From a virus: a stretch of 64,000 nucleotides of DNA. The position numbers and the translations under genes were made by a program. The notes under the pieces are model-generated. The model saw nothing but the letters and a program-made list of their open reading frames with translations, made no database searches and was not told the origin of the DNA. The stretch lies in the IMG/VR virus record IMGVR_UViG_3300020220_000020, positions 30,491-94,490 of that record. One strand, written 5' to 3'. Positions 1-64,000 of this stretch are shown one piece after another; the first letter of the stretch is position 1; each line of letters opens with the position of its first letter.

Positions 1-14
1 AAAAGATAAACACC

Positions 15-398
15 ATGGTTAACAAAGTTAGCAATGATGAATTAAAATGGATAAGGATGCCAAGAAAATCTTGTCTTATAATAGAAGATGTTGATCCTGT
101 AATAAGATTTAATGGTATTTATGATGTTAAAAGCGTAGATTCCATAATAAAAACTTACGGAAAAATACCTGATCAAATAAATATGTATGTATCGATGGGT
201 AAACTTGAAATGATAACAGACGATGCTGCAAAGTCTATTTTGATAGAAAAAGAAAATTTTCATAAAGAAAAACCAAAAACAAAAAAAGAAATTAAAAGGA
301 GAGATGGAGTTTCGGTTTCTGATGAATCTGATGACGAATTTGAATCTGATTCAATGGAAGACAGATTAATAAGAAATGCAAAGAGAATTAATATATGA
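15..398 (+). CDS. hypothetical protein, 127 aa, acidic C-terminal half
   Basis: I do not recognise this family. The first 80 residues look like a compact mixed fold. The rest is highly charged: a Lys-rich stretch (KEKPKTKKEIKRR), then an acidic Ser/Asp/Glu run, then a basic end. That pattern suits a small disordered linker or nucleic-acid or protein adaptor, but no function can be assigned. There is no signal peptide or membrane segment. The stop overlaps the next start as ATGA, so the two are probably translationally coupled. It is the first gene in the window, and the 14 bases before it are too few to judge its promoter. Confidence 0.75.
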   Translation: MVNKVSNDELKWIRMPRKSCLIIEDVDPVIRFNGIYDVKSVDSIIKTYGKIPDQINMYVSMGKLEMITDDAAKSILIEKENFHKEKPKTKKEIKRRDGVSVSDESDDEFESDSMEDRLIRNAKRINI

Positions 399-1126
399 TA
401 AATGTCATACTTTCACCCACAGAAAATGATGTTTTGTTTTTTGCAAGACATTTTATGATTTCTAATATAGTTTTGAATCCTGATTATCAAATCCATGTTG
501 TTGAAAATGATTCTTATAGAGCAGATTTTCTTTCAAGTGTTTTTGGTAAAAAGATATCTTTAACAGATTTTTTCCCTTCAATAAAAGACCAGGAATATCT
601 TTGCGTAAATTTTTGTTATGAAAATTGTATTAGTTTTTCAGGGCAGTCTAAAGTATTTAACTTTTTTTCTACAAATAATAAGTCGCTGTCGCCATGCGAA
701 TGGTCTAAAGATTTATACGATTGTATTTTTGAAAGAAGCACAGAAAAAAATCTCATAGAAATTTTTTGTTCTTCTTTTGCTTCTGTTTTTGGCTATAGTC
801 CATTAAAAAACAGTTGGTCTTCGCTTAATCGACCTTCAATTTTGAGAAAATCAAACATATCTCAAAACGGCATTGCAGTGAGAAATGATGACGTAAGAAT
901 GATTATAAAGAGTAGTTTTTTTTCTGAGGATTCTAGGCTTTGGCACATACCAATCAAAAAAGATTTAAGTAAGAGATTTTTTGAAGTTAATGCTTGCGAA
1001 AATATAGTCACTGATGATTCTTTTTATGCCATGGTCTGTCTTGTGCTGGGCAAGAGAACTATTGTTCTTAGAGACAGTTTTACTTACTGTATAAATGATC
1101 CTTCAATAGAGTACATAGGGGTATAA
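395..1126 (+). CDS. possible GT-B (GT9-like) glycosyltransferase, 243 aa
   Basis: Function is uncertain. The C-terminal part (about residues 200-243) reads ENIVTDDSFYAMVCLVLGKR followed by a beta strand TIVL. This resembles the end of GT9/heptosyltransferase-type GT-B enzymes, where a strand ends in a D-S pair and is followed by a helix and the sugar-nucleotide region. The N-terminus (INVILSPTENDVLFFARHFM) would fit the first beta-alpha unit of a Rossmann-like half. At 243 aa it is shorter than a full two-domain GT9 enzyme (about 320-350 aa), so it may be reduced. It overlaps the upstream gene by ATGA and precedes the protease gene. The alternative is an unrelated alpha/beta phage protein. 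Confidence 0.5.
   Translation: MINVILSPTENDVLFFARHFMISNIVLNPDYQIHVVENDSYRADFLSSVFGKKISLTDFFPSIKDQEYLCVNFCYENCISFSGQSKVFNFFSTNNKSLSPCEWSKDLYDCIFERSTEKNLIEIFCSSFASVFGYSPLKNSWSSLNRPSILRKSNISQNGIAVRNDDVRMIIKSSFFSEDSRLWHIPIKKDLSKRFFEVNACENIVTDDSFYAMVCLVLGKRTIVLRDSFTYCINDPSIEYIGV
1117..1121 (+). promoter_or_regulatory. Shine-Dalgarno site for the TTG-started protease
   Basis: AGGGG sits seven bases before TTG at 1129, inside the last codons of the preceding gene. It supports a non-ATG start for the subtilisin-like gene. Confidence 0.55.
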
Positions 1127-1128
1127 AA

Positions 1129-1977
1129 TTGGAATACAAAAGCCCATCCATAAGAACAAAAAAAATAAATGACAGTTTTTACATAGATGATCTTAGCAAA
1201 CCAAGAGTATACGAACCGCTTGATTTTGGATTTAATGTAGAATCATGTATGCCAAGCGGATTGAATATAGCTATACTGGATTCTGGCCTGCCTAATCATA
1301 AGGATTTTTCCAATATCAAGGATGCTTCTCACGCATACTCTATAGACCTCCTGAATGTTAGATCTGATGTATTTGACAATACCGGTCACTCAACTGCAGT
1401 ATCTGGTCTTATAGCATCTAGTAATCCATCTAGCCTGTACGGCCTTGCACCAAATTGTAATTTCTTTTTTGGTAAAATACTTGATGATGAAAACAAGGGA
1501 GACATAAATAGTCTTGTTTCTGGTCTTCTTTGGAGTTTGGCGAAAAACGTTGATATTATTATAATATCAAGCTACTCAGATTTTGATTCAAATATATTAA
1601 AAGATTGTATTAAAAAATGTTACAATTCAAATATATGTGTATTTGCTTCTAGGTTTTCCAATAAAATAGAAAGAAATGAATACCCGAGTACATATGACGA
1701 AGTTTTTAAATGTTCTGTAGGCGATAAGTTTGAAAAAAGTAGCATCAGCGACCTTGCAAAAAACATGTATCATATATGCTATAAAAATGTGCCATTTATA
1801 ACATCTTATAGAAATGATAAATATCTTAAATTTTATGGATCCAGTGCAGTTTCTGCCATTTGTGGTGGTGTTGCAGCTCATTTAATATATAAATTAAAAA
1901 ATGAAAATAAAAAGTTTTCTGTAAATAATATATATAGTACTCTTATAAATAGCTTCAATACATCACATGAATTTTAA
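1129..1977 (+). CDS. subtilisin-like (S8 family) serine protease, 282 aa
   Basis: The catalytic triad of subtilases is visible: Asp51 in NIAILDSGLPNH, His87 in NTGHSTAVSGLIAS and Ser239 in FYGSSAVSAICGG. The strand order D-H-S and the small size match a bare S8 catalytic domain. There is no signal peptide and no recognisable propeptide beyond about 40 residues, so it should act inside the cell or in the virion. Two things are odd. The usual AAGN segment with the oxyanion-hole Asn reads VFASRF around residues 171-176. The Pro and His after the nucleophile (consensus GTSMAxPH) are also replaced. Activity is therefore uncertain. The TTG start at 1129 is chosen because AGGGG lies at 1117-1121 and no in-frame ATG lies before the catalytic Asp region. 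A role in virion protein processing is inference from its position. Confidence 0.85.
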   Translation: MEYKSPSIRTKKINDSFYIDDLSKPRVYEPLDFGFNVESCMPSGLNIAILDSGLPNHKDFSNIKDASHAYSIDLLNVRSDVFDNTGHSTAVSGLIASSNPSSLYGLAPNCNFFFGKILDDENKGDINSLVSGLLWSLAKNVDIIIISSYSDFDSNILKDCIKKCYNSNICVFASRFSNKIERNEYPSTYDEVFKCSVGDKFEKSSISDLAKNMYHICYKNVPFITSYRNDKYLKFYGSSAVSAICGGVAAHLIYKLKNENKKFSVNNIYSTLINSFNTSHEF

Positions 1978-2848
1978 AATTTATTTTACAGCAAATGATA
2001 TTTCAAAAAAGTACTACGGGATAGTTTTTAATGAATCTCGTAAAGTTTTTGATTTCAATTCTAAAATATTTGTCTCTCCGGTTTCGGCATCAACTAATTA
2101 TCACAAATATTTTTCATATCAATCTATAAAAAACTTTGAATTAGATTTGAATGCTTTTTCTTTTGTTGAGGGGAAATACGCTATAAATATAATGTCTCAT
2201 GAGTCTTCGTCATCTGTCTCATATGAAAATGACACTTTAGAAACTGTTATTGAAGGTATTTGGAACCCTTCTTTAAAAGACTTTGTTGACTCCAGAAATA
2301 TAAATAATTATTACACTGGCAGATTAAGTACTTTTAATCCAAGAGCAGAAACTGTTGTCGCATCAAATTTTTCAGACGAATTTGCAAAAAAATCCTATGA
2401 GTTATTATCTAAGACATTTAATGCAAAAAACTTTTTTATTAATCTTTCATCATCAGACAGTTCAAAATTTGGATTTTCTAATCTTGCCATCAAAGAAAAC
2501 GGTATTTCTTTAGACATTTTTTCTGGTTGGACTGGCATAGATTATAATAAAAATTATAATGTTCTTTTTAGAGACGGATTGTATGAAAAGCCATTTTTTT
2601 CATCTATTATAAAATTTAATTCAAATTCTATATCTTCATTAGAAAACTCTTTAATATCAAATTTGCTTAGTGGTGATTTCTCTTTAATAGTTCAGGATGC
2701 TAATGGGAAGGAAATAGTTAGAGGTTCAACAAGACAATCTGGACAGTCTTATTCTGTTGTTCCCAAGCCAGATTTATCTGGTGGTATATCTGTTGCCATT
2801 AAAAGAGGATCTATTTCTCAAAGGATTTCTATAAGAGGAGTGCAATAA
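1967..2848 (+). CDS. hypothetical beta-rich protein, 293 aa
   Basis: Not recognised. The sequence alternates short hydrophobic strands with Ser/Asn-rich turns, as in virion beta-structural proteins. The last 60 residues (DFSLIVQDANGKEIVRG onward) look like a small Ig- or carboxypeptidase-regulatory-like sandwich. There is no signal peptide, coiled coil or membrane segment. It starts inside the end of the protease gene (11-base overlap) and is followed six bases later by another probable structural gene. This suggests co-translation. A head-decoration or neck role is possible but unsupported. Confidence 0.7.
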   Translation: MNFKIYFTANDISKKYYGIVFNESRKVFDFNSKIFVSPVSASTNYHKYFSYQSIKNFELDLNAFSFVEGKYAINIMSHESSSSVSYENDTLETVIEGIWNPSLKDFVDSRNINNYYTGRLSTFNPRAETVVASNFSDEFAKKSYELLSKTFNAKNFFINLSSSDSSKFGFSNLAIKENGISLDIFSGWTGIDYNKNYNVLFRDGLYEKPFFSSIIKFNSNSISSLENSLISNLLSGDFSLIVQDANGKEIVRGSTRQSGQSYSVVPKPDLSGGISVAIKRGSISQRISIRGVQ

Positions 2849-2854
2849 TAAATT

Positions 2855-3853
2855 ATGGCAATTAGATCTATACCAGATAAAGTTGGAAATTTTTCACAAG
2901 GAACTTCCAATGCAATTTTTTTGAAAACATATTCTCCCACTGGAGAAGCTGAGGACATACAGAGTCCAAGTATAACTATAACTGATTCATCTAATGATGA
3001 GATAGTTCATGCATCAGCTACAAAAGCTGGTGATGGGTTTTATTTTTATGAATGGGTAATTGCCAGAGATCAGCAAGAGGGAGAATATTCGATAGAGTGG
3101 AGTTATTTAAGTGACGGTAATGTTTCTTATGTTTATCAGACTGCAGTAGTAACAAACGCACCTTCTATATCAAATGCATACTTTGGTTTTGTTGCAGATT
3201 TAAAGACTAGCCTAGAATACCATTTAAGGGCTCCCATGAATATACCTGTTTATAAAGAAGAGGGCAGGCCTGTTGATAATTATACTACTTATAAATTTGC
3301 TTTTCCTAGATGGAATCAGTATCAGGGAGTAAAAGTTTATAGGAATCAAGAATTAATTCAAGATGGATTTTCTATAGATTTTTTTCATGGTAAAATAATA
3401 TTTGATGTTCCAAATACAGAATATGATATTGTAAACTGTGATTATAATTTTAGGTGGTTCTCTGATCCACAACTTATGGTTTTTCTTAATAATGGCGTAC
3501 AAAGAATGAATATGTATCCGCCTGTTTGTTATCATTCCCTTGAAAGAATGCCATCTAGATTTATTCCTATAGTTATATATTCGGCTGTTGTTGATGCTTT
3601 GCGCGAAATGATGTTATCGATACAGTTTCAGGAGCCTCAGCTTATTTTTGGATCTATAGAAAGATCTCAAAGTGTATTTGGTAATTTTGATACTTTAAAG
3701 AAAAATTACGAAGAAACCCTTAAGGGTATGTTGGATGCAAAAAAGTTTGGACCATATACTGGTCTTACTAGAATGGTCGTTGTTCCTGAGTATACTTTGC
3801 CAGGTGGTCGAAGTAGATATTTCAGATATTTATTTACAGGGTCTAACGTATGA
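2855..3853 (+). CDS. probable virion structural (neck/connector) protein, 332 aa
   Basis: Residues 1-105 look like an Ig-like beta sandwich (ITITDSSNDEIV, then GFYFYEWVIARDQQEGEYSI). Next comes a short beta-hairpin unit, about residues 159-200, with the pattern KVYRNQELIQDGFSID and GKIIFDVP. That unit resembles the 'Ng-x-L-x-x-G-Y-x-v-d-x-x-x-G-x-I-x-F' hairpins common in phage structural proteins. The C-terminal half is helical and includes an aromatic/Arg-rich end. The gene lies in the connector region and its last base pairs overlap the next start as ATGA. The exact role (adaptor, neck or decoration) cannot be fixed from sequence. Confidence 0.7.
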   Translation: MAIRSIPDKVGNFSQGTSNAIFLKTYSPTGEAEDIQSPSITITDSSNDEIVHASATKAGDGFYFYEWVIARDQQEGEYSIEWSYLSDGNVSYVYQTAVVTNAPSISNAYFGFVADLKTSLEYHLRAPMNIPVYKEEGRPVDNYTTYKFAFPRWNQYQGVKVYRNQELIQDGFSIDFFHGKIIFDVPNTEYDIVNCDYNFRWFSDPQLMVFLNNGVQRMNMYPPVCYHSLERMPSRFIPIVIYSAVVDALREMMLSIQFQEPQLIFGSIERSQSVFGNFDTLKKNYEETLKGMLDAKKFGPYTGLTRMVVVPEYTLPGGRSRYFRYLFTGSNV

Positions 3854-4140
3854 TTGATAAAAATAAATTAAGATTGGCTATTATGGATCCCAAGGTTACT
3901 TTTTTTGTTTTACCAAAAAGTTCTTTAATAGAAATGATAGTAAGAGGTGAAAACAATATAGTAAACAGCTTGCCTCTTGACTTAAAGACTGTTTTCCTTT
4001 CTAAAAAAGGTTTGGCAATAGAAAATGCTATGGTCGAAAAATATATTAATGATACAATTGACGAAAAGCACAAGCTAATATTAGATAATTGTGAAATTAG
4101 AGTATTTCAAAAGACCGTAGAAGTTTCTGGAAAAAAATGA
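3850..4140 (+). CDS. hypothetical protein, 96 aa
   Basis: Unrecognised small alpha/beta protein with no motif, signal peptide or membrane segment. Its start and stop each overlap neighbours by ATGA, so it sits in a tightly coupled run of four genes (2855-5272). An antisense frame covers the same bases and is treated as a shadow, because the + strand copy fits the operon. Confidence 0.7.
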   Translation: MIDKNKLRLAIMDPKVTFFVLPKSSLIEMIVRGENNIVNSLPLDLKTVFLSKKGLAIENAMVEKYINDTIDEKHKLILDNCEIRVFQKTVEVSGKK

Positions 4141-4559
4141 CTAATAGAACAAAAGAGAATAAAAAATTGGTATTCAAAAATTACGGCGAATATCTTTATA
4201 TGACAAGAAATTTGAGCAATCATCAAAAGGTTATGATTTTTGACAGTTTATCTCGAGATGAAAAAAAATCTTTAGAAAAAGCTCTTGTTGAAGAGGGCTG
4301 GGATGATTTAATATGGCAGAATGAGATAGACTACAAAATAGATCTTATAAAAAAAATATTTGGCAGAGATGTAATAGATCTTAAAATAAAAGTTCTAAAA
4401 GGTAAAAAAATTAGAATGAAAACTAGTGTTTGGGAAAGAATAGTTGAAGAATTCAAGTCGGTCCCAGACTCCATGAAAAATCATATTTTTTCTGGCTTAC
4501 AGTTCAAGATAGATAGAAATGATTTGCATTTTGGTATACTTCAGAAGGGAAAAAGATAA
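4137..4559 (+). CDS. hypothetical Lys-rich protein, 140 aa
   Basis: Unrecognised, largely helical and basic. It contains a Trp-rich helix (EEGWDDLIWQNEIDYKIDLI, about residues 50-70). Its stop and the next start share TAATG, so it is coupled to the PhoH-like gene. A cytoplasmic accessory role is plausible from its neighbours, but nothing more specific can be said. Confidence 0.7.
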   Translation: MTNRTKENKKLVFKNYGEYLYMTRNLSNHQKVMIFDSLSRDEKKSLEKALVEEGWDDLIWQNEIDYKIDLIKKIFGRDVIDLKIKVLKGKKIRMKTSVWERIVEEFKSVPDSMKNHIFSGLQFKIDRNDLHFGILQKGKR

Positions 4560-5272
4560 TGAGTAAAAAAAATAAAAAGTCCGCGTCCAATTCTGGCAAT
4601 ACTCCTGTAAATGGAAGCGGTTGCTATTCTTTTATAACTCCTAAAACTCAAGAGCAGGCAGATGCACTTAAAACTATAGATACTAATACAATATCATTTT
4701 TATATGGTGTTCCTGGAACTGGAAAAACAACTTTGGCTGTTGGATATGCTCTAAAAGAGCTTGTAAATTCTAAAATATCTAAAGTTATTATTACAAGACC
4801 ATACGTTTCTGCTGGAGAAAATCTTGGATATCTTCCTGGAAGTTTAGAAGAAAAATTTGATCCATTTTTTACTCCAGTCCGTATGTGTATGGAAAAGATA
4901 ATAGGAAAGTCTCAGTTAAATAAATATTTAAATTTGGGCCACATATTGGTTCTTCCTGTTGCCTATATGAGAGGTGTTACTTTTGAAAATTGCTGTGTCA
5001 TCATGGACGAAGCCCAAAATTCGTCAATTGAACAGATGCATCTTGTCCTTACAAGAGTAGGCCAAAAATGCAAACTTATAATAACTGGAGATGAGTTTCA
5101 AACAGATATAAGAACTAAAAAAAATGGCCTTTCTGATGCCATATCTAGGCTTGGTGGTATTGATAGAATTGGTTTTTATGAATTGTCTGCTATGTCTTGC
5201 CAAAGAGATCTTTTGGTCGGAGAGATAGACATTAAATATAAAGGACAGATAGATAAAAATAAGAATTTATAA
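4559..5272 (+). CDS. phoH: PhoH-family P-loop ATPase, 237 aa
   Basis: A single PhoH domain fills the protein after a 25-residue polar tail. Visible motifs are Walker A GVPGTGKTT (residues 50-58), the family-typical RPYVSAGENLGYLPG with the following EKFDPFF, Walker B VIMDEAQN, and the sensor-like ITGDEFQTD. PhoH proteins are cytoplasmic ATPases related to the N-terminal part of superfamily 1 helicases. They are very common in large phages, but their role there is not settled; RNA metabolism has been proposed. The length is close to that of stand-alone phage PhoH proteins. The gene sits inside the structural operon, suggesting late co-expression with virion genes. The family assignment is secure. 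Confidence 0.95.
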   Translation: MSKKNKKSASNSGNTPVNGSGCYSFITPKTQEQADALKTIDTNTISFLYGVPGTGKTTLAVGYALKELVNSKISKVIITRPYVSAGENLGYLPGSLEEKFDPFFTPVRMCMEKIIGKSQLNKYLNLGHILVLPVAYMRGVTFENCCVIMDEAQNSSIEQMHLVLTRVGQKCKLIITGDEFQTDIRTKKNGLSDAISRLGGIDRIGFYELSAMSCQRDLLVGEIDIKYKGQIDKNKNL

Positions 5273-5277
5273 GTATT

Positions 5278-7422
5278 ATGAACATAGGTTGTCTATCTAA
5301 TTCTTTATCAAAAATGGCATCTTTAAATGATGCCCAAAGATTTATATTTTATAAATATCTTTTAGGTAGCCTATATAGATTTGCTCAGTTTGATGATGAT
5401 TTTGACGATTCTTCTATCGGTACAGGAACTGTAGATGGTTCTCTTAAAGGTGATCTTACTCCTGATCTTATAAATAAAGCAGAGCTTATAAAGTCTCTTT
5501 CTCTTTCTGGAGATAAGATAGGTTCCGATAGGATTATGAATGAAGTCTTATCAAGTTCTTTGCTTACAAAAAAACAAAAAAAAGATTTTAAAAAATATGT
5601 TATGAGGATTCTTCTTGCTGGTTCTTCTATAGGCGTAGAAGATCAGTCTAAAGTTCAAGATTCTAACCTTGGATATCAGTCCAAAGATATGTCCAGGTCT
5701 TTTTCTTTATTAAAAAGAATAAATAATGAGGTTTCTAGAATTCATCCTGATATATTTAATATTATTTACAACAAGCAAAATCCATTATATTCAAAATGTA
5801 GAAGTGATTTAAGATATGAAAAAAAGCTATCTGAAAAATATTTAGGAAGTTTGACCGACGTTATCTCGGATGTAGTTTCTGCTCCTGGTTTTACCTATTT
5901 TGAGCAGGATCCAAATAGGTTGCAAGAATCTTCTTTTGAGTATTTTTATTACAACCCATTCCATATACCCCAAGACGTTAGCAGTACTTTAGCTAACTGT
6001 ATGGGTTCAAGTAACCCTTCGCCACAAACAGTCTCTAAATGTCTTTGGAAGAATGCAGACAGGAGATTGATAAGTGACAATTTTACTTCAATAAGAAATG
6101 CATGCTTGGAGGAAATGCTTGAAAGAATTATCCGTAAAGAGCCTGCTATGATGTGTTTTTTAGTTAGAATGCTTCTTAGGCATACTGATAGAATATTTGC
6201 TCAAAAGAAAAGCACTCCAATAAGTTTTGAAACTTTTGAGCAAGTTAAAAAAAATAAAGAAGATTGTGATTTAATTCATCTTAAATCAGATGTAATAGAA
6301 GCATTTACTCCAGATGACAAGGCAGAAGAAGCGAGATTAAATTCAGAAAAACAAGGTTGTCCTGATTCTTATTTGGTAGAAAAAGGCAAATACGATTCAA
6401 GTGAAGACGTCGAGAGAGAAAATAATTTAAAAATAGTTCGTAATTTTTATCCTAGTTTCATAGCGCATTTAGAAAGAAAAAAATCAGAACTTGATTTGCT
6501 TTTTAGTTACATAATAAACTCAGCTTCTGATGAATCTGTTTACGGAAATTTAAAAGATATTTGCAATGATATTAAAAATGATTTAATTGGTGTTATTGAT
6601 GAAGAGATAGATGCTGTAAAACTAGATATGGATAAGAGTTCATACGGTATTGCTGTTTCCATAATAAAGAAGATGCAGATATCTGGTAGTGCAGACTTTA
6701 TTTCTGAAATTAGAAAAAAGAGCTTTGAATTTAAGGTTAGAATAAAGGATCCTGATTCTATTTCAGATCGTGATATTGATATTATATCAGGTATAGATAT
6801 TTCACTAATGCCATCTTATAATGTTTCTATTGAGGGTGTTCCAGGCTGGTCAAAAGAAGGTGGTTATGGAAAAATACAGGTTATTAAACAGCAATTTGAT
6901 ATGGCTTACGAAGAATTTTTAAGAGGGTCTATAGCGCGTCTTTCAACAATGATGTCCAATCCTGATACTAGAAAAAGAATAATAGGTTGGTATAAAACTG
7001 GTACAAGAGGTATAAAGATAAACCCTGTAACTAAAAAAAGATCGATATCATCTGATGAAATATATGAGCAATTTTTGAAGGGTTCTTTGACTGGAGATTC
7101 ACTTAAATCTTATCTTTCAGGCCTTATAACCAGCCGTTCCGGAAATGAAAATTTAAAACTTTTTCTTGATAAGGTTTCAATTGGTAAGAATTTTGGACAG
7201 CAAGTAAAAGAGCTGTCATCTTTTAGGGAAAATTTTAGGTCACTGATATCAAAAATATCTAAAGATGCAGAAATGCCACCTTCTGTGGTTGAATCTGGAA
7301 TGACATTGTTTTCAACTCAAATTTCTTCTGAAGAAAATAAAAAAGAAGAAAAAACTGCTTGTTTTGATTTTATGTCTCAAGGCTTTTTAATAAAAATGGC
7401 TTCATACATAAGGAGCAGGTGA
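5278..7422 (+). CDS. hypothetical protein, 714 aa
   Basis: The largest protein of the upstream block and not recognised. It is mostly helical with long charged stretches. Residues 110-135 and 380-480 could form coiled coils. A more conserved-looking basic segment near residues 545-600 contains PDTRKRIIGWYKTGTRGIKI. No Walker motif, protease triad or membrane segment was found. Size and location would allow a portal-like, internal virion or scaffolding role, but I see no portal signature and do not assign one. It begins five bases after the PhoH-like stop, with no strong ribosome binding site. Confidence 0.75.
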   Translation: MNIGCLSNSLSKMASLNDAQRFIFYKYLLGSLYRFAQFDDDFDDSSIGTGTVDGSLKGDLTPDLINKAELIKSLSLSGDKIGSDRIMNEVLSSSLLTKKQKKDFKKYVMRILLAGSSIGVEDQSKVQDSNLGYQSKDMSRSFSLLKRINNEVSRIHPDIFNIIYNKQNPLYSKCRSDLRYEKKLSEKYLGSLTDVISDVVSAPGFTYFEQDPNRLQESSFEYFYYNPFHIPQDVSSTLANCMGSSNPSPQTVSKCLWKNADRRLISDNFTSIRNACLEEMLERIIRKEPAMMCFLVRMLLRHTDRIFAQKKSTPISFETFEQVKKNKEDCDLIHLKSDVIEAFTPDDKAEEARLNSEKQGCPDSYLVEKGKYDSSEDVERENNLKIVRNFYPSFIAHLERKKSELDLLFSYIINSASDESVYGNLKDICNDIKNDLIGVIDEEIDAVKLDMDKSSYGIAVSIIKKMQISGSADFISEIRKKSFEFKVRIKDPDSISDRDIDIISGIDISLMPSYNVSIEGVPGWSKEGGYGKIQVIKQQFDMAYEEFLRGSIARLSTMMSNPDTRKRIIGWYKTGTRGIKINPVTKKRSISSDEIYEQFLKGSLTGDSLKSYLSGLITSRSGNENLKLFLDKVSIGKNFGQQVKELSSFRENFRSLISKISKDAEMPPSVVESGMTLFSTQISSEENKKEEKTACFDFMSQGFLIKMASYIRSR

Positions 7423-7425
7423 TAT

Positions 7426-7602
7426 ATGGTTTTTGTTTGTGTTTGTGAAAAATGTCATGAACACAGTAGAGATAAAAATCTATCAATAGAGATAAATTTT
7501 AGCGACAAGGTAATTTATTTTAAGTGTACTAAATGTGGTCATCTTAATTCCATAGAACTAGATAAAAAAAATTTTAAATTACCAAAAGGCAAAGTAATAT
7601 AA
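7426..7602 (+). CDS. small zinc-ribbon protein, 58 aa
   Basis: This short gene fills the gap between two larger genes. Translation from ATG 7426 gives 58 residues with two CxxC knuckles, CEKC at residues 7-10 and CTKCGH at 34-39. They are separated by a strand-rich 23-residue segment, the classic layout of a four-Cys zinc ribbon. The upstream AGGAG at 7411-7415 is well placed as a ribosome binding site. The stop and the next start share TAATG. Small zinc ribbons occur in phages as transcription-related or RNA-binding proteins or as structural cores; which applies here is unknown. Confidence 0.8.
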   Translation: MVFVCVCEKCHEHSRDKNLSIEINFSDKVIYFKCTKCGHLNSIELDKKNFKLPKGKVI

Positions 7603-8120
7603 TGTTTTCAATACAAAATAAAAGTGGTAAATACATATCGATAAGCGATCTTGGTCTGGTGCTTGCTCCAAAACAGTGCATAGATCTTGATAGAGTTGTT
7701 GATAGACATGTTTCTGATTCATCTTCGTGTTTAAAAAAAGCAGTAGAGACAAGCATGGTAAAAATATTAAGAAAAGATATTGAGTTAAAAAATATTATAG
7801 TTGAAAAAAGAGAAAAGATAGATATAAATTCTGATGAAATTAAAAAAGAACTAGACTCTTTTAAAAAAGATATAATATCTATTCTTTCAGAAAATCTTAA
7901 AAATAATAAAACAGTTGTAATACAACAGGTTTTAGAGAATTCTTCTAATTCTGTAGAGACGGATGAAACTCATGCCGATTCTTCTGTTCTCTCTAAACTT
8001 CATGAAAAAACCATGGAAAAGATGTTAAAAAATACAGAAATGAACATATCCAATTCGTCTAAAGAGGTTAATAATTCTAGTTTGCAAAATAAACTTGATG
8101 AGCTTGAGGGCTTGTTGTAA
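7602..8120 (+). CDS. hypothetical protein with coiled-coil tendency, 172 aa
   Basis: The first 60 residues look like a small beta-rich domain (IQNKSGKYISISDLGLVLAP, then DLDRVVDRHVS). This resembles small phage proteins that start with a 'strand, L-x-L-x-P' beta fold. From about residue 65 on, the chain is charged and helical with heptad-like spacing and Ser/Asn-rich breaks. That suggests an extended or coiled-coil tail. Function is unknown. The gene is coupled to the zinc-ribbon gene by TAATG and lies directly upstream of the actin-like gene, so it could be a partner of that protein (inference only). Confidence 0.7.
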   Translation: MFSIQNKSGKYISISDLGLVLAPKQCIDLDRVVDRHVSDSSSCLKKAVETSMVKILRKDIELKNIIVEKREKIDINSDEIKKELDSFKKDIISILSENLKNNKTVVIQQVLENSSNSVETDETHADSSVLSKLHEKTMEKMLKNTEMNISNSSKEVNNSSLQNKLDELEGLL

Positions 8121-8122
8121 TA

Positions 8123-8128
8123 AAGGAG
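8123..8128 (+). promoter_or_regulatory. strong Shine-Dalgarno for the actin-like gene
   Basis: AAGGAG is six bases before ATG 8135 in the short gap after the previous stop. It is one of the best ribosome binding sites in the window and supports independent, efficient translation of the actin-like protein. Confidence 0.7.
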
Positions 8129-8134
8129 AAAATT

Positions 8135-9187
8135 ATGCCATATTCTGGTTTTGATGTAGGAACAATGTTTTGTCAATGTGCAAAAATAGACAGTAAAAAC
8201 AAAACTAATATTTCTGTATCAAGAAATTCTTTTGTTGAAATAGAGAACGACGGTTCTGATTTAGAAGAAATTTTAAAAAGAAATAGTTGGCAATATGTAA
8301 ATGATGGTGGAAAGTATTATGTTATAGGAGACGATAGCCTTCAAGTTGTCAAGCTTTTTCCTAACAAGCTTGATCTTCGTCGTCCCATGCAGGATGGCGT
8401 TTTAAATAAGAATGAAGAAAAAAAGAATATAGTTCTTGGAAAAATTATTGAAGGCTTACTTGGTAAAGCGCCTAATCAAAATTCTGTTGTTGCTACTTGT
8501 ATAAGCTCTCCTTGTGTTGATGATTCGCTTAATAGCGAATTTCACGCACTTAGATTGAAAAGCATGTTTACTAGACTTGGATGGAAGGTAAAGGTAATAG
8601 AGGAAGGTCTAGCTGTAATACTTAATGAAAGACCATCGTGCAAAGATAATCTTGGGAATGAGATACCCTATTCTGGAATAGGCATATCTTTTGGTGGAGG
8701 AAGAGTTAATTGCGTCTTGGCGTATAAGGGTCTTCAAATAATTGGAATGTCTGTTAGTAGATCTGGTGATTGGATTGACAAGCAGGTTTCTTCTCAAACT
8801 GGAGCTCCCATTTCTCAAATATTGAGAAAAAAAGAATTTGAGTTAGATTTTGAAAACTTGAATGAGGATGATGATATTATATTTGGTCTTTCTACTTATT
8901 ATGATGTTATGCTAAAGCATGTTTTTGGTCTTTTCGCTAAAAAATTTGTTGAGGTAAAAACTGAATTTGATATGCCTCTAGATATAGTTGTTGCTGGAGG
9001 CACTGCTATGCCAAACGGTTTTGAAACTAGGGTGTCCGATGTTGTGTCTGGTATGACTCTTCCTTTCAAGATAGGCAATATAAAAAAGAGTCAAGATCCA
9101 AGAAATTCAGTTGTTCTTGGATTGCTTGTTCAGGCTGGAATATCTCAAAGAAAACTTGATAAGGGTCTTTCGGAGGACAGTATCTAA
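8135..9187 (+). CDS. actin/MreB-fold ATPase (ParM/MreB/Hsp70 superfamily), 350 aa
   Basis: The nucleotide-binding motifs of the actin-Hsp70 superfamily appear in order. Phosphate-1 is GFDVGTMFCQCAK (residues 5-17). A connect-1-like EEGLAVILNE is at 156-165. Phosphate-2 is GIGISFGGGRVNCVLAY (181-197). The adenosine motif is IVVAGGTAMPNG (284-295). A connect-2-like DPRNSVVLGLLVQAG ends near residue 335. The length (350 aa) matches MreB and ParM. No membrane-binding amphipathic N-terminus is obvious. Known relatives form filaments that move plasmids, shape cells or position phage DNA. Being embedded between connector genes is unusual. A filament role in virion assembly or phage positioning is inference. 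Confidence 0.85.
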   Translation: MPYSGFDVGTMFCQCAKIDSKNKTNISVSRNSFVEIENDGSDLEEILKRNSWQYVNDGGKYYVIGDDSLQVVKLFPNKLDLRRPMQDGVLNKNEEKKNIVLGKIIEGLLGKAPNQNSVVATCISSPCVDDSLNSEFHALRLKSMFTRLGWKVKVIEEGLAVILNERPSCKDNLGNEIPYSGIGISFGGGRVNCVLAYKGLQIIGMSVSRSGDWIDKQVSSQTGAPISQILRKKEFELDFENLNEDDDIIFGLSTYYDVMLKHVFGLFAKKFVEVKTEFDMPLDIVVAGGTAMPNGFETRVSDVVSGMTLPFKIGNIKKSQDPRNSVVLGLLVQAGISQRKLDKGLSEDSI

Positions 9188-9918
9188 TGGGATATTGCAA
9201 TAGAACGCTTGTTGAAAGAATAATAGCACAATCTATGACAAGTGCTACTATATCCAGCACAAATCATCCTCAAAAAGGCTTGTTGAGAGATTTCGGAAAT
9301 CAGTTAAATACAAACGTAATATCTCTCGACACACTTAATGAGCACATATCCATTGCTGATCAATTTATAAACAGCGTACTTAGTGAAATGTATAAAGTTC
9401 CATTAAAAGAGTTTTCTGATTTTGATGTTGATCTTGGTTTAGATATAGATGAATACTCTTCTCATATTGTGTTGAGTCGTCCTTGTGCTAATGTATTTAA
9501 TCCAGGTGACATTATTTTTATAACTAACGGCAATCAGTCGGATAGGTGTATCGTGTCTTCATATATAAACGAAAACACATTAACTGTTGATCAGCTGCCT
9601 TCTGGAAATTATTCTTCATCTGATACAAGAATATTAAGAATAAAATTTCCTGAACCAATATCAATTACTTCTGCTCGTCTGACTGTATCTTCTATTTATG
9701 ATAGATATTATTTATCTCAAAGTCAGCTTCAGGGAAATGAATTTTCCAAAAAAATGAGAGAGCTTGCTAGAGTTGATCTTAATAATATTATTCATGGAAG
9801 AGTCATACTTCATGGCCAGCAAAGAATAGGAATGCGCTTTGCTAATCCAAATCTCAAGGACAGGTATAATCTTCCTTCTGGTGATAGTGATTCAACAAGA
9901 GACATTCCAGAAATTTAA
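9187..9918 (+). CDS. head-tail connector (Mu gp36-like / DUF1320-like) with inserted beta domain, 243 aa
   Basis: Two separated parts resemble Mu gp36-type head-completion proteins. One is SLDTLNEHISIADQFINSVL followed by YKVPL (residues 47-73), which fits the helix leading to 'id-x-x-L-x-x-RY-x-x-P'. The other is a later helical part (156-208) ending in NNIIHGRVIL, which fits the 'a-x-x-x-L-x-x-I-x-x-G-x-x-x-L' ending. Between them (about 91-153) is a small beta domain starting FNPGDIIFITNG. The same type of domain recurs in the next gene. The protein would sit at the head-tail interface. It overlaps the actin-like gene stop as TAATG. The family link is a pattern judgement without a profile search. 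Confidence 0.65.
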   Translation: MGYCNRTLVERIIAQSMTSATISSTNHPQKGLLRDFGNQLNTNVISLDTLNEHISIADQFINSVLSEMYKVPLKEFSDFDVDLGLDIDEYSSHIVLSRPCANVFNPGDIIFITNGNQSDRCIVSSYINENTLTVDQLPSGNYSSSDTRILRIKFPEPISITSARLTVSSIYDRYYLSQSQLQGNEFSKKMRELARVDLNNIIHGRVILHGQQRIGMRFANPNLKDRYNLPSGDSDSTRDIPEI

Positions 9919-9924
9919 TTTTTA

Positions 9925-10821
9925 ATGGAACAAATACTAGATAGCTTAAAAAAAATTATTTATAGATGGCTTAATACTGAAACTGCAATTACCGAAAATC
10001 TGTCATCGGGATCAACTTTAATAAAAGTTGACAGGGCAACCAGATTTATGCCTGGTGATGAAATTGCAATTACTGATGGAACAGAATTTGAATTCCCACT
10101 TGTAATTCATTCAATAATAGATGAAAATAATATTTTGTTAAAAAGTGAAACAAAATTTAGTTGGAGTTCTTCAAATGCGTATGTTAAAAAGACAATAGCT
10201 GGTCAATTAATCCAGGGTATTTATGTTGGTGACGTTAGCTCAATACCTAAATTTCCTGCTGTTTTAATAAATGGCGTAAGTAGGTCTAGCGAATGGACTA
10301 CTCTTGAGAGTACTACAGAAAAATATGAAATTTCTATAACATGTTACGTTGAAGGCGCAACACAGGAGGACGGTTATAGGTCTCTTTTGAGAATGTCAAA
10401 TATTATAGATAGGGGTCTTAAGAGGAACGTATTTCCTGTTGTTGGAGAAATTGGTCCAATCGACGTTATAGATTCTGTTGATATTGGTGATTATTTTATA
10501 AGAGTTGATGATACTGATGGTATGGTTAAAAATCAACTTCTAATTATAGAAGATAAATTCAAAGCTGAGGATGTATCAATAGAAGAAGTAATAGATAGTC
10601 AGACAATTAAATTACACAAAAAAGTATTTAATGATTATCCTCTAATAAATGATCCCAGGGTTTTAATAGTTAGTAGATTTTTATATAATAGCTGGCCGAA
10701 AAATATTAGTTACACTACTGTCCAGAAGGATACACTTCTTAAGGGTGCAACTATAAACTGGAGCGCAGAGGAGATACAGCTTCAGGGTAGAATCGGATGG
10801 GTTGATACTCCTAGGGATTAA
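9925..10821 (+). CDS. probable tail terminator / head-tail joining protein with two beta inserts, 298 aa
   Basis: The core around residues 90-175 (KFPAVLING, EKYEISITCYVEG, a helix ending NIIDRGLKRN) matches the usual pattern of tail terminator or tail completion proteins: a short helix, antiparallel strands and a helix of 'I-x-x-x-L'. It is decorated with two copies of a small beta module. Copy A covers about residues 22-88 (FMPGDEIAITDG, then IIDENNILL). Copy B covers 181-250 (NQLLIIEDKF, then VIDSQTIKL). A similar module sits in the preceding gene. Position after the gp36-like protein and before the tail tube supports a neck role. The start has no strong Shine-Dalgarno site. Confidence 0.6.
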   Translation: MEQILDSLKKIIYRWLNTETAITENLSSGSTLIKVDRATRFMPGDEIAITDGTEFEFPLVIHSIIDENNILLKSETKFSWSSSNAYVKKTIAGQLIQGIYVGDVSSIPKFPAVLINGVSRSSEWTTLESTTEKYEISITCYVEGATQEDGYRSLLRMSNIIDRGLKRNVFPVVGEIGPIDVIDSVDIGDYFIRVDDTDGMVKNQLLIIEDKFKAEDVSIEEVIDSQTIKLHKKVFNDYPLINDPRVLIVSRFLYNSWPKNISYTTVQKDTLLKGATINWSAEEIQLQGRIGWVDTPRD

Positions 10822-10825
10822 TACT

Positions 10826-11923
10826 ATGAAAACATTGGTAATTGGAGAGTGTCCTTGGAGAAAAAATCCATTTGGATACTTGGTTAGAAAACTTGTTCAT
10901 TCTTTAAGTAAGAATTCAGATGTCGTTCTTCTTGCAGAAGGTCATGATGCATCTCTTTTTGGTGATGGTCAAAAAAGCCTGATAAAAAATGAAGATTTTC
11001 ATGAAATAGAAGTAATTGGTATAAATAATGATGTTTCAAAATCTTCTATTATTTTGTATGAAATATATAAAGCTTGGAATTTTGATATTATAATTACCGT
11101 TGGGCATCTTGCTAAATTTGAATGGGTTGATGCTTTTTTTAATTTTTCTCAAAGTGATGCAAGATGGGGAGCTATAGTACCAGAAAATTTTCAAAATAAT
11201 TATGTTATAAGTGAAAATCTGGATTCAATATGTTCTTTTAATGTATCTACAAATTTTAATGAAGTTGACAATTTTAGTATATATCCTGAGCTTATTTGGG
11301 GCGAAGATTTTTCGTATGAAAATTCCATCAGTTCTAACTCTGTTTATAAAATAGGACTAATTGGAGAAAATACAATATTGTCAAATTTTCACATATGTGA
11401 AAGTTTAAAAAAAGATTTTAATTTTACTTATTTTTCATCCGTTAATCAAAGAAGTTATTATTCAGAAGAGCAATTAAAAGGAATGGGAGTGTCAATATAC
11501 CCTGGCTTTAGAATGCATAATTTTTGGGACAATGATAGTGCATTCATAGATTTTGTAAATTCAAATGACGGTTTTATAATTTTAGATGATGTTCCTGATT
11601 TTGGTTATTATTCTTACGTTATATCTAAGACAAATAAGCCATTAATATCCTCCTGTTCAAGGTTAAAATGTGGAATAAAACATGCATATGTTTCTGCCAT
11701 TACTTTGCCATCAAATAACGTTTATCTTGATAAATATCATATATTTAATAATACTTCTGAAATAATTCTTAATTTTGATATAAAATATGTAAAATCTGAG
11801 TCAGAATTTAGTTTAAAAAAAGGGGATTGTATAAATACTGTTGAATTATTTATTGATATGCAGAGTAAATTATTTACAAAAGCTAAAAGGATAAAGGAAT
11901 TAAGGTTGGAAATACATAAATAA
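10826..11923 (+). CDS. glycosyltransferase-like protein (GT-B type), 365 aa
   Basis: The N-terminus MKTLVIGECPWRKNPFGYLV, then a helix and DVVLLAEG, fits the first beta-alpha-beta unit of a GT-B glycosyltransferase. A second Rossmann-like half seems to begin near residue 170 (SVYKIGLIGENTILSNFHIC), with strands GVSIYPGF and GFIILDD. The late segment NKPLISSCSRLKCGI would fit the acceptor/donor cleft. No EX7E motif was found, so a GT1- or GT9-like type is possible, or a non-catalytic relative. ATG 10826 is chosen over an upstream in-frame TTG because AGGG lies at 10813-10816 and the TTG falls inside the preceding gene. It lies between neck and tail genes, an unusual place for such an enzyme. 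Confidence 0.55.
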   Translation: MKTLVIGECPWRKNPFGYLVRKLVHSLSKNSDVVLLAEGHDASLFGDGQKSLIKNEDFHEIEVIGINNDVSKSSIILYEIYKAWNFDIIITVGHLAKFEWVDAFFNFSQSDARWGAIVPENFQNNYVISENLDSICSFNVSTNFNEVDNFSIYPELIWGEDFSYENSISSNSVYKIGLIGENTILSNFHICESLKKDFNFTYFSSVNQRSYYSEEQLKGMGVSIYPGFRMHNFWDNDSAFIDFVNSNDGFIILDDVPDFGYYSYVISKTNKPLISSCSRLKCGIKHAYVSAITLPSNNVYLDKYHIFNNTSEIILNFDIKYVKSESEFSLKKGDCINTVELFIDMQSKLFTKAKRIKELRLEIHK

Positions 11924-11940
11924 TTCAACGGGAGAGCAAA

Positions 11941-12309
11941 ATGGCAGTATTAGAAGCACAAATTTATCTAACAATAGCAAATAACATAGCGACAGCAAGA
12001 GACAATATTGTTTCGGTTGTTGACAATTTTTATAGTAATGTTTATGAGATAGTTTTGCTAGACGACATACAGCAGACTCTTGATCTGCTCGAGCCAATGT
12101 ATAGTGCATATACTGTTTCTGATACAAGCTTGAGAACAATTACTCTTTATCAGACTGCTATTTCTGCACTTAATAATCATATTCTGACAAGAGGTGGGTA
12201 TTCTAATATAAACCAGTATCTTGCTGCAGAGGGTATAGATGTTCCTCAAACGTTCGCAGATTTGTCAAGTTTAGCTGGGTTCCCCATCGATGCATCTAAT
12301 ATTTCATAA
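11941..12309 (+). CDS. small helical virion-associated protein, 122 aa
   Basis: Unrecognised. It is almost entirely helical, with a repeated Ile/Leu/Ala pattern (IYLTIANNIATARDNIVSVV) and a Gly-poor core. There is no signal peptide. A purine-rich ribosome binding region (GGGAGA at 11930-11935) and a clean ATG suggest strong expression, like the tail tube gene that follows. Position just before the tube hints at a minor tail or assembly role (inference). Confidence 0.7.
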   Translation: MAVLEAQIYLTIANNIATARDNIVSVVDNFYSNVYEIVLLDDIQQTLDLLEPMYSAYTVSDTSLRTITLYQTAISALNNHILTRGGYSNINQYLAAEGIDVPQTFADLSSLAGFPIDASNIS

Positions 12310-12329
12310 AATCAATTCAGAGGTAAATC

Positions 12330-13373
12330 ATGGCAGGTGATTCATTCGGCATTCCATCGTCGTTAACATATCCTGGATACGCAGGATTCAGTGGTATTGT
12401 TGACTACAATAATACCACATTTAGAGTTGAAAACTGTAGCGTCAAGGCCCAGCAGAATATAGAGCCCATAGAGGACGTTGACGGTGCAGCTTCTCATGGT
12501 CGTTTTTTACTTGCCCCCTTAACCATATCTGGTGATGTAAATTTTAAATTTGACATATTCTCAACTGGTAGTGGAGATGGTGGCAATGGATATCAGGCTG
12601 CTTTACAATTTTTAGAAGACGCTTATGGAAGAGATGCCGAAACAGGTAATTTGCGTGCTCGTCTTATTAATAGAATTTTGAATGTCAGATATCACGGTGG
12701 TTTTAATTACGAATATCACGGTATATTAATTAACACTCTAAGAATGAGCATATCTGCTGGTCAGGCAGTGGAAATAAGTGCTAATCTTAAAGGTATTTCT
12801 AGAACAAAAAATAATACTGCTCAATCCAAGAATGTTGAGTCTGCTGGTATGCTTGCCCCAGTTCGTGTTGCAACTTACAATGACGTTCAAATGGTTTTAG
12901 AGGACAATCAATCAGATTCTCCAAGTCAGATTTTTGATTCTTCTTGTTTTCTTGTTAGAGACTTTAACATGTCTATAGATAATGGGGTGCAAGATATACA
13001 TACACTCGGTGGAAGACTTCGTCCATATGATCTTGTTGCTGGTAAAAGAAAGGTTAGTGGTTCATTTAAGCTTTTAAGTAATCCAGGAACAAACGCTCTA
13101 AGACAATACATACAGGACCACGAAAAGAGAGCTGTATCTAGACTTAAAATGACATTAAATCTTAACAAGGGAATTACTGGTTTTCAGCCTTTTATGATTT
13201 TGCCAGGTGTCGTTCCGTCTCTTGAAGATGTAACAGTAACTCCATCAAATGTTGTAGAACTTTCATTTAATTACCAGGCTTTCGGTGCAGACAATCATAC
13301 AAGCCCATTCCAGAACGTAACTTTTCCTGATGTATCAGAAGAAAAGGGCTATTTCCCATTCCCAGGAATTTGA
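12330..13373 (+). CDS. major tail tube protein, two-domain, 347 aa
   Basis: Two tube-like halves can be seen. Half one has TTFRVENCSVKAQQ, later ISGDVNFKFD and RLINRILNVRY. Half two has LVRDFNMSIDNGVQ, later KRKVSGSFKLL and SRLKMTLNL. Both follow the usual tube plan: a strand-turn-strand giving the long hairpin, a 'v-x-G-x-x-x-f' strand and a helix. A double-domain tube would form trimeric rings that mimic hexamers, as in phage T5 pb6 (family knowledge). AGAGGT ahead of the ATG gives strong translation. Gene order (tube, two chaperones, tape measure) supports the call. No sheath gene lies nearby, which argues for a non-contractile tail. Confidence 0.7.
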   Translation: MAGDSFGIPSSLTYPGYAGFSGIVDYNNTTFRVENCSVKAQQNIEPIEDVDGAASHGRFLLAPLTISGDVNFKFDIFSTGSGDGGNGYQAALQFLEDAYGRDAETGNLRARLINRILNVRYHGGFNYEYHGILINTLRMSISAGQAVEISANLKGISRTKNNTAQSKNVESAGMLAPVRVATYNDVQMVLEDNQSDSPSQIFDSSCFLVRDFNMSIDNGVQDIHTLGGRLRPYDLVAGKRKVSGSFKLLSNPGTNALRQYIQDHEKRAVSRLKMTLNLNKGITGFQPFMILPGVVPSLEDVTVTPSNVVELSFNYQAFGADNHTSPFQNVTFPDVSEEKGYFPFPGI

Positions 13374-13388
13374 CGACATATACTTTAT

Positions 13389-13967
13389 ATGTCGGATTCC
13401 TCTGAAGATGTTATAGTTATCCCTGTACTTATCAACAAAGAAAATGATTTTTTTGTTATAAATTGTTATTGGAAAAAAATAGATACAGATATTGTTAGGA
13501 AGTATTACTCTAGTAATAAAAAATTTTGTTATATTGAATGTAAGATAAAAATTGACTCTGAATCTTTTGAATTATTTTGTATCAAAAATTTTTTTGTAAA
13601 AGCTATTATAAATGGAGAAGATTCAGAGATAAGCTCTAGTAACTTCTTAAAATTAGATCCAATGATTGGTAAAAGTATAATGCAATCTTATGTAGATTAT
13701 TTCAATAGTGTTGATAAAGATCAGAGTGGAAGCAATTATTCTAAATTAATAGATTCAATAAAAGGTAAATTTTCTTCTGATGTAGATATATTTACAAAAA
13801 TATGTTATTTATCTGTCTCTACAGGAATGAGAATTGATTATTTGGAGTCTCTTGATTCCATACTTGTAGATAAATTATATGATATATCTCTTATAAAAGA
13901 AAACTTTAAAAATATAGACATTATAAATGCCATGAGTATCATGGCTGGTGGTAAATCGGTACTTTAA
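13389..13967 (+). CDS. probable tail assembly chaperone, first protein, 192 aa
   Basis: There is no clear sequence signature, but it occupies the position of gpG-type chaperones between tail tube and tape measure. It is a mixed alpha/beta protein with N-terminal strands (VIVIPVLINKENDFFVINCY) and a helical C-terminal half. In many siphophages the second chaperone product arises by a -1 frameshift. Here the following gene has its own strong ribosome binding site and no in-phase slippery heptamer was seen. The proteins therefore appear to be made separately. Confidence 0.5.
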   Translation: MSDSSEDVIVIPVLINKENDFFVINCYWKKIDTDIVRKYYSSNKKFCYIECKIKIDSESFELFCIKNFFVKAIINGEDSEISSSNFLKLDPMIGKSIMQSYVDYFNSVDKDQSGSNYSKLIDSIKGKFSSDVDIFTKICYLSVSTGMRIDYLESLDSILVDKLYDISLIKENFKNIDIINAMSIMAGGKSVL

Positions 13968-13974
13968 AAGGAGG
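13968..13974 (+). promoter_or_regulatory. consensus Shine-Dalgarno for second chaperone gene
   Basis: AAGGAGG is directly after the previous stop and about five bases before ATG 13979. It indicates independent initiation rather than frameshift-only expression. Confidence 0.75.
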
Positions 13975-13978
13975 TAAA

Positions 13979-14362
13979 ATGAAGCTTTTTATTAGTGAAA
14001 ATGATAATATGGATGCAAGTTTGTATGTGGGCTACAAAGATGGTAAGTTATTTGTTTTTGATACAGATCAGGAGGCAAAAACTTTCTTTAATAAAGACAA
14101 ATTCTCAAAAATAGACTTTTCTTTTAAAAAGTTAGATTTTGGTTCTTCTAGAAAGATACAAGAGAAAAGTATAGTTAATAGAGATGGTAATATGACTTTT
14201 GATATACTTTCATTTAGATATGAAAGGCTTATTAGTAGTATTAAATCATGGAGTATTGCAGACGAAAATGGCAATCCTGTGCCAGTAAATAAGGAAAATA
14301 TAGATAAAATGGAGCCTGTTTTGGCAAATGCCATACTAGGTTTATGCGACAAATTAATGTAA
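13979..14362 (+). CDS. tail assembly chaperone-like protein, 127 aa
   Basis: The C-terminal part reads SFRYERLISSIKSWSIADEN, then GNPVPVNKENIDKMEP and a helix with LANAILGLC. This is the familiar 'W-x-l-x-D-x-x-G-x-p-v-p-v-t-x-e-x-i-x-x-L-x-P' pattern of small phage tail assembly proteins encoded before the tape measure. The N-terminal half is beta-rich. The protein should act in the cytoplasm, keeping the tape measure soluble and recruiting tube subunits. Its place between the tube and tape measure genes supports this. Confidence 0.65.
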   Translation: MKLFISENDNMDASLYVGYKDGKLFVFDTDQEAKTFFNKDKFSKIDFSFKKLDFGSSRKIQEKSIVNRDGNMTFDILSFRYERLISSIKSWSIADENGNPVPVNKENIDKMEPVLANAILGLCDKLM

Positions 14363-14371
14363 TTAAGTATT

Positions 14372-14377
14372 AAGGAG
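14372..14377 (+). promoter_or_regulatory. Shine-Dalgarno for TTG-started tape measure gene
   Basis: AAGGAG lies seven bases before TTG 14385 and decides the start. The TTG codon gives the expected N-terminus (M)AEFGEELIKFL. Confidence 0.65.
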
Positions 14378-14384
14378 TTTTACC

Positions 14385-17279
14385 TTGGCTGAATTCGGAG
14401 AAGAATTAATTAAATTCTTAAATAGTATTGGCGTTAATATTACTCAGTTTGACAAGCTTGTGCAAACTGCTCAGCAATTTAACGTAGTGCTTATAGATTT
14501 AGAAAGAACTGGTAATCTATATGGCAAAAGCCTTAAAACAGTAAGAGACGAACTAAACGCAATTTCAGTAAATTTTGCAACTACACAAAATGTAGCAAAG
14601 CAATATTATCAGCTACTTCACGAGCTTCAGGGTATTGCAATTAAAGATTCTAAAGACCAGCTTGCTGTTCTTCAGCTTGTGCGTGATGCATATGGTCCTG
14701 ATGAGCAGCAAATGCAACAGGGTATTCAACTTCTGCAAAAATTAATATCATCTAATTCTGATCAGCAAAATCAAATAGTCAGGATTATACAGCTTAAAAA
14801 AATGGCAATGGATGGAGACAAAGGTGCAATAAAGCTTCTTGAGGAGCAGGGTGATAGACTGGCAAGAAATGCTAGTCTATTTGCATTACTTGGAAATGAA
14901 TCTGGTAAAACTCGTGAAGAGATAGGTGCAATGATGCAGTTTGCCAAAGCACAAACTGAAGAAGATCCACTTGGAGAAATTGCAAGAAAATTCAATCAAG
15001 CTCAAATGCAAATAAGAAATACTCCAGCAGTTTTTCAGAATATGATTGCTCAAATAGATAGTGAAAAGGGAAAAATTACTCAAGTAATGCAGGGTATACA
15101 GTCCGTTTTTTCCGGCGCTGGTGCCGCAATAAATGAAACCATTTTGAATATGTATGGTGAATCTGGTGTTGGAAAAGCAGGAGAAACAGCTGAAGAAAAA
15201 GCAGAACGCGAATCAAAGCTTTCGGCATCTCTTATAGGAGGCTCTAAAAAACTTCAAATGGATGCTGCCTCTAAAGTTTCTGCTTTAGAGACTTCAACTT
15301 TAAGTGGTAATTTAGATGAGGCAAAGGCAGCTAAGGATTCCTTGGACGCTTTCGTTGAAGAGCAAAAAAAATCAATAATAGAACAACTAAAAAATAAATT
15401 AACTGCGATTGGTATGGATGAAAAACTTGCTCAAGACCAAGCAGAACAAGATGCTCAAAAAATAGTTGAGCTTTCTGGTGTACAGAGATCTGCTTCACTT
15501 GTCACAAAGTTTGAAGAGCAAAAAAAGTATGCTCAAGAACAACTTCCTGAGCTCAGCAGACAAATAGAAGAAAAAAAGAAAGAACTGGCTGCCATTCAGG
15601 CAAATGTAGAAGAAAATAAAATGGGAGGTTTATATAATCCACAAGCCCAAGCCCAAATAAATGAAGATCAAGCAAGAATAGCTGCGCTTTCAGCTGCTAT
15701 TGAGGCTGCAAAGCAGATTGAAGCCGAACTTGATAAGCAAGCAAAAATGGATTTTAGGTCATATACTGAAAGATCAAGAAAACTTCAAGTTGACGATTTG
15801 ATAATTAAATCCATTCAGGATCAAAATAGAGAGCTTGAGAAGCAATTTGGCACAATGAGAGGGCTGAATTCTGCAACTGCATCAATATTAAAATTACAGG
15901 GAGAACTTGGAGGAGCTTCTGCTTACAGTAATGATGCTGCAAGAACTTTTAATGAACTTCAAAAACAATCTATGGACTATCTAGGTGGACAAATTGAAGC
16001 AAGTAGGCGTTCATACGAAGAGATTTCAAGATTTAATAAGTTGGTTTCTGAGGCAAAAACTGGAAGTCCAGAATCTGCAAAAATGCTTGCTGAGGAGTCA
16101 ATTAAAGTAGGTCAGTCTCAAATAGCTGAATTACGAAAATCTCTTCCTGGTGCAAGTGATGAACAGAAACCTCAGATAGAGGCTAGTATTAAGTACATAG
16201 AAGAAAGAATGGCAAGAGCAAATGCCGTTATAGCAGGCGGTGGTAAAGAGGCCATATCTGAAATGCTTAGAGATACTTCTGAGCTTGTCGATGCTGGAAT
16301 GAAAAAGGCAGCAGAGGCTGTTGCAAATTCAGTTGAAAATATAAGAAAATCTATTGAAAATGCAAGGGCTCCTGCAAAAGAAATTACTTCTCAGCTTCAA
16401 GCGCAAAAAGAAGTACTTGATGCACAGGTTAGTATAGCTGATAATCTTGTTACTGGTCTTGGCGCTTCTGCTGAAATGAGGATGGCTCAAGCTGCAAATA
16501 GTATGGAGCAGGCAAAATCCATGCAAAATGAGCTTATTTCCATGCAGCAACAAAGAGCGGAAGTGGAAAAGAAAATAGCTGAAGGCGGAGACACCGATGG
16601 CAGATTAAGAAGAGAAGTAATGGACATAAGGAGGCAAGAAAATAGTCTTGCCGCCCAGATACTTCAGAAGCAAAAGGAAAGTTTAGATTCGGTTAAAATG
16701 CTTCGTGAGGGTTATTTGAATGCTATAAGCGCAATGGAGTCTGGAAGTGGAGTTTTTATGGAAATGGTTGTTACTCAGGAAAAAGGCCTTGGCTCTTTAA
16801 TTAGAAATATTAGAGAAGTTCCTAGAGTTCTTAATACTGGTACGACCGTTGGTCCAGGAGCAGAAAAAGGTGTTTTTGGTATTGGTGGTCTCATGGGCGG
16901 AACAACTGGAGCCAGAGGTGAGTATGACAATAATCTTATGATAAATTCTGCCCAAGATTTGTCAAAAACGACTCAAATGCTTTCTGCTGCCGTTGAGCGT
17001 TTTTCTTCTGCTCTTCCTAATATGAGTGCTTTAGGTTTTGAGGGCAATAAATTCCAGGGTGCTTTCGTGGCTGGTGAAACAGGACCCACAACGGCCCTAG
17101 GTGCTCGTCAGGCTTCTTCTGCTATGCAGTCTGCTGATCTGGCTTCCTCTTTTAAGGATGCCCTTGGAGACCAAATGCGTCCACTTGCTGAAGTATTTAA
17201 AAATGGGCTTGAGACTGTGTTTAAAAGTGCTTTTGATGAATTCAGGAAAGAAATATCGGATATGATAGGGAGCAGATAA
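14385..17279 (+). CDS. tape measure protein, 964 aa
   Basis: A long, almost wholly helical protein rich in Ala, Gln, Glu and Lys, with extended coiled-coil stretches (about residues 300-480 and 680-800, for example EEQKKYAQEQLPELSRQIEE). The C-terminal 150 residues are Gly/Thr-rich and end in a helix. It lies right after the chaperones, the standard tape measure position. It has no clear transmembrane stretch, unlike many tape measures. Using the rule of about 0.15 nm per residue, the tail would be near 145 nm (estimate only). The TTG start is supported by AAGGAG upstream. The stop overlaps the next gene as TAATG. Confidence 0.85.
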   Translation: MAEFGEELIKFLNSIGVNITQFDKLVQTAQQFNVVLIDLERTGNLYGKSLKTVRDELNAISVNFATTQNVAKQYYQLLHELQGIAIKDSKDQLAVLQLVRDAYGPDEQQMQQGIQLLQKLISSNSDQQNQIVRIIQLKKMAMDGDKGAIKLLEEQGDRLARNASLFALLGNESGKTREEIGAMMQFAKAQTEEDPLGEIARKFNQAQMQIRNTPAVFQNMIAQIDSEKGKITQVMQGIQSVFSGAGAAINETILNMYGESGVGKAGETAEEKAERESKLSASLIGGSKKLQMDAASKVSALETSTLSGNLDEAKAAKDSLDAFVEEQKKSIIEQLKNKLTAIGMDEKLAQDQAEQDAQKIVELSGVQRSASLVTKFEEQKKYAQEQLPELSRQIEEKKKELAAIQANVEENKMGGLYNPQAQAQINEDQARIAALSAAIEAAKQIEAELDKQAKMDFRSYTERSRKLQVDDLIIKSIQDQNRELEKQFGTMRGLNSATASILKLQGELGGASAYSNDAARTFNELQKQSMDYLGGQIEASRRSYEEISRFNKLVSEAKTGSPESAKMLAEESIKVGQSQIAELRKSLPGASDEQKPQIEASIKYIEERMARANAVIAGGGKEAISEMLRDTSELVDAGMKKAAEAVANSVENIRKSIENARAPAKEITSQLQAQKEVLDAQVSIADNLVTGLGASAEMRMAQAANSMEQAKSMQNELISMQQQRAEVEKKIAEGGDTDGRLRREVMDIRRQENSLAAQILQKQKESLDSVKMLREGYLNAISAMESGSGVFMEMVVTQEKGLGSLIRNIREVPRVLNTGTTVGPGAEKGVFGIGGLMGGTTGARGEYDNNLMINSAQDLSKTTQMLSAAVERFSSALPNMSALGFEGNKFQGAFVAGETGPTTALGARQASSAMQSADLASSFKDALGDQMRPLAEVFKNGLETVFKSAFDEFRKEISDMIGSR

Positions 17280-20200
17280 TGCCCTCCAACATAAGGTCTG
17301 GATATACTGCTTTCAATAATAAAGATGTTTTACCCCAAGGCTTTATAGATCAGTATGTTACAAAAAACTTTCAAGACGTTGCACTGAATCCCAAGGGTGC
17401 ATTTTTTGAAGAGCTTTTTAATGGACCTGTTCCTGCAGAAGGTTATTCTGGAAATGTTTATGGAAAACCTATGCCATGGTTTAGGATAACTTATATATCT
17501 TCTGCTGAAGATATTGGTACGACTGATTTTAATGAAGATGATCCAACAGATCCTTATCCATACAAACAATATTTTATATTTGTTGATTACGAATATTTCG
17601 ATTCTCAGGGTGTTGCTTTAGGTAAAAAAGTTACAACAAAATTTACTGTAAATATTGTTAGGGAAGAAGAAAGACTTCAGCCAAATACGGATACTGTAAA
17701 ATGGATGCTTGACGATGAAGCTCAGGTTTATTTTGATATTTATCCAGCTTCTAATTCAAGTATCTCCGTAGAAGATCAATCTAAAGTAATAGGTATAGAA
17801 TATTTTGATCCTTATTTTACATCAAAAATTGTCAGACTTCTTCCAGCTTCTTCAATGGGAGTGATAGTTGATTACTATTACAATTTAAATGTCCCGTTGC
17901 TTCCACAAAATGATCTTAGTTCTTTTATAGGTAGTCCTTTAGGCGGAGGATTAATATCTGGCATAGCTTCTGATATAGCATCTTTCAATTCATTGATTGG
18001 GGCTAATATGAGTAGGCCCGTAAATTACAAATGGGGTTTGCAATTGGTTAATGCAAAAACAGTTGTTAATAAAGAAATTACTATAACTCCTCAGGTTTTT
18101 TCAACTAGGGGTTCTTTAGTGGATGGAGTTGAAATATTCTATATTCCTATTTTAAGCTCAGATAAAGGCATAACTAAAATACTTTGTGCTTCCAAAGATA
18201 GAGTAAACTTCAATCAATCTGATTTAAAAGTTCTTGGCAAGGGTTTTATTGAAGGAGGTTTGGGAAACGACGGTAATTCACCAGACGGTGTTAATGAGCA
18301 AAAATTAAAAGATGCAAAACCGTTAGGTTTTGCCATAGTTCAAAATAGAGAGTTAAAAAAGAAATATAAATCTGGCTCATCAAGTGAGAATTTTCCACAG
18401 ACTGGTCCCAATTCTCAGTACATGATTAATTCACCTCTTTTTGTTTTTAACGAAGATTCTGTTGCTAACGGAATTTATATATTTGCTCCCAAAAATTTCT
18501 TAAGGAGCGGTGATACAATATTTGTTACTTATGGGCAAGTTGATAAGCATGAGCTTAGGCATGTGGGCCAAAAAAGACATATATATTTTCAGCAAAGTGG
18601 AGTAAGTGATTTTGAAATCGTCTCAAGTAATGAGGGTCAGTATGAATTTAAAAAGTTTTCTTTTGATGTTCTTTCTATTCAATTAGAAAATAACATATTT
18701 ATTAGAAATATTTCTGGTAAAAATGTAGATCCTGCTGATTCTAGTAGTTCTAGTAGTTCTAGTTATAATTCAAATTTTAATTATAAGGGCTATGATTCTG
18801 CTGATTTTAGTAGAGGAGCGGATTCTTCTGTTGCTACTCATTTAGACTGGCTTTCCGATAATCCAGAAAATCGCATTTCTTCTTCATCATCTTCATCTAA
18901 AAATTTGGCAAAATTTAATTGTTATAGACTTACTAAGGTTAAATTGAATCCATCTCTTTATCCATCTTATCTTCCAGCAAATGGGTATTTTGTTGCAAGT
19001 TCAATTGGAGTTCGTGCACAGAGTATAGATTATGGTCCGGGTATATATCATATTGATTCATTTGGAAATGCTAAACTTCTTTTGTCTGGTTCTCTTGTAA
19101 GAGATCAGGAATGGTGGAGATCTAGTTTTGATTCATTGGGAGTTCATGATGTTTTTTCTTTTTCCGAAAGAAGTCAACTGGAATTTGTTTACGATGTAAG
19201 TCAGCTTACAAATTCATATGTTGTAGATGACAGAAAAATACCTTATGAAATAAATTTTGCCAAAGCCCTTTCTTCTGTTTCTAAATTTAGTGCAAATTGC
19301 GGAGAAAATCAGGGCGCATCTTATTTTTGGATTTCTCCAAATACATCCAATACTGAATCTAGCAATACTGGAGTTGGTATTTGTATATTAGATTTTATAA
19401 ACATAAATTCACTTCGTACTAAGATAGCAGGTACTGATGTTTTTTTTAGTTTAAATTGCAGAAAATATATAGATGCATCTAATTCTGTTTTTGACTTTTC
19501 TAGTACTACTAATTTTGTGTGGGGATTTAATCTGATAGAATCTATACCAGGCCAATTTGGTGGAGCTTCTGCATTTACTTCTCAATTATACTATTTGTAT
19601 TATAATCCAATAGATCTTAATAAGAACGGCAGGATAATATGGGAGGGCATAGGTCCAGGTGTTAGTGAAAATACTATTATAAAAGTAACAACTAGGGGGG
19701 CTTTGGCTCCATCCATAGGGGGTCATTTTGAAACTTCAAATTTAATTAATGGGGCAGTTATTGTCCCATCTGAATCTGATTCTTCACTAAGATTATTTAA
19801 ATGCAGATCAATGGTTGCTTCTGATCCAAAGGGTGATACTAAAAATGCAAGACTTTCTTTTCCGGATTCTTCATACATGGAATCTGACTTTCTAAATTCT
19901 TTTTCCGACTCAAGACCATCAATATATAAATGGATGCCCATAGATGATGCTCCATTTTACAGCAAAGGAAGAAGAATTATGCCTAAATATTATGAGTATC
20001 CCAAGCTGAATCACTCAAATTATATATCAAAAAAAATATATGGAGATTTAAGAGAATTTTCTTCCTTTAGATCAAAGGCTCAAAAGTACAGATATGGCTT
20101 TCTTAGTGGTTCTGATCAATCCGGATGGAATAGCAAAGAATCTACCATACAGACAAAAAATCACTTAGAAATTTTGGTAGAATTTGATAGTAGGATAGAA

Positions 20201-21889
20201 CACATGGAGGCTACGTTAAAATTTTCAAAATTAAATTTAAATATAGGATATGTGCATGTTTATTTTGATGACGATGACGACAAGTCAAACGCACTTTTTG
20301 TTCCATGTAAATCTTTAAATTCCATTGACGGATATTTTATTAAATTTGATTTTTTTGCAAACTATAATAAAAGAATTAAAATATTGGTTCCCGGAGACGA
20401 TCTTTCTCCTTCTTCTATAGTAAATATGGAGCATGTAACTTCTTTAATTGATGAGTCTAATTACGTTGAGTATAGACCAATATTTCTCACTTCAGAAAAT
20501 TTTGATATTAGTTTTTCAAAAACCGGATCTTCTATTATGTTTTTTACTGATACAAAAGAAGCAACTTTGGATGCTTGTGTATTTAACAATCATGATGAAA
20601 TGCCAAGAATTGTAAGATCTGTTTTTCAGTCTTTTGGAGATGAGAAAGTTTCTTTTATATGTTGCAGAAATTCACCAAGACAAAATAATATTTTTGTTAT
20701 GTTTCAGCTTGATGATACCATATTATTGAAAACTTTTGATCCTAATTCTTTGCTTTATTCTGAATTTGATTTAATGCCAGTAGTGAGTTATAATGCTTTT
20801 GCATATGCAGACATATCAATATCTGCTAATTCTGAAAAAAGAATTGTATCACTTAGTCCTGAAAATTATTCAAAATTTCAAAATGATTTTGCTGGGATAA
20901 CTATTAAAAATAAAAACTATTGTAATAGTTTTAGGATATCTCCAGCACAATTTGTGCATGGAAATTGTAAAACAGAATTATCTTCTTTTATTTATGCTGA
21001 AGCAAATGGCGAATATTCATTTAGGAAATTAGCAAATCAATATTCTGTTCAGTCTGGGTTGAATCAGGCTTCAGCAGATTATTCTCGATCATCTGATGTA
21101 AATGTAAGATACCTTAAAAACAATGATACTTTTTACCCAAGATTTTCTGATTCTGCTTCTAACATAAAATTTAATAGAATGTTAAATTCTCAAAGATTTT
21201 CATTTGAAATACTTAATGATAGTTCAATCGTTCTTTTTATGTGCAATTCTGGTAGTTTATTTGTTAAAATTGGAAGTCAAGGTGGAGCTTTTAGAGATAT
21301 AACTTCAGATATTTATAAGTTTTCAGATTCAGTTTTCGATGAATTTGGTCTTATCCCGTTTAGACCTGTTAAATTCAAAAAATCAGAAAAGGGTTCAAAA
21401 TACACTCTTGAAAATAATAGTCAAAATGAAATAAAATCTTATTTATTGCAATCTGCTCCTGAAATAGAATTTGTGTCTTCTGTTTATGATGACTATTCCA
21501 ATACTTTGTATTTATTTTACATAATAGAAAATAAACTTTTTTATCAGTATTTTAGTGGATATTCTTTATTAAATAAAAATTTTATAAATTCTATGACTAC
21601 AGATAACGATTTTAATGAAAAATCTTTACCGGTATATGTGTGCGGTTCTTTAGGGGAATTGCAAGACGTAATTTATACAGAAGAATGTTATTTTATAAAC
21701 CCATATATTGATTATAAAGATTCTATTATAAATTTCCCTATATCAAATTCTCCACCTGTAGGGGTTGTTATGCCCAATGGATGGGTAAGAGTTTATGTAA
21801 AAGACGAAAATGATTATTTAAGATCTTTCAGTATTAAGGGTAATAGTGTTATTCCTGATACATTTTTTTCAACAAGTAGTGCTTTATGA
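17279..21889 (+). CDS. large tail-tip / baseplate structural protein, 1536 aa
   Basis: Not recognised by family. Position directly after the tape measure is that of distal tail proteins. The chain is beta-rich, with many Ser/Asn/Tyr turns and no membrane segment. Two short poly-Ser linkers divide it: eight Ser at 18740-18763 (residues 488-495) and seven Ser at 18878-18898 (residues 534-540). The linker-bounded part and the segments around it could be separate folded modules. Residues 1-230 (ending at the Gly-rich FIGSPLGGGLISG) may form the tail-attached domain. A distal-tail role is inferred from gene order. It is much larger than typical Dit proteins (about 250-500 aa). The stop overlaps the next start by ATGA. 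Confidence 0.65.
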   Translation: MPSNIRSGYTAFNNKDVLPQGFIDQYVTKNFQDVALNPKGAFFEELFNGPVPAEGYSGNVYGKPMPWFRITYISSAEDIGTTDFNEDDPTDPYPYKQYFIFVDYEYFDSQGVALGKKVTTKFTVNIVREEERLQPNTDTVKWMLDDEAQVYFDIYPASNSSISVEDQSKVIGIEYFDPYFTSKIVRLLPASSMGVIVDYYYNLNVPLLPQNDLSSFIGSPLGGGLISGIASDIASFNSLIGANMSRPVNYKWGLQLVNAKTVVNKEITITPQVFSTRGSLVDGVEIFYIPILSSDKGITKILCASKDRVNFNQSDLKVLGKGFIEGGLGNDGNSPDGVNEQKLKDAKPLGFAIVQNRELKKKYKSGSSSENFPQTGPNSQYMINSPLFVFNEDSVANGIYIFAPKNFLRSGDTIFVTYGQVDKHELRHVGQKRHIYFQQSGVSDFEIVSSNEGQYEFKKFSFDVLSIQLENNIFIRNISGKNVDPADSSSSSSSSYNSNFNYKGYDSADFSRGADSSVATHLDWLSDNPENRISSSSSSSKNLAKFNCYRLTKVKLNPSLYPSYLPANGYFVASSIGVRAQSIDYGPGIYHIDSFGNAKLLLSGSLVRDQEWWRSSFDSLGVHDVFSFSERSQLEFVYDVSQLTNSYVVDDRKIPYEINFAKALSSVSKFSANCGENQGASYFWISPNTSNTESSNTGVGICILDFININSLRTKIAGTDVFFSLNCRKYIDASNSVFDFSSTTNFVWGFNLIESIPGQFGGASAFTSQLYYLYYNPIDLNKNGRIIWEGIGPGVSENTIIKVTTRGALAPSIGGHFETSNLINGAVIVPSESDSSLRLFKCRSMVASDPKGDTKNARLSFPDSSYMESDFLNSFSDSRPSIYKWMPIDDAPFYSKGRRIMPKYYEYPKLNHSNYISKKIYGDLREFSSFRSKAQKYRYGFLSGSDQSGWNSKESTIQTKNHLEILVEFDSRIEHMEATLKFSKLNLNIGYVHVYFDDDDDKSNALFVPCKSLNSIDGYFIKFDFFANYNKRIKILVPGDDLSPSSIVNMEHVTSLIDESNYVEYRPIFLTSENFDISFSKTGSSIMFFTDTKEATLDACVFNNHDEMPRIVRSVFQSFGDEKVSFICCRNSPRQNNIFVMFQLDDTILLKTFDPNSLLYSEFDLMPVVSYNAFAYADISISANSEKRIVSLSPENYSKFQNDFAGITIKNKNYCNSFRISPAQFVHGNCKTELSSFIYAEANGEYSFRKLANQYSVQSGLNQASADYSRSSDVNVRYLKNNDTFYPRFSDSASNIKFNRMLNSQRFSFEILNDSSIVLFMCNSGSLFVKIGSQGGAFRDITSDIYKFSDSVFDEFGLIPFRPVKFKKSEKGSKYTLENNSQNEIKSYLLQSAPEIEFVSSVYDDYSNTLYLFYIIENKLFYQYFSGYSLLNKNFINSMTTDNDFNEKSLPVYVCGSLGELQDVIYTEECYFINPYIDYKDSIINFPISNSPPVGVVMPNGWVRVYVKDENDYLRSFSIKGNSVIPDTFFSTSSAL
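18740..18898 (+). repeat. two short poly-Ser linkers in the tail-tip protein
   Basis: Eight consecutive Ser codons (mixed TCT/AGT) at 18740-18763 and seven (TCT/TCA) at 18878-18898 bracket a 38-residue segment rich in Asp and Tyr. Different codons are used, so these are not recent DNA duplications but protein-level linkers. Confidence 0.85.
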
Positions 21890-24800
21890 GTAAATCTTCA
21901 AGAGAAAAGTCAGCTCCATTCAATTTTGGATATGTAACTTCTGAGGTAGTGATTTTTCCCACTGCCTATAGTTCATATCCTTTGAAATCTAGAAATAGGC
22001 AATTTAACGAAATGTTTTTTAATGAAGTAACCATTAAAAACATGAACGCCGTTTCTGGTAAAGAAAATTTAGAAATGGTGTCAGATGGAATTGCTGGTTC
22101 TTCATATGGAGTTACTTTAAGTCCTAAATTTTCATTTGTTGATACAAATTTTAATATAAATCGCAATTATACTGAATGGAATAGTTCTCAGGGTAAAAAT
22201 AGTGTTTTACCTGCATCTGGCAATTTATCTACTAACTTGACTGCAAAGTATTGGCATAATTCCTGGATGCCCACTAATTCTATATTTACCAGTTCTGCTC
22301 AGGATCCAAATTCTAAAAATATTCCTTGGTCAAATATTCCTGAATACTACTATGGAACTAATGAAAAAACCATAATAAAAGATAGTCCGGTTGTAAACAA
22401 TTTTTTAAGGTCTTTAAATCCAAAATTTTTAATTTTTCCTAAAAAAATAGTAAGTCCAGATCCTGAAAAAGAGAATACCGCTCATTTGGATGTAACTTTC
22501 ATAGGAAATGACAATACATACTTTGGAGATTTTATTAAGAATATTCCTGAAAAAATATTAAATGTAGTTTCTTCTTCTGGTGAGGAAACTGTAGGACCAG
22601 AAAAACAATTCCCTGGAGCTAAAAATGGGTCTAAATTTAAGGTTGTAAAAAATTTACCACCTGGTGTTCACTGTGGTCTTAGAAAACAATTCGAAAATTT
22701 TCATGGGCAAGATTTTGTTTATACCTTTGAAAAGCTTTCTTTTGATCATTCTTTACCTAATAACAGTGTAAAAGACAGTATAAACTTTTATTTTAATTTG
22801 AGTAGCGAACATTCTGCTTTAGATCCAATTGGCATTTCAGGTGCAGATGTGCTATCTGGAGAAGATGTTAATGTAAGTAACAATTATGGCATGCTGAACA
22901 CGTATGATAAAAAGTCTGAAACTTGGAGTAATAATGGCTTTTATCTTGGCAGCCAGCCATATATAGTTTTAGAGCTTCCAAATCAAAGCCCAAATAATGT
23001 AAATGAATATGATAGTTTGTATATTATAGTTCCTAAAAACGGCAATGTAGTTGCAGTAAATTGCTCTAAAAAAATCAGGCAAATAACTGTTCCCTCTAAA
23101 GACAATTCAGATAATTTTTCAAAATACATAATAAAGCCGCCTTTTCGTATGTCAAAAATTATATATGATTTCGGTTTTTCTGGTAGCGAATTGTTGTCTC
23201 AGCAAAATTTTTCAATAAAGATTCAGCATTTAATGGGTTCTTTACAGATTTCTTTTAGTGGTGGGAGATCTTATATTGTAAGTGAAGAATCGTATAACAT
23301 GAAAGCTCTTAATCAAGAAATTTTTGAGCAACTTGAAGATAGTGGAGGTTTCATATATAAAATAGACCAAACAAATGAATCGTCTTTTATTCCTGAAAAA
23401 GATGGAATTATGTTACATGGTAGACCTAGAGTTTTTTGGGGTAATTCACAGTATGCAGTTAATGTGTCTCCAATAGAATATCATTCTCAGGCAAAAATAA
23501 AACCCAACTATCCTATTTCAATTTTAGGCAGATTTGGATCTACTCAAGTAGATGATGGCAATGGTGGCAAGACTGATGATGGCGGATTGCAAGAAGCTGA
23601 AAAAAATCTTTTTCTTTTACTTAGAAATAGGATAGAGCCGACCTCCGAAGAGGATGGATTTTCAGATGATCTTATAACTCAGTATTTTGACGATTTTAGA
23701 AGATTTGTTTTTAAAAATCAATCTTTACTCTATGGTGAAATATTAAGTGGTAAATTAGTGGAAACAAAAGCAACTATCATGCCAGCAAGGTTTAGCAATT
23801 ATATTCCTGGATGCTGTCTTGGAGAAACTGACGGCAGAAGTGGATCTGGACAGTTTAGATTTAAATATAAATATTTCAATAGTTTATCTAAAAATGCCAG
23901 TCTTTCTGGCGGTATATCTATATCCAAAAATGAAGTTAAAAAAAGGGGTACCAATTCAGAATCTAATTTAGACAATTTCTCATTTGGAGTTTTTGTGGAA
24001 TTCACATTAAAAAGTGGCCCCATAGAGCTTTTGCATCCTTTCTTTCCTAATCAAAGTCCGTATTTTGGTTCGTTTATAAGGCCTGTTATGTTTGGGTATT
24101 CTTCTTTGGTAAGAGAAGACAACAATCCTGCTGTTAATGTTTCCCCAAAAAACATATCAAACTTGGTCCAATCTTATAAAGAAACTTGGTCAAAAGAAGG
24201 TAACAGCTTTATAAGGCATAATGCAAGCCTTATTCTTTATGTTCCAAAAAATCTCTCCATGAGAGATCTTGTTTCTGGAAGAAGAGTTAATTCTTCTGCA
24301 TCTAGGACTACCAGATTTGGAGATGCAGTCAGTTTTGATAACGATGTTAGAAAATTTATTATGTCTCTTCAGGATAAAGCATTTTATGTTCGCGTATACC
24401 TTGGAAGATGTTTAAATAACCCTGAAGATGATGACTCTTCTTCAGTTTATGATATATTACATCCAGATTTTGACGGTGGAGCAACTAATTTAATAGGAGG
24501 TCAATCTTCTTCAAATAAGTTTAAATATCTTGCCTTTACAGGCATTTGCAATCAAGTTAATTTCACCATGAAGCCTAGTCACATAGAAGTTACTATGGAA
24601 CTTGAAGATTATTCTAGAATACTAGACGATACAAAATTTTTAAACCCTCCTTTTTATGACGCTGTACGTGACTATGATGCTATATACGACGTATTATCGT
24701 GTGCTGGATTAAGAGAAGGCTCTGGTGCTTCTAATGGATTTCTTCCAATGGATTTTTTAAAGTACATGACTTCTCAAGATACTACAAGTGGTGATAGAAA

Positions 24801-25725
24801 ATATATGTTTTTCAATGATAGAACTGTTGTTTACGCAAATTATGTTTTACCTGGAAATTATGATCCTTTAAACAATCCTAGATTTAAGCCTAATTTTGGT
24901 GATAGTCATTTACAATTTATTAAAAAAATAGCTGATGTATCAGGTAAAACATTTTATTTTGATAATGCTGGCATAGCTAGATTTGAAATTTCTCCAGATG
25001 AAATAGAGTACTTTTCTAATAATAATTCTACTTCTAGTGGTGACTCTTCTGGCTCTCCATCTAGTTCTGATCCTGCAATAAAATTTCAACACTTAGACGC
25101 ATTAAACGAAATTCACGATTTTTACACATCGGTTGATTACAATAAATTTTCAGATACTGGTAAATTTAAAATATGGAATGTGATTGATACTGATAGCTTT
25201 CAATTTAATAAGAAAGTGTCTGATATATACAATGAAATACGAGTTGTTACTACAACTCCAGACATGAAGCTTCTTTTAGCTGGTCATTTAAATGTAAACT
25301 CGATATATGACCCTTCTTCTCCTGGATTCCTAGGCTACAGGAAAATGTTTTTACAAAAAGATGGTGTTTTTGGTTCGAAGGAAGCTTTGCAGAAAATAGT
25401 CAATAGATACACCATGTTTTTTAATCCACCTTTGTTTTGTAGCTTTAGTATTCCTGGTAGAAATGGAGTAATGCCAAATCAGTATTTTAGACTGCATTAT
25501 GGATCTAGTTTTAAAAGGGGAGAAAACGGGAAAGTTGAAAATGGAGATAATGGCAAGCCGATAATTGAGCCATTGTATATACTTGGTATAATAACCGAGG
25601 TTAGTAATGAAATAGATAAAAAATCAAACAGGTGGAGTACTAGAATATCTGGTAGATATATGTATCCTGGTGAAATAATAACGTTCAACAATGGAGAAGA
25701 TACAACATTGCCAGTTCCAGTTTAA
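21886..25725 (+). CDS. probable tail hub / tip protein (gp27/Tal-like C-terminal region), 1279 aa
   Basis: About residues 820-1040 follow the pattern of tail hub proteins. A strand block (FYVRVYLGRCL, later LAFTGICNQVNFTM) comes first, then EVTMELEDYSRILDD, then AIYDVLSCAG and HLQFIKKIADVSGKTFYFDN with AGIARFEI. This matches the usual hub order 'G-x-i-x-x-i-x-x-x, D-x-x-x-x-l, d-v-l-x-x-x-l-x-x-a-G, s-x-x-x-x-l-x-x-i-a-x-x-x-g-x-x-x-x-x-d-x-x-G'. The C-terminus (VSNEIDKKSNRWSTRISGRY) fits the final hub strands. The first 800 residues are beta-rich, unrecognised and Asn/Ser-rich. The protein would form the ring closing the tube end. It starts inside the stop of the preceding gene (ATGA). Confidence 0.6.
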   Translation: MSKSSREKSAPFNFGYVTSEVVIFPTAYSSYPLKSRNRQFNEMFFNEVTIKNMNAVSGKENLEMVSDGIAGSSYGVTLSPKFSFVDTNFNINRNYTEWNSSQGKNSVLPASGNLSTNLTAKYWHNSWMPTNSIFTSSAQDPNSKNIPWSNIPEYYYGTNEKTIIKDSPVVNNFLRSLNPKFLIFPKKIVSPDPEKENTAHLDVTFIGNDNTYFGDFIKNIPEKILNVVSSSGEETVGPEKQFPGAKNGSKFKVVKNLPPGVHCGLRKQFENFHGQDFVYTFEKLSFDHSLPNNSVKDSINFYFNLSSEHSALDPIGISGADVLSGEDVNVSNNYGMLNTYDKKSETWSNNGFYLGSQPYIVLELPNQSPNNVNEYDSLYIIVPKNGNVVAVNCSKKIRQITVPSKDNSDNFSKYIIKPPFRMSKIIYDFGFSGSELLSQQNFSIKIQHLMGSLQISFSGGRSYIVSEESYNMKALNQEIFEQLEDSGGFIYKIDQTNESSFIPEKDGIMLHGRPRVFWGNSQYAVNVSPIEYHSQAKIKPNYPISILGRFGSTQVDDGNGGKTDDGGLQEAEKNLFLLLRNRIEPTSEEDGFSDDLITQYFDDFRRFVFKNQSLLYGEILSGKLVETKATIMPARFSNYIPGCCLGETDGRSGSGQFRFKYKYFNSLSKNASLSGGISISKNEVKKRGTNSESNLDNFSFGVFVEFTLKSGPIELLHPFFPNQSPYFGSFIRPVMFGYSSLVREDNNPAVNVSPKNISNLVQSYKETWSKEGNSFIRHNASLILYVPKNLSMRDLVSGRRVNSSASRTTRFGDAVSFDNDVRKFIMSLQDKAFYVRVYLGRCLNNPEDDDSSSVYDILHPDFDGGATNLIGGQSSSNKFKYLAFTGICNQVNFTMKPSHIEVTMELEDYSRILDDTKFLNPPFYDAVRDYDAIYDVLSCAGLREGSGASNGFLPMDFLKYMTSQDTTSGDRKYMFFNDRTVVYANYVLPGNYDPLNNPRFKPNFGDSHLQFIKKIADVSGKTFYFDNAGIARFEISPDEIEYFSNNNSTSSGDSSGSPSSSDPAIKFQHLDALNEIHDFYTSVDYNKFSDTGKFKIWNVIDTDSFQFNKKVSDIYNEIRVVTTTPDMKLLLAGHLNVNSIYDPSSPGFLGYRKMFLQKDGVFGSKEALQKIVNRYTMFFNPPLFCSFSIPGRNGVMPNQYFRLHYGSSFKRGENGKVENGDNGKPIIEPLYILGIITEVSNEIDKKSNRWSTRISGRYMYPGEIITFNNGEDTTLPVPV

Positions 25726-25740
25726 TAGAATTTATAATTT

Positions 25741-25956
25741 ATGAATGAGCAACAAAAAAATCAAAGCAATTTGCTTCAAAAAAGAATATCAGATGTAATT
25801 GACCAGGAAATAACATCTCGTTTGACTGGATCTGATTTTTTTAAGAGAAAGCAAGAAGGTTTTATGGGAAATGCAGGAGAGAGTTTTGGAGATTTACCGG
25901 AGGCAACAAGAACCAGCGCTGTTTTTGGCATGAGGTCTGGTTATGTTGACAAATAA
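25741..25956 (+). CDS. small hypothetical protein, 71 aa
   Basis: A short polar, helical protein (QQKNQSNLLQKRISDVIDQE) with a Gly-rich C-terminal half and no motif. No good Shine-Dalgarno site precedes it. It sits in the tail-tip block two bases before the next gene. It may be a small tail-tip connector or chaperone, but this cannot be shown. Confidence 0.6.
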   Translation: MNEQQKNQSNLLQKRISDVIDQEITSRLTGSDFFKRKQEGFMGNAGESFGDLPEATRTSAVFGMRSGYVDK

Positions 25957-25958
25957 AA

Positions 25959-28900
25959 ATGGCAGGAAGAACACCTAATTTTGGGCTTGGTTATTTCGAT
26001 TTTAAGGACTCTTTGGATTCCTCTTTGTCTGTTGATCTTGAAGTTGATAGATTTTCTACAATTGATTCTCAGCTTTTTGGACTTTATTCAATATTTGGTA
26101 ATGGCATAGTTGAGGGCCTTATAGTATCCATATCTAGTGATTCTCAAAATCCGTTTTCTTTGAATGTTTCTCCTGGAATTTATTTTATAAATGGTAAATC
26201 AACACAATTAGATTTTGTAAAAAATATTCCTGAAATTTCATCTAATTCTATATTCTATGTGTATGCTGGTTTTACAAGAACATTAAATTCTCCGATAGTC
26301 GCAAGTGTATTTACTAGTAATTTTTCCTCCGTAGAGGGTGCTGTTAGGCTTGCTCAGGTTAAAACTGGCAATAGTACAATTACGTCAATAGATTTATCAT
26401 ATAGGCAAGAAATTAGCTTTAGGCAGCTAATTATAGAAGAAATAGCAAAGCACAAGCACAGAGGGGATCCTGACAAAATAGACCTTCTTAGAGAAGTCAA
26501 GAATTCATTGCCTGGTGCTAGAATTTCTGATTTGGACACTGCAAAAATCAAAAGAGGCGTCTTCAAAAAAGAAAGAATTCCAAAGCTTGATCACAATGAT
26601 CTAATGAATAAGGGATTTATAAATCACGCAGGACTAGAAACTTTTGTTAGAACTATGCCAGATAGGAATAGGCAATTGCTTGGAGAGGTTGCTGCAGTTA
26701 ATTTAATGAGACAAAGTTTTGTTTCAGTGAAAAATGATAGAAGTATTGCTAATGAAATGGTTAATAGTATTATTGTTTCTCCTGGTCATACAGATAATTC
26801 GATAATTGATCTTGAAAATTCTACAGCTGTAATAAATTTTGATAGTGGTTGTATAACAGGTATACCAGAGGAAGTAAATACGATAAGCTCAATAAAGTAT
26901 ACTACTCTTGGTGCCTTACAGTCCTACACTCAAATAAACAATATAACTTTTTCCAGGGGCAGTCCAATACCGCCAGTTGGGTCTGGAGATATATCTCCTC
27001 CTCCTCTTGATGATTCTTCTTCTGAGGTAGAGGCATACATAACTCCAATAAGTTCATCTTCAAACTTTTTTGGAGGTACATCTGGAGATGGCGATGGTTC
27101 TGGTGGTTCTGGTGGCGGAGGTGTAAGATTTAAAGATAGTTTTGAAAATGCTAATTCTGATGGCACTGCATATCCTGGACTATTCGTGGAAACTCAAGCA
27201 ATACCATCATCTACAACTTTTGGAGCTTCTCCAGACAATACTTTAAGAACTGATGGTATTTATTCAGTTAAATTTAGAGGAGGCAAAAAAGAAAAACTTA
27301 TTTTCAAAAGAAGTGTTCTTATTAATAAAAACTGGTCAAATTATGCATCAATAAACATTGATGTTCGTTGCAAATCCGTAGAACATCCTGCAGTGTATTT
27401 TTACTTTTATAATAAAAATGAAGCTGGCCAATTAGAGCAAAGTGATACGTATGTTTTACTTTCTCAAAATGAAATAACTTCAAACGGAAACTCTTCTATG
27501 CAAGATTTTGCAGAAAAAAGTTTTGAAATAGCATCTTCTGATAGAAACAATGTTGACTCTATTGTTTTTGAAGTCGCAGACATAGAAACTGATTTTGTTT
27601 TTAATATAGATGATATATTCGTTAGCGGTTTCTTATCTGGTGGCGGTCCTGATGGTGGTACTACTATTGTAACACAGAGTTACAATAGTGATGGTCTTCT
27701 CATATATAGATATGAATCACCAAATCTTATAAATTTAAATTCTATATCTTTTGATACAGTAGTGCCAGATGGTACTTCTATAGAGTTTAGATGGAGAGCT
27801 GGCAATAATGTTCTTTCTATTGCATCTGAGCAATTTTCTGATCCAGTTTTGTCAGAGCAAAGTATTCTTGCCGTTGGAAGAGTCTTTGATATACAAATAT
27901 CTTTTAAGGCAAAAGAAGATACCGAAAATCAAGATGTTTTTATAGACACTCCCGTCTTAAAGGGATTCACTCTTCAAATATCAAGCTCTGGTGAATTTGC
28001 AGGTTTTAATGTTGCAAAAGTTAATCAGTGGATGAATGGTAAGGGTGATAACGTAAAAATAGAGCCTACTTTATTTGATTTGGGTGATTTGACAATAAAA
28101 ACTCCACTTGAAATTAATAACTTTTTTTATGCAACAGAAAACTCAGTGCAAAAATCATTGCCCAATTTTATGTCATATTTTGGCTATAGTGGAACTAATT
28201 TGCCAATTAGCCCCATTCAAGCTTTAGAAATAGACGCTACTGATGGAAGAGTCGGATTAGATACTCCGACTTCTGCAGTCAGACTTTCAAACAAAAACAT
28301 GATTATATGCGATACCTATAATGATAGAGTAATTGAGATAGATAAATCAGGAAATCTTATTAGGGGTTTTGGGTCTCACAATGTTGCTTCCAGCGCCAGT
28401 AACGTTGGTTTTTTCCCGATGTCTGCAATTTTTAATCCAAGAACAAAAATACTTCAAATAGTATTTAATTCAGATTTTAATGTAGATCCAAATACTTTTG
28501 AATTAAACTCAATTAAACTATATTCAAATAATATTACTTCTAGTCTTTCTGCTCTTGATTCTGTAGAAGCAACTGGTATTACTAAAAAAATATTAAGTAT
28601 AAAGCTTAGTCCTGGAAAAATCGACTTTATAAATAGTACTACTTCTGATGTTTTTGTAAAATTAACACCTGCTGGTTTTGGGCAAACTGGTGGCTTTTCC
28701 AACAATGAGACTTTTAGGAGGCTTTATTCTTTGGATGGTCTTAAGCTTTTTGTTGGAGATTTTACCTATGTTAGCAACATAAGGCATCCTATAAATGCAA
28801 TAAAAAGTTATAATAATAAAATTTGGATTTGCAATTCTAATATTCTTTTTGATAGAATCAGAGCTGGTTTAAGAAATGACAATGATGAATTTTTTGTTGC

Positions 28901-29795
28901 AAGAAATTCTCAGTTAAAATTTAACTTAGTAGTTTCAGTTGATCCTTCTTTGGCTGGTCAAGATTATCAAATCACTTTTATAAATGATCAGTCTGCTGCT
29001 GGTTCTTCTTATCAGCCTGTGTTAATAACAGGACCGATTGTGTATAATGAACAGGTTTCTGTCGCAACTAAATCCAGAACAATAGCAGAAGTTACTACAA
29101 CTCCTACCAATGCAGCTTATGTTATAAATCCAGAAGGAACAACATTTCTTTTTACTTTTAAAATTAAAGTAGAAGTCAGGAATCAACAAACTAATCAATA
29201 TGAAGAGATCGCACAAAGTCCATTTTTTGTACAGAAAAGAATAACAGTTCTTGAAAATGTTCAAGCTGGATCTGACGCTGTTCCGTCCGTGCCTTCTGTA
29301 ATACTATTAAATCCAGAAACAAACCAAATTGATTTTAACTATGGCAATCAGACAAGTTTTACTTTTTCTGATTATACCTTGGGGTCAATACAAGAAATAG
29401 ATAGGGAGTTAATACTCATAGGGGGTTTGCAGAGATTTTCTTCAGATCAATCTCCACCAGTTGAAATAGATGACCCTGATTCTTTTAAGGGTCAGGCTAT
29501 AGAAAAACTTAAAGATTATCGTGGCAGGGTTGGTATATACAATCTTTCAACAAATTCTTTTGTATATAGTTATGATTCGTCTGATGGTGTTTATGTTAGT
29601 GACGTATCTAGAATAAATGGAGGTCAGCTTTCTGGATCTTATTTAATAGTAGAAAGCTCCATAATGTCTAATGGCGGTAGAGTTATAGTTATAGATCCAT
29701 TTAACAATATTATAAGAGAAATAAACACCGGAGAATATACGATAATAAATGATGCAAGGCTGCTTGCTAATGGCAATTTCTTGCTCAGTACATGA
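25959..29795 (+). CDS. tail-tip / fibre-base protein with adaptor N-terminus and propeller-like region, 1278 aa
   Basis: Residues 1-100 form an adaptor-like module (PNFGLGYF, then VDRFSTIDSQLFGL, GNGIVEGLIVSIS and a 'V-S-P-G-x-x-F-I-N-G' strand). A related module starts the 1,859-aa protein encoded at 54816. Next come KHKHRGDPDKIDLLREV (about residues 162-178) and RIPKLDHNDLMN followed by NHAGLETFVRT, a pattern seen at fibre attachment regions with H-x-H motifs. A Gly/Ser-rich linker (about 372-388) leads to a jelly-roll-like carbohydrate-binding type segment (400-550). An NHL-like propeller blade (MIICDTYNDRVIEIDKSGNL, near residue 780) and further beta domains follow. Its stop overlaps the glycosyltransferase start by ATGA. 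Confidence 0.65.
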   Translation: MAGRTPNFGLGYFDFKDSLDSSLSVDLEVDRFSTIDSQLFGLYSIFGNGIVEGLIVSISSDSQNPFSLNVSPGIYFINGKSTQLDFVKNIPEISSNSIFYVYAGFTRTLNSPIVASVFTSNFSSVEGAVRLAQVKTGNSTITSIDLSYRQEISFRQLIIEEIAKHKHRGDPDKIDLLREVKNSLPGARISDLDTAKIKRGVFKKERIPKLDHNDLMNKGFINHAGLETFVRTMPDRNRQLLGEVAAVNLMRQSFVSVKNDRSIANEMVNSIIVSPGHTDNSIIDLENSTAVINFDSGCITGIPEEVNTISSIKYTTLGALQSYTQINNITFSRGSPIPPVGSGDISPPPLDDSSSEVEAYITPISSSSNFFGGTSGDGDGSGGSGGGGVRFKDSFENANSDGTAYPGLFVETQAIPSSTTFGASPDNTLRTDGIYSVKFRGGKKEKLIFKRSVLINKNWSNYASINIDVRCKSVEHPAVYFYFYNKNEAGQLEQSDTYVLLSQNEITSNGNSSMQDFAEKSFEIASSDRNNVDSIVFEVADIETDFVFNIDDIFVSGFLSGGGPDGGTTIVTQSYNSDGLLIYRYESPNLINLNSISFDTVVPDGTSIEFRWRAGNNVLSIASEQFSDPVLSEQSILAVGRVFDIQISFKAKEDTENQDVFIDTPVLKGFTLQISSSGEFAGFNVAKVNQWMNGKGDNVKIEPTLFDLGDLTIKTPLEINNFFYATENSVQKSLPNFMSYFGYSGTNLPISPIQALEIDATDGRVGLDTPTSAVRLSNKNMIICDTYNDRVIEIDKSGNLIRGFGSHNVASSASNVGFFPMSAIFNPRTKILQIVFNSDFNVDPNTFELNSIKLYSNNITSSLSALDSVEATGITKKILSIKLSPGKIDFINSTTSDVFVKLTPAGFGQTGGFSNNETFRRLYSLDGLKLFVGDFTYVSNIRHPINAIKSYNNKIWICNSNILFDRIRAGLRNDNDEFFVARNSQLKFNLVVSVDPSLAGQDYQITFINDQSAAGSSYQPVLITGPIVYNEQVSVATKSRTIAEVTTTPTNAAYVINPEGTTFLFTFKIKVEVRNQQTNQYEEIAQSPFFVQKRITVLENVQAGSDAVPSVPSVILLNPETNQIDFNYGNQTSFTFSDYTLGSIQEIDRELILIGGLQRFSSDQSPPVEIDDPDSFKGQAIEKLKDYRGRVGIYNLSTNSFVYSYDSSDGVYVSDVSRINGGQLSGSYLIVESSIMSNGGRVIVIDPFNNIIREINTGEYTIINDARLLANGNFLLST

Positions 29796-30871
29796 AAACA
29801 AATCTAGATATTATATATTCTTGTTTCTTAACTAATTCTGGTTACACTCGAGCATCTTTGGGTTACATAAGATCTCTTGGATTACTTGGCAATAATGTTT
29901 ATATAAATTGTGTACATAAATATCCTCAGGGTAATTCTTTTACAAAAGATGAATTGTTTATTATAAACAAAACTTGTAGTATAGGCAAAATGGAGGGAGA
30001 TGTTCTTATAGAACACGTAATCCCCAACAGATGGAGAAAATTATTAAATGGTACCAGAAGGTATTGCGTGGCTGTATTTGAGAACGAAAAAGTAGATGAT
30101 TTTTGGGTTGAATCTATAAACAGAGTTATGCATGGAGTAATATATCCCTGCAGTTGGAATAAAAAAATATTTGAAAATTGTGGTGTTAATAAGCCTGGTT
30201 TTGTAGTACCTCATTTTTTAGATGAACTTGTTTGGAAAAAACAAATTATTACAGATTCTTTTTTTAACAAATTTTCTTTTTGTGCTATTGCGACTTGGAG
30301 AGAAAGAAAAAATTGGTCTACTTTATTTAAATCCTTTGAATTATTAAAAAATAAGCATGATTTTGTTTTAGGTATAAAAACAGATAAGTATTTTGAGCTT
30401 ATTAATTATGTAAAAGAAAATCATCCAAGTATATTTTCCAATATTATTTTAGAGACTAATGAACTTGACGACCACGGTATGGTAAAAATGATGTCTAAAT
30501 TTGACGTTATAGTGAATTTTTCTTTAGGAGAGGCATTTTGTATGCCTCTACTTCAGGGTTTATTCCTTGGTAAGCCATTTATTTCTACTGACATAGAGGG
30601 AGTGAAAGATTTTGCATCGCCCGAATATGGGGTTTTTATACCTTCTAATGGAGATTTAAGAAAAGACAGACTTGATAGCTATGGTCAGTTTAGAAATAAA
30701 ATTTGGCCATATTTTGATCCAGAGTCTTCTTGCAGGGCATTATTAGAAATAATTGAAAAATATAATTACTATAAATCAAATATAGAGAAAGATCAAGATA
30801 GGTTTTTTAAAAAATTTGGTTTAAACAATAGTATAAGTAACAATTACTGGGACCCGGTTTTTAATACATGA
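29792..30871 (+). CDS. GT4-type glycosyltransferase, 359 aa
   Basis: A GT-B enzyme. The C-terminal half shows the donor-site pattern SLGEAFCMPLLQGLFLGKP followed by FIST (about residues 244-265). This is the EX7E region of GT4 enzymes, with Glu247 present and the second Glu replaced by Gln255. The inter-domain strand FCAIATWRERKNWSTLFKSF (163-182) matches the usual 'vgr-x-x-x-x-K-n-x-x-x-l-i-x-a' element. The N-terminal half (SCFLTNSGYTRASLGYIRSL) has the Gly-rich first loop. No signal peptide, so it acts in the cytoplasm. It overlaps the 3,719-aa Ser-rich gene by ATGA, hinting that this protein is a substrate (inference). Confidence 0.8.
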   Translation: MKTNLDIIYSCFLTNSGYTRASLGYIRSLGLLGNNVYINCVHKYPQGNSFTKDELFIINKTCSIGKMEGDVLIEHVIPNRWRKLLNGTRRYCVAVFENEKVDDFWVESINRVMHGVIYPCSWNKKIFENCGVNKPGFVVPHFLDELVWKKQIITDSFFNKFSFCAIATWRERKNWSTLFKSFELLKNKHDFVLGIKTDKYFELINYVKENHPSIFSNIILETNELDDHGMVKMMSKFDVIVNFSLGEAFCMPLLQGLFLGKPFISTDIEGVKDFASPEYGVFIPSNGDLRKDRLDSYGQFRNKIWPYFDPESSCRALLEIIEKYNYYKSNIEKDQDRFFKKFGLNNSISNNYWDPVFNT

Positions 30872-33800
30872 TAAAAGCACAATTTGTCCTTAAAAATTAT
30901 TCCATAAAAAATGATTCAATTCATTTAAGTTTTGAATTGAATGATTGTATTATTGACGGGAATTATTCTGTTTCTTTTGAAGATGCTGAATCTAGTGAAT
31001 CAATAAATTTTGTTGATTTTGATGGCAATAAAAAAAATATTGTTAATTTATTAAGAAATCAAAATGCTTTTCAGGGTACCATTCTTTATCCCATATCAAA
31101 AATGGGCAAAAAGAGTAATATAACATTATTCTGTAAAATACTATCAGATAGTGGACAAAGCTTAGTTCTTGGTTCGAATATTGATGTAGTTAAAAATTCA
31201 TCAAAAAATAGATCTATATATCTTGATCCTCCATTTGTTCAAGATCATTCAAATATAAATATTTATGCAGATGGTATTCCTGATGGCAATGCTATTATAG
31301 AAATAGCAAATAAAAAATTTAAATCTAAAGTTTCTAATGGTCAATTAAATTTTAATATTGATACTAGAACAATTCTTAAAGATAGTGACTTCTATGGTAA
31401 GACTTTAAGAAAAATGCCATTAGAAGTAAAAATTGGTGCTAATAATTTTTATGGTGAACTTGGTGTTGTCCCTAAAAGTCTTAGATCACTACAGGCAACA
31501 AATGATCCTCAAAGACCAGAGTGTGTAATAATCGATACTAGACCTGCTCAGGATCAAAGTTTTAAGTTTGAACCTATAAGCTTAGACTGTTTTCAGGAGC
31601 CAATAATAGGTCCTCTATATCAGACTGATACACAAAAATTTTCTCCTCAACTGACATCTCTTGATTCTAATTTTAAAAATTGTCATCAGGGTTTTATATC
31701 TGATTCTTCAACTCTTCTTTCTGCAATAAAAATAATTGGTACTCACGCTTCTTCAAACGTAGACAAAGAAATAGTTGATTCTGGTTTTGATTTTTACACT
31801 GTGGCCTCTGTTATTGTTTCTGATGATTCGGTACCAGTTGATGTCGCTTCTACAGTTCCAGTAGTTAAATTAGTTAAGCATCATAGCTCTACAAATTTTG
31901 ATTTAACTTTTAAATTAAGAGGCGTTATAGAAAAGCCTTATTTTTATTATCATTCTATTTATGTACCTAATAATTCTACTTTAGCGGCAACAGATAGGGG
32001 TAGCGTAGTTTTTAGGTTTCCTAATGGCAACGAGATAGCTAAAAACTTTGTATTCGGCTCTACTGATATATATTCAGTGCTAAACAAGATTAAAAATTTG
32101 ATTGAAACTGATGCAGCTCTTATAAAAAATGAAATAGTTTCTGAAATAATAAATACTGGATCTAGACAGGAATTGATAGTAAAATCAAATTTAGAATTTT
32201 CTATATACAAGGGTCAGGTTTCGTCTGAATCTAATTCTAATAAAATACAAGTTGAGCTTAATACGAATAGGGCCCTGAGGTTATTCGTTACTGACTGCGC
32301 AGACAGAGATGTTTTGCAGTCTATATCCAAAGTTGTATTTAATACCGAGCCTTTTAAGGGCGCTATAGCGAATGTCATATCTGCTGATTCAAATTATATA
32401 TCAATTGATTTCAACCCTGGATTTAATAAGCCTAATGGTTTCTTTATTTCTGACACTACATATTGCGTAGAGTTTTTTGGGGTAAAATCTACAGAAAGAA
32501 ATCTTGTTCCTGAAACTTTGACATTTAACAGGATGATTTCCAAAGATGGCAGCTACATACCGACTATAAATCCTGTTGTTTCTCAAAATGGTAGAGTTTT
32601 TTGTCAGGCTGAGATAAACGGCAAATATCAAATATTTATTGATAATTATCCCAATTGGACACAGATTACTTTTGATGGGGAGAATAGAAATCCTCATGTT
32701 ATAAGTGATAAAAATGGAAACATTCATTTGTTTTTTGAGAGTGACAGAACCGGTGAGTCTCAAATATATTATTCATGCATAGGATATGGAAGCTTCCAGT
32801 ATAATGATTCTGCTCTAAATAGTTTTAGTGTAGAGCTTTCAAAAGTTTCCGAAACAGATAAATATTTCACAAGAATTGCAAAAGACATTAGGCCATTTTT
32901 TATTCTTAATGAAAGTTTTGGTATTGAAATTTTTCCTTCCGGTATTCTTTCTATAAACTCTCCTCAGCTAATACAAAATTTATATTCAGTATATTGTTTA
33001 AATGAGTTTTCCGGTCTAAGTCCAGACAATTTTCAAATAAATTATCCAGAGGGTGTTATTGCTGGTCTATCTAGTATTGTTACAATAGGCCTTGGTCAGC
33101 AAATATCAGTTCAAACTATTGTTGTATCTAAGGGTATCTCAAATCAGGGTGCAACATCTTTTGATGTTGATTTTTCTGCAAGTTTTAACGGAAAGATAAA
33201 AGCAGTTATTTATAATATAGATGATTCTATTTCTGGTCAAAATAAATTTAAGGTATTTGGTAGATCTGATTTTGTAAATTACAATCAGGATGGTCTTGGT
33301 TTTGATATCCCGAGTATGAATGATATTGCTTTTGAGGTTGTAAATAATGACTCTTCTAATACTTCAAAAATTAATATAGCAGGAACATTTGAGGGATTAT
33401 CAAGCGATATAGATATATTTATAATTAAGGTAATATTGGAAAATGTTGGTAGTGAAAATACTGCTACCTCTGCAAATTTAGTTGCCAGTCAAAACTCCTT
33501 AGGCAATCAAATATCCAATACAAATTGCATAGTTGCAGTTAACCCAAGTGAAGATTTTGGTGCTTTTAGATACCCTGTATATAGAGATACAAATGATACT
33601 TTGTTTGATGGGATTTATAGTAGTCTAAATTTGGGATACGAGTTTAATTTTTCTCTTATTGGCAACTCATCTTCAAATGGATATAATATATCTGGTTTTG
33701 AAGAGTTTACCCAGATAAGTTTTTCTCTGTCTAATTTCTTTTCTTCTCCATCTTCATTTGATGATTTTGTTTTTGGTACTAAGCTTTTAAGTAGGTCTTT

Positions 33801-36800
33801 TGGTACTTTTAAAGTAAATCCCAAAAATGTTGATTACTTAAATTCTGAAATATCTCCAGTTTTTGAATTTTCAGGTAAGAAAAAGTTTGTTTCTGGATAT
33901 TCAGTTGGCGACGGATTAAGATCTTACGGTATTTTAATAAATTGTAAAAACATAGATCAGTCAAGTGGTTTAGTAGTGCAGGGAACAATAGAATTCGACG
34001 AACCAATAGTAGACATAATTTTTGATAAACAAGAAATTGAAACTTTTGAGCAAGATGGTTTTTACGGAGAGACCATAGACCAAGATTACAATTATGATAA
34101 TTCTTGTCTTGTAAAAGTTGTATTTTCGGAAGATAAAAAATCTATAAGGATCCTTGCCAAGTTTAGTGAAAACCCATGTTTCTTTGTTGTTAAAATTGGA
34201 GATATAGATGCAAAAAGCAAATTCCTCATAAAAACAAATAATCAAATATCCGATATCGAAAATTATTTTAAATCTAAATTTAATATAGGTTCAGATTTTA
34301 AAGGAACATTTAATAACAACAGGCTTTACTACATATCATCAGATTTTAGTTTTAATAGTTTCTTGCCAGTTTTTGGCAATTTACGTTTTGATGATGATTT
34401 ATTAAATCCAAATTCTCTTCTTGAGTATTCTAGTTTTAATGCTGGTTTTTCTTCTCCCTTAAATGATGTTTCTGGTATTTATAGGCTAGAAGACTATAAT
34501 CATTCGGGTAGCAATATAGTATACGAAGTTATAAAAAATTTAAATATAGATGCACCTAAATCGGATCTTTATGAATTTTCTTTATTTTTGATATTTGAAA
34601 AGAAAACAGTTTTAGTAAGAAATCAAGAGACATTAGAAGATTACTGCTACAGAGTTGGAGGTGCATTGCCAGGTTCAAGTAGCAGTAGCAGTATAGGCAG
34701 CATCAGTAGTAGTAGCAGCAGTAGTAGTAGTTCTTTTGTTCCTCTTCCATGCATTGATGGTAATTCACCAGGTGGCTGTATGGATTTAGATGGAGATGGA
34801 TTTATTGGCGGAGGCGATTTGGGCGTTTTGCTTGGTAATTGGAATAATCCCGGAAATGGTGATTTGGATGGTGATGGCGCAGTAGGCGGTAGTGATCTTG
34901 GAATTCTTCTTGGTAATTGGGGTAGATGTGTTGAGTGTCAGTCTTCATCTTCCTCATCTGGGGACATTTCTTCTTCAAGTTCTAGTAGTAGCGGGACTGG
35001 TCCAGGTACCTTATGTTCTTTTATAGAGGTTGAGGCTGGTGAAAAGATCACTGGAGCCATAAAAAGTGATGGTACGCTTGTTATATGGGGAGATGTGAAT
35101 AGTGAAGTTATAACTTCTTTGCCGTCTTCTCTTCCTCAAATAACTAAAATTTCATTTGGAACTGCCCAAAGTAATGCTCATGCGGTGGCAATTTCATCTG
35201 ATGGTTCAGCATTATGCTGGGGAAATAATTCACAAGGAGAATGCAACGTACCAGGTGATCTAGGAAATGTTATTTCTGTTTCTGCTGGTGCAAATCATAC
35301 TTGTGCTGTAAAAGAAAATGGCGATGTTGTTTGTTGGGGCTTTAATAATTCTGGTCAAACAAATGTTCCATCCGGTCTTAGTGGCGTTTCTAAAATTCAC
35401 TCTCATGCTTCTCATAATATTGCCCTTAAAACAGATGGTACTGTATCTTGCTGGGGTTCTAATTTGCATGGTCAATGCAATGTTCCATCTGGTCTCGATG
35501 ATGTAATAGAAATTTCCACTGGTAGTGGCCATTGCGTTGCGCTTAAGCGAGATGGAACTGTTGTTTGTTGGGGTTTAAATTCAAGTGGTCAGTGCAACGT
35601 TCCCTCTTTTGATGGATTGTCTGCAATCGCTATATCTGCTGGCGGTAGCTTTACCTCTGCTGTCCTGTTAGACGGAACAGTTGTTTCTTGGGGTATGAAC
35701 ACTTTTGGTCAAACTGATGTTCCATCTGGAATGGGATTTGTTATTAAAATAGAATCAGGAGATGATCATACTGTAGTTCTTTTTTCTAATAATACGGTTT
35801 CTTGCTGGGGCAGGAATGATAAAAATCAATGTGATGTTCCAGATTCATGCTTGACTCAAACTGAAATATCTAGATCTCTATCTATTAATCAATGTGATTC
35901 TTACATTGAGGGCCATGCAGAAAATGTATATTCTGGAAGATACAAAATAGGGATTATAACAAGATCAAAGTCTTTGCCAACATTGTCTAGGGATTTGTAT
36001 CCAGGTGGAACAGAGCTTCACATTTTTGATAAAATTTTTGAAAACAAAGGTTCAAATAGGATATCTATAGATGTTAATTACAGAAAGCTTGTTATTGAAG
36101 AAATGGAGCACTTGCTTTCAATAAGTAGTAAGGAAATTTTCTTCACAAATCCATTAAAAGAAATCGACGAAAAGTATCCAAGGTTTATAAGAAATATAAG
36201 AGTTTTTTCTGACGGAGATATAGCTGGCTCCGTAACAAGATTTGCTAATATAGAGGATAAAAGAAGACAATTTGACGCCTTCTTCGGTTCTTGCTCTAGA
36301 AGTCAAGATATACCATCTTATCTTGGCGTTCATATGATGAACGAGAATATAATTTTGGAACAGTCAAATATAAGAATAGGTAAACTTTCATATAAGCCTA
36401 ATTCCAATATTACTCTTGATCCAAGGATATATGATTTTGAGAATATGCAATCTGTTGGGCTTTTGGAAACCCTGTCAAGAAATGAAAGTTTTGAATTTAC
36501 AACTGAAGATCCCGGTGATTTTTACAATGTTTCTGAAATGTCTAGTTCTGTAGATGAGTGGTTTTCAGATAGATCTGGCTTTACTCATGTGGGTTCATAT
36601 CTTGACGGTAAGCACGGCAGTAAATCAATAATTCTTCAGGACAACATTGATAGTATATCATCTGCAAATCCTGTTTTGCAAAATGACTCATATCATGCAA
36701 AGACATATTCTGAAATAAGAAACTATCAATTATCTTCTGGTTATAATGGTAAAATTTCACAAAATCTTGGTAGATCTGATTCAAGTGATTATACTTTCTT

Positions 36801-39800
36801 GGTTGATGCTGCAGTTATAGCGCCAAATCAGTTTATTAAAACGTATAGAACAATTGGACTTTTGAATGATGGAGTTATAAAATTTAATAACGTCTATTCT
36901 AAAAAATCAACATTTGATCAAAACAATAAGACTCTACAGTATGATACTTTAAAATTTTATTTTGAATCATCTTCTGCTCAAGATTATAGTCTTTTTAATC
37001 TTTCTTACCCGGCTAAGGCTGTACTGGACTCTGGAAATGAATATTTAGTGTATATAGACAACAATCATATCGCTAGATTTGTAAATTATCGCATGTCTAT
37101 ACCCCCAGATATCCAATTAAGAAAAGTTGCTGGTGCTACTCTCACCGTACCTAGCAGTGACACAGGCACAACTTTCACCTTTCCTAGCAGTAGCAGTAGC
37201 AGTAGTAGTAGTAGTGATTCTTCTAGTAGTAGTAGTGATTCTTCTAGTAGTAGTAGTGAATCTAGCAGTAGTAGTAGTGAATCTAGCAGTAGTAGTAGTG
37301 AATCTAGCAGTAGTAGTAGTGAATCTAGCAGTAGTAGTAGTGAATCTAGCAGTAGTAGTAGTGAATCTAGCAGTAGTAGCAGTGGTTCCAGCAGTAGTAG
37401 CCAGTCAAGTAGTAGCAGTCAGTCCAGCAGTTCTAGCAACTCCAGCAGTAGTAGCCAGTCAAGTAGTAGCAGTCAGTCCAGCAGTAGCAGCCAGTCCAGT
37501 AGTAGTAGTCAGTCAAGTAGTAGCAGTCAGTCCAGCAGTAGCAGCGGTTCCAGCAGCAGCAGCAGCGGTTCCAGCAGCAGCAGCGATTCCAGCAGTAGCA
37601 GTGGTTCCAGCAGCAGCAGCAGCGGTTCCAGCAGCAGCAGCGGTTCCAGCAGTAGCAGCGGTTCCAGCAGCAGCAGCGGTTCCAGCAGTAGCAGCGGTTC
37701 CAGCAGCAGCAGCGGTTCCAGCAGTAGCAGCAGCGGTTCCAGCAGCAGCAGCGATTCCAGCAGCAGCAGCGATTCCAGCAGTAGTAGCAGTTCCAGCAGT
37801 TCTAGTAGTTATTTTGAAGATATGCCTTTTGGAAATACGAAAGTTTTGATGGTTGCTTCTGGTATCGGTTTTGTAGTCGCTATTGACGAAAATTATAAAT
37901 TAATAGGAAACTATGATCCTGGTCTTGCTAGTGCACAAATTCAGTCTGACATTAATACTATTAATGCATTGTATACAAGTGATGACGATGCAATATACGC
38001 AGAATACGTATCTGCTGGATCTGATTTCTTTGCAATTAAAACATTAAATGGATACTGCGAGGTTTATGGAAATACTTATTCTTCCTCTCTACTTCCACCT
38101 TCTGGACTTAAAATCATAACATTTTCTTGTGGAGGTGATTTTATAGTTGCGATTAGTAGTACCGGTTCATTGGAAGCTTGGGGAAATGATAGCAATATAA
38201 ATAACAATGTCCCATCTGGTTTGTTTACGTCAGTTTCTTGTGGGTCTTCTCACGCATTAGCTATAGACGTTGATGGTTCTGTGTATGCATGGGGCGACAA
38301 CTCTTTTAACCAATCTAATGTTCCATCAGGATTAAAAGCCGTTGAAATTTCTGCTGGTTCAAAGTTCTCATTTGCAATAGATTCTGAATTTAAAGTTGTT
38401 TATTGGGGAGAAATTGATTTTCAGTATAATTCTGGGACCATACCTACCTTTGCTTGTTCTGTTTGGTGCAGAAACGATACTGTTTTAATAGGCGGATTTG
38501 CAAATGAATGGAACCTTTTTACCGATATTTCTACGCACAAATATGAATCGTTTTTGTATTATTTGATAGAGCATCCTATTAGATATAGAAGTAATTCTGA
38601 TATATGGGCTCCTGGTCCAGTTATAGATCTTTTTAGGCTTTATGATTCTAATGCATCAGTTGAGACAAATCTTAATAGATATTGTAGGTTGTTAGGATAC
38701 AAAGACAATATTTGTTCTAGTGATTTTAAGATAAATGATCCATTAGTGCTATCGCAAATACCTGTTTCTGTTTCTGCAAACTCTTTATCAAAGAATATAG
38801 ATGCAAAAAGATTTGAAGAGGATAGAATAGGGCTATGCTATCAGTCAAATATAAAAAATTATAGATCGGACATATATTATAGGGGCTACCTAAACCATTT
38901 TTCTATATTTGGAAAAAATTATTATCTTTCAAAAGATATTCAAAATCAAATATCTTCTTTCGAACCTTCAATTGGAAATGACTACTATGGAAATTCTATA
39001 GTAGCATGGAGATCTCAAGATTCTACAGCTTCAAAAGAAAACAATTACATATACTCTTCTTTTATATATAATGGATCTTCTGACATTAACAAATGCCTTC
39101 TTGATGAAATGCTTTATAAGTTAAAAGATTTCTTTATTTACGATCCATACGATCCATATTCATTTAAAATATTGCCGCAAGTTTGTGAGGTTGAATTTAC
39201 TTTTAAGGCACCAGCTTCTAATACATTTAATTTCTTTGTAGATTTTTATTATGACGATGAATTTAAGAATAAGGCTTATTCTTATTCCTCTTCTGTAGAT
39301 CCTTCTATTTGGTCTGTTGATGGAGTAAATGCATATGCTGATGGCCATTATGCTCAAGCTGGTGATGAATTACTTGTAAGATTCCATGCTTCTGATATTG
39401 AAGAATTGTCAAATAAAGTTTTATTTGTTAAAATAGGTTTTAATTCTCAGTCTTCATCACTCAAACATGGCCTTGTCTCTCAAAATAATAATGAAATTAA
39501 GGACCCACTTGCTGTTTCATCAGATATATCTGGAAATAATCCAAATTTAAATTCAAACTCTAAGATTTGGGTAATGCCAGAAATTATATCTTCTGATATA
39601 AATTTGCCAAAACAGGAATTTATAAATTACAAGTCAGAAGATGGCATACTGAGATTTAATTTTTATGATAATAGCAGGTCGTCATTAGATGGCATTTCAA
39701 TAGGAGAAACAGCTAAATCTTTTTATGTCCATATACAAAGAGGTAGTGGGAACTCTGAATTCTCAGATTTTGTTTTACGTTTTGGTGGCACTGTATCCTA

Positions 39801-42027
39801 TGTTGGTTTTACCAAAGAAGATTTAGATATATCTTCTTCTTACTCAATTGGTGAAGGTGTTGCATATCCTCAATCAAATTCATCAGTTTCTAATGGACTG
39901 GTAGATGGAGAATTTATATCTATAGATTCTTCAGGAAGAAAAATAATGTTTAGGTTAAAAACAAAACAAAATGGTCTCAGATCTTTAAGAGTCGTAATTA
40001 AGGAGAATAAATTTATTTCCGGCAATTTTAATTCTGTATTTTTATGCAACTCAAAAGAATCAGCAGAATGTATTACTCAAATTCCTTTTATAAATAAAAC
40101 TTCAAATTCTTCTTTATTTAAAATTAAAATGGATATTTATTCAGACGAGGATTGCCTAAATTACGTTGGATCTTTTGATTCAAGTGTAAACGTAAATTGC
40201 TTTACAAATGGGATAATGGGATATTATCAGTGTCCTTCTAAAAATATTATATACGTTAACTTTATTCCTCCCGTTATGGAATACATAAATATGTCTGGTT
40301 TTGAACTATCAAATAGTAGCATAGTTTCAATTGAAAAAGCTGATCTAATTTCAGAAAACATATCTAGAAAGTATTTACAGCCAGACATAAAATATCATTT
40401 TAAGGCTTATGCGGTTTTTGACAGTGGAGAATCTACGTTTGTCACAAAATCTAATTTTAAATGTGAGAGTAATTCAAAGAGATCTTTAGAATATACTTCT
40501 CCAGTTCTTGTTTCTTCTGGTAAAAATGTATTGAACAATAATTTGGAAATATGCTCTCTTGCTGGAGGAGAGTCGGTACTATCATGGTCTGACACAAGAT
40601 TTAATAAGCAGAGAGGAACAAGTCTATCTTTCTCTTCTAGTCAATTTAGTTGCATGTTTGCGACCGTTGATATGTCAAATAGATTTGTAAATTCTTCTTC
40701 TCAGGGTGGATATGATAGACATTTTAAATTTGTTTCTGGAGACACAGAACAAACATTTATATCAGAGTATAAATTTATTGCAGACAATTTGGGTAATTTC
40801 TCTTCAATAGGTAGAACGGGTGAAAAAATATTATCTTCTCATATGGCACTTGGAACACAAAGAACGCCAAGGGCATTTGTGCCAATATATAATGAGGGTA
40901 ATGGTAGAACATTTTTTGATCAAACAAATAAATTTGAAACAATAACAAATTATGATGAATTTAGAAGAATAAGGGTAGTTAAAGATTTCGTTGATTATTT
41001 TTCTACAATTTCTGAGGACATAATATATCCAGTAGTTTCTGACTGTTTTGTGCATCTTGATGTTATAGGTGTTCCTGGAACGCAAGCTGTAAGAATAAAA
41101 AATGAAAATGATCAAGATTTCTCTTCATGGCTTCACATACAGGAACCTAATTCTGTTTATATTCAAAATAAATCTCAGCCAGAAAAAGATTTTATATCGG
41201 AATTTTCTCCTTTCTTTTTAGAAAGAGAAAGATTTGTTGTTCCATGGGTTTTAAGCTCTGGAAATGGCATCAAAAAAGTATGCATACAGATACTAACGGC
41301 ATTTGGTGTAACTAATACATTCTGTATAGATATAGTTGTAAATTATAAAAAATTAGATTACGAAGTAGAATTTTATTATGGGGTTGATGATGCGCCTAGT
41401 TCTTCTAGCTCCTCTAGTTCTTCTGGTGGCTTTAGAATACCTTCCTCTTTCTATAGAAGATATCCTGTCTTGAATAATAAAACCATATACGATCCAGAAA
41501 CAGGAACAAGAATTTTTGAAAATGACTTAAGATCATTGAACATAAATGAAACATATGATATATCAAAAATAATAGCAGTCATTACTTTTAAAGACAAAAA
41601 TAGAGTCGAAAGAATAAATAATCTTATGAGATATCCATTCTTCTCATCTAGGTCAAATAATCAGGTAATTGGCGCTAAATTGTATCAGCAGGGTATAGAG
41701 ATAATAGATGTTCCGCTAACTAAAATATCTGATGGTGTTTATGAAGGAGAATTCCAAATAAAACAAAGTGATGGAATTGCTTATAACGATGGTTTGGCAT
41801 CTTTGCAGATTACTATTCCTGGTGAGTGTTTTATGCCAAACATATTTGATTTATTTTCTGAATTTAGGCAGTATAGATCTGCAAACTTGAATACAGAAAT
41901 TAAAGTAGTTAATTATGCTAGCTATATACTTGATTTCTATAACAAAGATGATATTAAAAACAGTTTTGGTTCATCTGGTTATTATTCTGGAACTTTTAAT
42001 TTTTTGAAAAATAATTCTGAAAGATGA
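30868..42027 (+). CDS. giant Ser-rich mosaic appendage protein (RCC1, dockerin-like, poly-Ser), 3719 aa
   Basis: Order of parts: beta-rich N-terminus (1-550); a TolB-like strand pair (ITFDGENRNPHVIS, then HLFFESDRTGESQIYY) near residue 600; beta domains to 1265; a Ser linker; a dockerin-like double calcium loop (about 1295-1357); a second Ser linker; a seven-repeat RCC1 propeller (about 1382-1662); an unrecognised part; a 208-residue poly-Ser tract (2107-2314); a second, degenerate RCC1 cluster (about 2324-2541); then beta domains, including two related modules near 39228 and 40111; and a last Ser linker (41398-41424). There is no signal peptide, LPXTG or membrane anchor, as expected for a virion fibre. 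Binding partner and assembly state are unknown. The multi-domain adhesin plan is clear. Confidence 0.85.
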   Translation: MIKAQFVLKNYSIKNDSIHLSFELNDCIIDGNYSVSFEDAESSESINFVDFDGNKKNIVNLLRNQNAFQGTILYPISKMGKKSNITLFCKILSDSGQSLVLGSNIDVVKNSSKNRSIYLDPPFVQDHSNINIYADGIPDGNAIIEIANKKFKSKVSNGQLNFNIDTRTILKDSDFYGKTLRKMPLEVKIGANNFYGELGVVPKSLRSLQATNDPQRPECVIIDTRPAQDQSFKFEPISLDCFQEPIIGPLYQTDTQKFSPQLTSLDSNFKNCHQGFISDSSTLLSAIKIIGTHASSNVDKEIVDSGFDFYTVASVIVSDDSVPVDVASTVPVVKLVKHHSSTNFDLTFKLRGVIEKPYFYYHSIYVPNNSTLAATDRGSVVFRFPNGNEIAKNFVFGSTDIYSVLNKIKNLIETDAALIKNEIVSEIINTGSRQELIVKSNLEFSIYKGQVSSESNSNKIQVELNTNRALRLFVTDCADRDVLQSISKVVFNTEPFKGAIANVISADSNYISIDFNPGFNKPNGFFISDTTYCVEFFGVKSTERNLVPETLTFNRMISKDGSYIPTINPVVSQNGRVFCQAEINGKYQIFIDNYPNWTQITFDGENRNPHVISDKNGNIHLFFESDRTGESQIYYSCIGYGSFQYNDSALNSFSVELSKVSETDKYFTRIAKDIRPFFILNESFGIEIFPSGILSINSPQLIQNLYSVYCLNEFSGLSPDNFQINYPEGVIAGLSSIVTIGLGQQISVQTIVVSKGISNQGATSFDVDFSASFNGKIKAVIYNIDDSISGQNKFKVFGRSDFVNYNQDGLGFDIPSMNDIAFEVVNNDSSNTSKINIAGTFEGLSSDIDIFIIKVILENVGSENTATSANLVASQNSLGNQISNTNCIVAVNPSEDFGAFRYPVYRDTNDTLFDGIYSSLNLGYEFNFSLIGNSSSNGYNISGFEEFTQISFSLSNFFSSPSSFDDFVFGTKLLSRSFGTFKVNPKNVDYLNSEISPVFEFSGKKKFVSGYSVGDGLRSYGILINCKNIDQSSGLVVQGTIEFDEPIVDIIFDKQEIETFEQDGFYGETIDQDYNYDNSCLVKVVFSEDKKSIRILAKFSENPCFFVVKIGDIDAKSKFLIKTNNQISDIENYFKSKFNIGSDFKGTFNNNRLYYISSDFSFNSFLPVFGNLRFDDDLLNPNSLLEYSSFNAGFSSPLNDVSGIYRLEDYNHSGSNIVYEVIKNLNIDAPKSDLYEFSLFLIFEKKTVLVRNQETLEDYCYRVGGALPGSSSSSSIGSISSSSSSSSSSFVPLPCIDGNSPGGCMDLDGDGFIGGGDLGVLLGNWNNPGNGDLDGDGAVGGSDLGILLGNWGRCVECQSSSSSSGDISSSSSSSSGTGPGTLCSFIEVEAGEKITGAIKSDGTLVIWGDVNSEVITSLPSSLPQITKISFGTAQSNAHAVAISSDGSALCWGNNSQGECNVPGDLGNVISVSAGANHTCAVKENGDVVCWGFNNSGQTNVPSGLSGVSKIHSHASHNIALKTDGTVSCWGSNLHGQCNVPSGLDDVIEISTGSGHCVALKRDGTVVCWGLNSSGQCNVPSFDGLSAIAISAGGSFTSAVLLDGTVVSWGMNTFGQTDVPSGMGFVIKIESGDDHTVVLFSNNTVSCWGRNDKNQCDVPDSCLTQTEISRSLSINQCDSYIEGHAENVYSGRYKIGIITRSKSLPTLSRDLYPGGTELHIFDKIFENKGSNRISIDVNYRKLVIEEMEHLLSISSKEIFFTNPLKEIDEKYPRFIRNIRVFSDGDIAGSVTRFANIEDKRRQFDAFFGSCSRSQDIPSYLGVHMMNENIILEQSNIRIGKLSYKPNSNITLDPRIYDFENMQSVGLLETLSRNESFEFTTEDPGDFYNVSEMSSSVDEWFSDRSGFTHVGSYLDGKHGSKSIILQDNIDSISSANPVLQNDSYHAKTYSEIRNYQLSSGYNGKISQNLGRSDSSDYTFLVDAAVIAPNQFIKTYRTIGLLNDGVIKFNNVYSKKSTFDQNNKTLQYDTLKFYFESSSAQDYSLFNLSYPAKAVLDSGNEYLVYIDNNHIARFVNYRMSIPPDIQLRKVAGATLTVPSSDTGTTFTFPSSSSSSSSSSDSSSSSSDSSSSSSESSSSSSESSSSSSESSSSSSESSSSSSESSSSSSESSSSSSGSSSSSQSSSSSQSSSSSNSSSSSQSSSSSQSSSSSQSSSSSQSSSSSQSSSSSGSSSSSSGSSSSSDSSSSSGSSSSSSGSSSSSGSSSSSGSSSSSGSSSSSGSSSSSGSSSSSSGSSSSSDSSSSSDSSSSSSSSSSSSYFEDMPFGNTKVLMVASGIGFVVAIDENYKLIGNYDPGLASAQIQSDINTINALYTSDDDAIYAEYVSAGSDFFAIKTLNGYCEVYGNTYSSSLLPPSGLKIITFSCGGDFIVAISSTGSLEAWGNDSNINNNVPSGLFTSVSCGSSHALAIDVDGSVYAWGDNSFNQSNVPSGLKAVEISAGSKFSFAIDSEFKVVYWGEIDFQYNSGTIPTFACSVWCRNDTVLIGGFANEWNLFTDISTHKYESFLYYLIEHPIRYRSNSDIWAPGPVIDLFRLYDSNASVETNLNRYCRLLGYKDNICSSDFKINDPLVLSQIPVSVSANSLSKNIDAKRFEEDRIGLCYQSNIKNYRSDIYYRGYLNHFSIFGKNYYLSKDIQNQISSFEPSIGNDYYGNSIVAWRSQDSTASKENNYIYSSFIYNGSSDINKCLLDEMLYKLKDFFIYDPYDPYSFKILPQVCEVEFTFKAPASNTFNFFVDFYYDDEFKNKAYSYSSSVDPSIWSVDGVNAYADGHYAQAGDELLVRFHASDIEELSNKVLFVKIGFNSQSSSLKHGLVSQNNNEIKDPLAVSSDISGNNPNLNSNSKIWVMPEIISSDINLPKQEFINYKSEDGILRFNFYDNSRSSLDGISIGETAKSFYVHIQRGSGNSEFSDFVLRFGGTVSYVGFTKEDLDISSSYSIGEGVAYPQSNSSVSNGLVDGEFISIDSSGRKIMFRLKTKQNGLRSLRVVIKENKFISGNFNSVFLCNSKESAECITQIPFINKTSNSSLFKIKMDIYSDEDCLNYVGSFDSSVNVNCFTNGIMGYYQCPSKNIIYVNFIPPVMEYINMSGFELSNSSIVSIEKADLISENISRKYLQPDIKYHFKAYAVFDSGESTFVTKSNFKCESNSKRSLEYTSPVLVSSGKNVLNNNLEICSLAGGESVLSWSDTRFNKQRGTSLSFSSSQFSCMFATVDMSNRFVNSSSQGGYDRHFKFVSGDTEQTFISEYKFIADNLGNFSSIGRTGEKILSSHMALGTQRTPRAFVPIYNEGNGRTFFDQTNKFETITNYDEFRRIRVVKDFVDYFSTISEDIIYPVVSDCFVHLDVIGVPGTQAVRIKNENDQDFSSWLHIQEPNSVYIQNKSQPEKDFISEFSPFFLERERFVVPWVLSSGNGIKKVCIQILTAFGVTNTFCIDIVVNYKKLDYEVEFYYGVDDAPSSSSSSSSSGGFRIPSSFYRRYPVLNNKTIYDPETGTRIFENDLRSLNINETYDISKIIAVITFKDKNRVERINNLMRYPFFSSRSNNQVIGAKLYQQGIEIIDVPLTKISDGVYEGEFQIKQSDGIAYNDGLASLQITIPGECFMPNIFDLFSEFRQYRSANLNTEIKVVNYASYILDFYNKDDIKNSFGSSGYYSGTFNFLKNNSER
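34675..34734 (+). repeat. Ser linker before dockerin-like region
   Basis: About 20 codons that are nearly all Ser (AGT/AGC), broken only by Ile and Gly. The tract separates upstream beta domains from the Cys-bounded dockerin-like segment. Confidence 0.85.
34750..34938 (+). other. dockerin-like double calcium-binding loop region
   Basis: Within the giant protein, two copies of D-x-D-G-D-G followed by DLG-x-LLGNW occur about 26 residues apart (MDLDGDGFIGGGDLGVLLGN and GDLDGDGAVGGSDLGILLGN). They are bounded by Cys residues and poly-Ser linkers. In dockerin type I repeats such loops bind calcium. Cohesin partners are not seen in this window. Confidence 0.75.
34942..34992 (+). repeat. Ser linker between dockerin-like and RCC1 regions
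   Basis: Two runs of Ser codons separated by Gly-Asp-Ile, using mixed TCT/TCA/AGT codons. Confidence 0.85.
35011..35853 (+). repeat. RCC1-type seven-repeat beta-propeller region
   Basis: Seven repeats of about 40 residues each have a core strand such as VVCWGFNNSGQTNVPSGL, ALCWGNNSQGECNVPG and VSCWGSNLHGQCNVPSGL, with 'h-x-A-L-K-x-D-G-T-V' between cores. Seven is the blade number of the RCC1 propeller. Four to five blades carry Cys before Trp, which is uncommon. Confidence 0.85.
37186..37809 (+). repeat. 208-residue poly-Ser tract with periodic D/E/Q/N/G spacers
   Basis: An uninterrupted run of Ser codons with one other residue every seven residues at first (D, then six E; a 21-base unit) and mainly every six later (Q, N, then G or D; an 18-base unit). 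The first part uses mostly AGT, later parts AGC and TCC, so the DNA consists of diverged short tandem repeats. All unit lengths are multiples of three, so expansion or contraction keeps the reading frame. GC content is clearly above that of the flanks. Confidence 0.97.
37837..38490 (+). repeat. second, degenerate RCC1-like cluster
   Basis: About five weaker repeats, including EAWGNDSNINNNVPSGL and YAWGDNSFNQSNVPSGLK. They follow the poly-Ser tract and lack the Cys of the first cluster. They could form an incomplete propeller, or complete one with flanking strands. Confidence 0.7.
41398..41424 (+). repeat. C-terminal Ser linker of giant protein
   Basis: Nine consecutive Ser codons (AGT, TCT, AGC and TCC mixed), followed by Gly-Gly, separate the last beta domain from the preceding part. 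Confidence 0.85.
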
Positions 42028-42069
42028 GTTCATGTATTTTTTTTGTAATTATACTCTAATGGAGATATT
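42028..42069 (+). promoter_or_regulatory. longest intergenic gap; weak promoter candidate and RBS
   Basis: This 42-base gap is the largest in the window. It holds TATACT (42050-42055), close to a bacterial -10 element. A poor -35-like TTCATG (42029-42034) sits 15 bases upstream, and GGAG (42061-42064) serves as ribosome binding site for ATG 42070. No hairpin terminator was seen. The ribosome binding site is convincing; the promoter is speculative. Confidence 0.25.
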
Positions 42070-43575
42070 ATGGCAGATTTAGTTGCAAAAAACATATTGT
42101 CGCCTTCGGGTGGTGAGGAGTTTTTTCCTGATCAATCTGTTTTAGTAACTTTTGATAACATAAGCTATCCGGACGACCAATTTTATTTTGATCTTTTTGT
42201 AACTTTAAATTATGATGGGATAGATAATTCCAATTGGGATTTTATAGCAAGACTTCCAATAGGTGTTCGCGAATATGAACTTTTTTTTAAAAAACCTATT
42301 TTTGGTAATAATATTAGACTGGCTACATGTGGTGTTTCTAGAAAGGGCATAAGATCAATTAAAAATGTTATGCCAAGGTCTTTTTCTTTTCGTCCTAGAT
42401 TAGTAAAGGATCCAGTGCTAATCAATCCTGTTTCCAACAAATCATATTCAAATACTATAGAAATTTTGATAGACAATTCTTATTTAAATTATTCTGAAAA
42501 AAGTAACATAAGATTTTATTCTTATTTTTCTTCTAACTTTTTAGGCATATTAAATTCCCCAATAGCCGAGAGGGTTGATTCTAGTATTTCTCAAATAAAA
42601 TGGAACATAGCAGATCTTCCCAACTCTGATGATTATGAAATTTTATGCTATTATTCGGACGATTTAGGGAACAGATCTTCGGATGTTGTAATTAAAAATT
42701 TAAACATAACAAATCCTGGACTTTGCATAATTGACACGGAACCTCCACAAACTGCTATAAAAATACAAAATGATTCTGAATACATATCAGATCCAAATGT
42801 ATCAATAAAGCTTTATAGTTATGATGACACAACTGGAATAAATGGATTTGTTTTTAAAGAACTTAGATTTAATGAAGAAAATGAAATACAAGAAGTAAAA
42901 AAGTCTGAACCAAGAAATTATGATATTAACAATTTTTATACTGTTTTAGATGAAGATGGTAAAACCTACATAGGTGCTTTGGTTGAAGATGTAGCTGGTA
43001 ATAGAACTGATTATTCACTGGAGTATAATTCTTCACTTACTTATAACATAAATTATTTTAGATCAAGTAACCTTAATATAGAAAATTTTAATGTAACTGC
43101 TTCATCTTCAGATGGTGTTTCGGCGTATTTTGCAGTAGAAAAAAATGGTTTATATTATTTGTATAGGAAAACTGAAATATTTACTATGGTAAAGGAGCTA
43201 CCTTTGCCCTGTATCGCCATAAAAAACTCTGCAGACGACGTTGTAATGTCTTTTGAGAACTCTAATAGGTCACTTGAAATAAAAAGATTTAGTAATAATA
43301 CTTTATTTGAAATATTTAAAAGTAGCTCAAAAAACACCATGTGCAATTCAATTGAATTTTATAAAAATAGTTATTATCTTGGTTGTGATGATGGCTCACT
43401 TTACAGGCTTAACGCATCGTCTGTTTCTATTGTCGCAGACATTAGTACATTTAAAAAGCCAATAAGGCTTATTGAAAAAACAAAAAATAATGTAATGAAT
43501 ATATACGTTAATTTAGGGGCAGAAATATATTCTTTTGATGGACAAAACATAGTCAGGAGCGATATATTAATATGA
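42070..43575 (+). CDS. Ig-like domain appendage protein, 501 aa
   Basis: The N-terminal NILSPSGGEEFFPDQSVLVT matches the start of the Kre9/KNH-type Ig-like domain (l-x-P-x-G-G-E-x-w-x-x-G-x-x-x-x-I-x-W). A second Ig-like domain follows at about residues 105-215. A third follows DTEPPQTAIKI, with the typical 'd-x-x-G-i-x-g-f' pattern and an EDVAGNRTDYSL end (about 225-330). The remaining 170 residues look like part of a small propeller (NSIEFYKNSYYLGCDDGSL). The likely role is a stalk or adhesion segment of a tail appendage. It has the best ribosome binding site among the appendage genes. Its stop overlaps the next start by ATGA. Confidence 0.65.
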   Translation: MADLVAKNILSPSGGEEFFPDQSVLVTFDNISYPDDQFYFDLFVTLNYDGIDNSNWDFIARLPIGVREYELFFKKPIFGNNIRLATCGVSRKGIRSIKNVMPRSFSFRPRLVKDPVLINPVSNKSYSNTIEILIDNSYLNYSEKSNIRFYSYFSSNFLGILNSPIAERVDSSISQIKWNIADLPNSDDYEILCYYSDDLGNRSSDVVIKNLNITNPGLCIIDTEPPQTAIKIQNDSEYISDPNVSIKLYSYDDTTGINGFVFKELRFNEENEIQEVKKSEPRNYDINNFYTVLDEDGKTYIGALVEDVAGNRTDYSLEYNSSLTYNINYFRSSNLNIENFNVTASSSDGVSAYFAVEKNGLYYLYRKTEIFTMVKELPLPCIAIKNSADDVVMSFENSNRSLEIKRFSNNTLFEIFKSSSKNTMCNSIEFYKNSYYLGCDDGSLYRLNASSVSIVADISTFKKPIRLIEKTKNNVMNIYVNLGAEIYSFDGQNIVRSDILI

Positions 43576-45119
43576 CAAATGAAGAAAACTATTTAAATTT
43601 AGAAATATATGGCAAAAAAAATGAATATTCTTCTACTATAGAGGGTAAAAATCCTATTTTTAGAATAAGGTACGATAAAGAAAATGTAAACTCTTTTTCA
43701 AGCAATATTTCTGGGTATATAAAAGCAAAGTTTTTAGTAGAAAATTCTAATAATTTTATATATTTAAATGGATATTTTTATGATAAAAATGGAAATGAAT
43801 TTAAAAAAGTTGAATATTTATTAAGTGGTAATAATATATACAACATGTACTCTTACTTTAAGAGTACTCCTGGCATAGGAATCAGAATAGAAACTTCAAA
43901 TCTTAGTTTTCTTTTTAGTGACTTTAAGCAGTATGAATCTGTTTATTATAATGGTTGGTATTATATATGTGCTTCTAAAGGATCCTTCCAAAAAAATTCT
44001 TATAGATCTGCTTTTTTAGGATCTTCTACATTTGATAGTTCTTTATATTATGACATGTTCTACACTATGTCTGACATTAATTCTCAGACATATCTTCCAA
44101 GCGAATTTAAAAATAGTATTGGCGGTTACCTTTCTGATGGAAATGTTTTTGGAAATAGTTTTTTAATAGAAAACATGTACCCAGATTCTATAAATATAAG
44201 TATTCATGATCATGGTATATCTGATGGCCTTCAGCAAGGTAGTGTTATTGAAATAACAATAGATGAAGAAATAATGTCTGTTGAATTTATGAGAGCTGAG
44301 CAGCAGGGTAATATTGCTTTTTTTAAGATAATAGAAAGAGGCCTTTATTTTACTCCTATTCAGGGCCATATTATAAATTCTAAAGTAAAAAGAAATGATA
44401 AAACAGATATATTTAATTTTACATTTGATGAGTCTGGTCAGTATTTTACTCAGTTTAGATGTCTTGGTTTAAATATTAATGCTCAACAGGGTGATTTCGT
44501 ATGCTCAAACATATCTGCAAGATTTTCATGGGAGTCATCTCCATATTATACATATGATTTTGCTTTTGAAATACCATTATTTGAGAGAGTTATTTCAAGT
44601 AGTATATCAGGAAACAATTTTTCAATTAATGTTAACGAACTCTTGAAGGATTTATTGCTTTCAAGGTTTAATTCTAATTCAGTTTTTTCTCCATCACTTC
44701 TTGTTGGTATGCCTATAGTTGTTAATTCTACTGATGGCTCTTCTCATAAAAGATATATATCTAGTTATAACTCATCAACAAATCAAATTATTTTTAATGA
44801 ACCACTTCCATTTTCAATATCAATTAGTGATCAGGTTATTTTTGGTCCATCTCCCTCTAGGTCTTCAGTAAAAGGTATATCTATGGATGAAAGCTCAGAT
44901 CCTAGATTTAGTGGCTTCCTGGGTGTTGTTAGATATCAGGCAATAGGTGCATTGCAAAATATTTTATTACCAATACCTCCAATATTTACACAAAGGTATT
45001 CATCAACCATAAAATCAATGGATACAATTTATATTTGGATTAAACGAGTTATTAAAAATAATAATATAAATAATTTCGACCAAAGACTTTTTATGAATTT
45101 TGATTGCGAGGTAAATTAA
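43572..45119 (+). CDS. beta-rich appendage protein, 515 aa
   Basis: Not a recognised family. It is beta-rich with Ser/Tyr/Asn turns and no membrane segment. Two parts resemble the small beta modules of the neck proteins. One runs from about residue 216 (LQQGSVIEITIDEEIMSVEF). A clearer one at 44697-44850 reads VGMPIVVNSTDG, ISSYNSSTNQIIF and SISDQVIFGP. This reuse suggests that the module is a general virion building block. The likely role is a joint or wedge near the appendage base. The gene is coupled upstream by ATGA and separated from the next gene by one base. Confidence 0.6.
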   Translation: MTNEENYLNLEIYGKKNEYSSTIEGKNPIFRIRYDKENVNSFSSNISGYIKAKFLVENSNNFIYLNGYFYDKNGNEFKKVEYLLSGNNIYNMYSYFKSTPGIGIRIETSNLSFLFSDFKQYESVYYNGWYYICASKGSFQKNSYRSAFLGSSTFDSSLYYDMFYTMSDINSQTYLPSEFKNSIGGYLSDGNVFGNSFLIENMYPDSINISIHDHGISDGLQQGSVIEITIDEEIMSVEFMRAEQQGNIAFFKIIERGLYFTPIQGHIINSKVKRNDKTDIFNFTFDESGQYFTQFRCLGLNINAQQGDFVCSNISARFSWESSPYYTYDFAFEIPLFERVISSSISGNNFSINVNELLKDLLLSRFNSNSVFSPSLLVGMPIVVNSTDGSSHKRYISSYNSSTNQIIFNEPLPFSISISDQVIFGPSPSRSSVKGISMDESSDPRFSGFLGVVRYQAIGALQNILLPIPPIFTQRYSSTIKSMDTIYIWIKRVIKNNNINNFDQRLFMNFDCEVN

Positions 45120-45120
45120 T

Positions 45121-46320
45121 ATGCCATATTCATTTGACAGGACATTTGCATATCAATTTGATCAGAGTCTTAGTCCATATTCTTATTTTATAAATTCCAT
45201 ACCAAATATTACTGCTTTTAATGCGGATAGTTCTTCAATTGTAACAGATATTGAATATGTTTCTAGCTCAAATAATAAAAATAGTATTTCTATGAAGAAC
45301 GGGGTTGAGTACAAGATTATTGTTGATTCTTTGAGCAAAAAATATTTTGGTCCTTATCCAAATAGTTCTTCCGGTACCGATTGGGTTTTTTGTATTGACT
45401 ATTTTTCCACATCTTTTGGTTCTATAGTTGCCAATCAGCAGTCTGTTACAAGAAGAAGAATGCTTGCTTGTCAAGCTAGGGTTTCTCTTGATGCTTCAAC
45501 AAACGAGTATGTGATATTTAATGATGCATCTTCAAATAAGTTTAGTGAATTTTTTATATTTGAAGAATCAACTGACAATCCAGATATAAGCTCCATTCAT
45601 TTTTGGATTAGAAAAAACAATTCATCAGAATATTACAAATTTAAAACAGAAAATTTTTCCGTCAACAAATGGACAAATCTTGTTATATCTATGGGTCAGC
45701 CTGCAATTCCAGAGCCAGGTAATAGCGATCCTACAGAGTCTTATTTTTTAAAAATTTATGTTAATTGCCAAGAATTGACATACTCTATATATGGAGAGGC
45801 TCCTTCTCAGTATTCAAATACAGTAGAATATTTTTCCTTACCATCTCCCGAAAACTGCTTTGACTTTGTTCTAAACTCAAGATGTTTTGGTGATTCTTTT
45901 AGGAGTGTACGTCTTTCTAGTCTTATTAATGAGGTTTCTTGTTTTAATAGAAGATCTGATGATTTTGAAGACAGACCATATTTTACAGAAAAAGACGTTT
46001 TTGATATTTACAATTATGGGATAGTTACTAATATGTTTGACACATATAAAGTTACTGGTGGTAAATTTTTAATTAAAAGTTCTATACCTTCAACTGTTAG
46101 GGTATTGTGCGCTGAAGGGTCTTCAGAAGGTCAATATTTGGGTTTAAGTGATGGAAGATTATTGGAGTCAAAGGAGTCGGTATGGCAATATTCGAAATTA
46201 CTTAATAGCCAAGAGTCTTTAAATAGTATAAATGTTATTGGCATAACAAATAACTTTTCTACTGTTATTGTTCCTGGTTCTGGAATTAAATTTACTGGAT
46301 CAATAGTTGAATTAGAATAA
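45121..46320 (+). CDS. concanavalin/LamG-like appendage protein, 399 aa
   Basis: Residues about 85-295 look like a concanavalin A-like jelly roll. An N-terminal strand (WVFCIDYFST) is followed by ISSIHFWIRKN, VNKWTNLVISMGQP, FLKIYVNCQELTYSI and the diagnostic end FTEKDVFDIYNYG. That ending corresponds to the 'l-t-x-x-e-I-x-x-i-Y-n-x-G' ending of LamG/Laminin_G_3 domains. Such domains bind glycans or act as structural caps in phage fibres. The last 90 residues resemble a propeller strand set. No catalytic residues can be argued. Confidence 0.6.
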   Translation: MPYSFDRTFAYQFDQSLSPYSYFINSIPNITAFNADSSSIVTDIEYVSSSNNKNSISMKNGVEYKIIVDSLSKKYFGPYPNSSSGTDWVFCIDYFSTSFGSIVANQQSVTRRRMLACQARVSLDASTNEYVIFNDASSNKFSEFFIFEESTDNPDISSIHFWIRKNNSSEYYKFKTENFSVNKWTNLVISMGQPAIPEPGNSDPTESYFLKIYVNCQELTYSIYGEAPSQYSNTVEYFSLPSPENCFDFVLNSRCFGDSFRSVRLSSLINEVSCFNRRSDDFEDRPYFTEKDVFDIYNYGIVTNMFDTYKVTGGKFLIKSSIPSTVRVLCAEGSSEGQYLGLSDGRLLESKESVWQYSKLLNSQESLNSINVIGITNNFSTVIVPGSGIKFTGSIVELE

Positions 46321-46321
46321 A

Positions 46322-49300
46322 ATGATACCTATAGTCAAAATAAACGGTTCTTCTGATATATTAAGTGGGGTTAGGTGTAGGCCTAATGATGTTCATATTA
46401 GTTGGTCTTTTTCAGATTACGCTAGCATAAATTTTGAATCTTTAAAATTTGATTTAAGGATTAGTGGATCTAGCGATAATCACGGAACTAATAGTTTTGA
46501 AGGAGACAGGTTTAGTATATCTAATTTTTCAGCCTCAGTTGGTAGCTATATATTCTCTCCATCTTTACCTTTAGGCAGAAATCTTCAATACTTTGGTCAA
46601 ATAAAGTTTTATGACAATAATTCTTCTTCTAATTGGGTTTCTTTTATACTAAAAGTTAATCACACTCCATTTGTCATAGATGCAAAATATTTAAATTCTA
46701 CGTTTAGTATTGATAATGATTTAGTTATTGATTTCCAAAAAAGCAGAGAAGAAATTTCTGTTGAAATAAGTTGGTTTAGAAATAATGTTTTGCAAACTAA
46801 TTTGAAAAATTCAAAAATTGTTCCATCCGGTAGAATATCATATAATGATATATGGTATGCTCAGATACTGGCTTTTGATGATCTTGAAGCAGGAATAGCT
46901 GTAAGTCTACCAGCTGTTCAGATTAAGGCAGAGACTCCTGTAGTAAGTTACTTGCAAATACTTCCTCCTGATCCAGTTGAAGAAGACATACTTGAGGGAT
47001 CATATTCTCTTATAGAAGGATTGCCTTCTGGTTCTTTTGGAGATGTAATTTTTAATGATGCAAGTGAAATTAAATGGTATGTTAATGACGAGCTTATAGA
47101 GACGGTAAATAACAGAAAATTTGTAAGATTAAATTTAAGACAAGATGATGTTGTCTACTTTACTGTGAGACCTGAAAATTTTTCTAACTTTGGTTCAGTT
47201 GTAAAAAGTGAATCAAAAATAATACAATCTTCTGGTTATTTTGTTTTTGACATGTCAATAGATGGCAAATTCTCTAATCCAGTGGTTTCTAGTGACCAGC
47301 CTGTGATAAGATGGAAGTTAAAAAAACCAGGAAATAAAAATCCTAACTTTTTTAAAATTATAATAGGTACAAGAGATGGATCTAATGATATCTTGTCATT
47401 TATAGGTAAATATGAAAATGATTATTATACCATTCCTGCCCAAGCTCTAAAGCCTGGTGCAAGATATTTTGTATCTATTTCTGTTTCTTATGATGATAAA
47501 AATTTTAGAAATTTTGGAAAAATAAATTTCTATTTCTCAGGTAAATTTTGGAAAGAAAATGTTTCAAACCAAGTAGGGTATACTCTCTTATTAAAATCAA
47601 AAATTCACAATGTCGGTTCTGATGAGCCAAGTCAATTAGCTGGATATTCTATGCAATTTTCAGACGGTGTATTTTATTATGAAGTTATAGAATATTTGAA
47701 TAAGACTTTGGTTATATTTGACACTTCTTCAAAAATAGAATTTACCAATAATAACGCTCAGTATCACGAAACTTTAATTGGAGTAATTGGTAATAGATTC
47801 TTTCTTTTTGTTAATGGCGTTAAAAAAATGGATTCAACATATTTGGTTTCTTCTTCTACGCAAAAGTTCATTACTTTAAGATCAAGACCAGATGGAGAAA
47901 AAGAAGTTGCACTAGAGGTTGAAAAATTAAATATAAATGTTGATGGCATATTTGAGCCTGGAGTTTCATCCATATATGCCGCTCAAAGTTTTGAAGAAAG
48001 AGCATTTTTTCCAGAAGGCTTTATATCTTCGATGGCTGCCAAAGATAATCACTTTATAGTTTCCGTAAATTCTTTTAACTTTAAAGAGTCTTCTAAGCTT
48101 TACAAATTTACTCCTGATCAAAATTTTATAGATTTTAATCTTAATTCGACACAAAATCAGTACTCTAATATATCAGTTGACAATTTTACGTTTAATGGTA
48201 TAGAGTTGTCTCCCAATGGTAAAAAACTGTCTATATATCATAGTAGGGGTATAAGTATATTTAACGACTTACCAGTATTCGGATGGGACATAAATACTCC
48301 GTGTAGCTCTGTTGTTGATTTAGAAAAAGATGGATGGAATCTTGTCTCTTCTTCTCCAAGGTCCTTTAGAGTTGAATCTAGCTGCTTTGAGTTTGATACC
48401 AGTTTCGCAAATAATGGTAAAACTTCATTTAACATATTTTCTGGTTCTGTTTCTGTAGCAAAAATTGAAAAAAACAATTTTTTTAATATTGTTGATTACT
48501 CAATGTCTTATCAAAACAATATTTTGTCCATAACAAAAATTTCTGGTTCTGATGAATATATAGATTCTGTATCGATTGATCTTTCTGGTAAGAATATATC
48601 AGACATGGTTAGTATATTAAAGAACATAAACATAAGTTCTTTACCCGATAATAATATCCCATTTGGTGTTTTTTATGAAATATTTTTAGTTGAAAAATAT
48701 TCTGGTATACCTTGTAGCAGGATAGCTTCTTTTAATGATTCTATTTTTGATTTTATAGATATATTGATATCTGATTTTGAAGATTCTTTCGATCCATACG
48801 CTGCAAATGCATATTCCAGTATAAATAATTCCTATTCCTATCTGTCTCAAAATTTTGCTGGAGATCAATGGGATACACTTGCTTCTAATAAAATCGGATA
48901 TACATTTAAATTTGATGTTCAATCTCTTTTGGCAGAAGATGGTTTGAGTCCAAATAAGCTAAACCATGATGGATCTTTTGGTATATATTTAAATGATGGA
49001 AGTTATAAACTTAAAATAGATACTTTGCCTGATTCATTAATTGTAAATGGAATAAAGTCATCAAATATTGATCTTTCTTCAAACTTTTCATCATTTCATG
49101 TTGCTGTAAAAGATGGCAAATATAGACTTTTTAATAAGAATGTTGACGGATGGATTGCCATTGACGAAGGAGACATGGAATCTGTTAATGTTTCTGGAAT
49201 AGATAAGGACAATATATCTTGCAGTGCAAGATCTGGTAAAAAAGTAATATTTTGGGAAGAATCAAATTCAGATGGCAAATTAATAAAATTTATAATTAAA

Positions 49301-52300
49301 ATACCAGGTGGACCATGGTCTAGTCCCGCTATAGCTGTTGGTCCTGACTACTACGCATCAAAACCTTCTAGTTGTATAGATAGTTTTGGAAACGTTCATT
49401 TGGTGTTTGAGATATACGCTAATAGTAAATCTGACATAGGTTACTCTGTGTATAAAAATGGTAAATGGTCAACTCCAGTAAAAATAGTTGATCAGTCTGG
49501 ATCTAGTATTGGCCCCAAAATACTTGTAGATGAATATAATAATATGTATATGTCTTGGATTGATAAAAAATTTGGAAAGTCAGATATATTCTTTTGCCAG
49601 TATAATTTCTCTCAGTCTAGATGGCTAAGTTCTGGTTTTTCTGGTTTTGATTCACAGGTTTCCAGTTCGGAAGTAGAAGTTTCTAATATAGATCATGCTT
49701 ATAAGGCTGGAAATTATTTTGTTGTTTGGAGTGAAAAGAATATATTTGGAAGAAAGAAAATAAAACTTGCTAGATACAATTCTGGATCAAAGTCTTGGAA
49801 CAGTGCCCACTCTGGAGGAACAGATTTTGATGTAAGTAATATTGATAGCAAACAGGCAGATTTTCCAAGTATCTGTATAGATTTTGACAATAATGTTCAC
49901 ATTGTATGGCAAGACATTTTGAATGGATTTAATAGAATTTATTACAGACAGATATCACCTGGTCTTTCTTCTCTTACTGTACCAAAAATTATAACTTCCG
50001 TTTCTTACAATTTTGATTGTGTAAGGCCATATTTGTCTCTTATTGATGATATAACGGATCCATATACATCAAAAAATGGAGATTTGGTATTAAATTTTTA
50101 CAAACCAAGAAATTACAGTGTTGATCCGTATAATCAAGAAATAAATTCTTCGTCAATAGAAAATTCAATTCAAGAAATATATACCGCAAGATGGTCTAGA
50201 GAATATAGAAATTGGCTTTCTTCTGGAAGTAAAGTAGAAGAAGAGGGAGGGTATGACACTAGAATAGTTCTTCCTGAAACAAGGTATGTGAATTTATTTA
50301 CAAGTCCAAAATCGATTGAGGATATACAGGACATATTTTATCTTGGTATTGATTCCAACATAGAAAATTCGTCAATATATTTATATAATATAAAATATGA
50401 TTTATCTTTTAATCCAGGTGCTTATTCTGTAGGTATTGATTCTTATTCTGGTTTTGATCCAGACGAAATTCTAGTTGCAGATTTGAATAGAAAATCTTTA
50501 ATATTTGGTTCCTCTTCAAACTCAATTTCTGGAAAATTGAGATTTAAAAACATAAAGTTTAGTTTTTCTGAAAGTAGGGATCCATTTTATATTGATCTAA
50601 TTGGTCCCACTACATATAATTTACCAGACATAAATTATGTATATGCAAGGCCTAATAACTATGGTGATGTTTGGACAAAAACACTTAAAAATATAATATT
50701 TGTTTCTGCAAGAAAAAATTTAGTTTTTGATTCTTCTGATATTAAAAACGACAACATAACGCATTTTGTTTCTTCTTCTGGATTTACAAAATCTGACAAT
50801 ATTAATTGTTTAAAGTTTGATTCATTTGGAAATATGATTGTTAGTGTAAAGCAAAAATTACTTTTTTCAAATGATCATTTTAGATTCTTTGTATTAAATG
50901 TTACAGGAGAAGGCTCTAGTGTACTAAGTAAAAATTTCAACTATATACTTGAATTTAATGATAATTTAGTTTTAATAAGTGATTCTGATATTATTGTAAT
51001 TAAAAACTATAAAAATTCAATAATACAAAAAATACCTTTTATTGATCCATACGAATCAGATAATATATTTTCTATAAATTTGACTTTAGGAGAAAATTTA
51101 GAGATAGTTAGATATCCACTTTCTTCAATTTCAGCTAGTATAAATAAAATTTATTCTGCTTCTTCTGATCAAAACTATTTATGGATATGCACAAATGCTG
51201 GGGTCTATCAAATAGATTCTAAGTTAAATTCAAATTCTTATGTTCAGCAATTTTCTGATGAGCTAAACTTTAGTTATCCTGCGATCTCGGTAGAATGTGT
51301 CGATGACAATCTTAGATTTTTTGCAACAAGCAATAAAATATTTCTATCAAGTGGTTCTTCTATAAAATCAGTTGATACAATCGCAAGATATGTTGGAATA
51401 CAGGGATCTGACAAAGATTTCTTGCAGGACGCAGAACTATTTAATATTAATGACATAAAATCCGTAAAGTACATAGATAGTAAAAATTTATTAATTGTTT
51501 CTTCTAACTATATATATAGACTTATATTTAAAGACATATATTCTTATCAGACAGAATACATACAAATTTTTGATAGATCAAATATAAATATAGTTTTTGA
51601 TACAAATGTTGAACAAGTTCAAAATTCACAATCCCTATCTGAGCCAAGACAAAAATTTGTTTTTCCTCCCGTTCAGGATGACGGTGAAGGTAAATATTAT
51701 GTTGAGGTTTATTTGAATAAAAAGAGAATAACCAGAGGTTATAGAATTAGCACTAAATATGGAATTATATATTTTGAAGATAAAATACTGCCAAATGATG
51801 AGGTATATATAAAGGTAAGAAAAGATATAAGAATTTACAATGATTATTCTCAAAATAGAGCTGAGATAGAGGCATTCGGACCAAAGACATTTAGTGTGGA
51901 AAATCTTATAACTCAAAATAATTCTATATATTCAGTAATAAGTGATGGGGTGACCGACGCGATTACTACAAGAAATGAAATAATTAAATTGCCATACGAT
52001 GAGGTCACTATTGATAAGGAGCCCCCTATTGCTAAACTTAGATACGTCGAACAGGTTGGTCCTAATACAATTAAACTTCAGTTTATAAAGCTAGAGGATG
52101 TAGATGGTAATTTGGTTGATTATGATAAGGTCAGTGGTATATCTGGAATGGTTATATCTAATTATGATAATTTTACCTCAGACGGAACAAACAATAAGCC
52201 ATTCGTTCCTTTCCAGGAAGAGTTTTTATTTGATGTAGATCTAGGCTCTTCTTCTGGATCTGTGTCCGCTAATCTTCCTCAGGGTGTTATTGGCAGATGT

Positions 52301-54814
52301 GGCAATTATTTTACAAGAACTACTGATGGCAAAGTAGTTACTCTTATAGGAACTTCTAATTTAGCAAGAATATATTACTTAAACTCAAATAATGAATTTG
52401 AAGAAAATTTTGTATCATTGGATGAAGAGGCTGGATCTAGAGTTGAATTTATTTATAGATTTAATAATGGACTAATTGTTGGTGTATCTAAGGCAAATGG
52501 TTTTGCAAAAATATTTATGTCTACTAATGGGGCTTCATTTTCTCCAGTGGCAACTTTAGATTCAAATGGCGTAAGTCATCCTCATTATAATTCAAATACC
52601 AGAAAGCTTTATTTTGGCACATACAGGATTTCTTCCAGTGAGTCAACAGGTAGCTTATATTCATTTGATGGTACTAACCTGGAAAGGTCAATATCTAATA
52701 TTGACAACGGAATAATGAGTGTGACTGGTTTTGAAAATTTTGTAATATTTGGCACTAAGCAGCCTAATTCTGCAGATTCTAGAATATTTAAAGTTCCAGT
52801 TGCTCCTACTGTTGGCAACCCAACAATTATACATAATGCTGAAACTTCTGTTATGTCTATAACGTCTATAGGAACTTCTATATATGCTGGTTTGCAGAGT
52901 AGAGGTAAAATAATAAGGTCTCTAAATACTGGTGTTCCATTTATAACTTCTTTCCAAACTTTGAGAAATTTAGATGTAAACAGAATGGCTACTTTGCAAT
53001 TCAACAATACAAATAGAATTTTTGCTGCAGTTGATAAAGGTTTGTATGTATTTCAGGGAACTTGGAATCTTAAAGGAAGCTCTTCTCATAAAATTATGGA
53101 TATATTCAAGGACGTAAATGGCAACATAGTGTACGTTACAGAGGGTGATGTTAGAAAAATAATACAGAATGTTCAAAATGAAGTTAGAATATTTGCAAAA
53201 CTAATTGATAATGCTGGCAATCAGACTGACATTAATGGTGATCCTGATTCTGATCCAGAGGATGGTTATAATGATAACTTATTCGTAAAAATAACTCAAG
53301 AAACAGAAAATTTTGATTTTGATTCATTTTCAATATCAAATAAAATAATAGAAATAGACGGAGCAAATGGTCAAAAATTAAAAGTTATAGATGGAGATGC
53401 TCCATTCTATTCTGCTGATAAAATTATGGTAGAAGTTGGAATTTATGAAACAGAAATATTTAATAACACCTCTGGTCACATAACTTGGGGTAGTATATCA
53501 TGGGATGTTATAGAGCCGCCCAATACCAGTGTGTATTTTGAAGTAAGAAGTGGTGTTTCCAAGAATGCACTTCTTGCATCCGACTATACTGTAGTTCTTA
53601 GTTCTTCTAGTAATAATTATGACCTAAGTTTTATGGAGGGTCAGTATCTCCAGGTTAGAATAGTTTTGAGAAGCGCGTCTCAAGATAATCTTGCGCCATC
53701 TGTTAGGAGTTTAAGAGTAGTTTCACTTGGAAGTTCAAGTTCAGAGGTATTCACTGTTAATTTTAGTTTACCATCAAAAATTAAGAGAGGTATTTTAACA
53801 AGTCAGAAAGAGCTTCCATTCGGTTCTAGTATTTTATTTGGAATAAATACCACAGATGAGACTTCATTTAGTTCTTATCAGATTATACCAGAAAATAGAA
53901 TATTTTCAACAGATGAATCTCAGTTTGGTAGTAATCTAAGAATAGGAGTTAGGCTATTGACTTCTCAAATCGTTGGTCAAATTGCAAATCCTATACCTGA
54001 CAATGATCCATATTCTTCAGCAATATTTGCAAATTCTATAATATGGTCATATCTAAACGAAGATCCAATTTCTGTGTCTGTTGATTTTAGGGTTGAGGTA
54101 TATGAAGACCCAGCTCAATCAAACCTTTTATTTAGTGTTAGTACAATTTCTAGTCCTAATTATTTTAAGGTAGACGGTGAAAATTTCCCCGTAGGTTCTT
54201 CTGCAATAGTAAGGACTGGACAGACTAGATACTTCTCATTTATACCTTATGGTTTGCCTCTTACTTGCGATGAAAATTATTACTGTAAGATATACATGAT
54301 ATCTCAAAACGATTCTGAACCAACTGAAATAGAATCAAATATTTTACTTAGAAAACAGTGTGGCACTAATTTCTTTAACGTGGTCACTTTTGACTTTGTT
54401 AATGAATTAGATTTTGCAAATTTTCATTTTAGAGTAAGATTCTTTGCTGATGAGGCAAGAAATAATTTGCTGTATAGTCTTTTCAGCCAAGTTGATACAA
54501 ATGGCTGGTCTTACAATGGTTCTTCTTTTCCTCAGAATGGTGTGCCATTGCAAGCTGGAGAAAGAGCAACTATAGAAGTAACTCCAAATTTTGAGCAATT
54601 CGAATTTGAAGTAAACAAGAGATATTTCCTTTCAATAGATGCAAATGATGGTGAAAAATTTTCATGGAACAATAATAGCTATGTCTATCAAGTTTCTCAG
54701 ACCGGAACTGGTCCTTCTTGCGGTATCTATGAGAATGTACCTGTATTAAGAAGTTTCGCTATGATGTTTGAGCTTGAAAATGGAGAGCTTATAAAACTTA
54801 GACTAGATAATTAA
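46322..54814 (+). CDS. giant mosaic appendage protein (Ig, ConA-like, BNR-like, repeat modules), 2830 aa
   Basis: Order of parts: Ig/FN3-like N-terminus (1-400); a concanavalin-like domain (about 413-546, with LIGVIGNRFFLFVNGVKKMD); and a propeller with three strands DSFGNVHLVFE, DEYNNMYMSWID and DFDNNVHIVWQD (about 960-1213), a BNR/sialidase-like pattern without visible catalytic Arg triad evidence. Next come another propeller-like part (1460-1740), a hairpin unit VYLNKKRITRGYRISTKYG (about 1797-1815), an Ig-like part after DKEPP, a further propeller (1986-2283), and two copies of a small domain near the C-terminus (54080 and 54421). There is no signal peptide or anchor. It is probably a long side or tip fibre. 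Binding specificity is unknown. Confidence 0.75.
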   Translation: MIPIVKINGSSDILSGVRCRPNDVHISWSFSDYASINFESLKFDLRISGSSDNHGTNSFEGDRFSISNFSASVGSYIFSPSLPLGRNLQYFGQIKFYDNNSSSNWVSFILKVNHTPFVIDAKYLNSTFSIDNDLVIDFQKSREEISVEISWFRNNVLQTNLKNSKIVPSGRISYNDIWYAQILAFDDLEAGIAVSLPAVQIKAETPVVSYLQILPPDPVEEDILEGSYSLIEGLPSGSFGDVIFNDASEIKWYVNDELIETVNNRKFVRLNLRQDDVVYFTVRPENFSNFGSVVKSESKIIQSSGYFVFDMSIDGKFSNPVVSSDQPVIRWKLKKPGNKNPNFFKIIIGTRDGSNDILSFIGKYENDYYTIPAQALKPGARYFVSISVSYDDKNFRNFGKINFYFSGKFWKENVSNQVGYTLLLKSKIHNVGSDEPSQLAGYSMQFSDGVFYYEVIEYLNKTLVIFDTSSKIEFTNNNAQYHETLIGVIGNRFFLFVNGVKKMDSTYLVSSSTQKFITLRSRPDGEKEVALEVEKLNINVDGIFEPGVSSIYAAQSFEERAFFPEGFISSMAAKDNHFIVSVNSFNFKESSKLYKFTPDQNFIDFNLNSTQNQYSNISVDNFTFNGIELSPNGKKLSIYHSRGISIFNDLPVFGWDINTPCSSVVDLEKDGWNLVSSSPRSFRVESSCFEFDTSFANNGKTSFNIFSGSVSVAKIEKNNFFNIVDYSMSYQNNILSITKISGSDEYIDSVSIDLSGKNISDMVSILKNINISSLPDNNIPFGVFYEIFLVEKYSGIPCSRIASFNDSIFDFIDILISDFEDSFDPYAANAYSSINNSYSYLSQNFAGDQWDTLASNKIGYTFKFDVQSLLAEDGLSPNKLNHDGSFGIYLNDGSYKLKIDTLPDSLIVNGIKSSNIDLSSNFSSFHVAVKDGKYRLFNKNVDGWIAIDEGDMESVNVSGIDKDNISCSARSGKKVIFWEESNSDGKLIKFIIKIPGGPWSSPAIAVGPDYYASKPSSCIDSFGNVHLVFEIYANSKSDIGYSVYKNGKWSTPVKIVDQSGSSIGPKILVDEYNNMYMSWIDKKFGKSDIFFCQYNFSQSRWLSSGFSGFDSQVSSSEVEVSNIDHAYKAGNYFVVWSEKNIFGRKKIKLARYNSGSKSWNSAHSGGTDFDVSNIDSKQADFPSICIDFDNNVHIVWQDILNGFNRIYYRQISPGLSSLTVPKIITSVSYNFDCVRPYLSLIDDITDPYTSKNGDLVLNFYKPRNYSVDPYNQEINSSSIENSIQEIYTARWSREYRNWLSSGSKVEEEGGYDTRIVLPETRYVNLFTSPKSIEDIQDIFYLGIDSNIENSSIYLYNIKYDLSFNPGAYSVGIDSYSGFDPDEILVADLNRKSLIFGSSSNSISGKLRFKNIKFSFSESRDPFYIDLIGPTTYNLPDINYVYARPNNYGDVWTKTLKNIIFVSARKNLVFDSSDIKNDNITHFVSSSGFTKSDNINCLKFDSFGNMIVSVKQKLLFSNDHFRFFVLNVTGEGSSVLSKNFNYILEFNDNLVLISDSDIIVIKNYKNSIIQKIPFIDPYESDNIFSINLTLGENLEIVRYPLSSISASINKIYSASSDQNYLWICTNAGVYQIDSKLNSNSYVQQFSDELNFSYPAISVECVDDNLRFFATSNKIFLSSGSSIKSVDTIARYVGIQGSDKDFLQDAELFNINDIKSVKYIDSKNLLIVSSNYIYRLIFKDIYSYQTEYIQIFDRSNINIVFDTNVEQVQNSQSLSEPRQKFVFPPVQDDGEGKYYVEVYLNKKRITRGYRISTKYGIIYFEDKILPNDEVYIKVRKDIRIYNDYSQNRAEIEAFGPKTFSVENLITQNNSIYSVISDGVTDAITTRNEIIKLPYDEVTIDKEPPIAKLRYVEQVGPNTIKLQFIKLEDVDGNLVDYDKVSGISGMVISNYDNFTSDGTNNKPFVPFQEEFLFDVDLGSSSGSVSANLPQGVIGRCGNYFTRTTDGKVVTLIGTSNLARIYYLNSNNEFEENFVSLDEEAGSRVEFIYRFNNGLIVGVSKANGFAKIFMSTNGASFSPVATLDSNGVSHPHYNSNTRKLYFGTYRISSSESTGSLYSFDGTNLERSISNIDNGIMSVTGFENFVIFGTKQPNSADSRIFKVPVAPTVGNPTIIHNAETSVMSITSIGTSIYAGLQSRGKIIRSLNTGVPFITSFQTLRNLDVNRMATLQFNNTNRIFAAVDKGLYVFQGTWNLKGSSSHKIMDIFKDVNGNIVYVTEGDVRKIIQNVQNEVRIFAKLIDNAGNQTDINGDPDSDPEDGYNDNLFVKITQETENFDFDSFSISNKIIEIDGANGQKLKVIDGDAPFYSADKIMVEVGIYETEIFNNTSGHITWGSISWDVIEPPNTSVYFEVRSGVSKNALLASDYTVVLSSSSNNYDLSFMEGQYLQVRIVLRSASQDNLAPSVRSLRVVSLGSSSSEVFTVNFSLPSKIKRGILTSQKELPFGSSILFGINTTDETSFSSYQIIPENRIFSTDESQFGSNLRIGVRLLTSQIVGQIANPIPDNDPYSSAIFANSIIWSYLNEDPISVSVDFRVEVYEDPAQSNLLFSVSTISSPNYFKVDGENFPVGSSAIVRTGQTRYFSFIPYGLPLTCDENYYCKIYMISQNDSEPTEIESNILLRKQCGTNFFNVVTFDFVNELDFANFHFRVRFFADEARNNLLYSLFSQVDTNGWSYNGSSFPQNGVPLQAGERATIEVTPNFEQFEFEVNKRYFLSIDANDGEKFSWNNNSYVYQVSQTGTGPSCGIYENVPVLRSFAMMFELENGELIKLRLDN

Positions 54815-54815
54815 A

Positions 54816-57800
54816 ATGCCAAAATTTACAAAAAATCTTCAGCTCCCATATTTTTATTACGGCGATAGTTATTCTGCTTATTTTGACAGACTTAGATTCA
54901 CATCTATGGATTTGTATTTTAACGGACTTTCTAATTCAATTAAAGATGGCGTTATAGATGGATTTGGTGTTAAAATAAAAGATGATAATACTTTGTTTGT
55001 TTCTGCTGGTAGTGCATTTATAGATAAAAAATTTAGAGAACTAAAAACAGATAGTGAAATAGCTTTTACAAAAATTGAAGATGCATCTATTAAGGTTAGA
55101 TCTAAATACAAGCCTAGTTTTAATACAAATTTGGTACAAAATATAAAGCAGCTATCATTTAAGGATGACATAAATCCTGATCCTCCATCAAATGTGTCAG
55201 TTAAATTTATTGATTATTTTAGGATAAAGATATCTTGGGAAATTAAAAACAAAGATGTTTCTTATGTAAATGTCTATAGAGATAGTTATGATGACGGAGT
55301 TGAAGATTTTTCCAGATCTGTTCTTATTCAAACTTCAAATGAAAATATATTTACTGATGATGATGTCGAACCTGGTAAAAAATATATTTATTATTTTGAA
55401 AGTGTTGATATAAATGGAAATTATTCTAATTCTTATTCCACTACAGACATAGTTGTACCAGATGAAAGCATAACTCCTGATCCACCAAAATTTATGTCTG
55501 TTGTAGTTGGCAATACAAGGGTTCAGGTTATATGGAGTAGACCTTCTTATAAAAATATATCTGGTTATAATATAAAAATAGTAGAGATAGATTCATCCTA
55601 TTCTTCAATAGGAGATGAGATCAGCTATATTGCAGATGACTCGATAAATAATTTTGTTATTAAAAATTTAAAGAAAAACACCAGATATAAAATTAAAATA
55701 TATTCTATATCTAGATCGGGTAAATATAGTGCTTCTCAAGAAAAATTAATAACTACGAAAGAGTTTTCTTTAGAAGATGAGATTTCATATATCTATCAAA
55801 GTGCTTTAGTTCTTAATGGGTTATTGAGTTTTAACATTAATTGGCAAACATCTTTTGATGAGTATGATGATTCTGATTACGATCCTTCTGCTACTTATAA
55901 ATGCAGAATAATAGAACTTGAGCTTTTGACAAACGCTATAAAGTCCACAAGTGATTTTATTCAAATTTTTAACGGTCAAAATTCAATATATCTTACTGGT
56001 CTCCCTTTTACTCAATCCGATGGAGCTACTTCAACTGTACCTTTTTCTGAAAAAAGCAGATACTTATTCGGAATATTTAAGATTAAAGATGGAGTTGTGT
56101 CTCCTGGTGTTTTTACTTACCTTGGAGTAATTGACATATTTCCTCCAGAAAAACCCTCTGGTGTTTTTATTGGTTCAAAAGAAAATGGTTCAATTGATGT
56201 ATCTATTTCAACCAATAATCCTTCTGATATTAAATTCTTTGATATAGAAATATATGAAGCAAAAATAAACAGTATAATTGAAGACTTTTCAAATGTTCAG
56301 TTAAATAAGTCTATAGAATTTTATTCTATAGAAGGTGGTTCGGGCGCTAATGCAGATTTTGACTCAATAATATCTGAAATATTCAAAGAGTATTTTGTAT
56401 TTTCTCTTTCTGATAATGAATTAACAGTAGAGCTTGACACTTCATTTTTACAGACTTTTCAAACTTCTGGACTTGATGTTAATATAAATGGCGCAAGTCT
56501 GGCAAATCCTGAAATTTATTGGCCGTCAAATGGTATAAAAATAAAATTTTCTCCTAGCGACTCGATAGAATCTTTGTTTTCAAAAATAGTTCAAAAGCTT
56601 ACAACTACTCCTGTTTTAGGAATAGCTTCAGCTTCTTCTATGACCGGGCGTAGAACTGTTTTGTTTTCTCAAATCATTAATATTAAAAATTTGTTAAATG
56701 CCCCATCTGGCATAAACTGTTCATATCTTTATAAATTTTCTAAAAAAAGATTATCAATAAATTCTTCTGCTGTTCCTGCAATTTATGGAGATCCTAATGT
56801 AACTATTTATTCTTTATTTTTAAGTTGGCTTCAACCCGATCAATTAAATAATATAAAAATAAATTACGATCTTTCTAAATTTTCTATTGTTGCAAAAAGA
56901 AAAGTTAGAGATATAAGTTTAGTAAACTTTAATTCTTCCATAGTTAGACCTGGGTATGCTTACAGGGCTGACGTATATTCAATAGACGATTTTAATAACA
57001 AGAGTGAAAAGCAAAGCGGTTTTATATATTTAAGTTCATTTGAAGACCTTTTGCCTCCTGAATCTCCCAGATCTCAGTCTGCATATTTTGTTGCAAACAG
57101 AGTTGTTTTTTCTTGGATATATCCATTCACACAGAGAGATATTTCTTATTTTAAAATATATAGATCAACTCAGGAATCTTCTTCATTTTACTTACTTTCA
57201 ACGGTAAAAAATAATATTTTTGTTTATGAAGATTATGAGATTGAATCAGGCAAATCATATTACTATAGAGTTTCTGCTGTTGACAGCTGGGGGAAAGAAA
57301 GTCTGAGTGAAAGTATTAATATATCTGGTTTAATATTCATACCAAATTTAAATATTGAGACCAGGTTTGATTTTAATTGTGCAAGATTTGGTCAAGATTT
57401 GGTTTTTTCTTGGGATAGGATTGATGACTTTGGTGGTGATGGAGTCGAAATTTTATGTAGGTATCCCAATAGTTCTGAATTTATTCCAATATATAATTCT
57501 CAATTCGATAGCGGCGATTTTTCATTGTCAAATATATTTTTAGAAAATGGAAACTATTCTTTTGGCATAAGGAGTATATCAAATCAAGTTGAGATATTTG
57601 TTGATTATTCTGGAGACAGTTCCGGTATAGAAATAGCTAGAGTGGCTAAAAATTTTAATAATTATTACATTGAAGATTCTAGAAGAATTTTAAAAAATAT
57701 GGAAAGCCCTGTTCTAGAAGAAACCGATCTGTTTTTAACTGGTCACGACCATTTATTGACTGATTCATCTGATAAAAGAATTGATCTTTCAGAAATATAT

Positions 57801-60395
57801 AGAATATCTGATTGGTCTCCCGTAGACGAAGAAAACTATAAATTTTCCACCAGCACAGATTTTCCAATAAGGTATTCTGGAGTTGATTTATATCTTAATG
57901 TATTAAAAAATGTAGTTCTATATGAAATAGATTATAATAAAAAAATAATTACTTTTTCTAAGTCGTTATGGCCTAATCAGGGTTCTACTTTTAATCCTAA
58001 CGTACATGTATTTTCTTCTCCCGTATCTGTAGATTTAGTGTTTTTGGGATTTTCTGAAGCATCAGGAGATCTTTCTTACGATAAATTTGGTCCACTTTTT
58101 GCTGAACAATTTGATAGGGGAATTTTAGAAAAAACAAAATTTGATACAGTTGATCACTCTGGAAGAATAAATGAAGAGCTTGTTCCACTTCAGTGTATTT
58201 GTAGTTCAGAAGATGGATATAAATATATAATATCAAGCAACGAACAGGGCAAAAAACTTTTTGTAAAAGACGGTATTCAGTATTTAGTTGACGATTCTGG
58301 TAGTTCTTCTGATATTTTACAGGATGTTCCAGAGGATGCAGAGCCTTCAAGTTTTAACGTTTATGACAATCCTTTTATATGCTATGATGTTTTTGTTGTA
58401 CCTAATTTTTTCAAATCTTTAATAATATATGCTACAAGTAGGGGAATTTATTATAGTTATAGTTATGATAGTTTTAGTACTAATACTATTTTGGCATCAA
58501 ATCCTCCGTTCGATTTTGGTCCACCAATAAAAATAAAGTACACTCCATTCGGTGGCAGAAACATATTTTCGGTTATACATGCAAGAGGATTAACCGTGTT
58601 TGAGGTTAGTTCAAATGGTAATTTGTCAGAACCTCCATCTATAAATTCAATACATACTGAATTCATAAGTGGTGTAAGTTTTGTTCATGACATTGTATTT
58701 GAAGATAATGTTTTATATTTGTCAACAAATATTGGTATATATAAATTTGTTGTACAGGTTGTGCAAAATTCAGGATACATACCAATATTGACTCAAATGC
58801 CAGTTATTTCACTTAGATCCAATGAGGTATTTTCTTGTTTCTTAATAGATGAGCAGTTATTTGCTGTTATGTCATCCGGAGTTTATATTTATGATAAATC
58901 TGGTATATGGATTATACATTTTAATTTGTATCAAAACGATATTATACAGCAAGTTATTAAAAAATACCAAGAAGGTAAATTGTATTATTTTCTTATAGGA
59001 AGGCGTAACTTATATAGAATAAGTAAGAGTGACTTGAGTTCTAATGGTGACTTGTTCTATGGAGAATACGGAGTTTCAACAATTTACTCTTTTGTTTCAG
59101 AGAATATACAATCAGCATGTATATATAAAGAATTTTTAATAGTTGCTACAGACAAAAATTGTTTTATTACCTCGTCATCTACATCCATATATGGAAGTCC
59201 ATCTCTTAAATTTAAAAAATTTGCTCATGGGTTAAAGTATCAGGGAGCGTTTACAAACATTTATTCAATAAAAACTGATACTGGAGATACTGGAATTGGT
59301 GAACTATATTTTGCTCAAGAGGGCAGGATTATTAGGGCAAAATCTCTATCTAGATTTTCTACATATATTGATTTCCATAATGATAAAATTGGAAGATATA
59401 AATTCAGCGTGCCATCTTATTACTTAAATGGTTCTTCTTATGAGGACAAAATTTATTTAGAAAATAGTTCTGAACAGTCTAGTTCTCAATGTGCTATTTA
59501 CAGTAAATATAAAATAGATTTAACTGACAGATTTTCTTGTGTTAGAGATTATAGTGTTTACTCTTGCAAAAATGGTGGTTGGGCATATCATGATTTTGCT
59601 TCATCCGTTCAAATAAAACTTAATGGGCGTGTAATAAATGATGGAAGTAGGGCTAAAAAACCATATGAAGAAATATTTAATATGCTTGATATTTCTCTTG
59701 CAAATTTTGATGATAAAATAAGTAATTATATTGTACTTGAAAAGAATTTTGATTCTTTGCAAAAGCATGTTGACTATATGACAACAAATAATACCAACGC
59801 TCTTAATCAGGTTACCGAAAGAGGCATACACAGGTTCACTAGAAATAATATTAGAAAACTTTTATTTTATATAAATAAAGTTAATGGCTCAATATATTCT
59901 CCTGAAGTTTCTCGAGAAATGGGAATATACAATTCTCTTTTTCTATCATATCCAAATTTTGAAGTTGACATATTGGCAAATGTTTATAAAGGAACAGATG
60001 GTGATCAGGGAGTTACAGATCAGTTTCTTTCTGATCTTGGAATATCTTTTGAAAATTACTCTGTACCTATAAGGCCCGGTTCTTTGTGTACATATGATCC
60101 AGAAGACAAATCATATTACTTGCCACCAAATGTTCCAATATCTGCTGTATGTGAAAGTTCTATTTCTCCAAATTATCAAATATTGGTTTCTGATATAGCA
60201 TTTGGTCTTTCTGATGACATATCTGGCTTGTCTAATTTCTTCACTGGTATTATACCTGGTGGTATTGGTTTGTCTGCTATTGTCGGTAGGAATAGGGGAG
60301 TTGTTGGTGGTACTGATGCTCCAAATTTTGGTGGGATATTAGGTAGTGGTGGTCCAGGAGGAGGAATAGGCGGAGGCGGAGGAGGAATATCTTAA
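54816..60395 (+). CDS. fibronectin III-rich fibre/baseplate protein with Gly-rich end, 1859 aa
   Basis: The N-terminal module (LQLPYFYYGDSYSAYFDRLR, then FNGLSNSIKDGVIDGFGV) parallels the start of the protein at 25959. Four fibronectin III-like domains begin near residues 118, 219, 441 and 745, each opened by a P-x-x-P-type stretch such as DPPSNVSV, DPPKFMSV, PPEKPSGV and PPESPRSQ. The best of them contain YRVSAVDSWGKES- or YYFESVDINGNYS-type ends. Residues about 1120-1510 look like a propeller. The C-terminus is glycine-rich (about 1808-1859, with GGPGGGIGGGGGGIS) and could form a polyglycine tip or packing surface. The shared N-terminus suggests attachment at the same tail site as the 25959 protein. 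Confidence 0.7.
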   Translation: MPKFTKNLQLPYFYYGDSYSAYFDRLRFTSMDLYFNGLSNSIKDGVIDGFGVKIKDDNTLFVSAGSAFIDKKFRELKTDSEIAFTKIEDASIKVRSKYKPSFNTNLVQNIKQLSFKDDINPDPPSNVSVKFIDYFRIKISWEIKNKDVSYVNVYRDSYDDGVEDFSRSVLIQTSNENIFTDDDVEPGKKYIYYFESVDINGNYSNSYSTTDIVVPDESITPDPPKFMSVVVGNTRVQVIWSRPSYKNISGYNIKIVEIDSSYSSIGDEISYIADDSINNFVIKNLKKNTRYKIKIYSISRSGKYSASQEKLITTKEFSLEDEISYIYQSALVLNGLLSFNINWQTSFDEYDDSDYDPSATYKCRIIELELLTNAIKSTSDFIQIFNGQNSIYLTGLPFTQSDGATSTVPFSEKSRYLFGIFKIKDGVVSPGVFTYLGVIDIFPPEKPSGVFIGSKENGSIDVSISTNNPSDIKFFDIEIYEAKINSIIEDFSNVQLNKSIEFYSIEGGSGANADFDSIISEIFKEYFVFSLSDNELTVELDTSFLQTFQTSGLDVNINGASLANPEIYWPSNGIKIKFSPSDSIESLFSKIVQKLTTTPVLGIASASSMTGRRTVLFSQIINIKNLLNAPSGINCSYLYKFSKKRLSINSSAVPAIYGDPNVTIYSLFLSWLQPDQLNNIKINYDLSKFSIVAKRKVRDISLVNFNSSIVRPGYAYRADVYSIDDFNNKSEKQSGFIYLSSFEDLLPPESPRSQSAYFVANRVVFSWIYPFTQRDISYFKIYRSTQESSSFYLLSTVKNNIFVYEDYEIESGKSYYYRVSAVDSWGKESLSESINISGLIFIPNLNIETRFDFNCARFGQDLVFSWDRIDDFGGDGVEILCRYPNSSEFIPIYNSQFDSGDFSLSNIFLENGNYSFGIRSISNQVEIFVDYSGDSSGIEIARVAKNFNNYYIEDSRRILKNMESPVLEETDLFLTGHDHLLTDSSDKRIDLSEIYRISDWSPVDEENYKFSTSTDFPIRYSGVDLYLNVLKNVVLYEIDYNKKIITFSKSLWPNQGSTFNPNVHVFSSPVSVDLVFLGFSEASGDLSYDKFGPLFAEQFDRGILEKTKFDTVDHSGRINEELVPLQCICSSEDGYKYIISSNEQGKKLFVKDGIQYLVDDSGSSSDILQDVPEDAEPSSFNVYDNPFICYDVFVVPNFFKSLIIYATSRGIYYSYSYDSFSTNTILASNPPFDFGPPIKIKYTPFGGRNIFSVIHARGLTVFEVSSNGNLSEPPSINSIHTEFISGVSFVHDIVFEDNVLYLSTNIGIYKFVVQVVQNSGYIPILTQMPVISLRSNEVFSCFLIDEQLFAVMSSGVYIYDKSGIWIIHFNLYQNDIIQQVIKKYQEGKLYYFLIGRRNLYRISKSDLSSNGDLFYGEYGVSTIYSFVSENIQSACIYKEFLIVATDKNCFITSSSTSIYGSPSLKFKKFAHGLKYQGAFTNIYSIKTDTGDTGIGELYFAQEGRIIRAKSLSRFSTYIDFHNDKIGRYKFSVPSYYLNGSSYEDKIYLENSSEQSSSQCAIYSKYKIDLTDRFSCVRDYSVYSCKNGGWAYHDFASSVQIKLNGRVINDGSRAKKPYEEIFNMLDISLANFDDKISNYIVLEKNFDSLQKHVDYMTTNNTNALNQVTERGIHRFTRNNIRKLLFYINKVNGSIYSPEVSREMGIYNSLFLSYPNFEVDILANVYKGTDGDQGVTDQFLSDLGISFENYSVPIRPGSLCTYDPEDKSYYLPPNVPISAVCESSISPNYQILVSDIAFGLSDDISGLSNFFTGIIPGGIGLSAIVGRNRGVVGGTDAPNFGGILGSGGPGGGIGGGGGGIS

Positions 60396-60396
60396 T

Positions 60397-60849
60397 ATGT
60401 CATACAGTAATTCTCAATACCTTGATATGTTTAACACTCTTCTTAGATCTGGTTATTCTAATATGTTTTTTCCTTGGAAATCTGATTACCGAGCAAATAT
60501 ATCTGAAAATTTATCTAACATAATAAAAGAATGGGATTCTTTATCTATTCCTGAAAGAAAAGAATTGATTAAAAATATTATAAGAAACGACCCAACTTTT
60601 AGTTGTTTTAGGCTTTCAACTTGTGTTGACCTTGGAAGTGAATCTTTTGATCCAACCGATGAATCTTTTGATGATTGCGATTTCGATGGATATGATGATT
60701 GTGTCAAAAAATCTTTTTATCTAAATCGCCTTATTAAATTTATGAATTCTTCAGTTTTTACTAACATAAATGACAGAATAAGTGTAAACTATTTTTATCA
60801 AAATAAAAATTTTAATTATTCAAAAAAACCTAGAGATTTAAGAAAATAA
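60397..60849 (+). CDS. hypothetical protein, 150 aa, acidic Cys-containing middle
   Basis: Not recognised. The helical N-terminus has SYSNSQYLDMFNTLLRSGYS and an ISENLSNIIKEWDSLSIPER stretch. The middle is Asp-rich with three Cys. The C-terminus is basic. It lies between two very large appendage genes with one-base gaps, so it could be a fibre assembly chaperone (inference from position only). Confidence 0.65.
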   Translation: MSYSNSQYLDMFNTLLRSGYSNMFFPWKSDYRANISENLSNIIKEWDSLSIPERKELIKNIIRNDPTFSCFRLSTCVDLGSESFDPTDESFDDCDFDGYDDCVKKSFYLNRLIKFMNSSVFTNINDRISVNYFYQNKNFNYSKKPRDLRK

Positions 60850-60850
60850 C

Positions 60851-63800
60851 ATGACAATATATAAAACAAATTCTAAAAAGTCTAGATCTCTAAGCTCTGA
60901 GCAAAAAACTTTTTATGACAATCAGATAAAAGATGATTTTTATATAGCTAGCAGTACAAGTGACCAGTCTTCTTTTGAAGAAATTTATATTAAAATTAAA
61001 GAAGATGGTTTTTATGATGGTATGGAAAAACTTTTCTTTAAAAGCTGCTTAACTAACCAGAAGCTTTTATTTGTATCGGATTCAAAATACCAAAAAGTAT
61101 ATGCAAGTATGCCTCTTCCAGAAAAGGTTCAAAGATTTTTTGTTTCTTATAAAGATGGAAAAGTTTTTATAAATGAAAAAGATCGTCCAGAAATAAATCT
61201 TTTTTCAGGATATCTATACGAATTTATTATCCCAAAAAGTATTTATGAAAGTGGTATGTTTAAATTTTTTGGTGATGCTAATTTTGATTATGATATAATG
61301 GATTTCCTAAGACATGATTTGTCATTACTTGATTCAGAATCTATAAAAGTTGTTTTTCAAAAAACATCCCTTGGGGAAAGAATTAGTTTTTTAAACTACA
61401 ATTACAATATACTAAATCTAAAAAGAAATAATATATATGAATTGGATTTAAGTGATGCTTCAAATGTGGGCAAGAATATACAAATATCATATGACTATAT
61501 AGCTTCAAAGTCTTGTGATGGAGTGTCTTTTCTGGGAGTACCAGGCTACTACGGCGCAAAAATGTTTATAAATACTTCTGAATCTAAATCAGAATATCTT
61601 TATATATCAGATAAAAACGATTTTACTTCTGGAGACAATGTAAGAATAAAAATAAATGATGGTAAATACATTACAGAAAAAGATGGATTTTACATTATAA
61701 AAATTTTACCCAATGACAAATATACAAAATTTTATTACGGAAGCTTTAAGGAAAATAAATCTGGTGGAAAAGTAAATGTATTGAATTTAAAAGAATATAA
61801 TTTTTTTCCTCAGACTCCATATAATGACGAGTACGGTGGTTTTAATTATAGGTATTTAAATGGCTCATGGAGGTCACATTTTCCATACAACTTTAACATA
61901 AAAACTAAAGAGAAAAAAAATAGTAGTTTTATGGGAACTGGTTCAAAAAATGCATTTTATTTTGATCAATTGGAGCAGCCAGAAATAATAATAACATATG
62001 GCAAAACTTATAAATTTACAAATTACAATGAGGCCGAATACCCATTCCATATTTCAAAAAAAATAGATTCTTTAGTTTCTCCGTCTAAAAATGATGGAAT
62101 TTTTATTGATAAAAAAGATTACGGAGATTATTCAATTACTTTTTTAAGAGTAGATAATAAAAACATTGATCCCTATCAGGGTTATTTTGATCCATATGAC
62201 CCGTACTCTAAAGTGCAGTCAAAATTAGATCTTTATTACATTTCTACTGGTGGTAGAAGTATGGGTAATGCTATTTATTTAGATAATGATGGCATGTCTT
62301 TTGATGAACAAAAAAACTATAATAAAAAAAATATTGCGTATCCTTATGTTTTCATGATACCATATTCTGGAAAATACGTTGTGTTTAATTATGGAGAAGA
62401 GAATTTTTCAAATTATTTGATTATTGATTGTACTGAAAGTAAAAGCAGTAAAAATATAACATTAAAAAACTATGATTTATTTTCTTTTTATCAAAATAAC
62501 AAATTTTCTCCATTAAAATCAATAAGAGAAAATGAGTATTTTGTGGTGGACATTTTTTATGATTATGTTGATGAATTGATATGTAATATGAAAATTACAG
62601 AAGAACTTGGAGAAAGATTAAGTATAAAGGGTGAAAAATTTTCTTTTGGAAATGTTTCTGATTCTTCAGATACGTATTTATACACTGATGTAATTAAAAA
62701 GATAATAAAAGAAATATCTGAATACTACGTGAATTCTATGTTTTCAATAAACATCGATGGAGAGCCATATGTAAATGAAATTTTAACGTGTAGAAAAAAT
62801 ATGTTAAAAACAATACCTTCTGTTAAAAATGTATCAGCTTATGTTTACGATCAGCGTGGATATTCTTTATATGTAGATGAATTTGTAAAAAATGTAATTA
62901 ATACTAAGAAAAATAATTTTTTCCCATCTTCTTCATCAAATGTTTTTAGTTTGTCATCAAGAGATATATCTTATTTAGACTGCTCTGGCTATATATATGA
63001 TACTTCATATAAGTCTGTTTATTTTATTAAGCTTTATAGCATTGAATCTGGTTTTTTGAACTATAGATTTAATATTGAAGATTATATAAATGGTATTAAT
63101 TTTGATTATTCTTTTTACAATCAAGATAAAATTCTTATTGGGCCTTTAGTTCCTAAAAATATTTCTAATTTTAATTTTAGTAAAAATATTTTATATCAAA
63201 ATTCGCAAATTAAAAACGCTATTAAGTCTTTTGTTAATTCTATTTTAAGTAATTCTAATAAATCAGAAAAAATAGTTTTTATAAATGATAGTGTTTACGA
63301 ATCTGTTTCTGAAATAGAAAGGCTGTTTTTGCAATATTCTAGTTTTGGATTTAATTCATTATGTATTTATTTAAATACAATAGTTGATGTTAAAAGTATT
63401 CCATTGTTTAAATCTGTTTCTGAAAGATTTAACATGAATTTTTATATATATCTAGAAAATGAAAATGATTTATTTAAGCTGGAAAATCCCTGTCAGTATT
63501 ACTACCTAGGCAATTTCTCTGTTTCAGATAATTTAAAAATAAAATATACAAAAGTTCAAGGTTCTGATTATGTTGATTTAAATAATAAAAATACAAGACA
63601 CGACAACTCTTTCCTTGAAAATCCAAATAATGTAAACAAAAAATCGTCCCCTGTAGTACAGCAGTCTTTGTCTTCTTTTCAGTTAAGTGATAGGGGTGCA
63701 ATTTCGGTTGATCCGTCCTCATGGTGGAATCAATCTTTGCAAAAAATACTTTTTCAATGGTATAGAATTAGTGGAAGTAAATTTGTACTGTATCCCAATA

Positions 63801-64000
63801 ATTCAGGATATACTATTTGGAATGAAAGCATAAACGGACCTCTTTCTAATTCTGCTGGTTCACCAACTGTTGTAACTTTAAATAACGGTAACGGCCTAGT
63901 TAGGGCATCTGTAGGTGGAAATAGTGATTATTTTACCTTCCTTGTAGGGGAAAATCAGATATTAGATAAGATTTTTCTTAGAAGTTACAGTTCTTCTGAC
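60851..64000 (+). CDS. partial large appendage protein, at least 1050 aa, runs off window end
   Basis: The frame from ATG 60851 shows no stop in the parts I translated and is in phase to base 64000, giving at least 1,050 codons; the 3' end lies outside the window. The start is one base after the preceding TAA, with a weak ribosome binding site. The composition (Ser, Asn, Lys, Phe, Tyr rich) matches the other appendage genes. No family was recognised in the first 950 residues. A late part has an Ig-like look (FQWYRISGSKFVLYPNN near 63752). There is no signal peptide. It is probably another fibre or tip component. Confidence 0.8.
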   Translation, partial: MTIYKTNSKKSRSLSSEQKTFYDNQIKDDFYIASSTSDQSSFEEIYIKIKEDGFYDGMEKLFFKSCLTNQKLLFVSDSKYQKVYASMPLPEKVQRFFVSYKDGKVFINEKDRPEINLFSGYLYEFIIPKSIYESGMFKFFGDANFDYDIMDFLRHDLSLLDSESIKVVFQKTSLGERISFLNYNYNILNLKRNNIYELDLSDASNVGKNIQISYDYIASKSCDGVSFLGVPGYYGAKMFINTSESKSEYLYISDKNDFTSGDNVRIKINDGKYITEKDGFYIIKILPNDKYTKFYYGSFKENKSGGKVNVLNLKEYNFFPQTPYNDEYGGFNYRYLNGSWRSHFPYNFNIKTKEKKNSSFMGTGSKNAFYFDQLEQPEIIITYGKTYKFTNYNEAEYPFHISKKIDSLVSPSKNDGIFIDKKDYGDYSITFLRVDNKNIDPYQGYFDPYDPYSKVQSKLDLYYISTGGRSMGNAIYLDNDGMSFDEQKNYNKKNIAYPYVFMIPYSGKYVVFNYGEENFSNYLIIDCTESKSSKNITLKNYDLFSFYQNNKFSPLKSIRENEYFVVDIFYDYVDELICNMKITEELGERLSIKGEKFSFGNVSDSSDTYLYTDVIKKIIKEISEYYVNSMFSINIDGEPYVNEILTCRKNMLKTIPSVKNVSAYVYDQRGYSLYVDEFVKNVINTKKNNFFPSSSSNVFSLSSRDISYLDCSGYIYDTSYKSVYFIKLYSIESGFLNYRFNIEDYINGINFDYSFYNQDKILIGPLVPKNISNFNFSKNILYQNSQIKNAIKSFVNSILSNSNKSEKIVFINDSVYESVSEIERLFLQYSSFGFNSLCIYLNTIVDVKSIPLFKSVSERFNMNFYIYLENENDLFKLENPCQYYYLGNFSVSDNLKIKYTKVQGSDYVDLNNKNTRHDNSFLENPNNVNKKSSPVVQQSLSSFQLSDRGAISVDPSSWWNQSLQKILFQWYRISGSKFVLYPNNSGYTIWNESINGPLSNSAGSPTVVTLNNGNGLVRASVGGNSDYFTFLVGENQILDKIFLRSYSSSD

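Follow-up and report, generated by a model that had tools for sequence, protein, structure and literature searches.

Virion self-glycosylation by phage-coded glycosyltransferases (GTs) has been reported for the mycobacteriophages Che8, Corndog and Myrna (PMC12363180, citing Freeman 2023), and both phage self-glycosylation and GT-rich large phages are already known (PMC12619734). In the GtfA/GtfB systems of Ser-rich repeat adhesins, GtfB is a GT-like protein that serves as a chaperone (PMC6973325). The locus described here couples a GT gene, GT3, to the gene of a giant protein, GIANT, downstream of a conserved tail-module gene, UP, thus presenting a concrete candidate enzyme-acceptor pair. The open-licence papers found do not describe a GT gene that stays next to the gene of a single giant tail-module protein across phage G-like phages.

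Source and affiliation of the window

The analysed stretch of 64,000 nucleotides (hereafter the window) corresponds to positions 30491-94490 of a 94,490-bp IMG/VR virus record. The major capsid protein of this phage is 50% identical to gp27 of Bacillus phage G and 58-87% identical to its homologues at 77 loci, all on viral contigs from metagenomes, of which some exceed 490 kb. This homology, both to phage G and to large contigs, indicates that the record is most likely a megaphage fragment from a phage G relative, and the homologous major capsid protein places it among the phage G-like megaphages (Donellivirus relatives). The clade of relatives was reached with the capsid protein as query. Searches with the window's own GT3, GIANT N-terminus or tail tube protein retrieved one weak match or none, and the GIANT of one relative had no match among 50,697 phage records. 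Neither GT3 nor UP has a detectable counterpart in phage G, which leaves no cultured model at hand for the GT3-GIANT pair. A search for host signals revealed a 12,957-bp contig (L260) of a metagenome-assembled genome (MAG) binned as Patescibacteria that carries UP-GT3-GIANT; this may reflect mis-binning or be a hint at the host, and is no proof of it.

Close to the head genes, the window encodes a subtilase-family protease (1129-1977; PF00082, 4e-12; PHROG 3677, 9e-27). Pfam gave no significant family for the proteins occupying the slot of window 395-1126. In the relative L003, positions 17269-19548 encode a portal-like protein with a C-terminal domain that resembles, by eye, DUF559/VSR-type endonucleases.

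Organisation of the UP-GT3-GIANT locus

The three genes are arranged as follows.

25959..29795, plus strand: UP, 1,278-aa conserved tail-module protein (30-36% identity to relatives over most of its length)
29792..30871, plus strand: GT3, 359-aa GT4-type glycosyltransferase of GT-B fold (E247-x7-Q255; invariant R172, K173, K196 and D198)
30868..42027, plus strand: GIANT, 3,719-aa virion-type protein (conserved chassis at aa 5-1265 and 1670-3707; Ser, dockerin-like and RCC1 insertions)

GT3 overlaps both of its neighbours by ATGA, the end of UP at its 5' side and the start of GIANT at its 3' side. An earlier sequence-only reading of this DNA had described a GT4-type gene overlapping the start of a giant ORF in this manner, and the ORF coordinates proved exact. 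UP and GIANT are the neighbours of GT3 in the window, where a GtfB-like gene was not found. The context of the tail module, with a tail tube gene (PF18906) upstream and synteny across the clade, suggests that GIANT is a virion protein.

The window also encodes a Volactin-type actin homologue at 8135-9187 (PF25216, 3e-57), and many relatives have Volactin-like ORFs displaying the motif GxDPGTMFFQVAE in their tail modules. It is puzzling that a phage structural module should count an actin-fold protein among its core genes.

GT3 belongs to the GT4-type enzymes

Profile searches with GT3 matched PF00534 (7e-7), PF13692 and the PHROG 2170 glycosyltransferase family (1e-19), and its homologues in all nine relatives searched match GT group 1 profiles (PF00534 and PF13692 are above cut-off in the window GT3). 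The AlphaFold2 model of GT3 (pLDDT 82) displays a GT-B fold, with GT4 enzymes leading the fold matches. Both the GT group 1 profile and the fold thus place GT3 among the GT4-type (GT-B, retaining) enzymes. By sequence profile, no solved structure is closer to GT3 than that of the chlorovirus glycosyltransferase B736L (PDB 3OY2; 2e-21), which is also a good match to the fold of the model (TM 0.75 by query).

A search of viral folds returned the DNA alpha-GT of cyanophage S-TIM5 at rank 49. Since DNA glucosylation is a common role of phage GTs (PMC12619734), GT3 could be imagined to glycosylate the phage DNA at a hypermodified base. This role appears highly improbable, however, as the fold and profile matches are mostly GT4 enzymes whose targets are small molecules, glycans or viral acceptors that are not known, and as GT3 lies inside a tail/adhesin operon, where it is present jointly with GIANT.

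The EX7E motif of the GT3 family retains an invariant first Glu (15 of 15 members), while the second position is occupied by Gln in 14 members and by His in one. The replacement of the second Glu means that the activity or the sugar donor of GT3 may be unusual. E247, together with R172, K173, K196 and D198, is unchanged in all 15 members. The dN/dS ratio of GT3 is ~0.10 in three pairs, a rough estimate in the two of them where dS is near or above 2, and by these estimates the gene is under strong purifying selection. The EX7Q variant found across the family, the close gene coupling, which would suit a chaperone, and the precedent of GtfB would all fit a catalytically idle GT-fold protein that helps GIANT to assemble as a chaperone or serves it as a structural factor. 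We consider such a role rather improbable, because the invariant first Glu and the four other invariant residues are those expected for donor binding and the low dN/dS also speaks against it. GT3 is instead predicted to be an active enzyme.

GT3 and GIANT are conserved as a pair

The UP-GT3-GIANT arrangement, or an equivalent neighbourhood, was identified in 20 lineages besides the window, 21 with it (L160/L237, G003/G023, G002, G008, G018, G022, G024/G025, G026, G010, L161, L163, L165, L166, L167, L247, L252, L256, L257, G041 (L194) and the MAG contig L260). GIANT is complete in 14 of these 20 lineages, sometimes as two ORFs, and truncated, frame-broken, divergent or reordered in the remainder. 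The frames of GT3 and GIANT overlap by 4-86 nt at 16 of the 17 loci measured besides the window. In L166 (1216-11679), GT3 is found between two giant-like ORFs, which reveals that the neighbourhood has been kept while the order has not. UP, GT3 and GIANT of L194 are split into many frames, through either sequencing errors or decay.

Two relatives, L245 and L246, possess UP and lack both GIANT beside it and GT3. Their contigs stop 2.5-4.5 kb past UP, and thus the joint absence is a local one, seen on fragments. Pairwise identities of GT3, GIANT and UP across the lineages correlate (r 0.94-0.98), and GT3 behaves in these comparisons as a vertically inherited core gene rather than as cargo. PHROG 2170 is classed as a moron family, though in the clade of the window its member behaves like a core gene.

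The latter observations bear on the possibility that GT3 acts on a host surface glycan, in receptor masking or superinfection exclusion, and is located in the structural operon incidentally. Many GT clusters of jumbo phages are thought to build or modify surface polysaccharides (PMC7824862), and the structural neighbours of GT3 include generic GT4 enzymes that take part in polysaccharide synthesis. Nevertheless, strict pairing with one structural gene, a kept overlap and vertical inheritance would be unusual for host-modifying cargo, as would the structural context of GT3 and the core-like conduct of a family filed among morons. We therefore regard a host target as unlikely.

The Ser tracts of GIANT, a probable lineage-specific addition

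The Ser tracts and neighbouring insertions of GIANT, all located on the plus strand, are listed below.

34657..34758, plus strand: Ser tract 1, aa 1264-1297
34765..34923, plus strand: dockerin-like double EF-hand-type repeat, aa ~1300-1352 (sub-threshold Dockerin_1 match, PF00404, E 0.07)
34924..35010, plus strand: Ser tract 2, aa 1353-1381
35008..35847, plus strand: RCC1-type beta-propeller repeats, aa ~1381-1660 (RCC1_2, 9e-64; WD40_RLD, 7e-54)
37186..37809, plus strand: Ser tract 3, aa 2107-2314, 208 residues (21-bp/18-bp tandem repeats, AGC/AGT codons)
37885..38502, plus strand, limits approximate: second RCC1-like stretch (RCC1 match at aa 2469-2482)
41389..41457, plus strand: Ser tract 4, aa 3508-3530

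The sequence-only reading had counted at least four Ser tracts in the 3,719-aa ORF, one of 208 residues; four were found, the longest comprising exactly 208. The densest 50 residues of GIANT contain 44 Ser, against a maximum of 23 in 1,000 shuffles of the protein. Profile comparison revealed that aa 1266-1669, which hold Ser tracts 1 and 2, the dockerin-like part and the RCC1 repeats, constitute an insertion in the conserved chassis. The two giants of relatives that were scanned display DUF642 in both cases, and also Laminin_B in one, instead of insertions of the window type. AlphaFold modelled the GIANT N-terminus poorly (pLDDT 61), and this model was left out of the analysis. The DNA of the 208-residue tract has 51% GC and mainly AGC/AGT codons, while the remainder of the gene has ~31% GC and encodes Ser mostly as TCT/TCA. 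Its tandem repeats and deviating codons and GC content point to local repeat expansion.

Ser tracts in relatives were scored per ORF, a search for poly-TCN patterns being noisy owing to out-of-frame and antisense matches. The giants of the 20 other lineages contain no poly-Ser tract, with a maximum of 16 Ser in 50 residues. At the loci analysed, Ser-tract proteins encoded outside the window were never seen to adjoin a GT3-family gene and lie at least 7.8 kb away where the distance is measurable. L245 encodes a 1,074-aa Ser-tract fibre (14044-17268) shortly after UP, with neither GT3 nor GIANT. In L137 (8914-14530), distant from GT3, three ORFs with dense Ser tracts were observed (maximum 46 Ser in 50 residues), one of which is 58% Ser overall.

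These data address the proposal, made from the sequence of the window, that GT3 O-glycosylates the poly-Ser tract in the way GtfA acts on Ser-rich repeat adhesins. In the window GT3 does adjoin a gene with a 208-residue Ser tract, offering many potential O-glycosylation sites, and its fold is of GT4 type. The co-occurrence of enzyme and Ser fibre in relatives, suggested as a check, spoke against the proposal, since GT3 stays with GIANT in 20 lineages where the Ser tract is missing, other Ser-tract proteins lie far from GT3-family genes and the fibre of L245 follows UP without GT3. The GtfA-like mechanism fared no better. GT3 of the window does not match the GtfA model TIGR02918, Pfam finds only GT domains, and no DUF1975, in the 359-aa GT3 and its relatives, and GtfA itself (PDB 4PQG) was retrieved at E 0.012 (rank 56), versus 2e-21 for B736L. 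Lacking a match to the GtfA model, DUF1975 and a GtfB gene, GT3 finds a weak guide in the GtfA analogy, and the tempting link to the Ser-rich repeat adhesin systems is hereby corrected. The Ser tract as the dedicated substrate of GT3 is improbable. As judged from the sequences compared, the presence of GT3 tracks GIANT rather than the Ser tract, which appears to be a late, local and lineage-specific add-on; the reason for which GT3 is kept would lie elsewhere.

A proposed role for GT3

We propose, at about even confidence, that in phage G-like megaphages GT3 is a core enzyme dedicated to the tail/adhesin module, most likely glycosylating GIANT or a neighbouring virion protein. The old, conserved pairing suggests that part of the virion is probably coated with sugars by the phages themselves. 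The idea that the phage decorates its own virion, advanced earlier for this DNA, is thus backed in its general form by the clade-wide co-conservation and the local joint absence, by the vertical inheritance and purifying selection of GT3 and by the recurrence of paralogous or similar GT genes behind the capsid gene and ahead of the tail-tube gene, and is set aside in its Ser-tract/GtfA part. Gene adjacency alone does not fix the identity of the acceptor, and GIANT is here the putative one.

GT3 would be produced together with GIANT, whose start codon overlaps the GT3 stop, presumably late in infection. Most likely, a sugar would be moved from a host nucleotide-sugar onto GIANT or an adjacent virion protein before the particle is completed. 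The modified sites would be on the conserved chassis or its variable carbohydrate-binding modules, the Ser tract being no specific target. This tract would represent a lineage-specific linker, grown by tandem repeat expansion alongside the dockerin-like and RCC1 insertions, and may be glycosylated in passing. Glycosylation of this kind might serve protection, masking, stiffness or receptor binding.

Other glycosyltransferase genes of the structural module

Two further GT-like genes upstream had been noted from the sequence. One is clear, although it lies just outside the window: GT1, a paralogue of GT3, is located at positions 28997-30358 of the record, shortly after the capsid gene. GT1 recurs after the capsid gene at 20 of the 77 capsid loci, while 30 more loci are long enough and have none there. 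The other, GT2, is weak and identified by synteny.

10802..11923, plus strand: GT2, divergent GT-like gene (in a slot conserved ahead of the tail tube gene)

The window copy of GT2 has no Pfam match of its own and scores E 1e-4 against a profile built from its syntenic relatives; six of the eight sequences in the syntenic alignment match PF00534. In several relatives a GT2 gene occupies this slot ahead of the tail tube gene. In L003 (3816-5597), two methyltransferase-like ORFs, recognised by eye and without Pfam support, are found next to a GT-like gene (PHROG 1574/34859) and are possible glycan-tailoring genes.

A broader and more tentative reading, which we think doubtful, is that the phage G-like megaphages possess a built-in programme of virion glycosylation, with GTs tied to the capsid, tail-tube and giant-adhesin genes and a sugar coat as a core component. 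The inheritance of each GT vertically within the structural module would then make the sugar coat a core part of the virion and not acquired cargo.

Comparison with known systems

Similar to GT3, the GtfA/GtfB systems comprise a cytosolic GT-B-fold GT encoded beside a large adhesin, but the window has no DUF1975, GtfB or accessory Sec genes, and its clade can do without the Ser tract. Chlorovirus B736L/A546L (PDB 3OY2) is, like GT3, a viral GT-B enzyme whose acceptor is not known (PMC9614988), although it belongs to a eukaryotic virus. The gp28 gene of Arthrobacter phage KellEzio is also a GT gene within a structural operon, located between the tail terminator and tape measure genes; it differs in its neighbour and in its much smaller genome, and its product is distant in sequence (23% identity over part of it). 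The moraphages, large aquatic phages of a lineage other than that of the window, have four putative GT groups among their core gene families, and the accessible text of PMC12619734 does not describe a coupling of a GT to a giant adhesin gene in them. Searches with two members of the GT3 group returned no mycobacteriophage GT among the matches. In Che8, Corndog and Myrna, as proposed for the window, phage GTs modify the phage's own structural proteins (PMC12363180); their reported substrates there are capsid and tail-tube proteins, whereas GT3 is coupled to a giant adhesin-like gene, the product of which is its putative substrate. Sugar-bearing virions are known from a few mycobacteriophages, and a GT3-GIANT system kept throughout a clade of uncultured megaphages would, if true, place protein glycosylation among the core traits of some very large phages.
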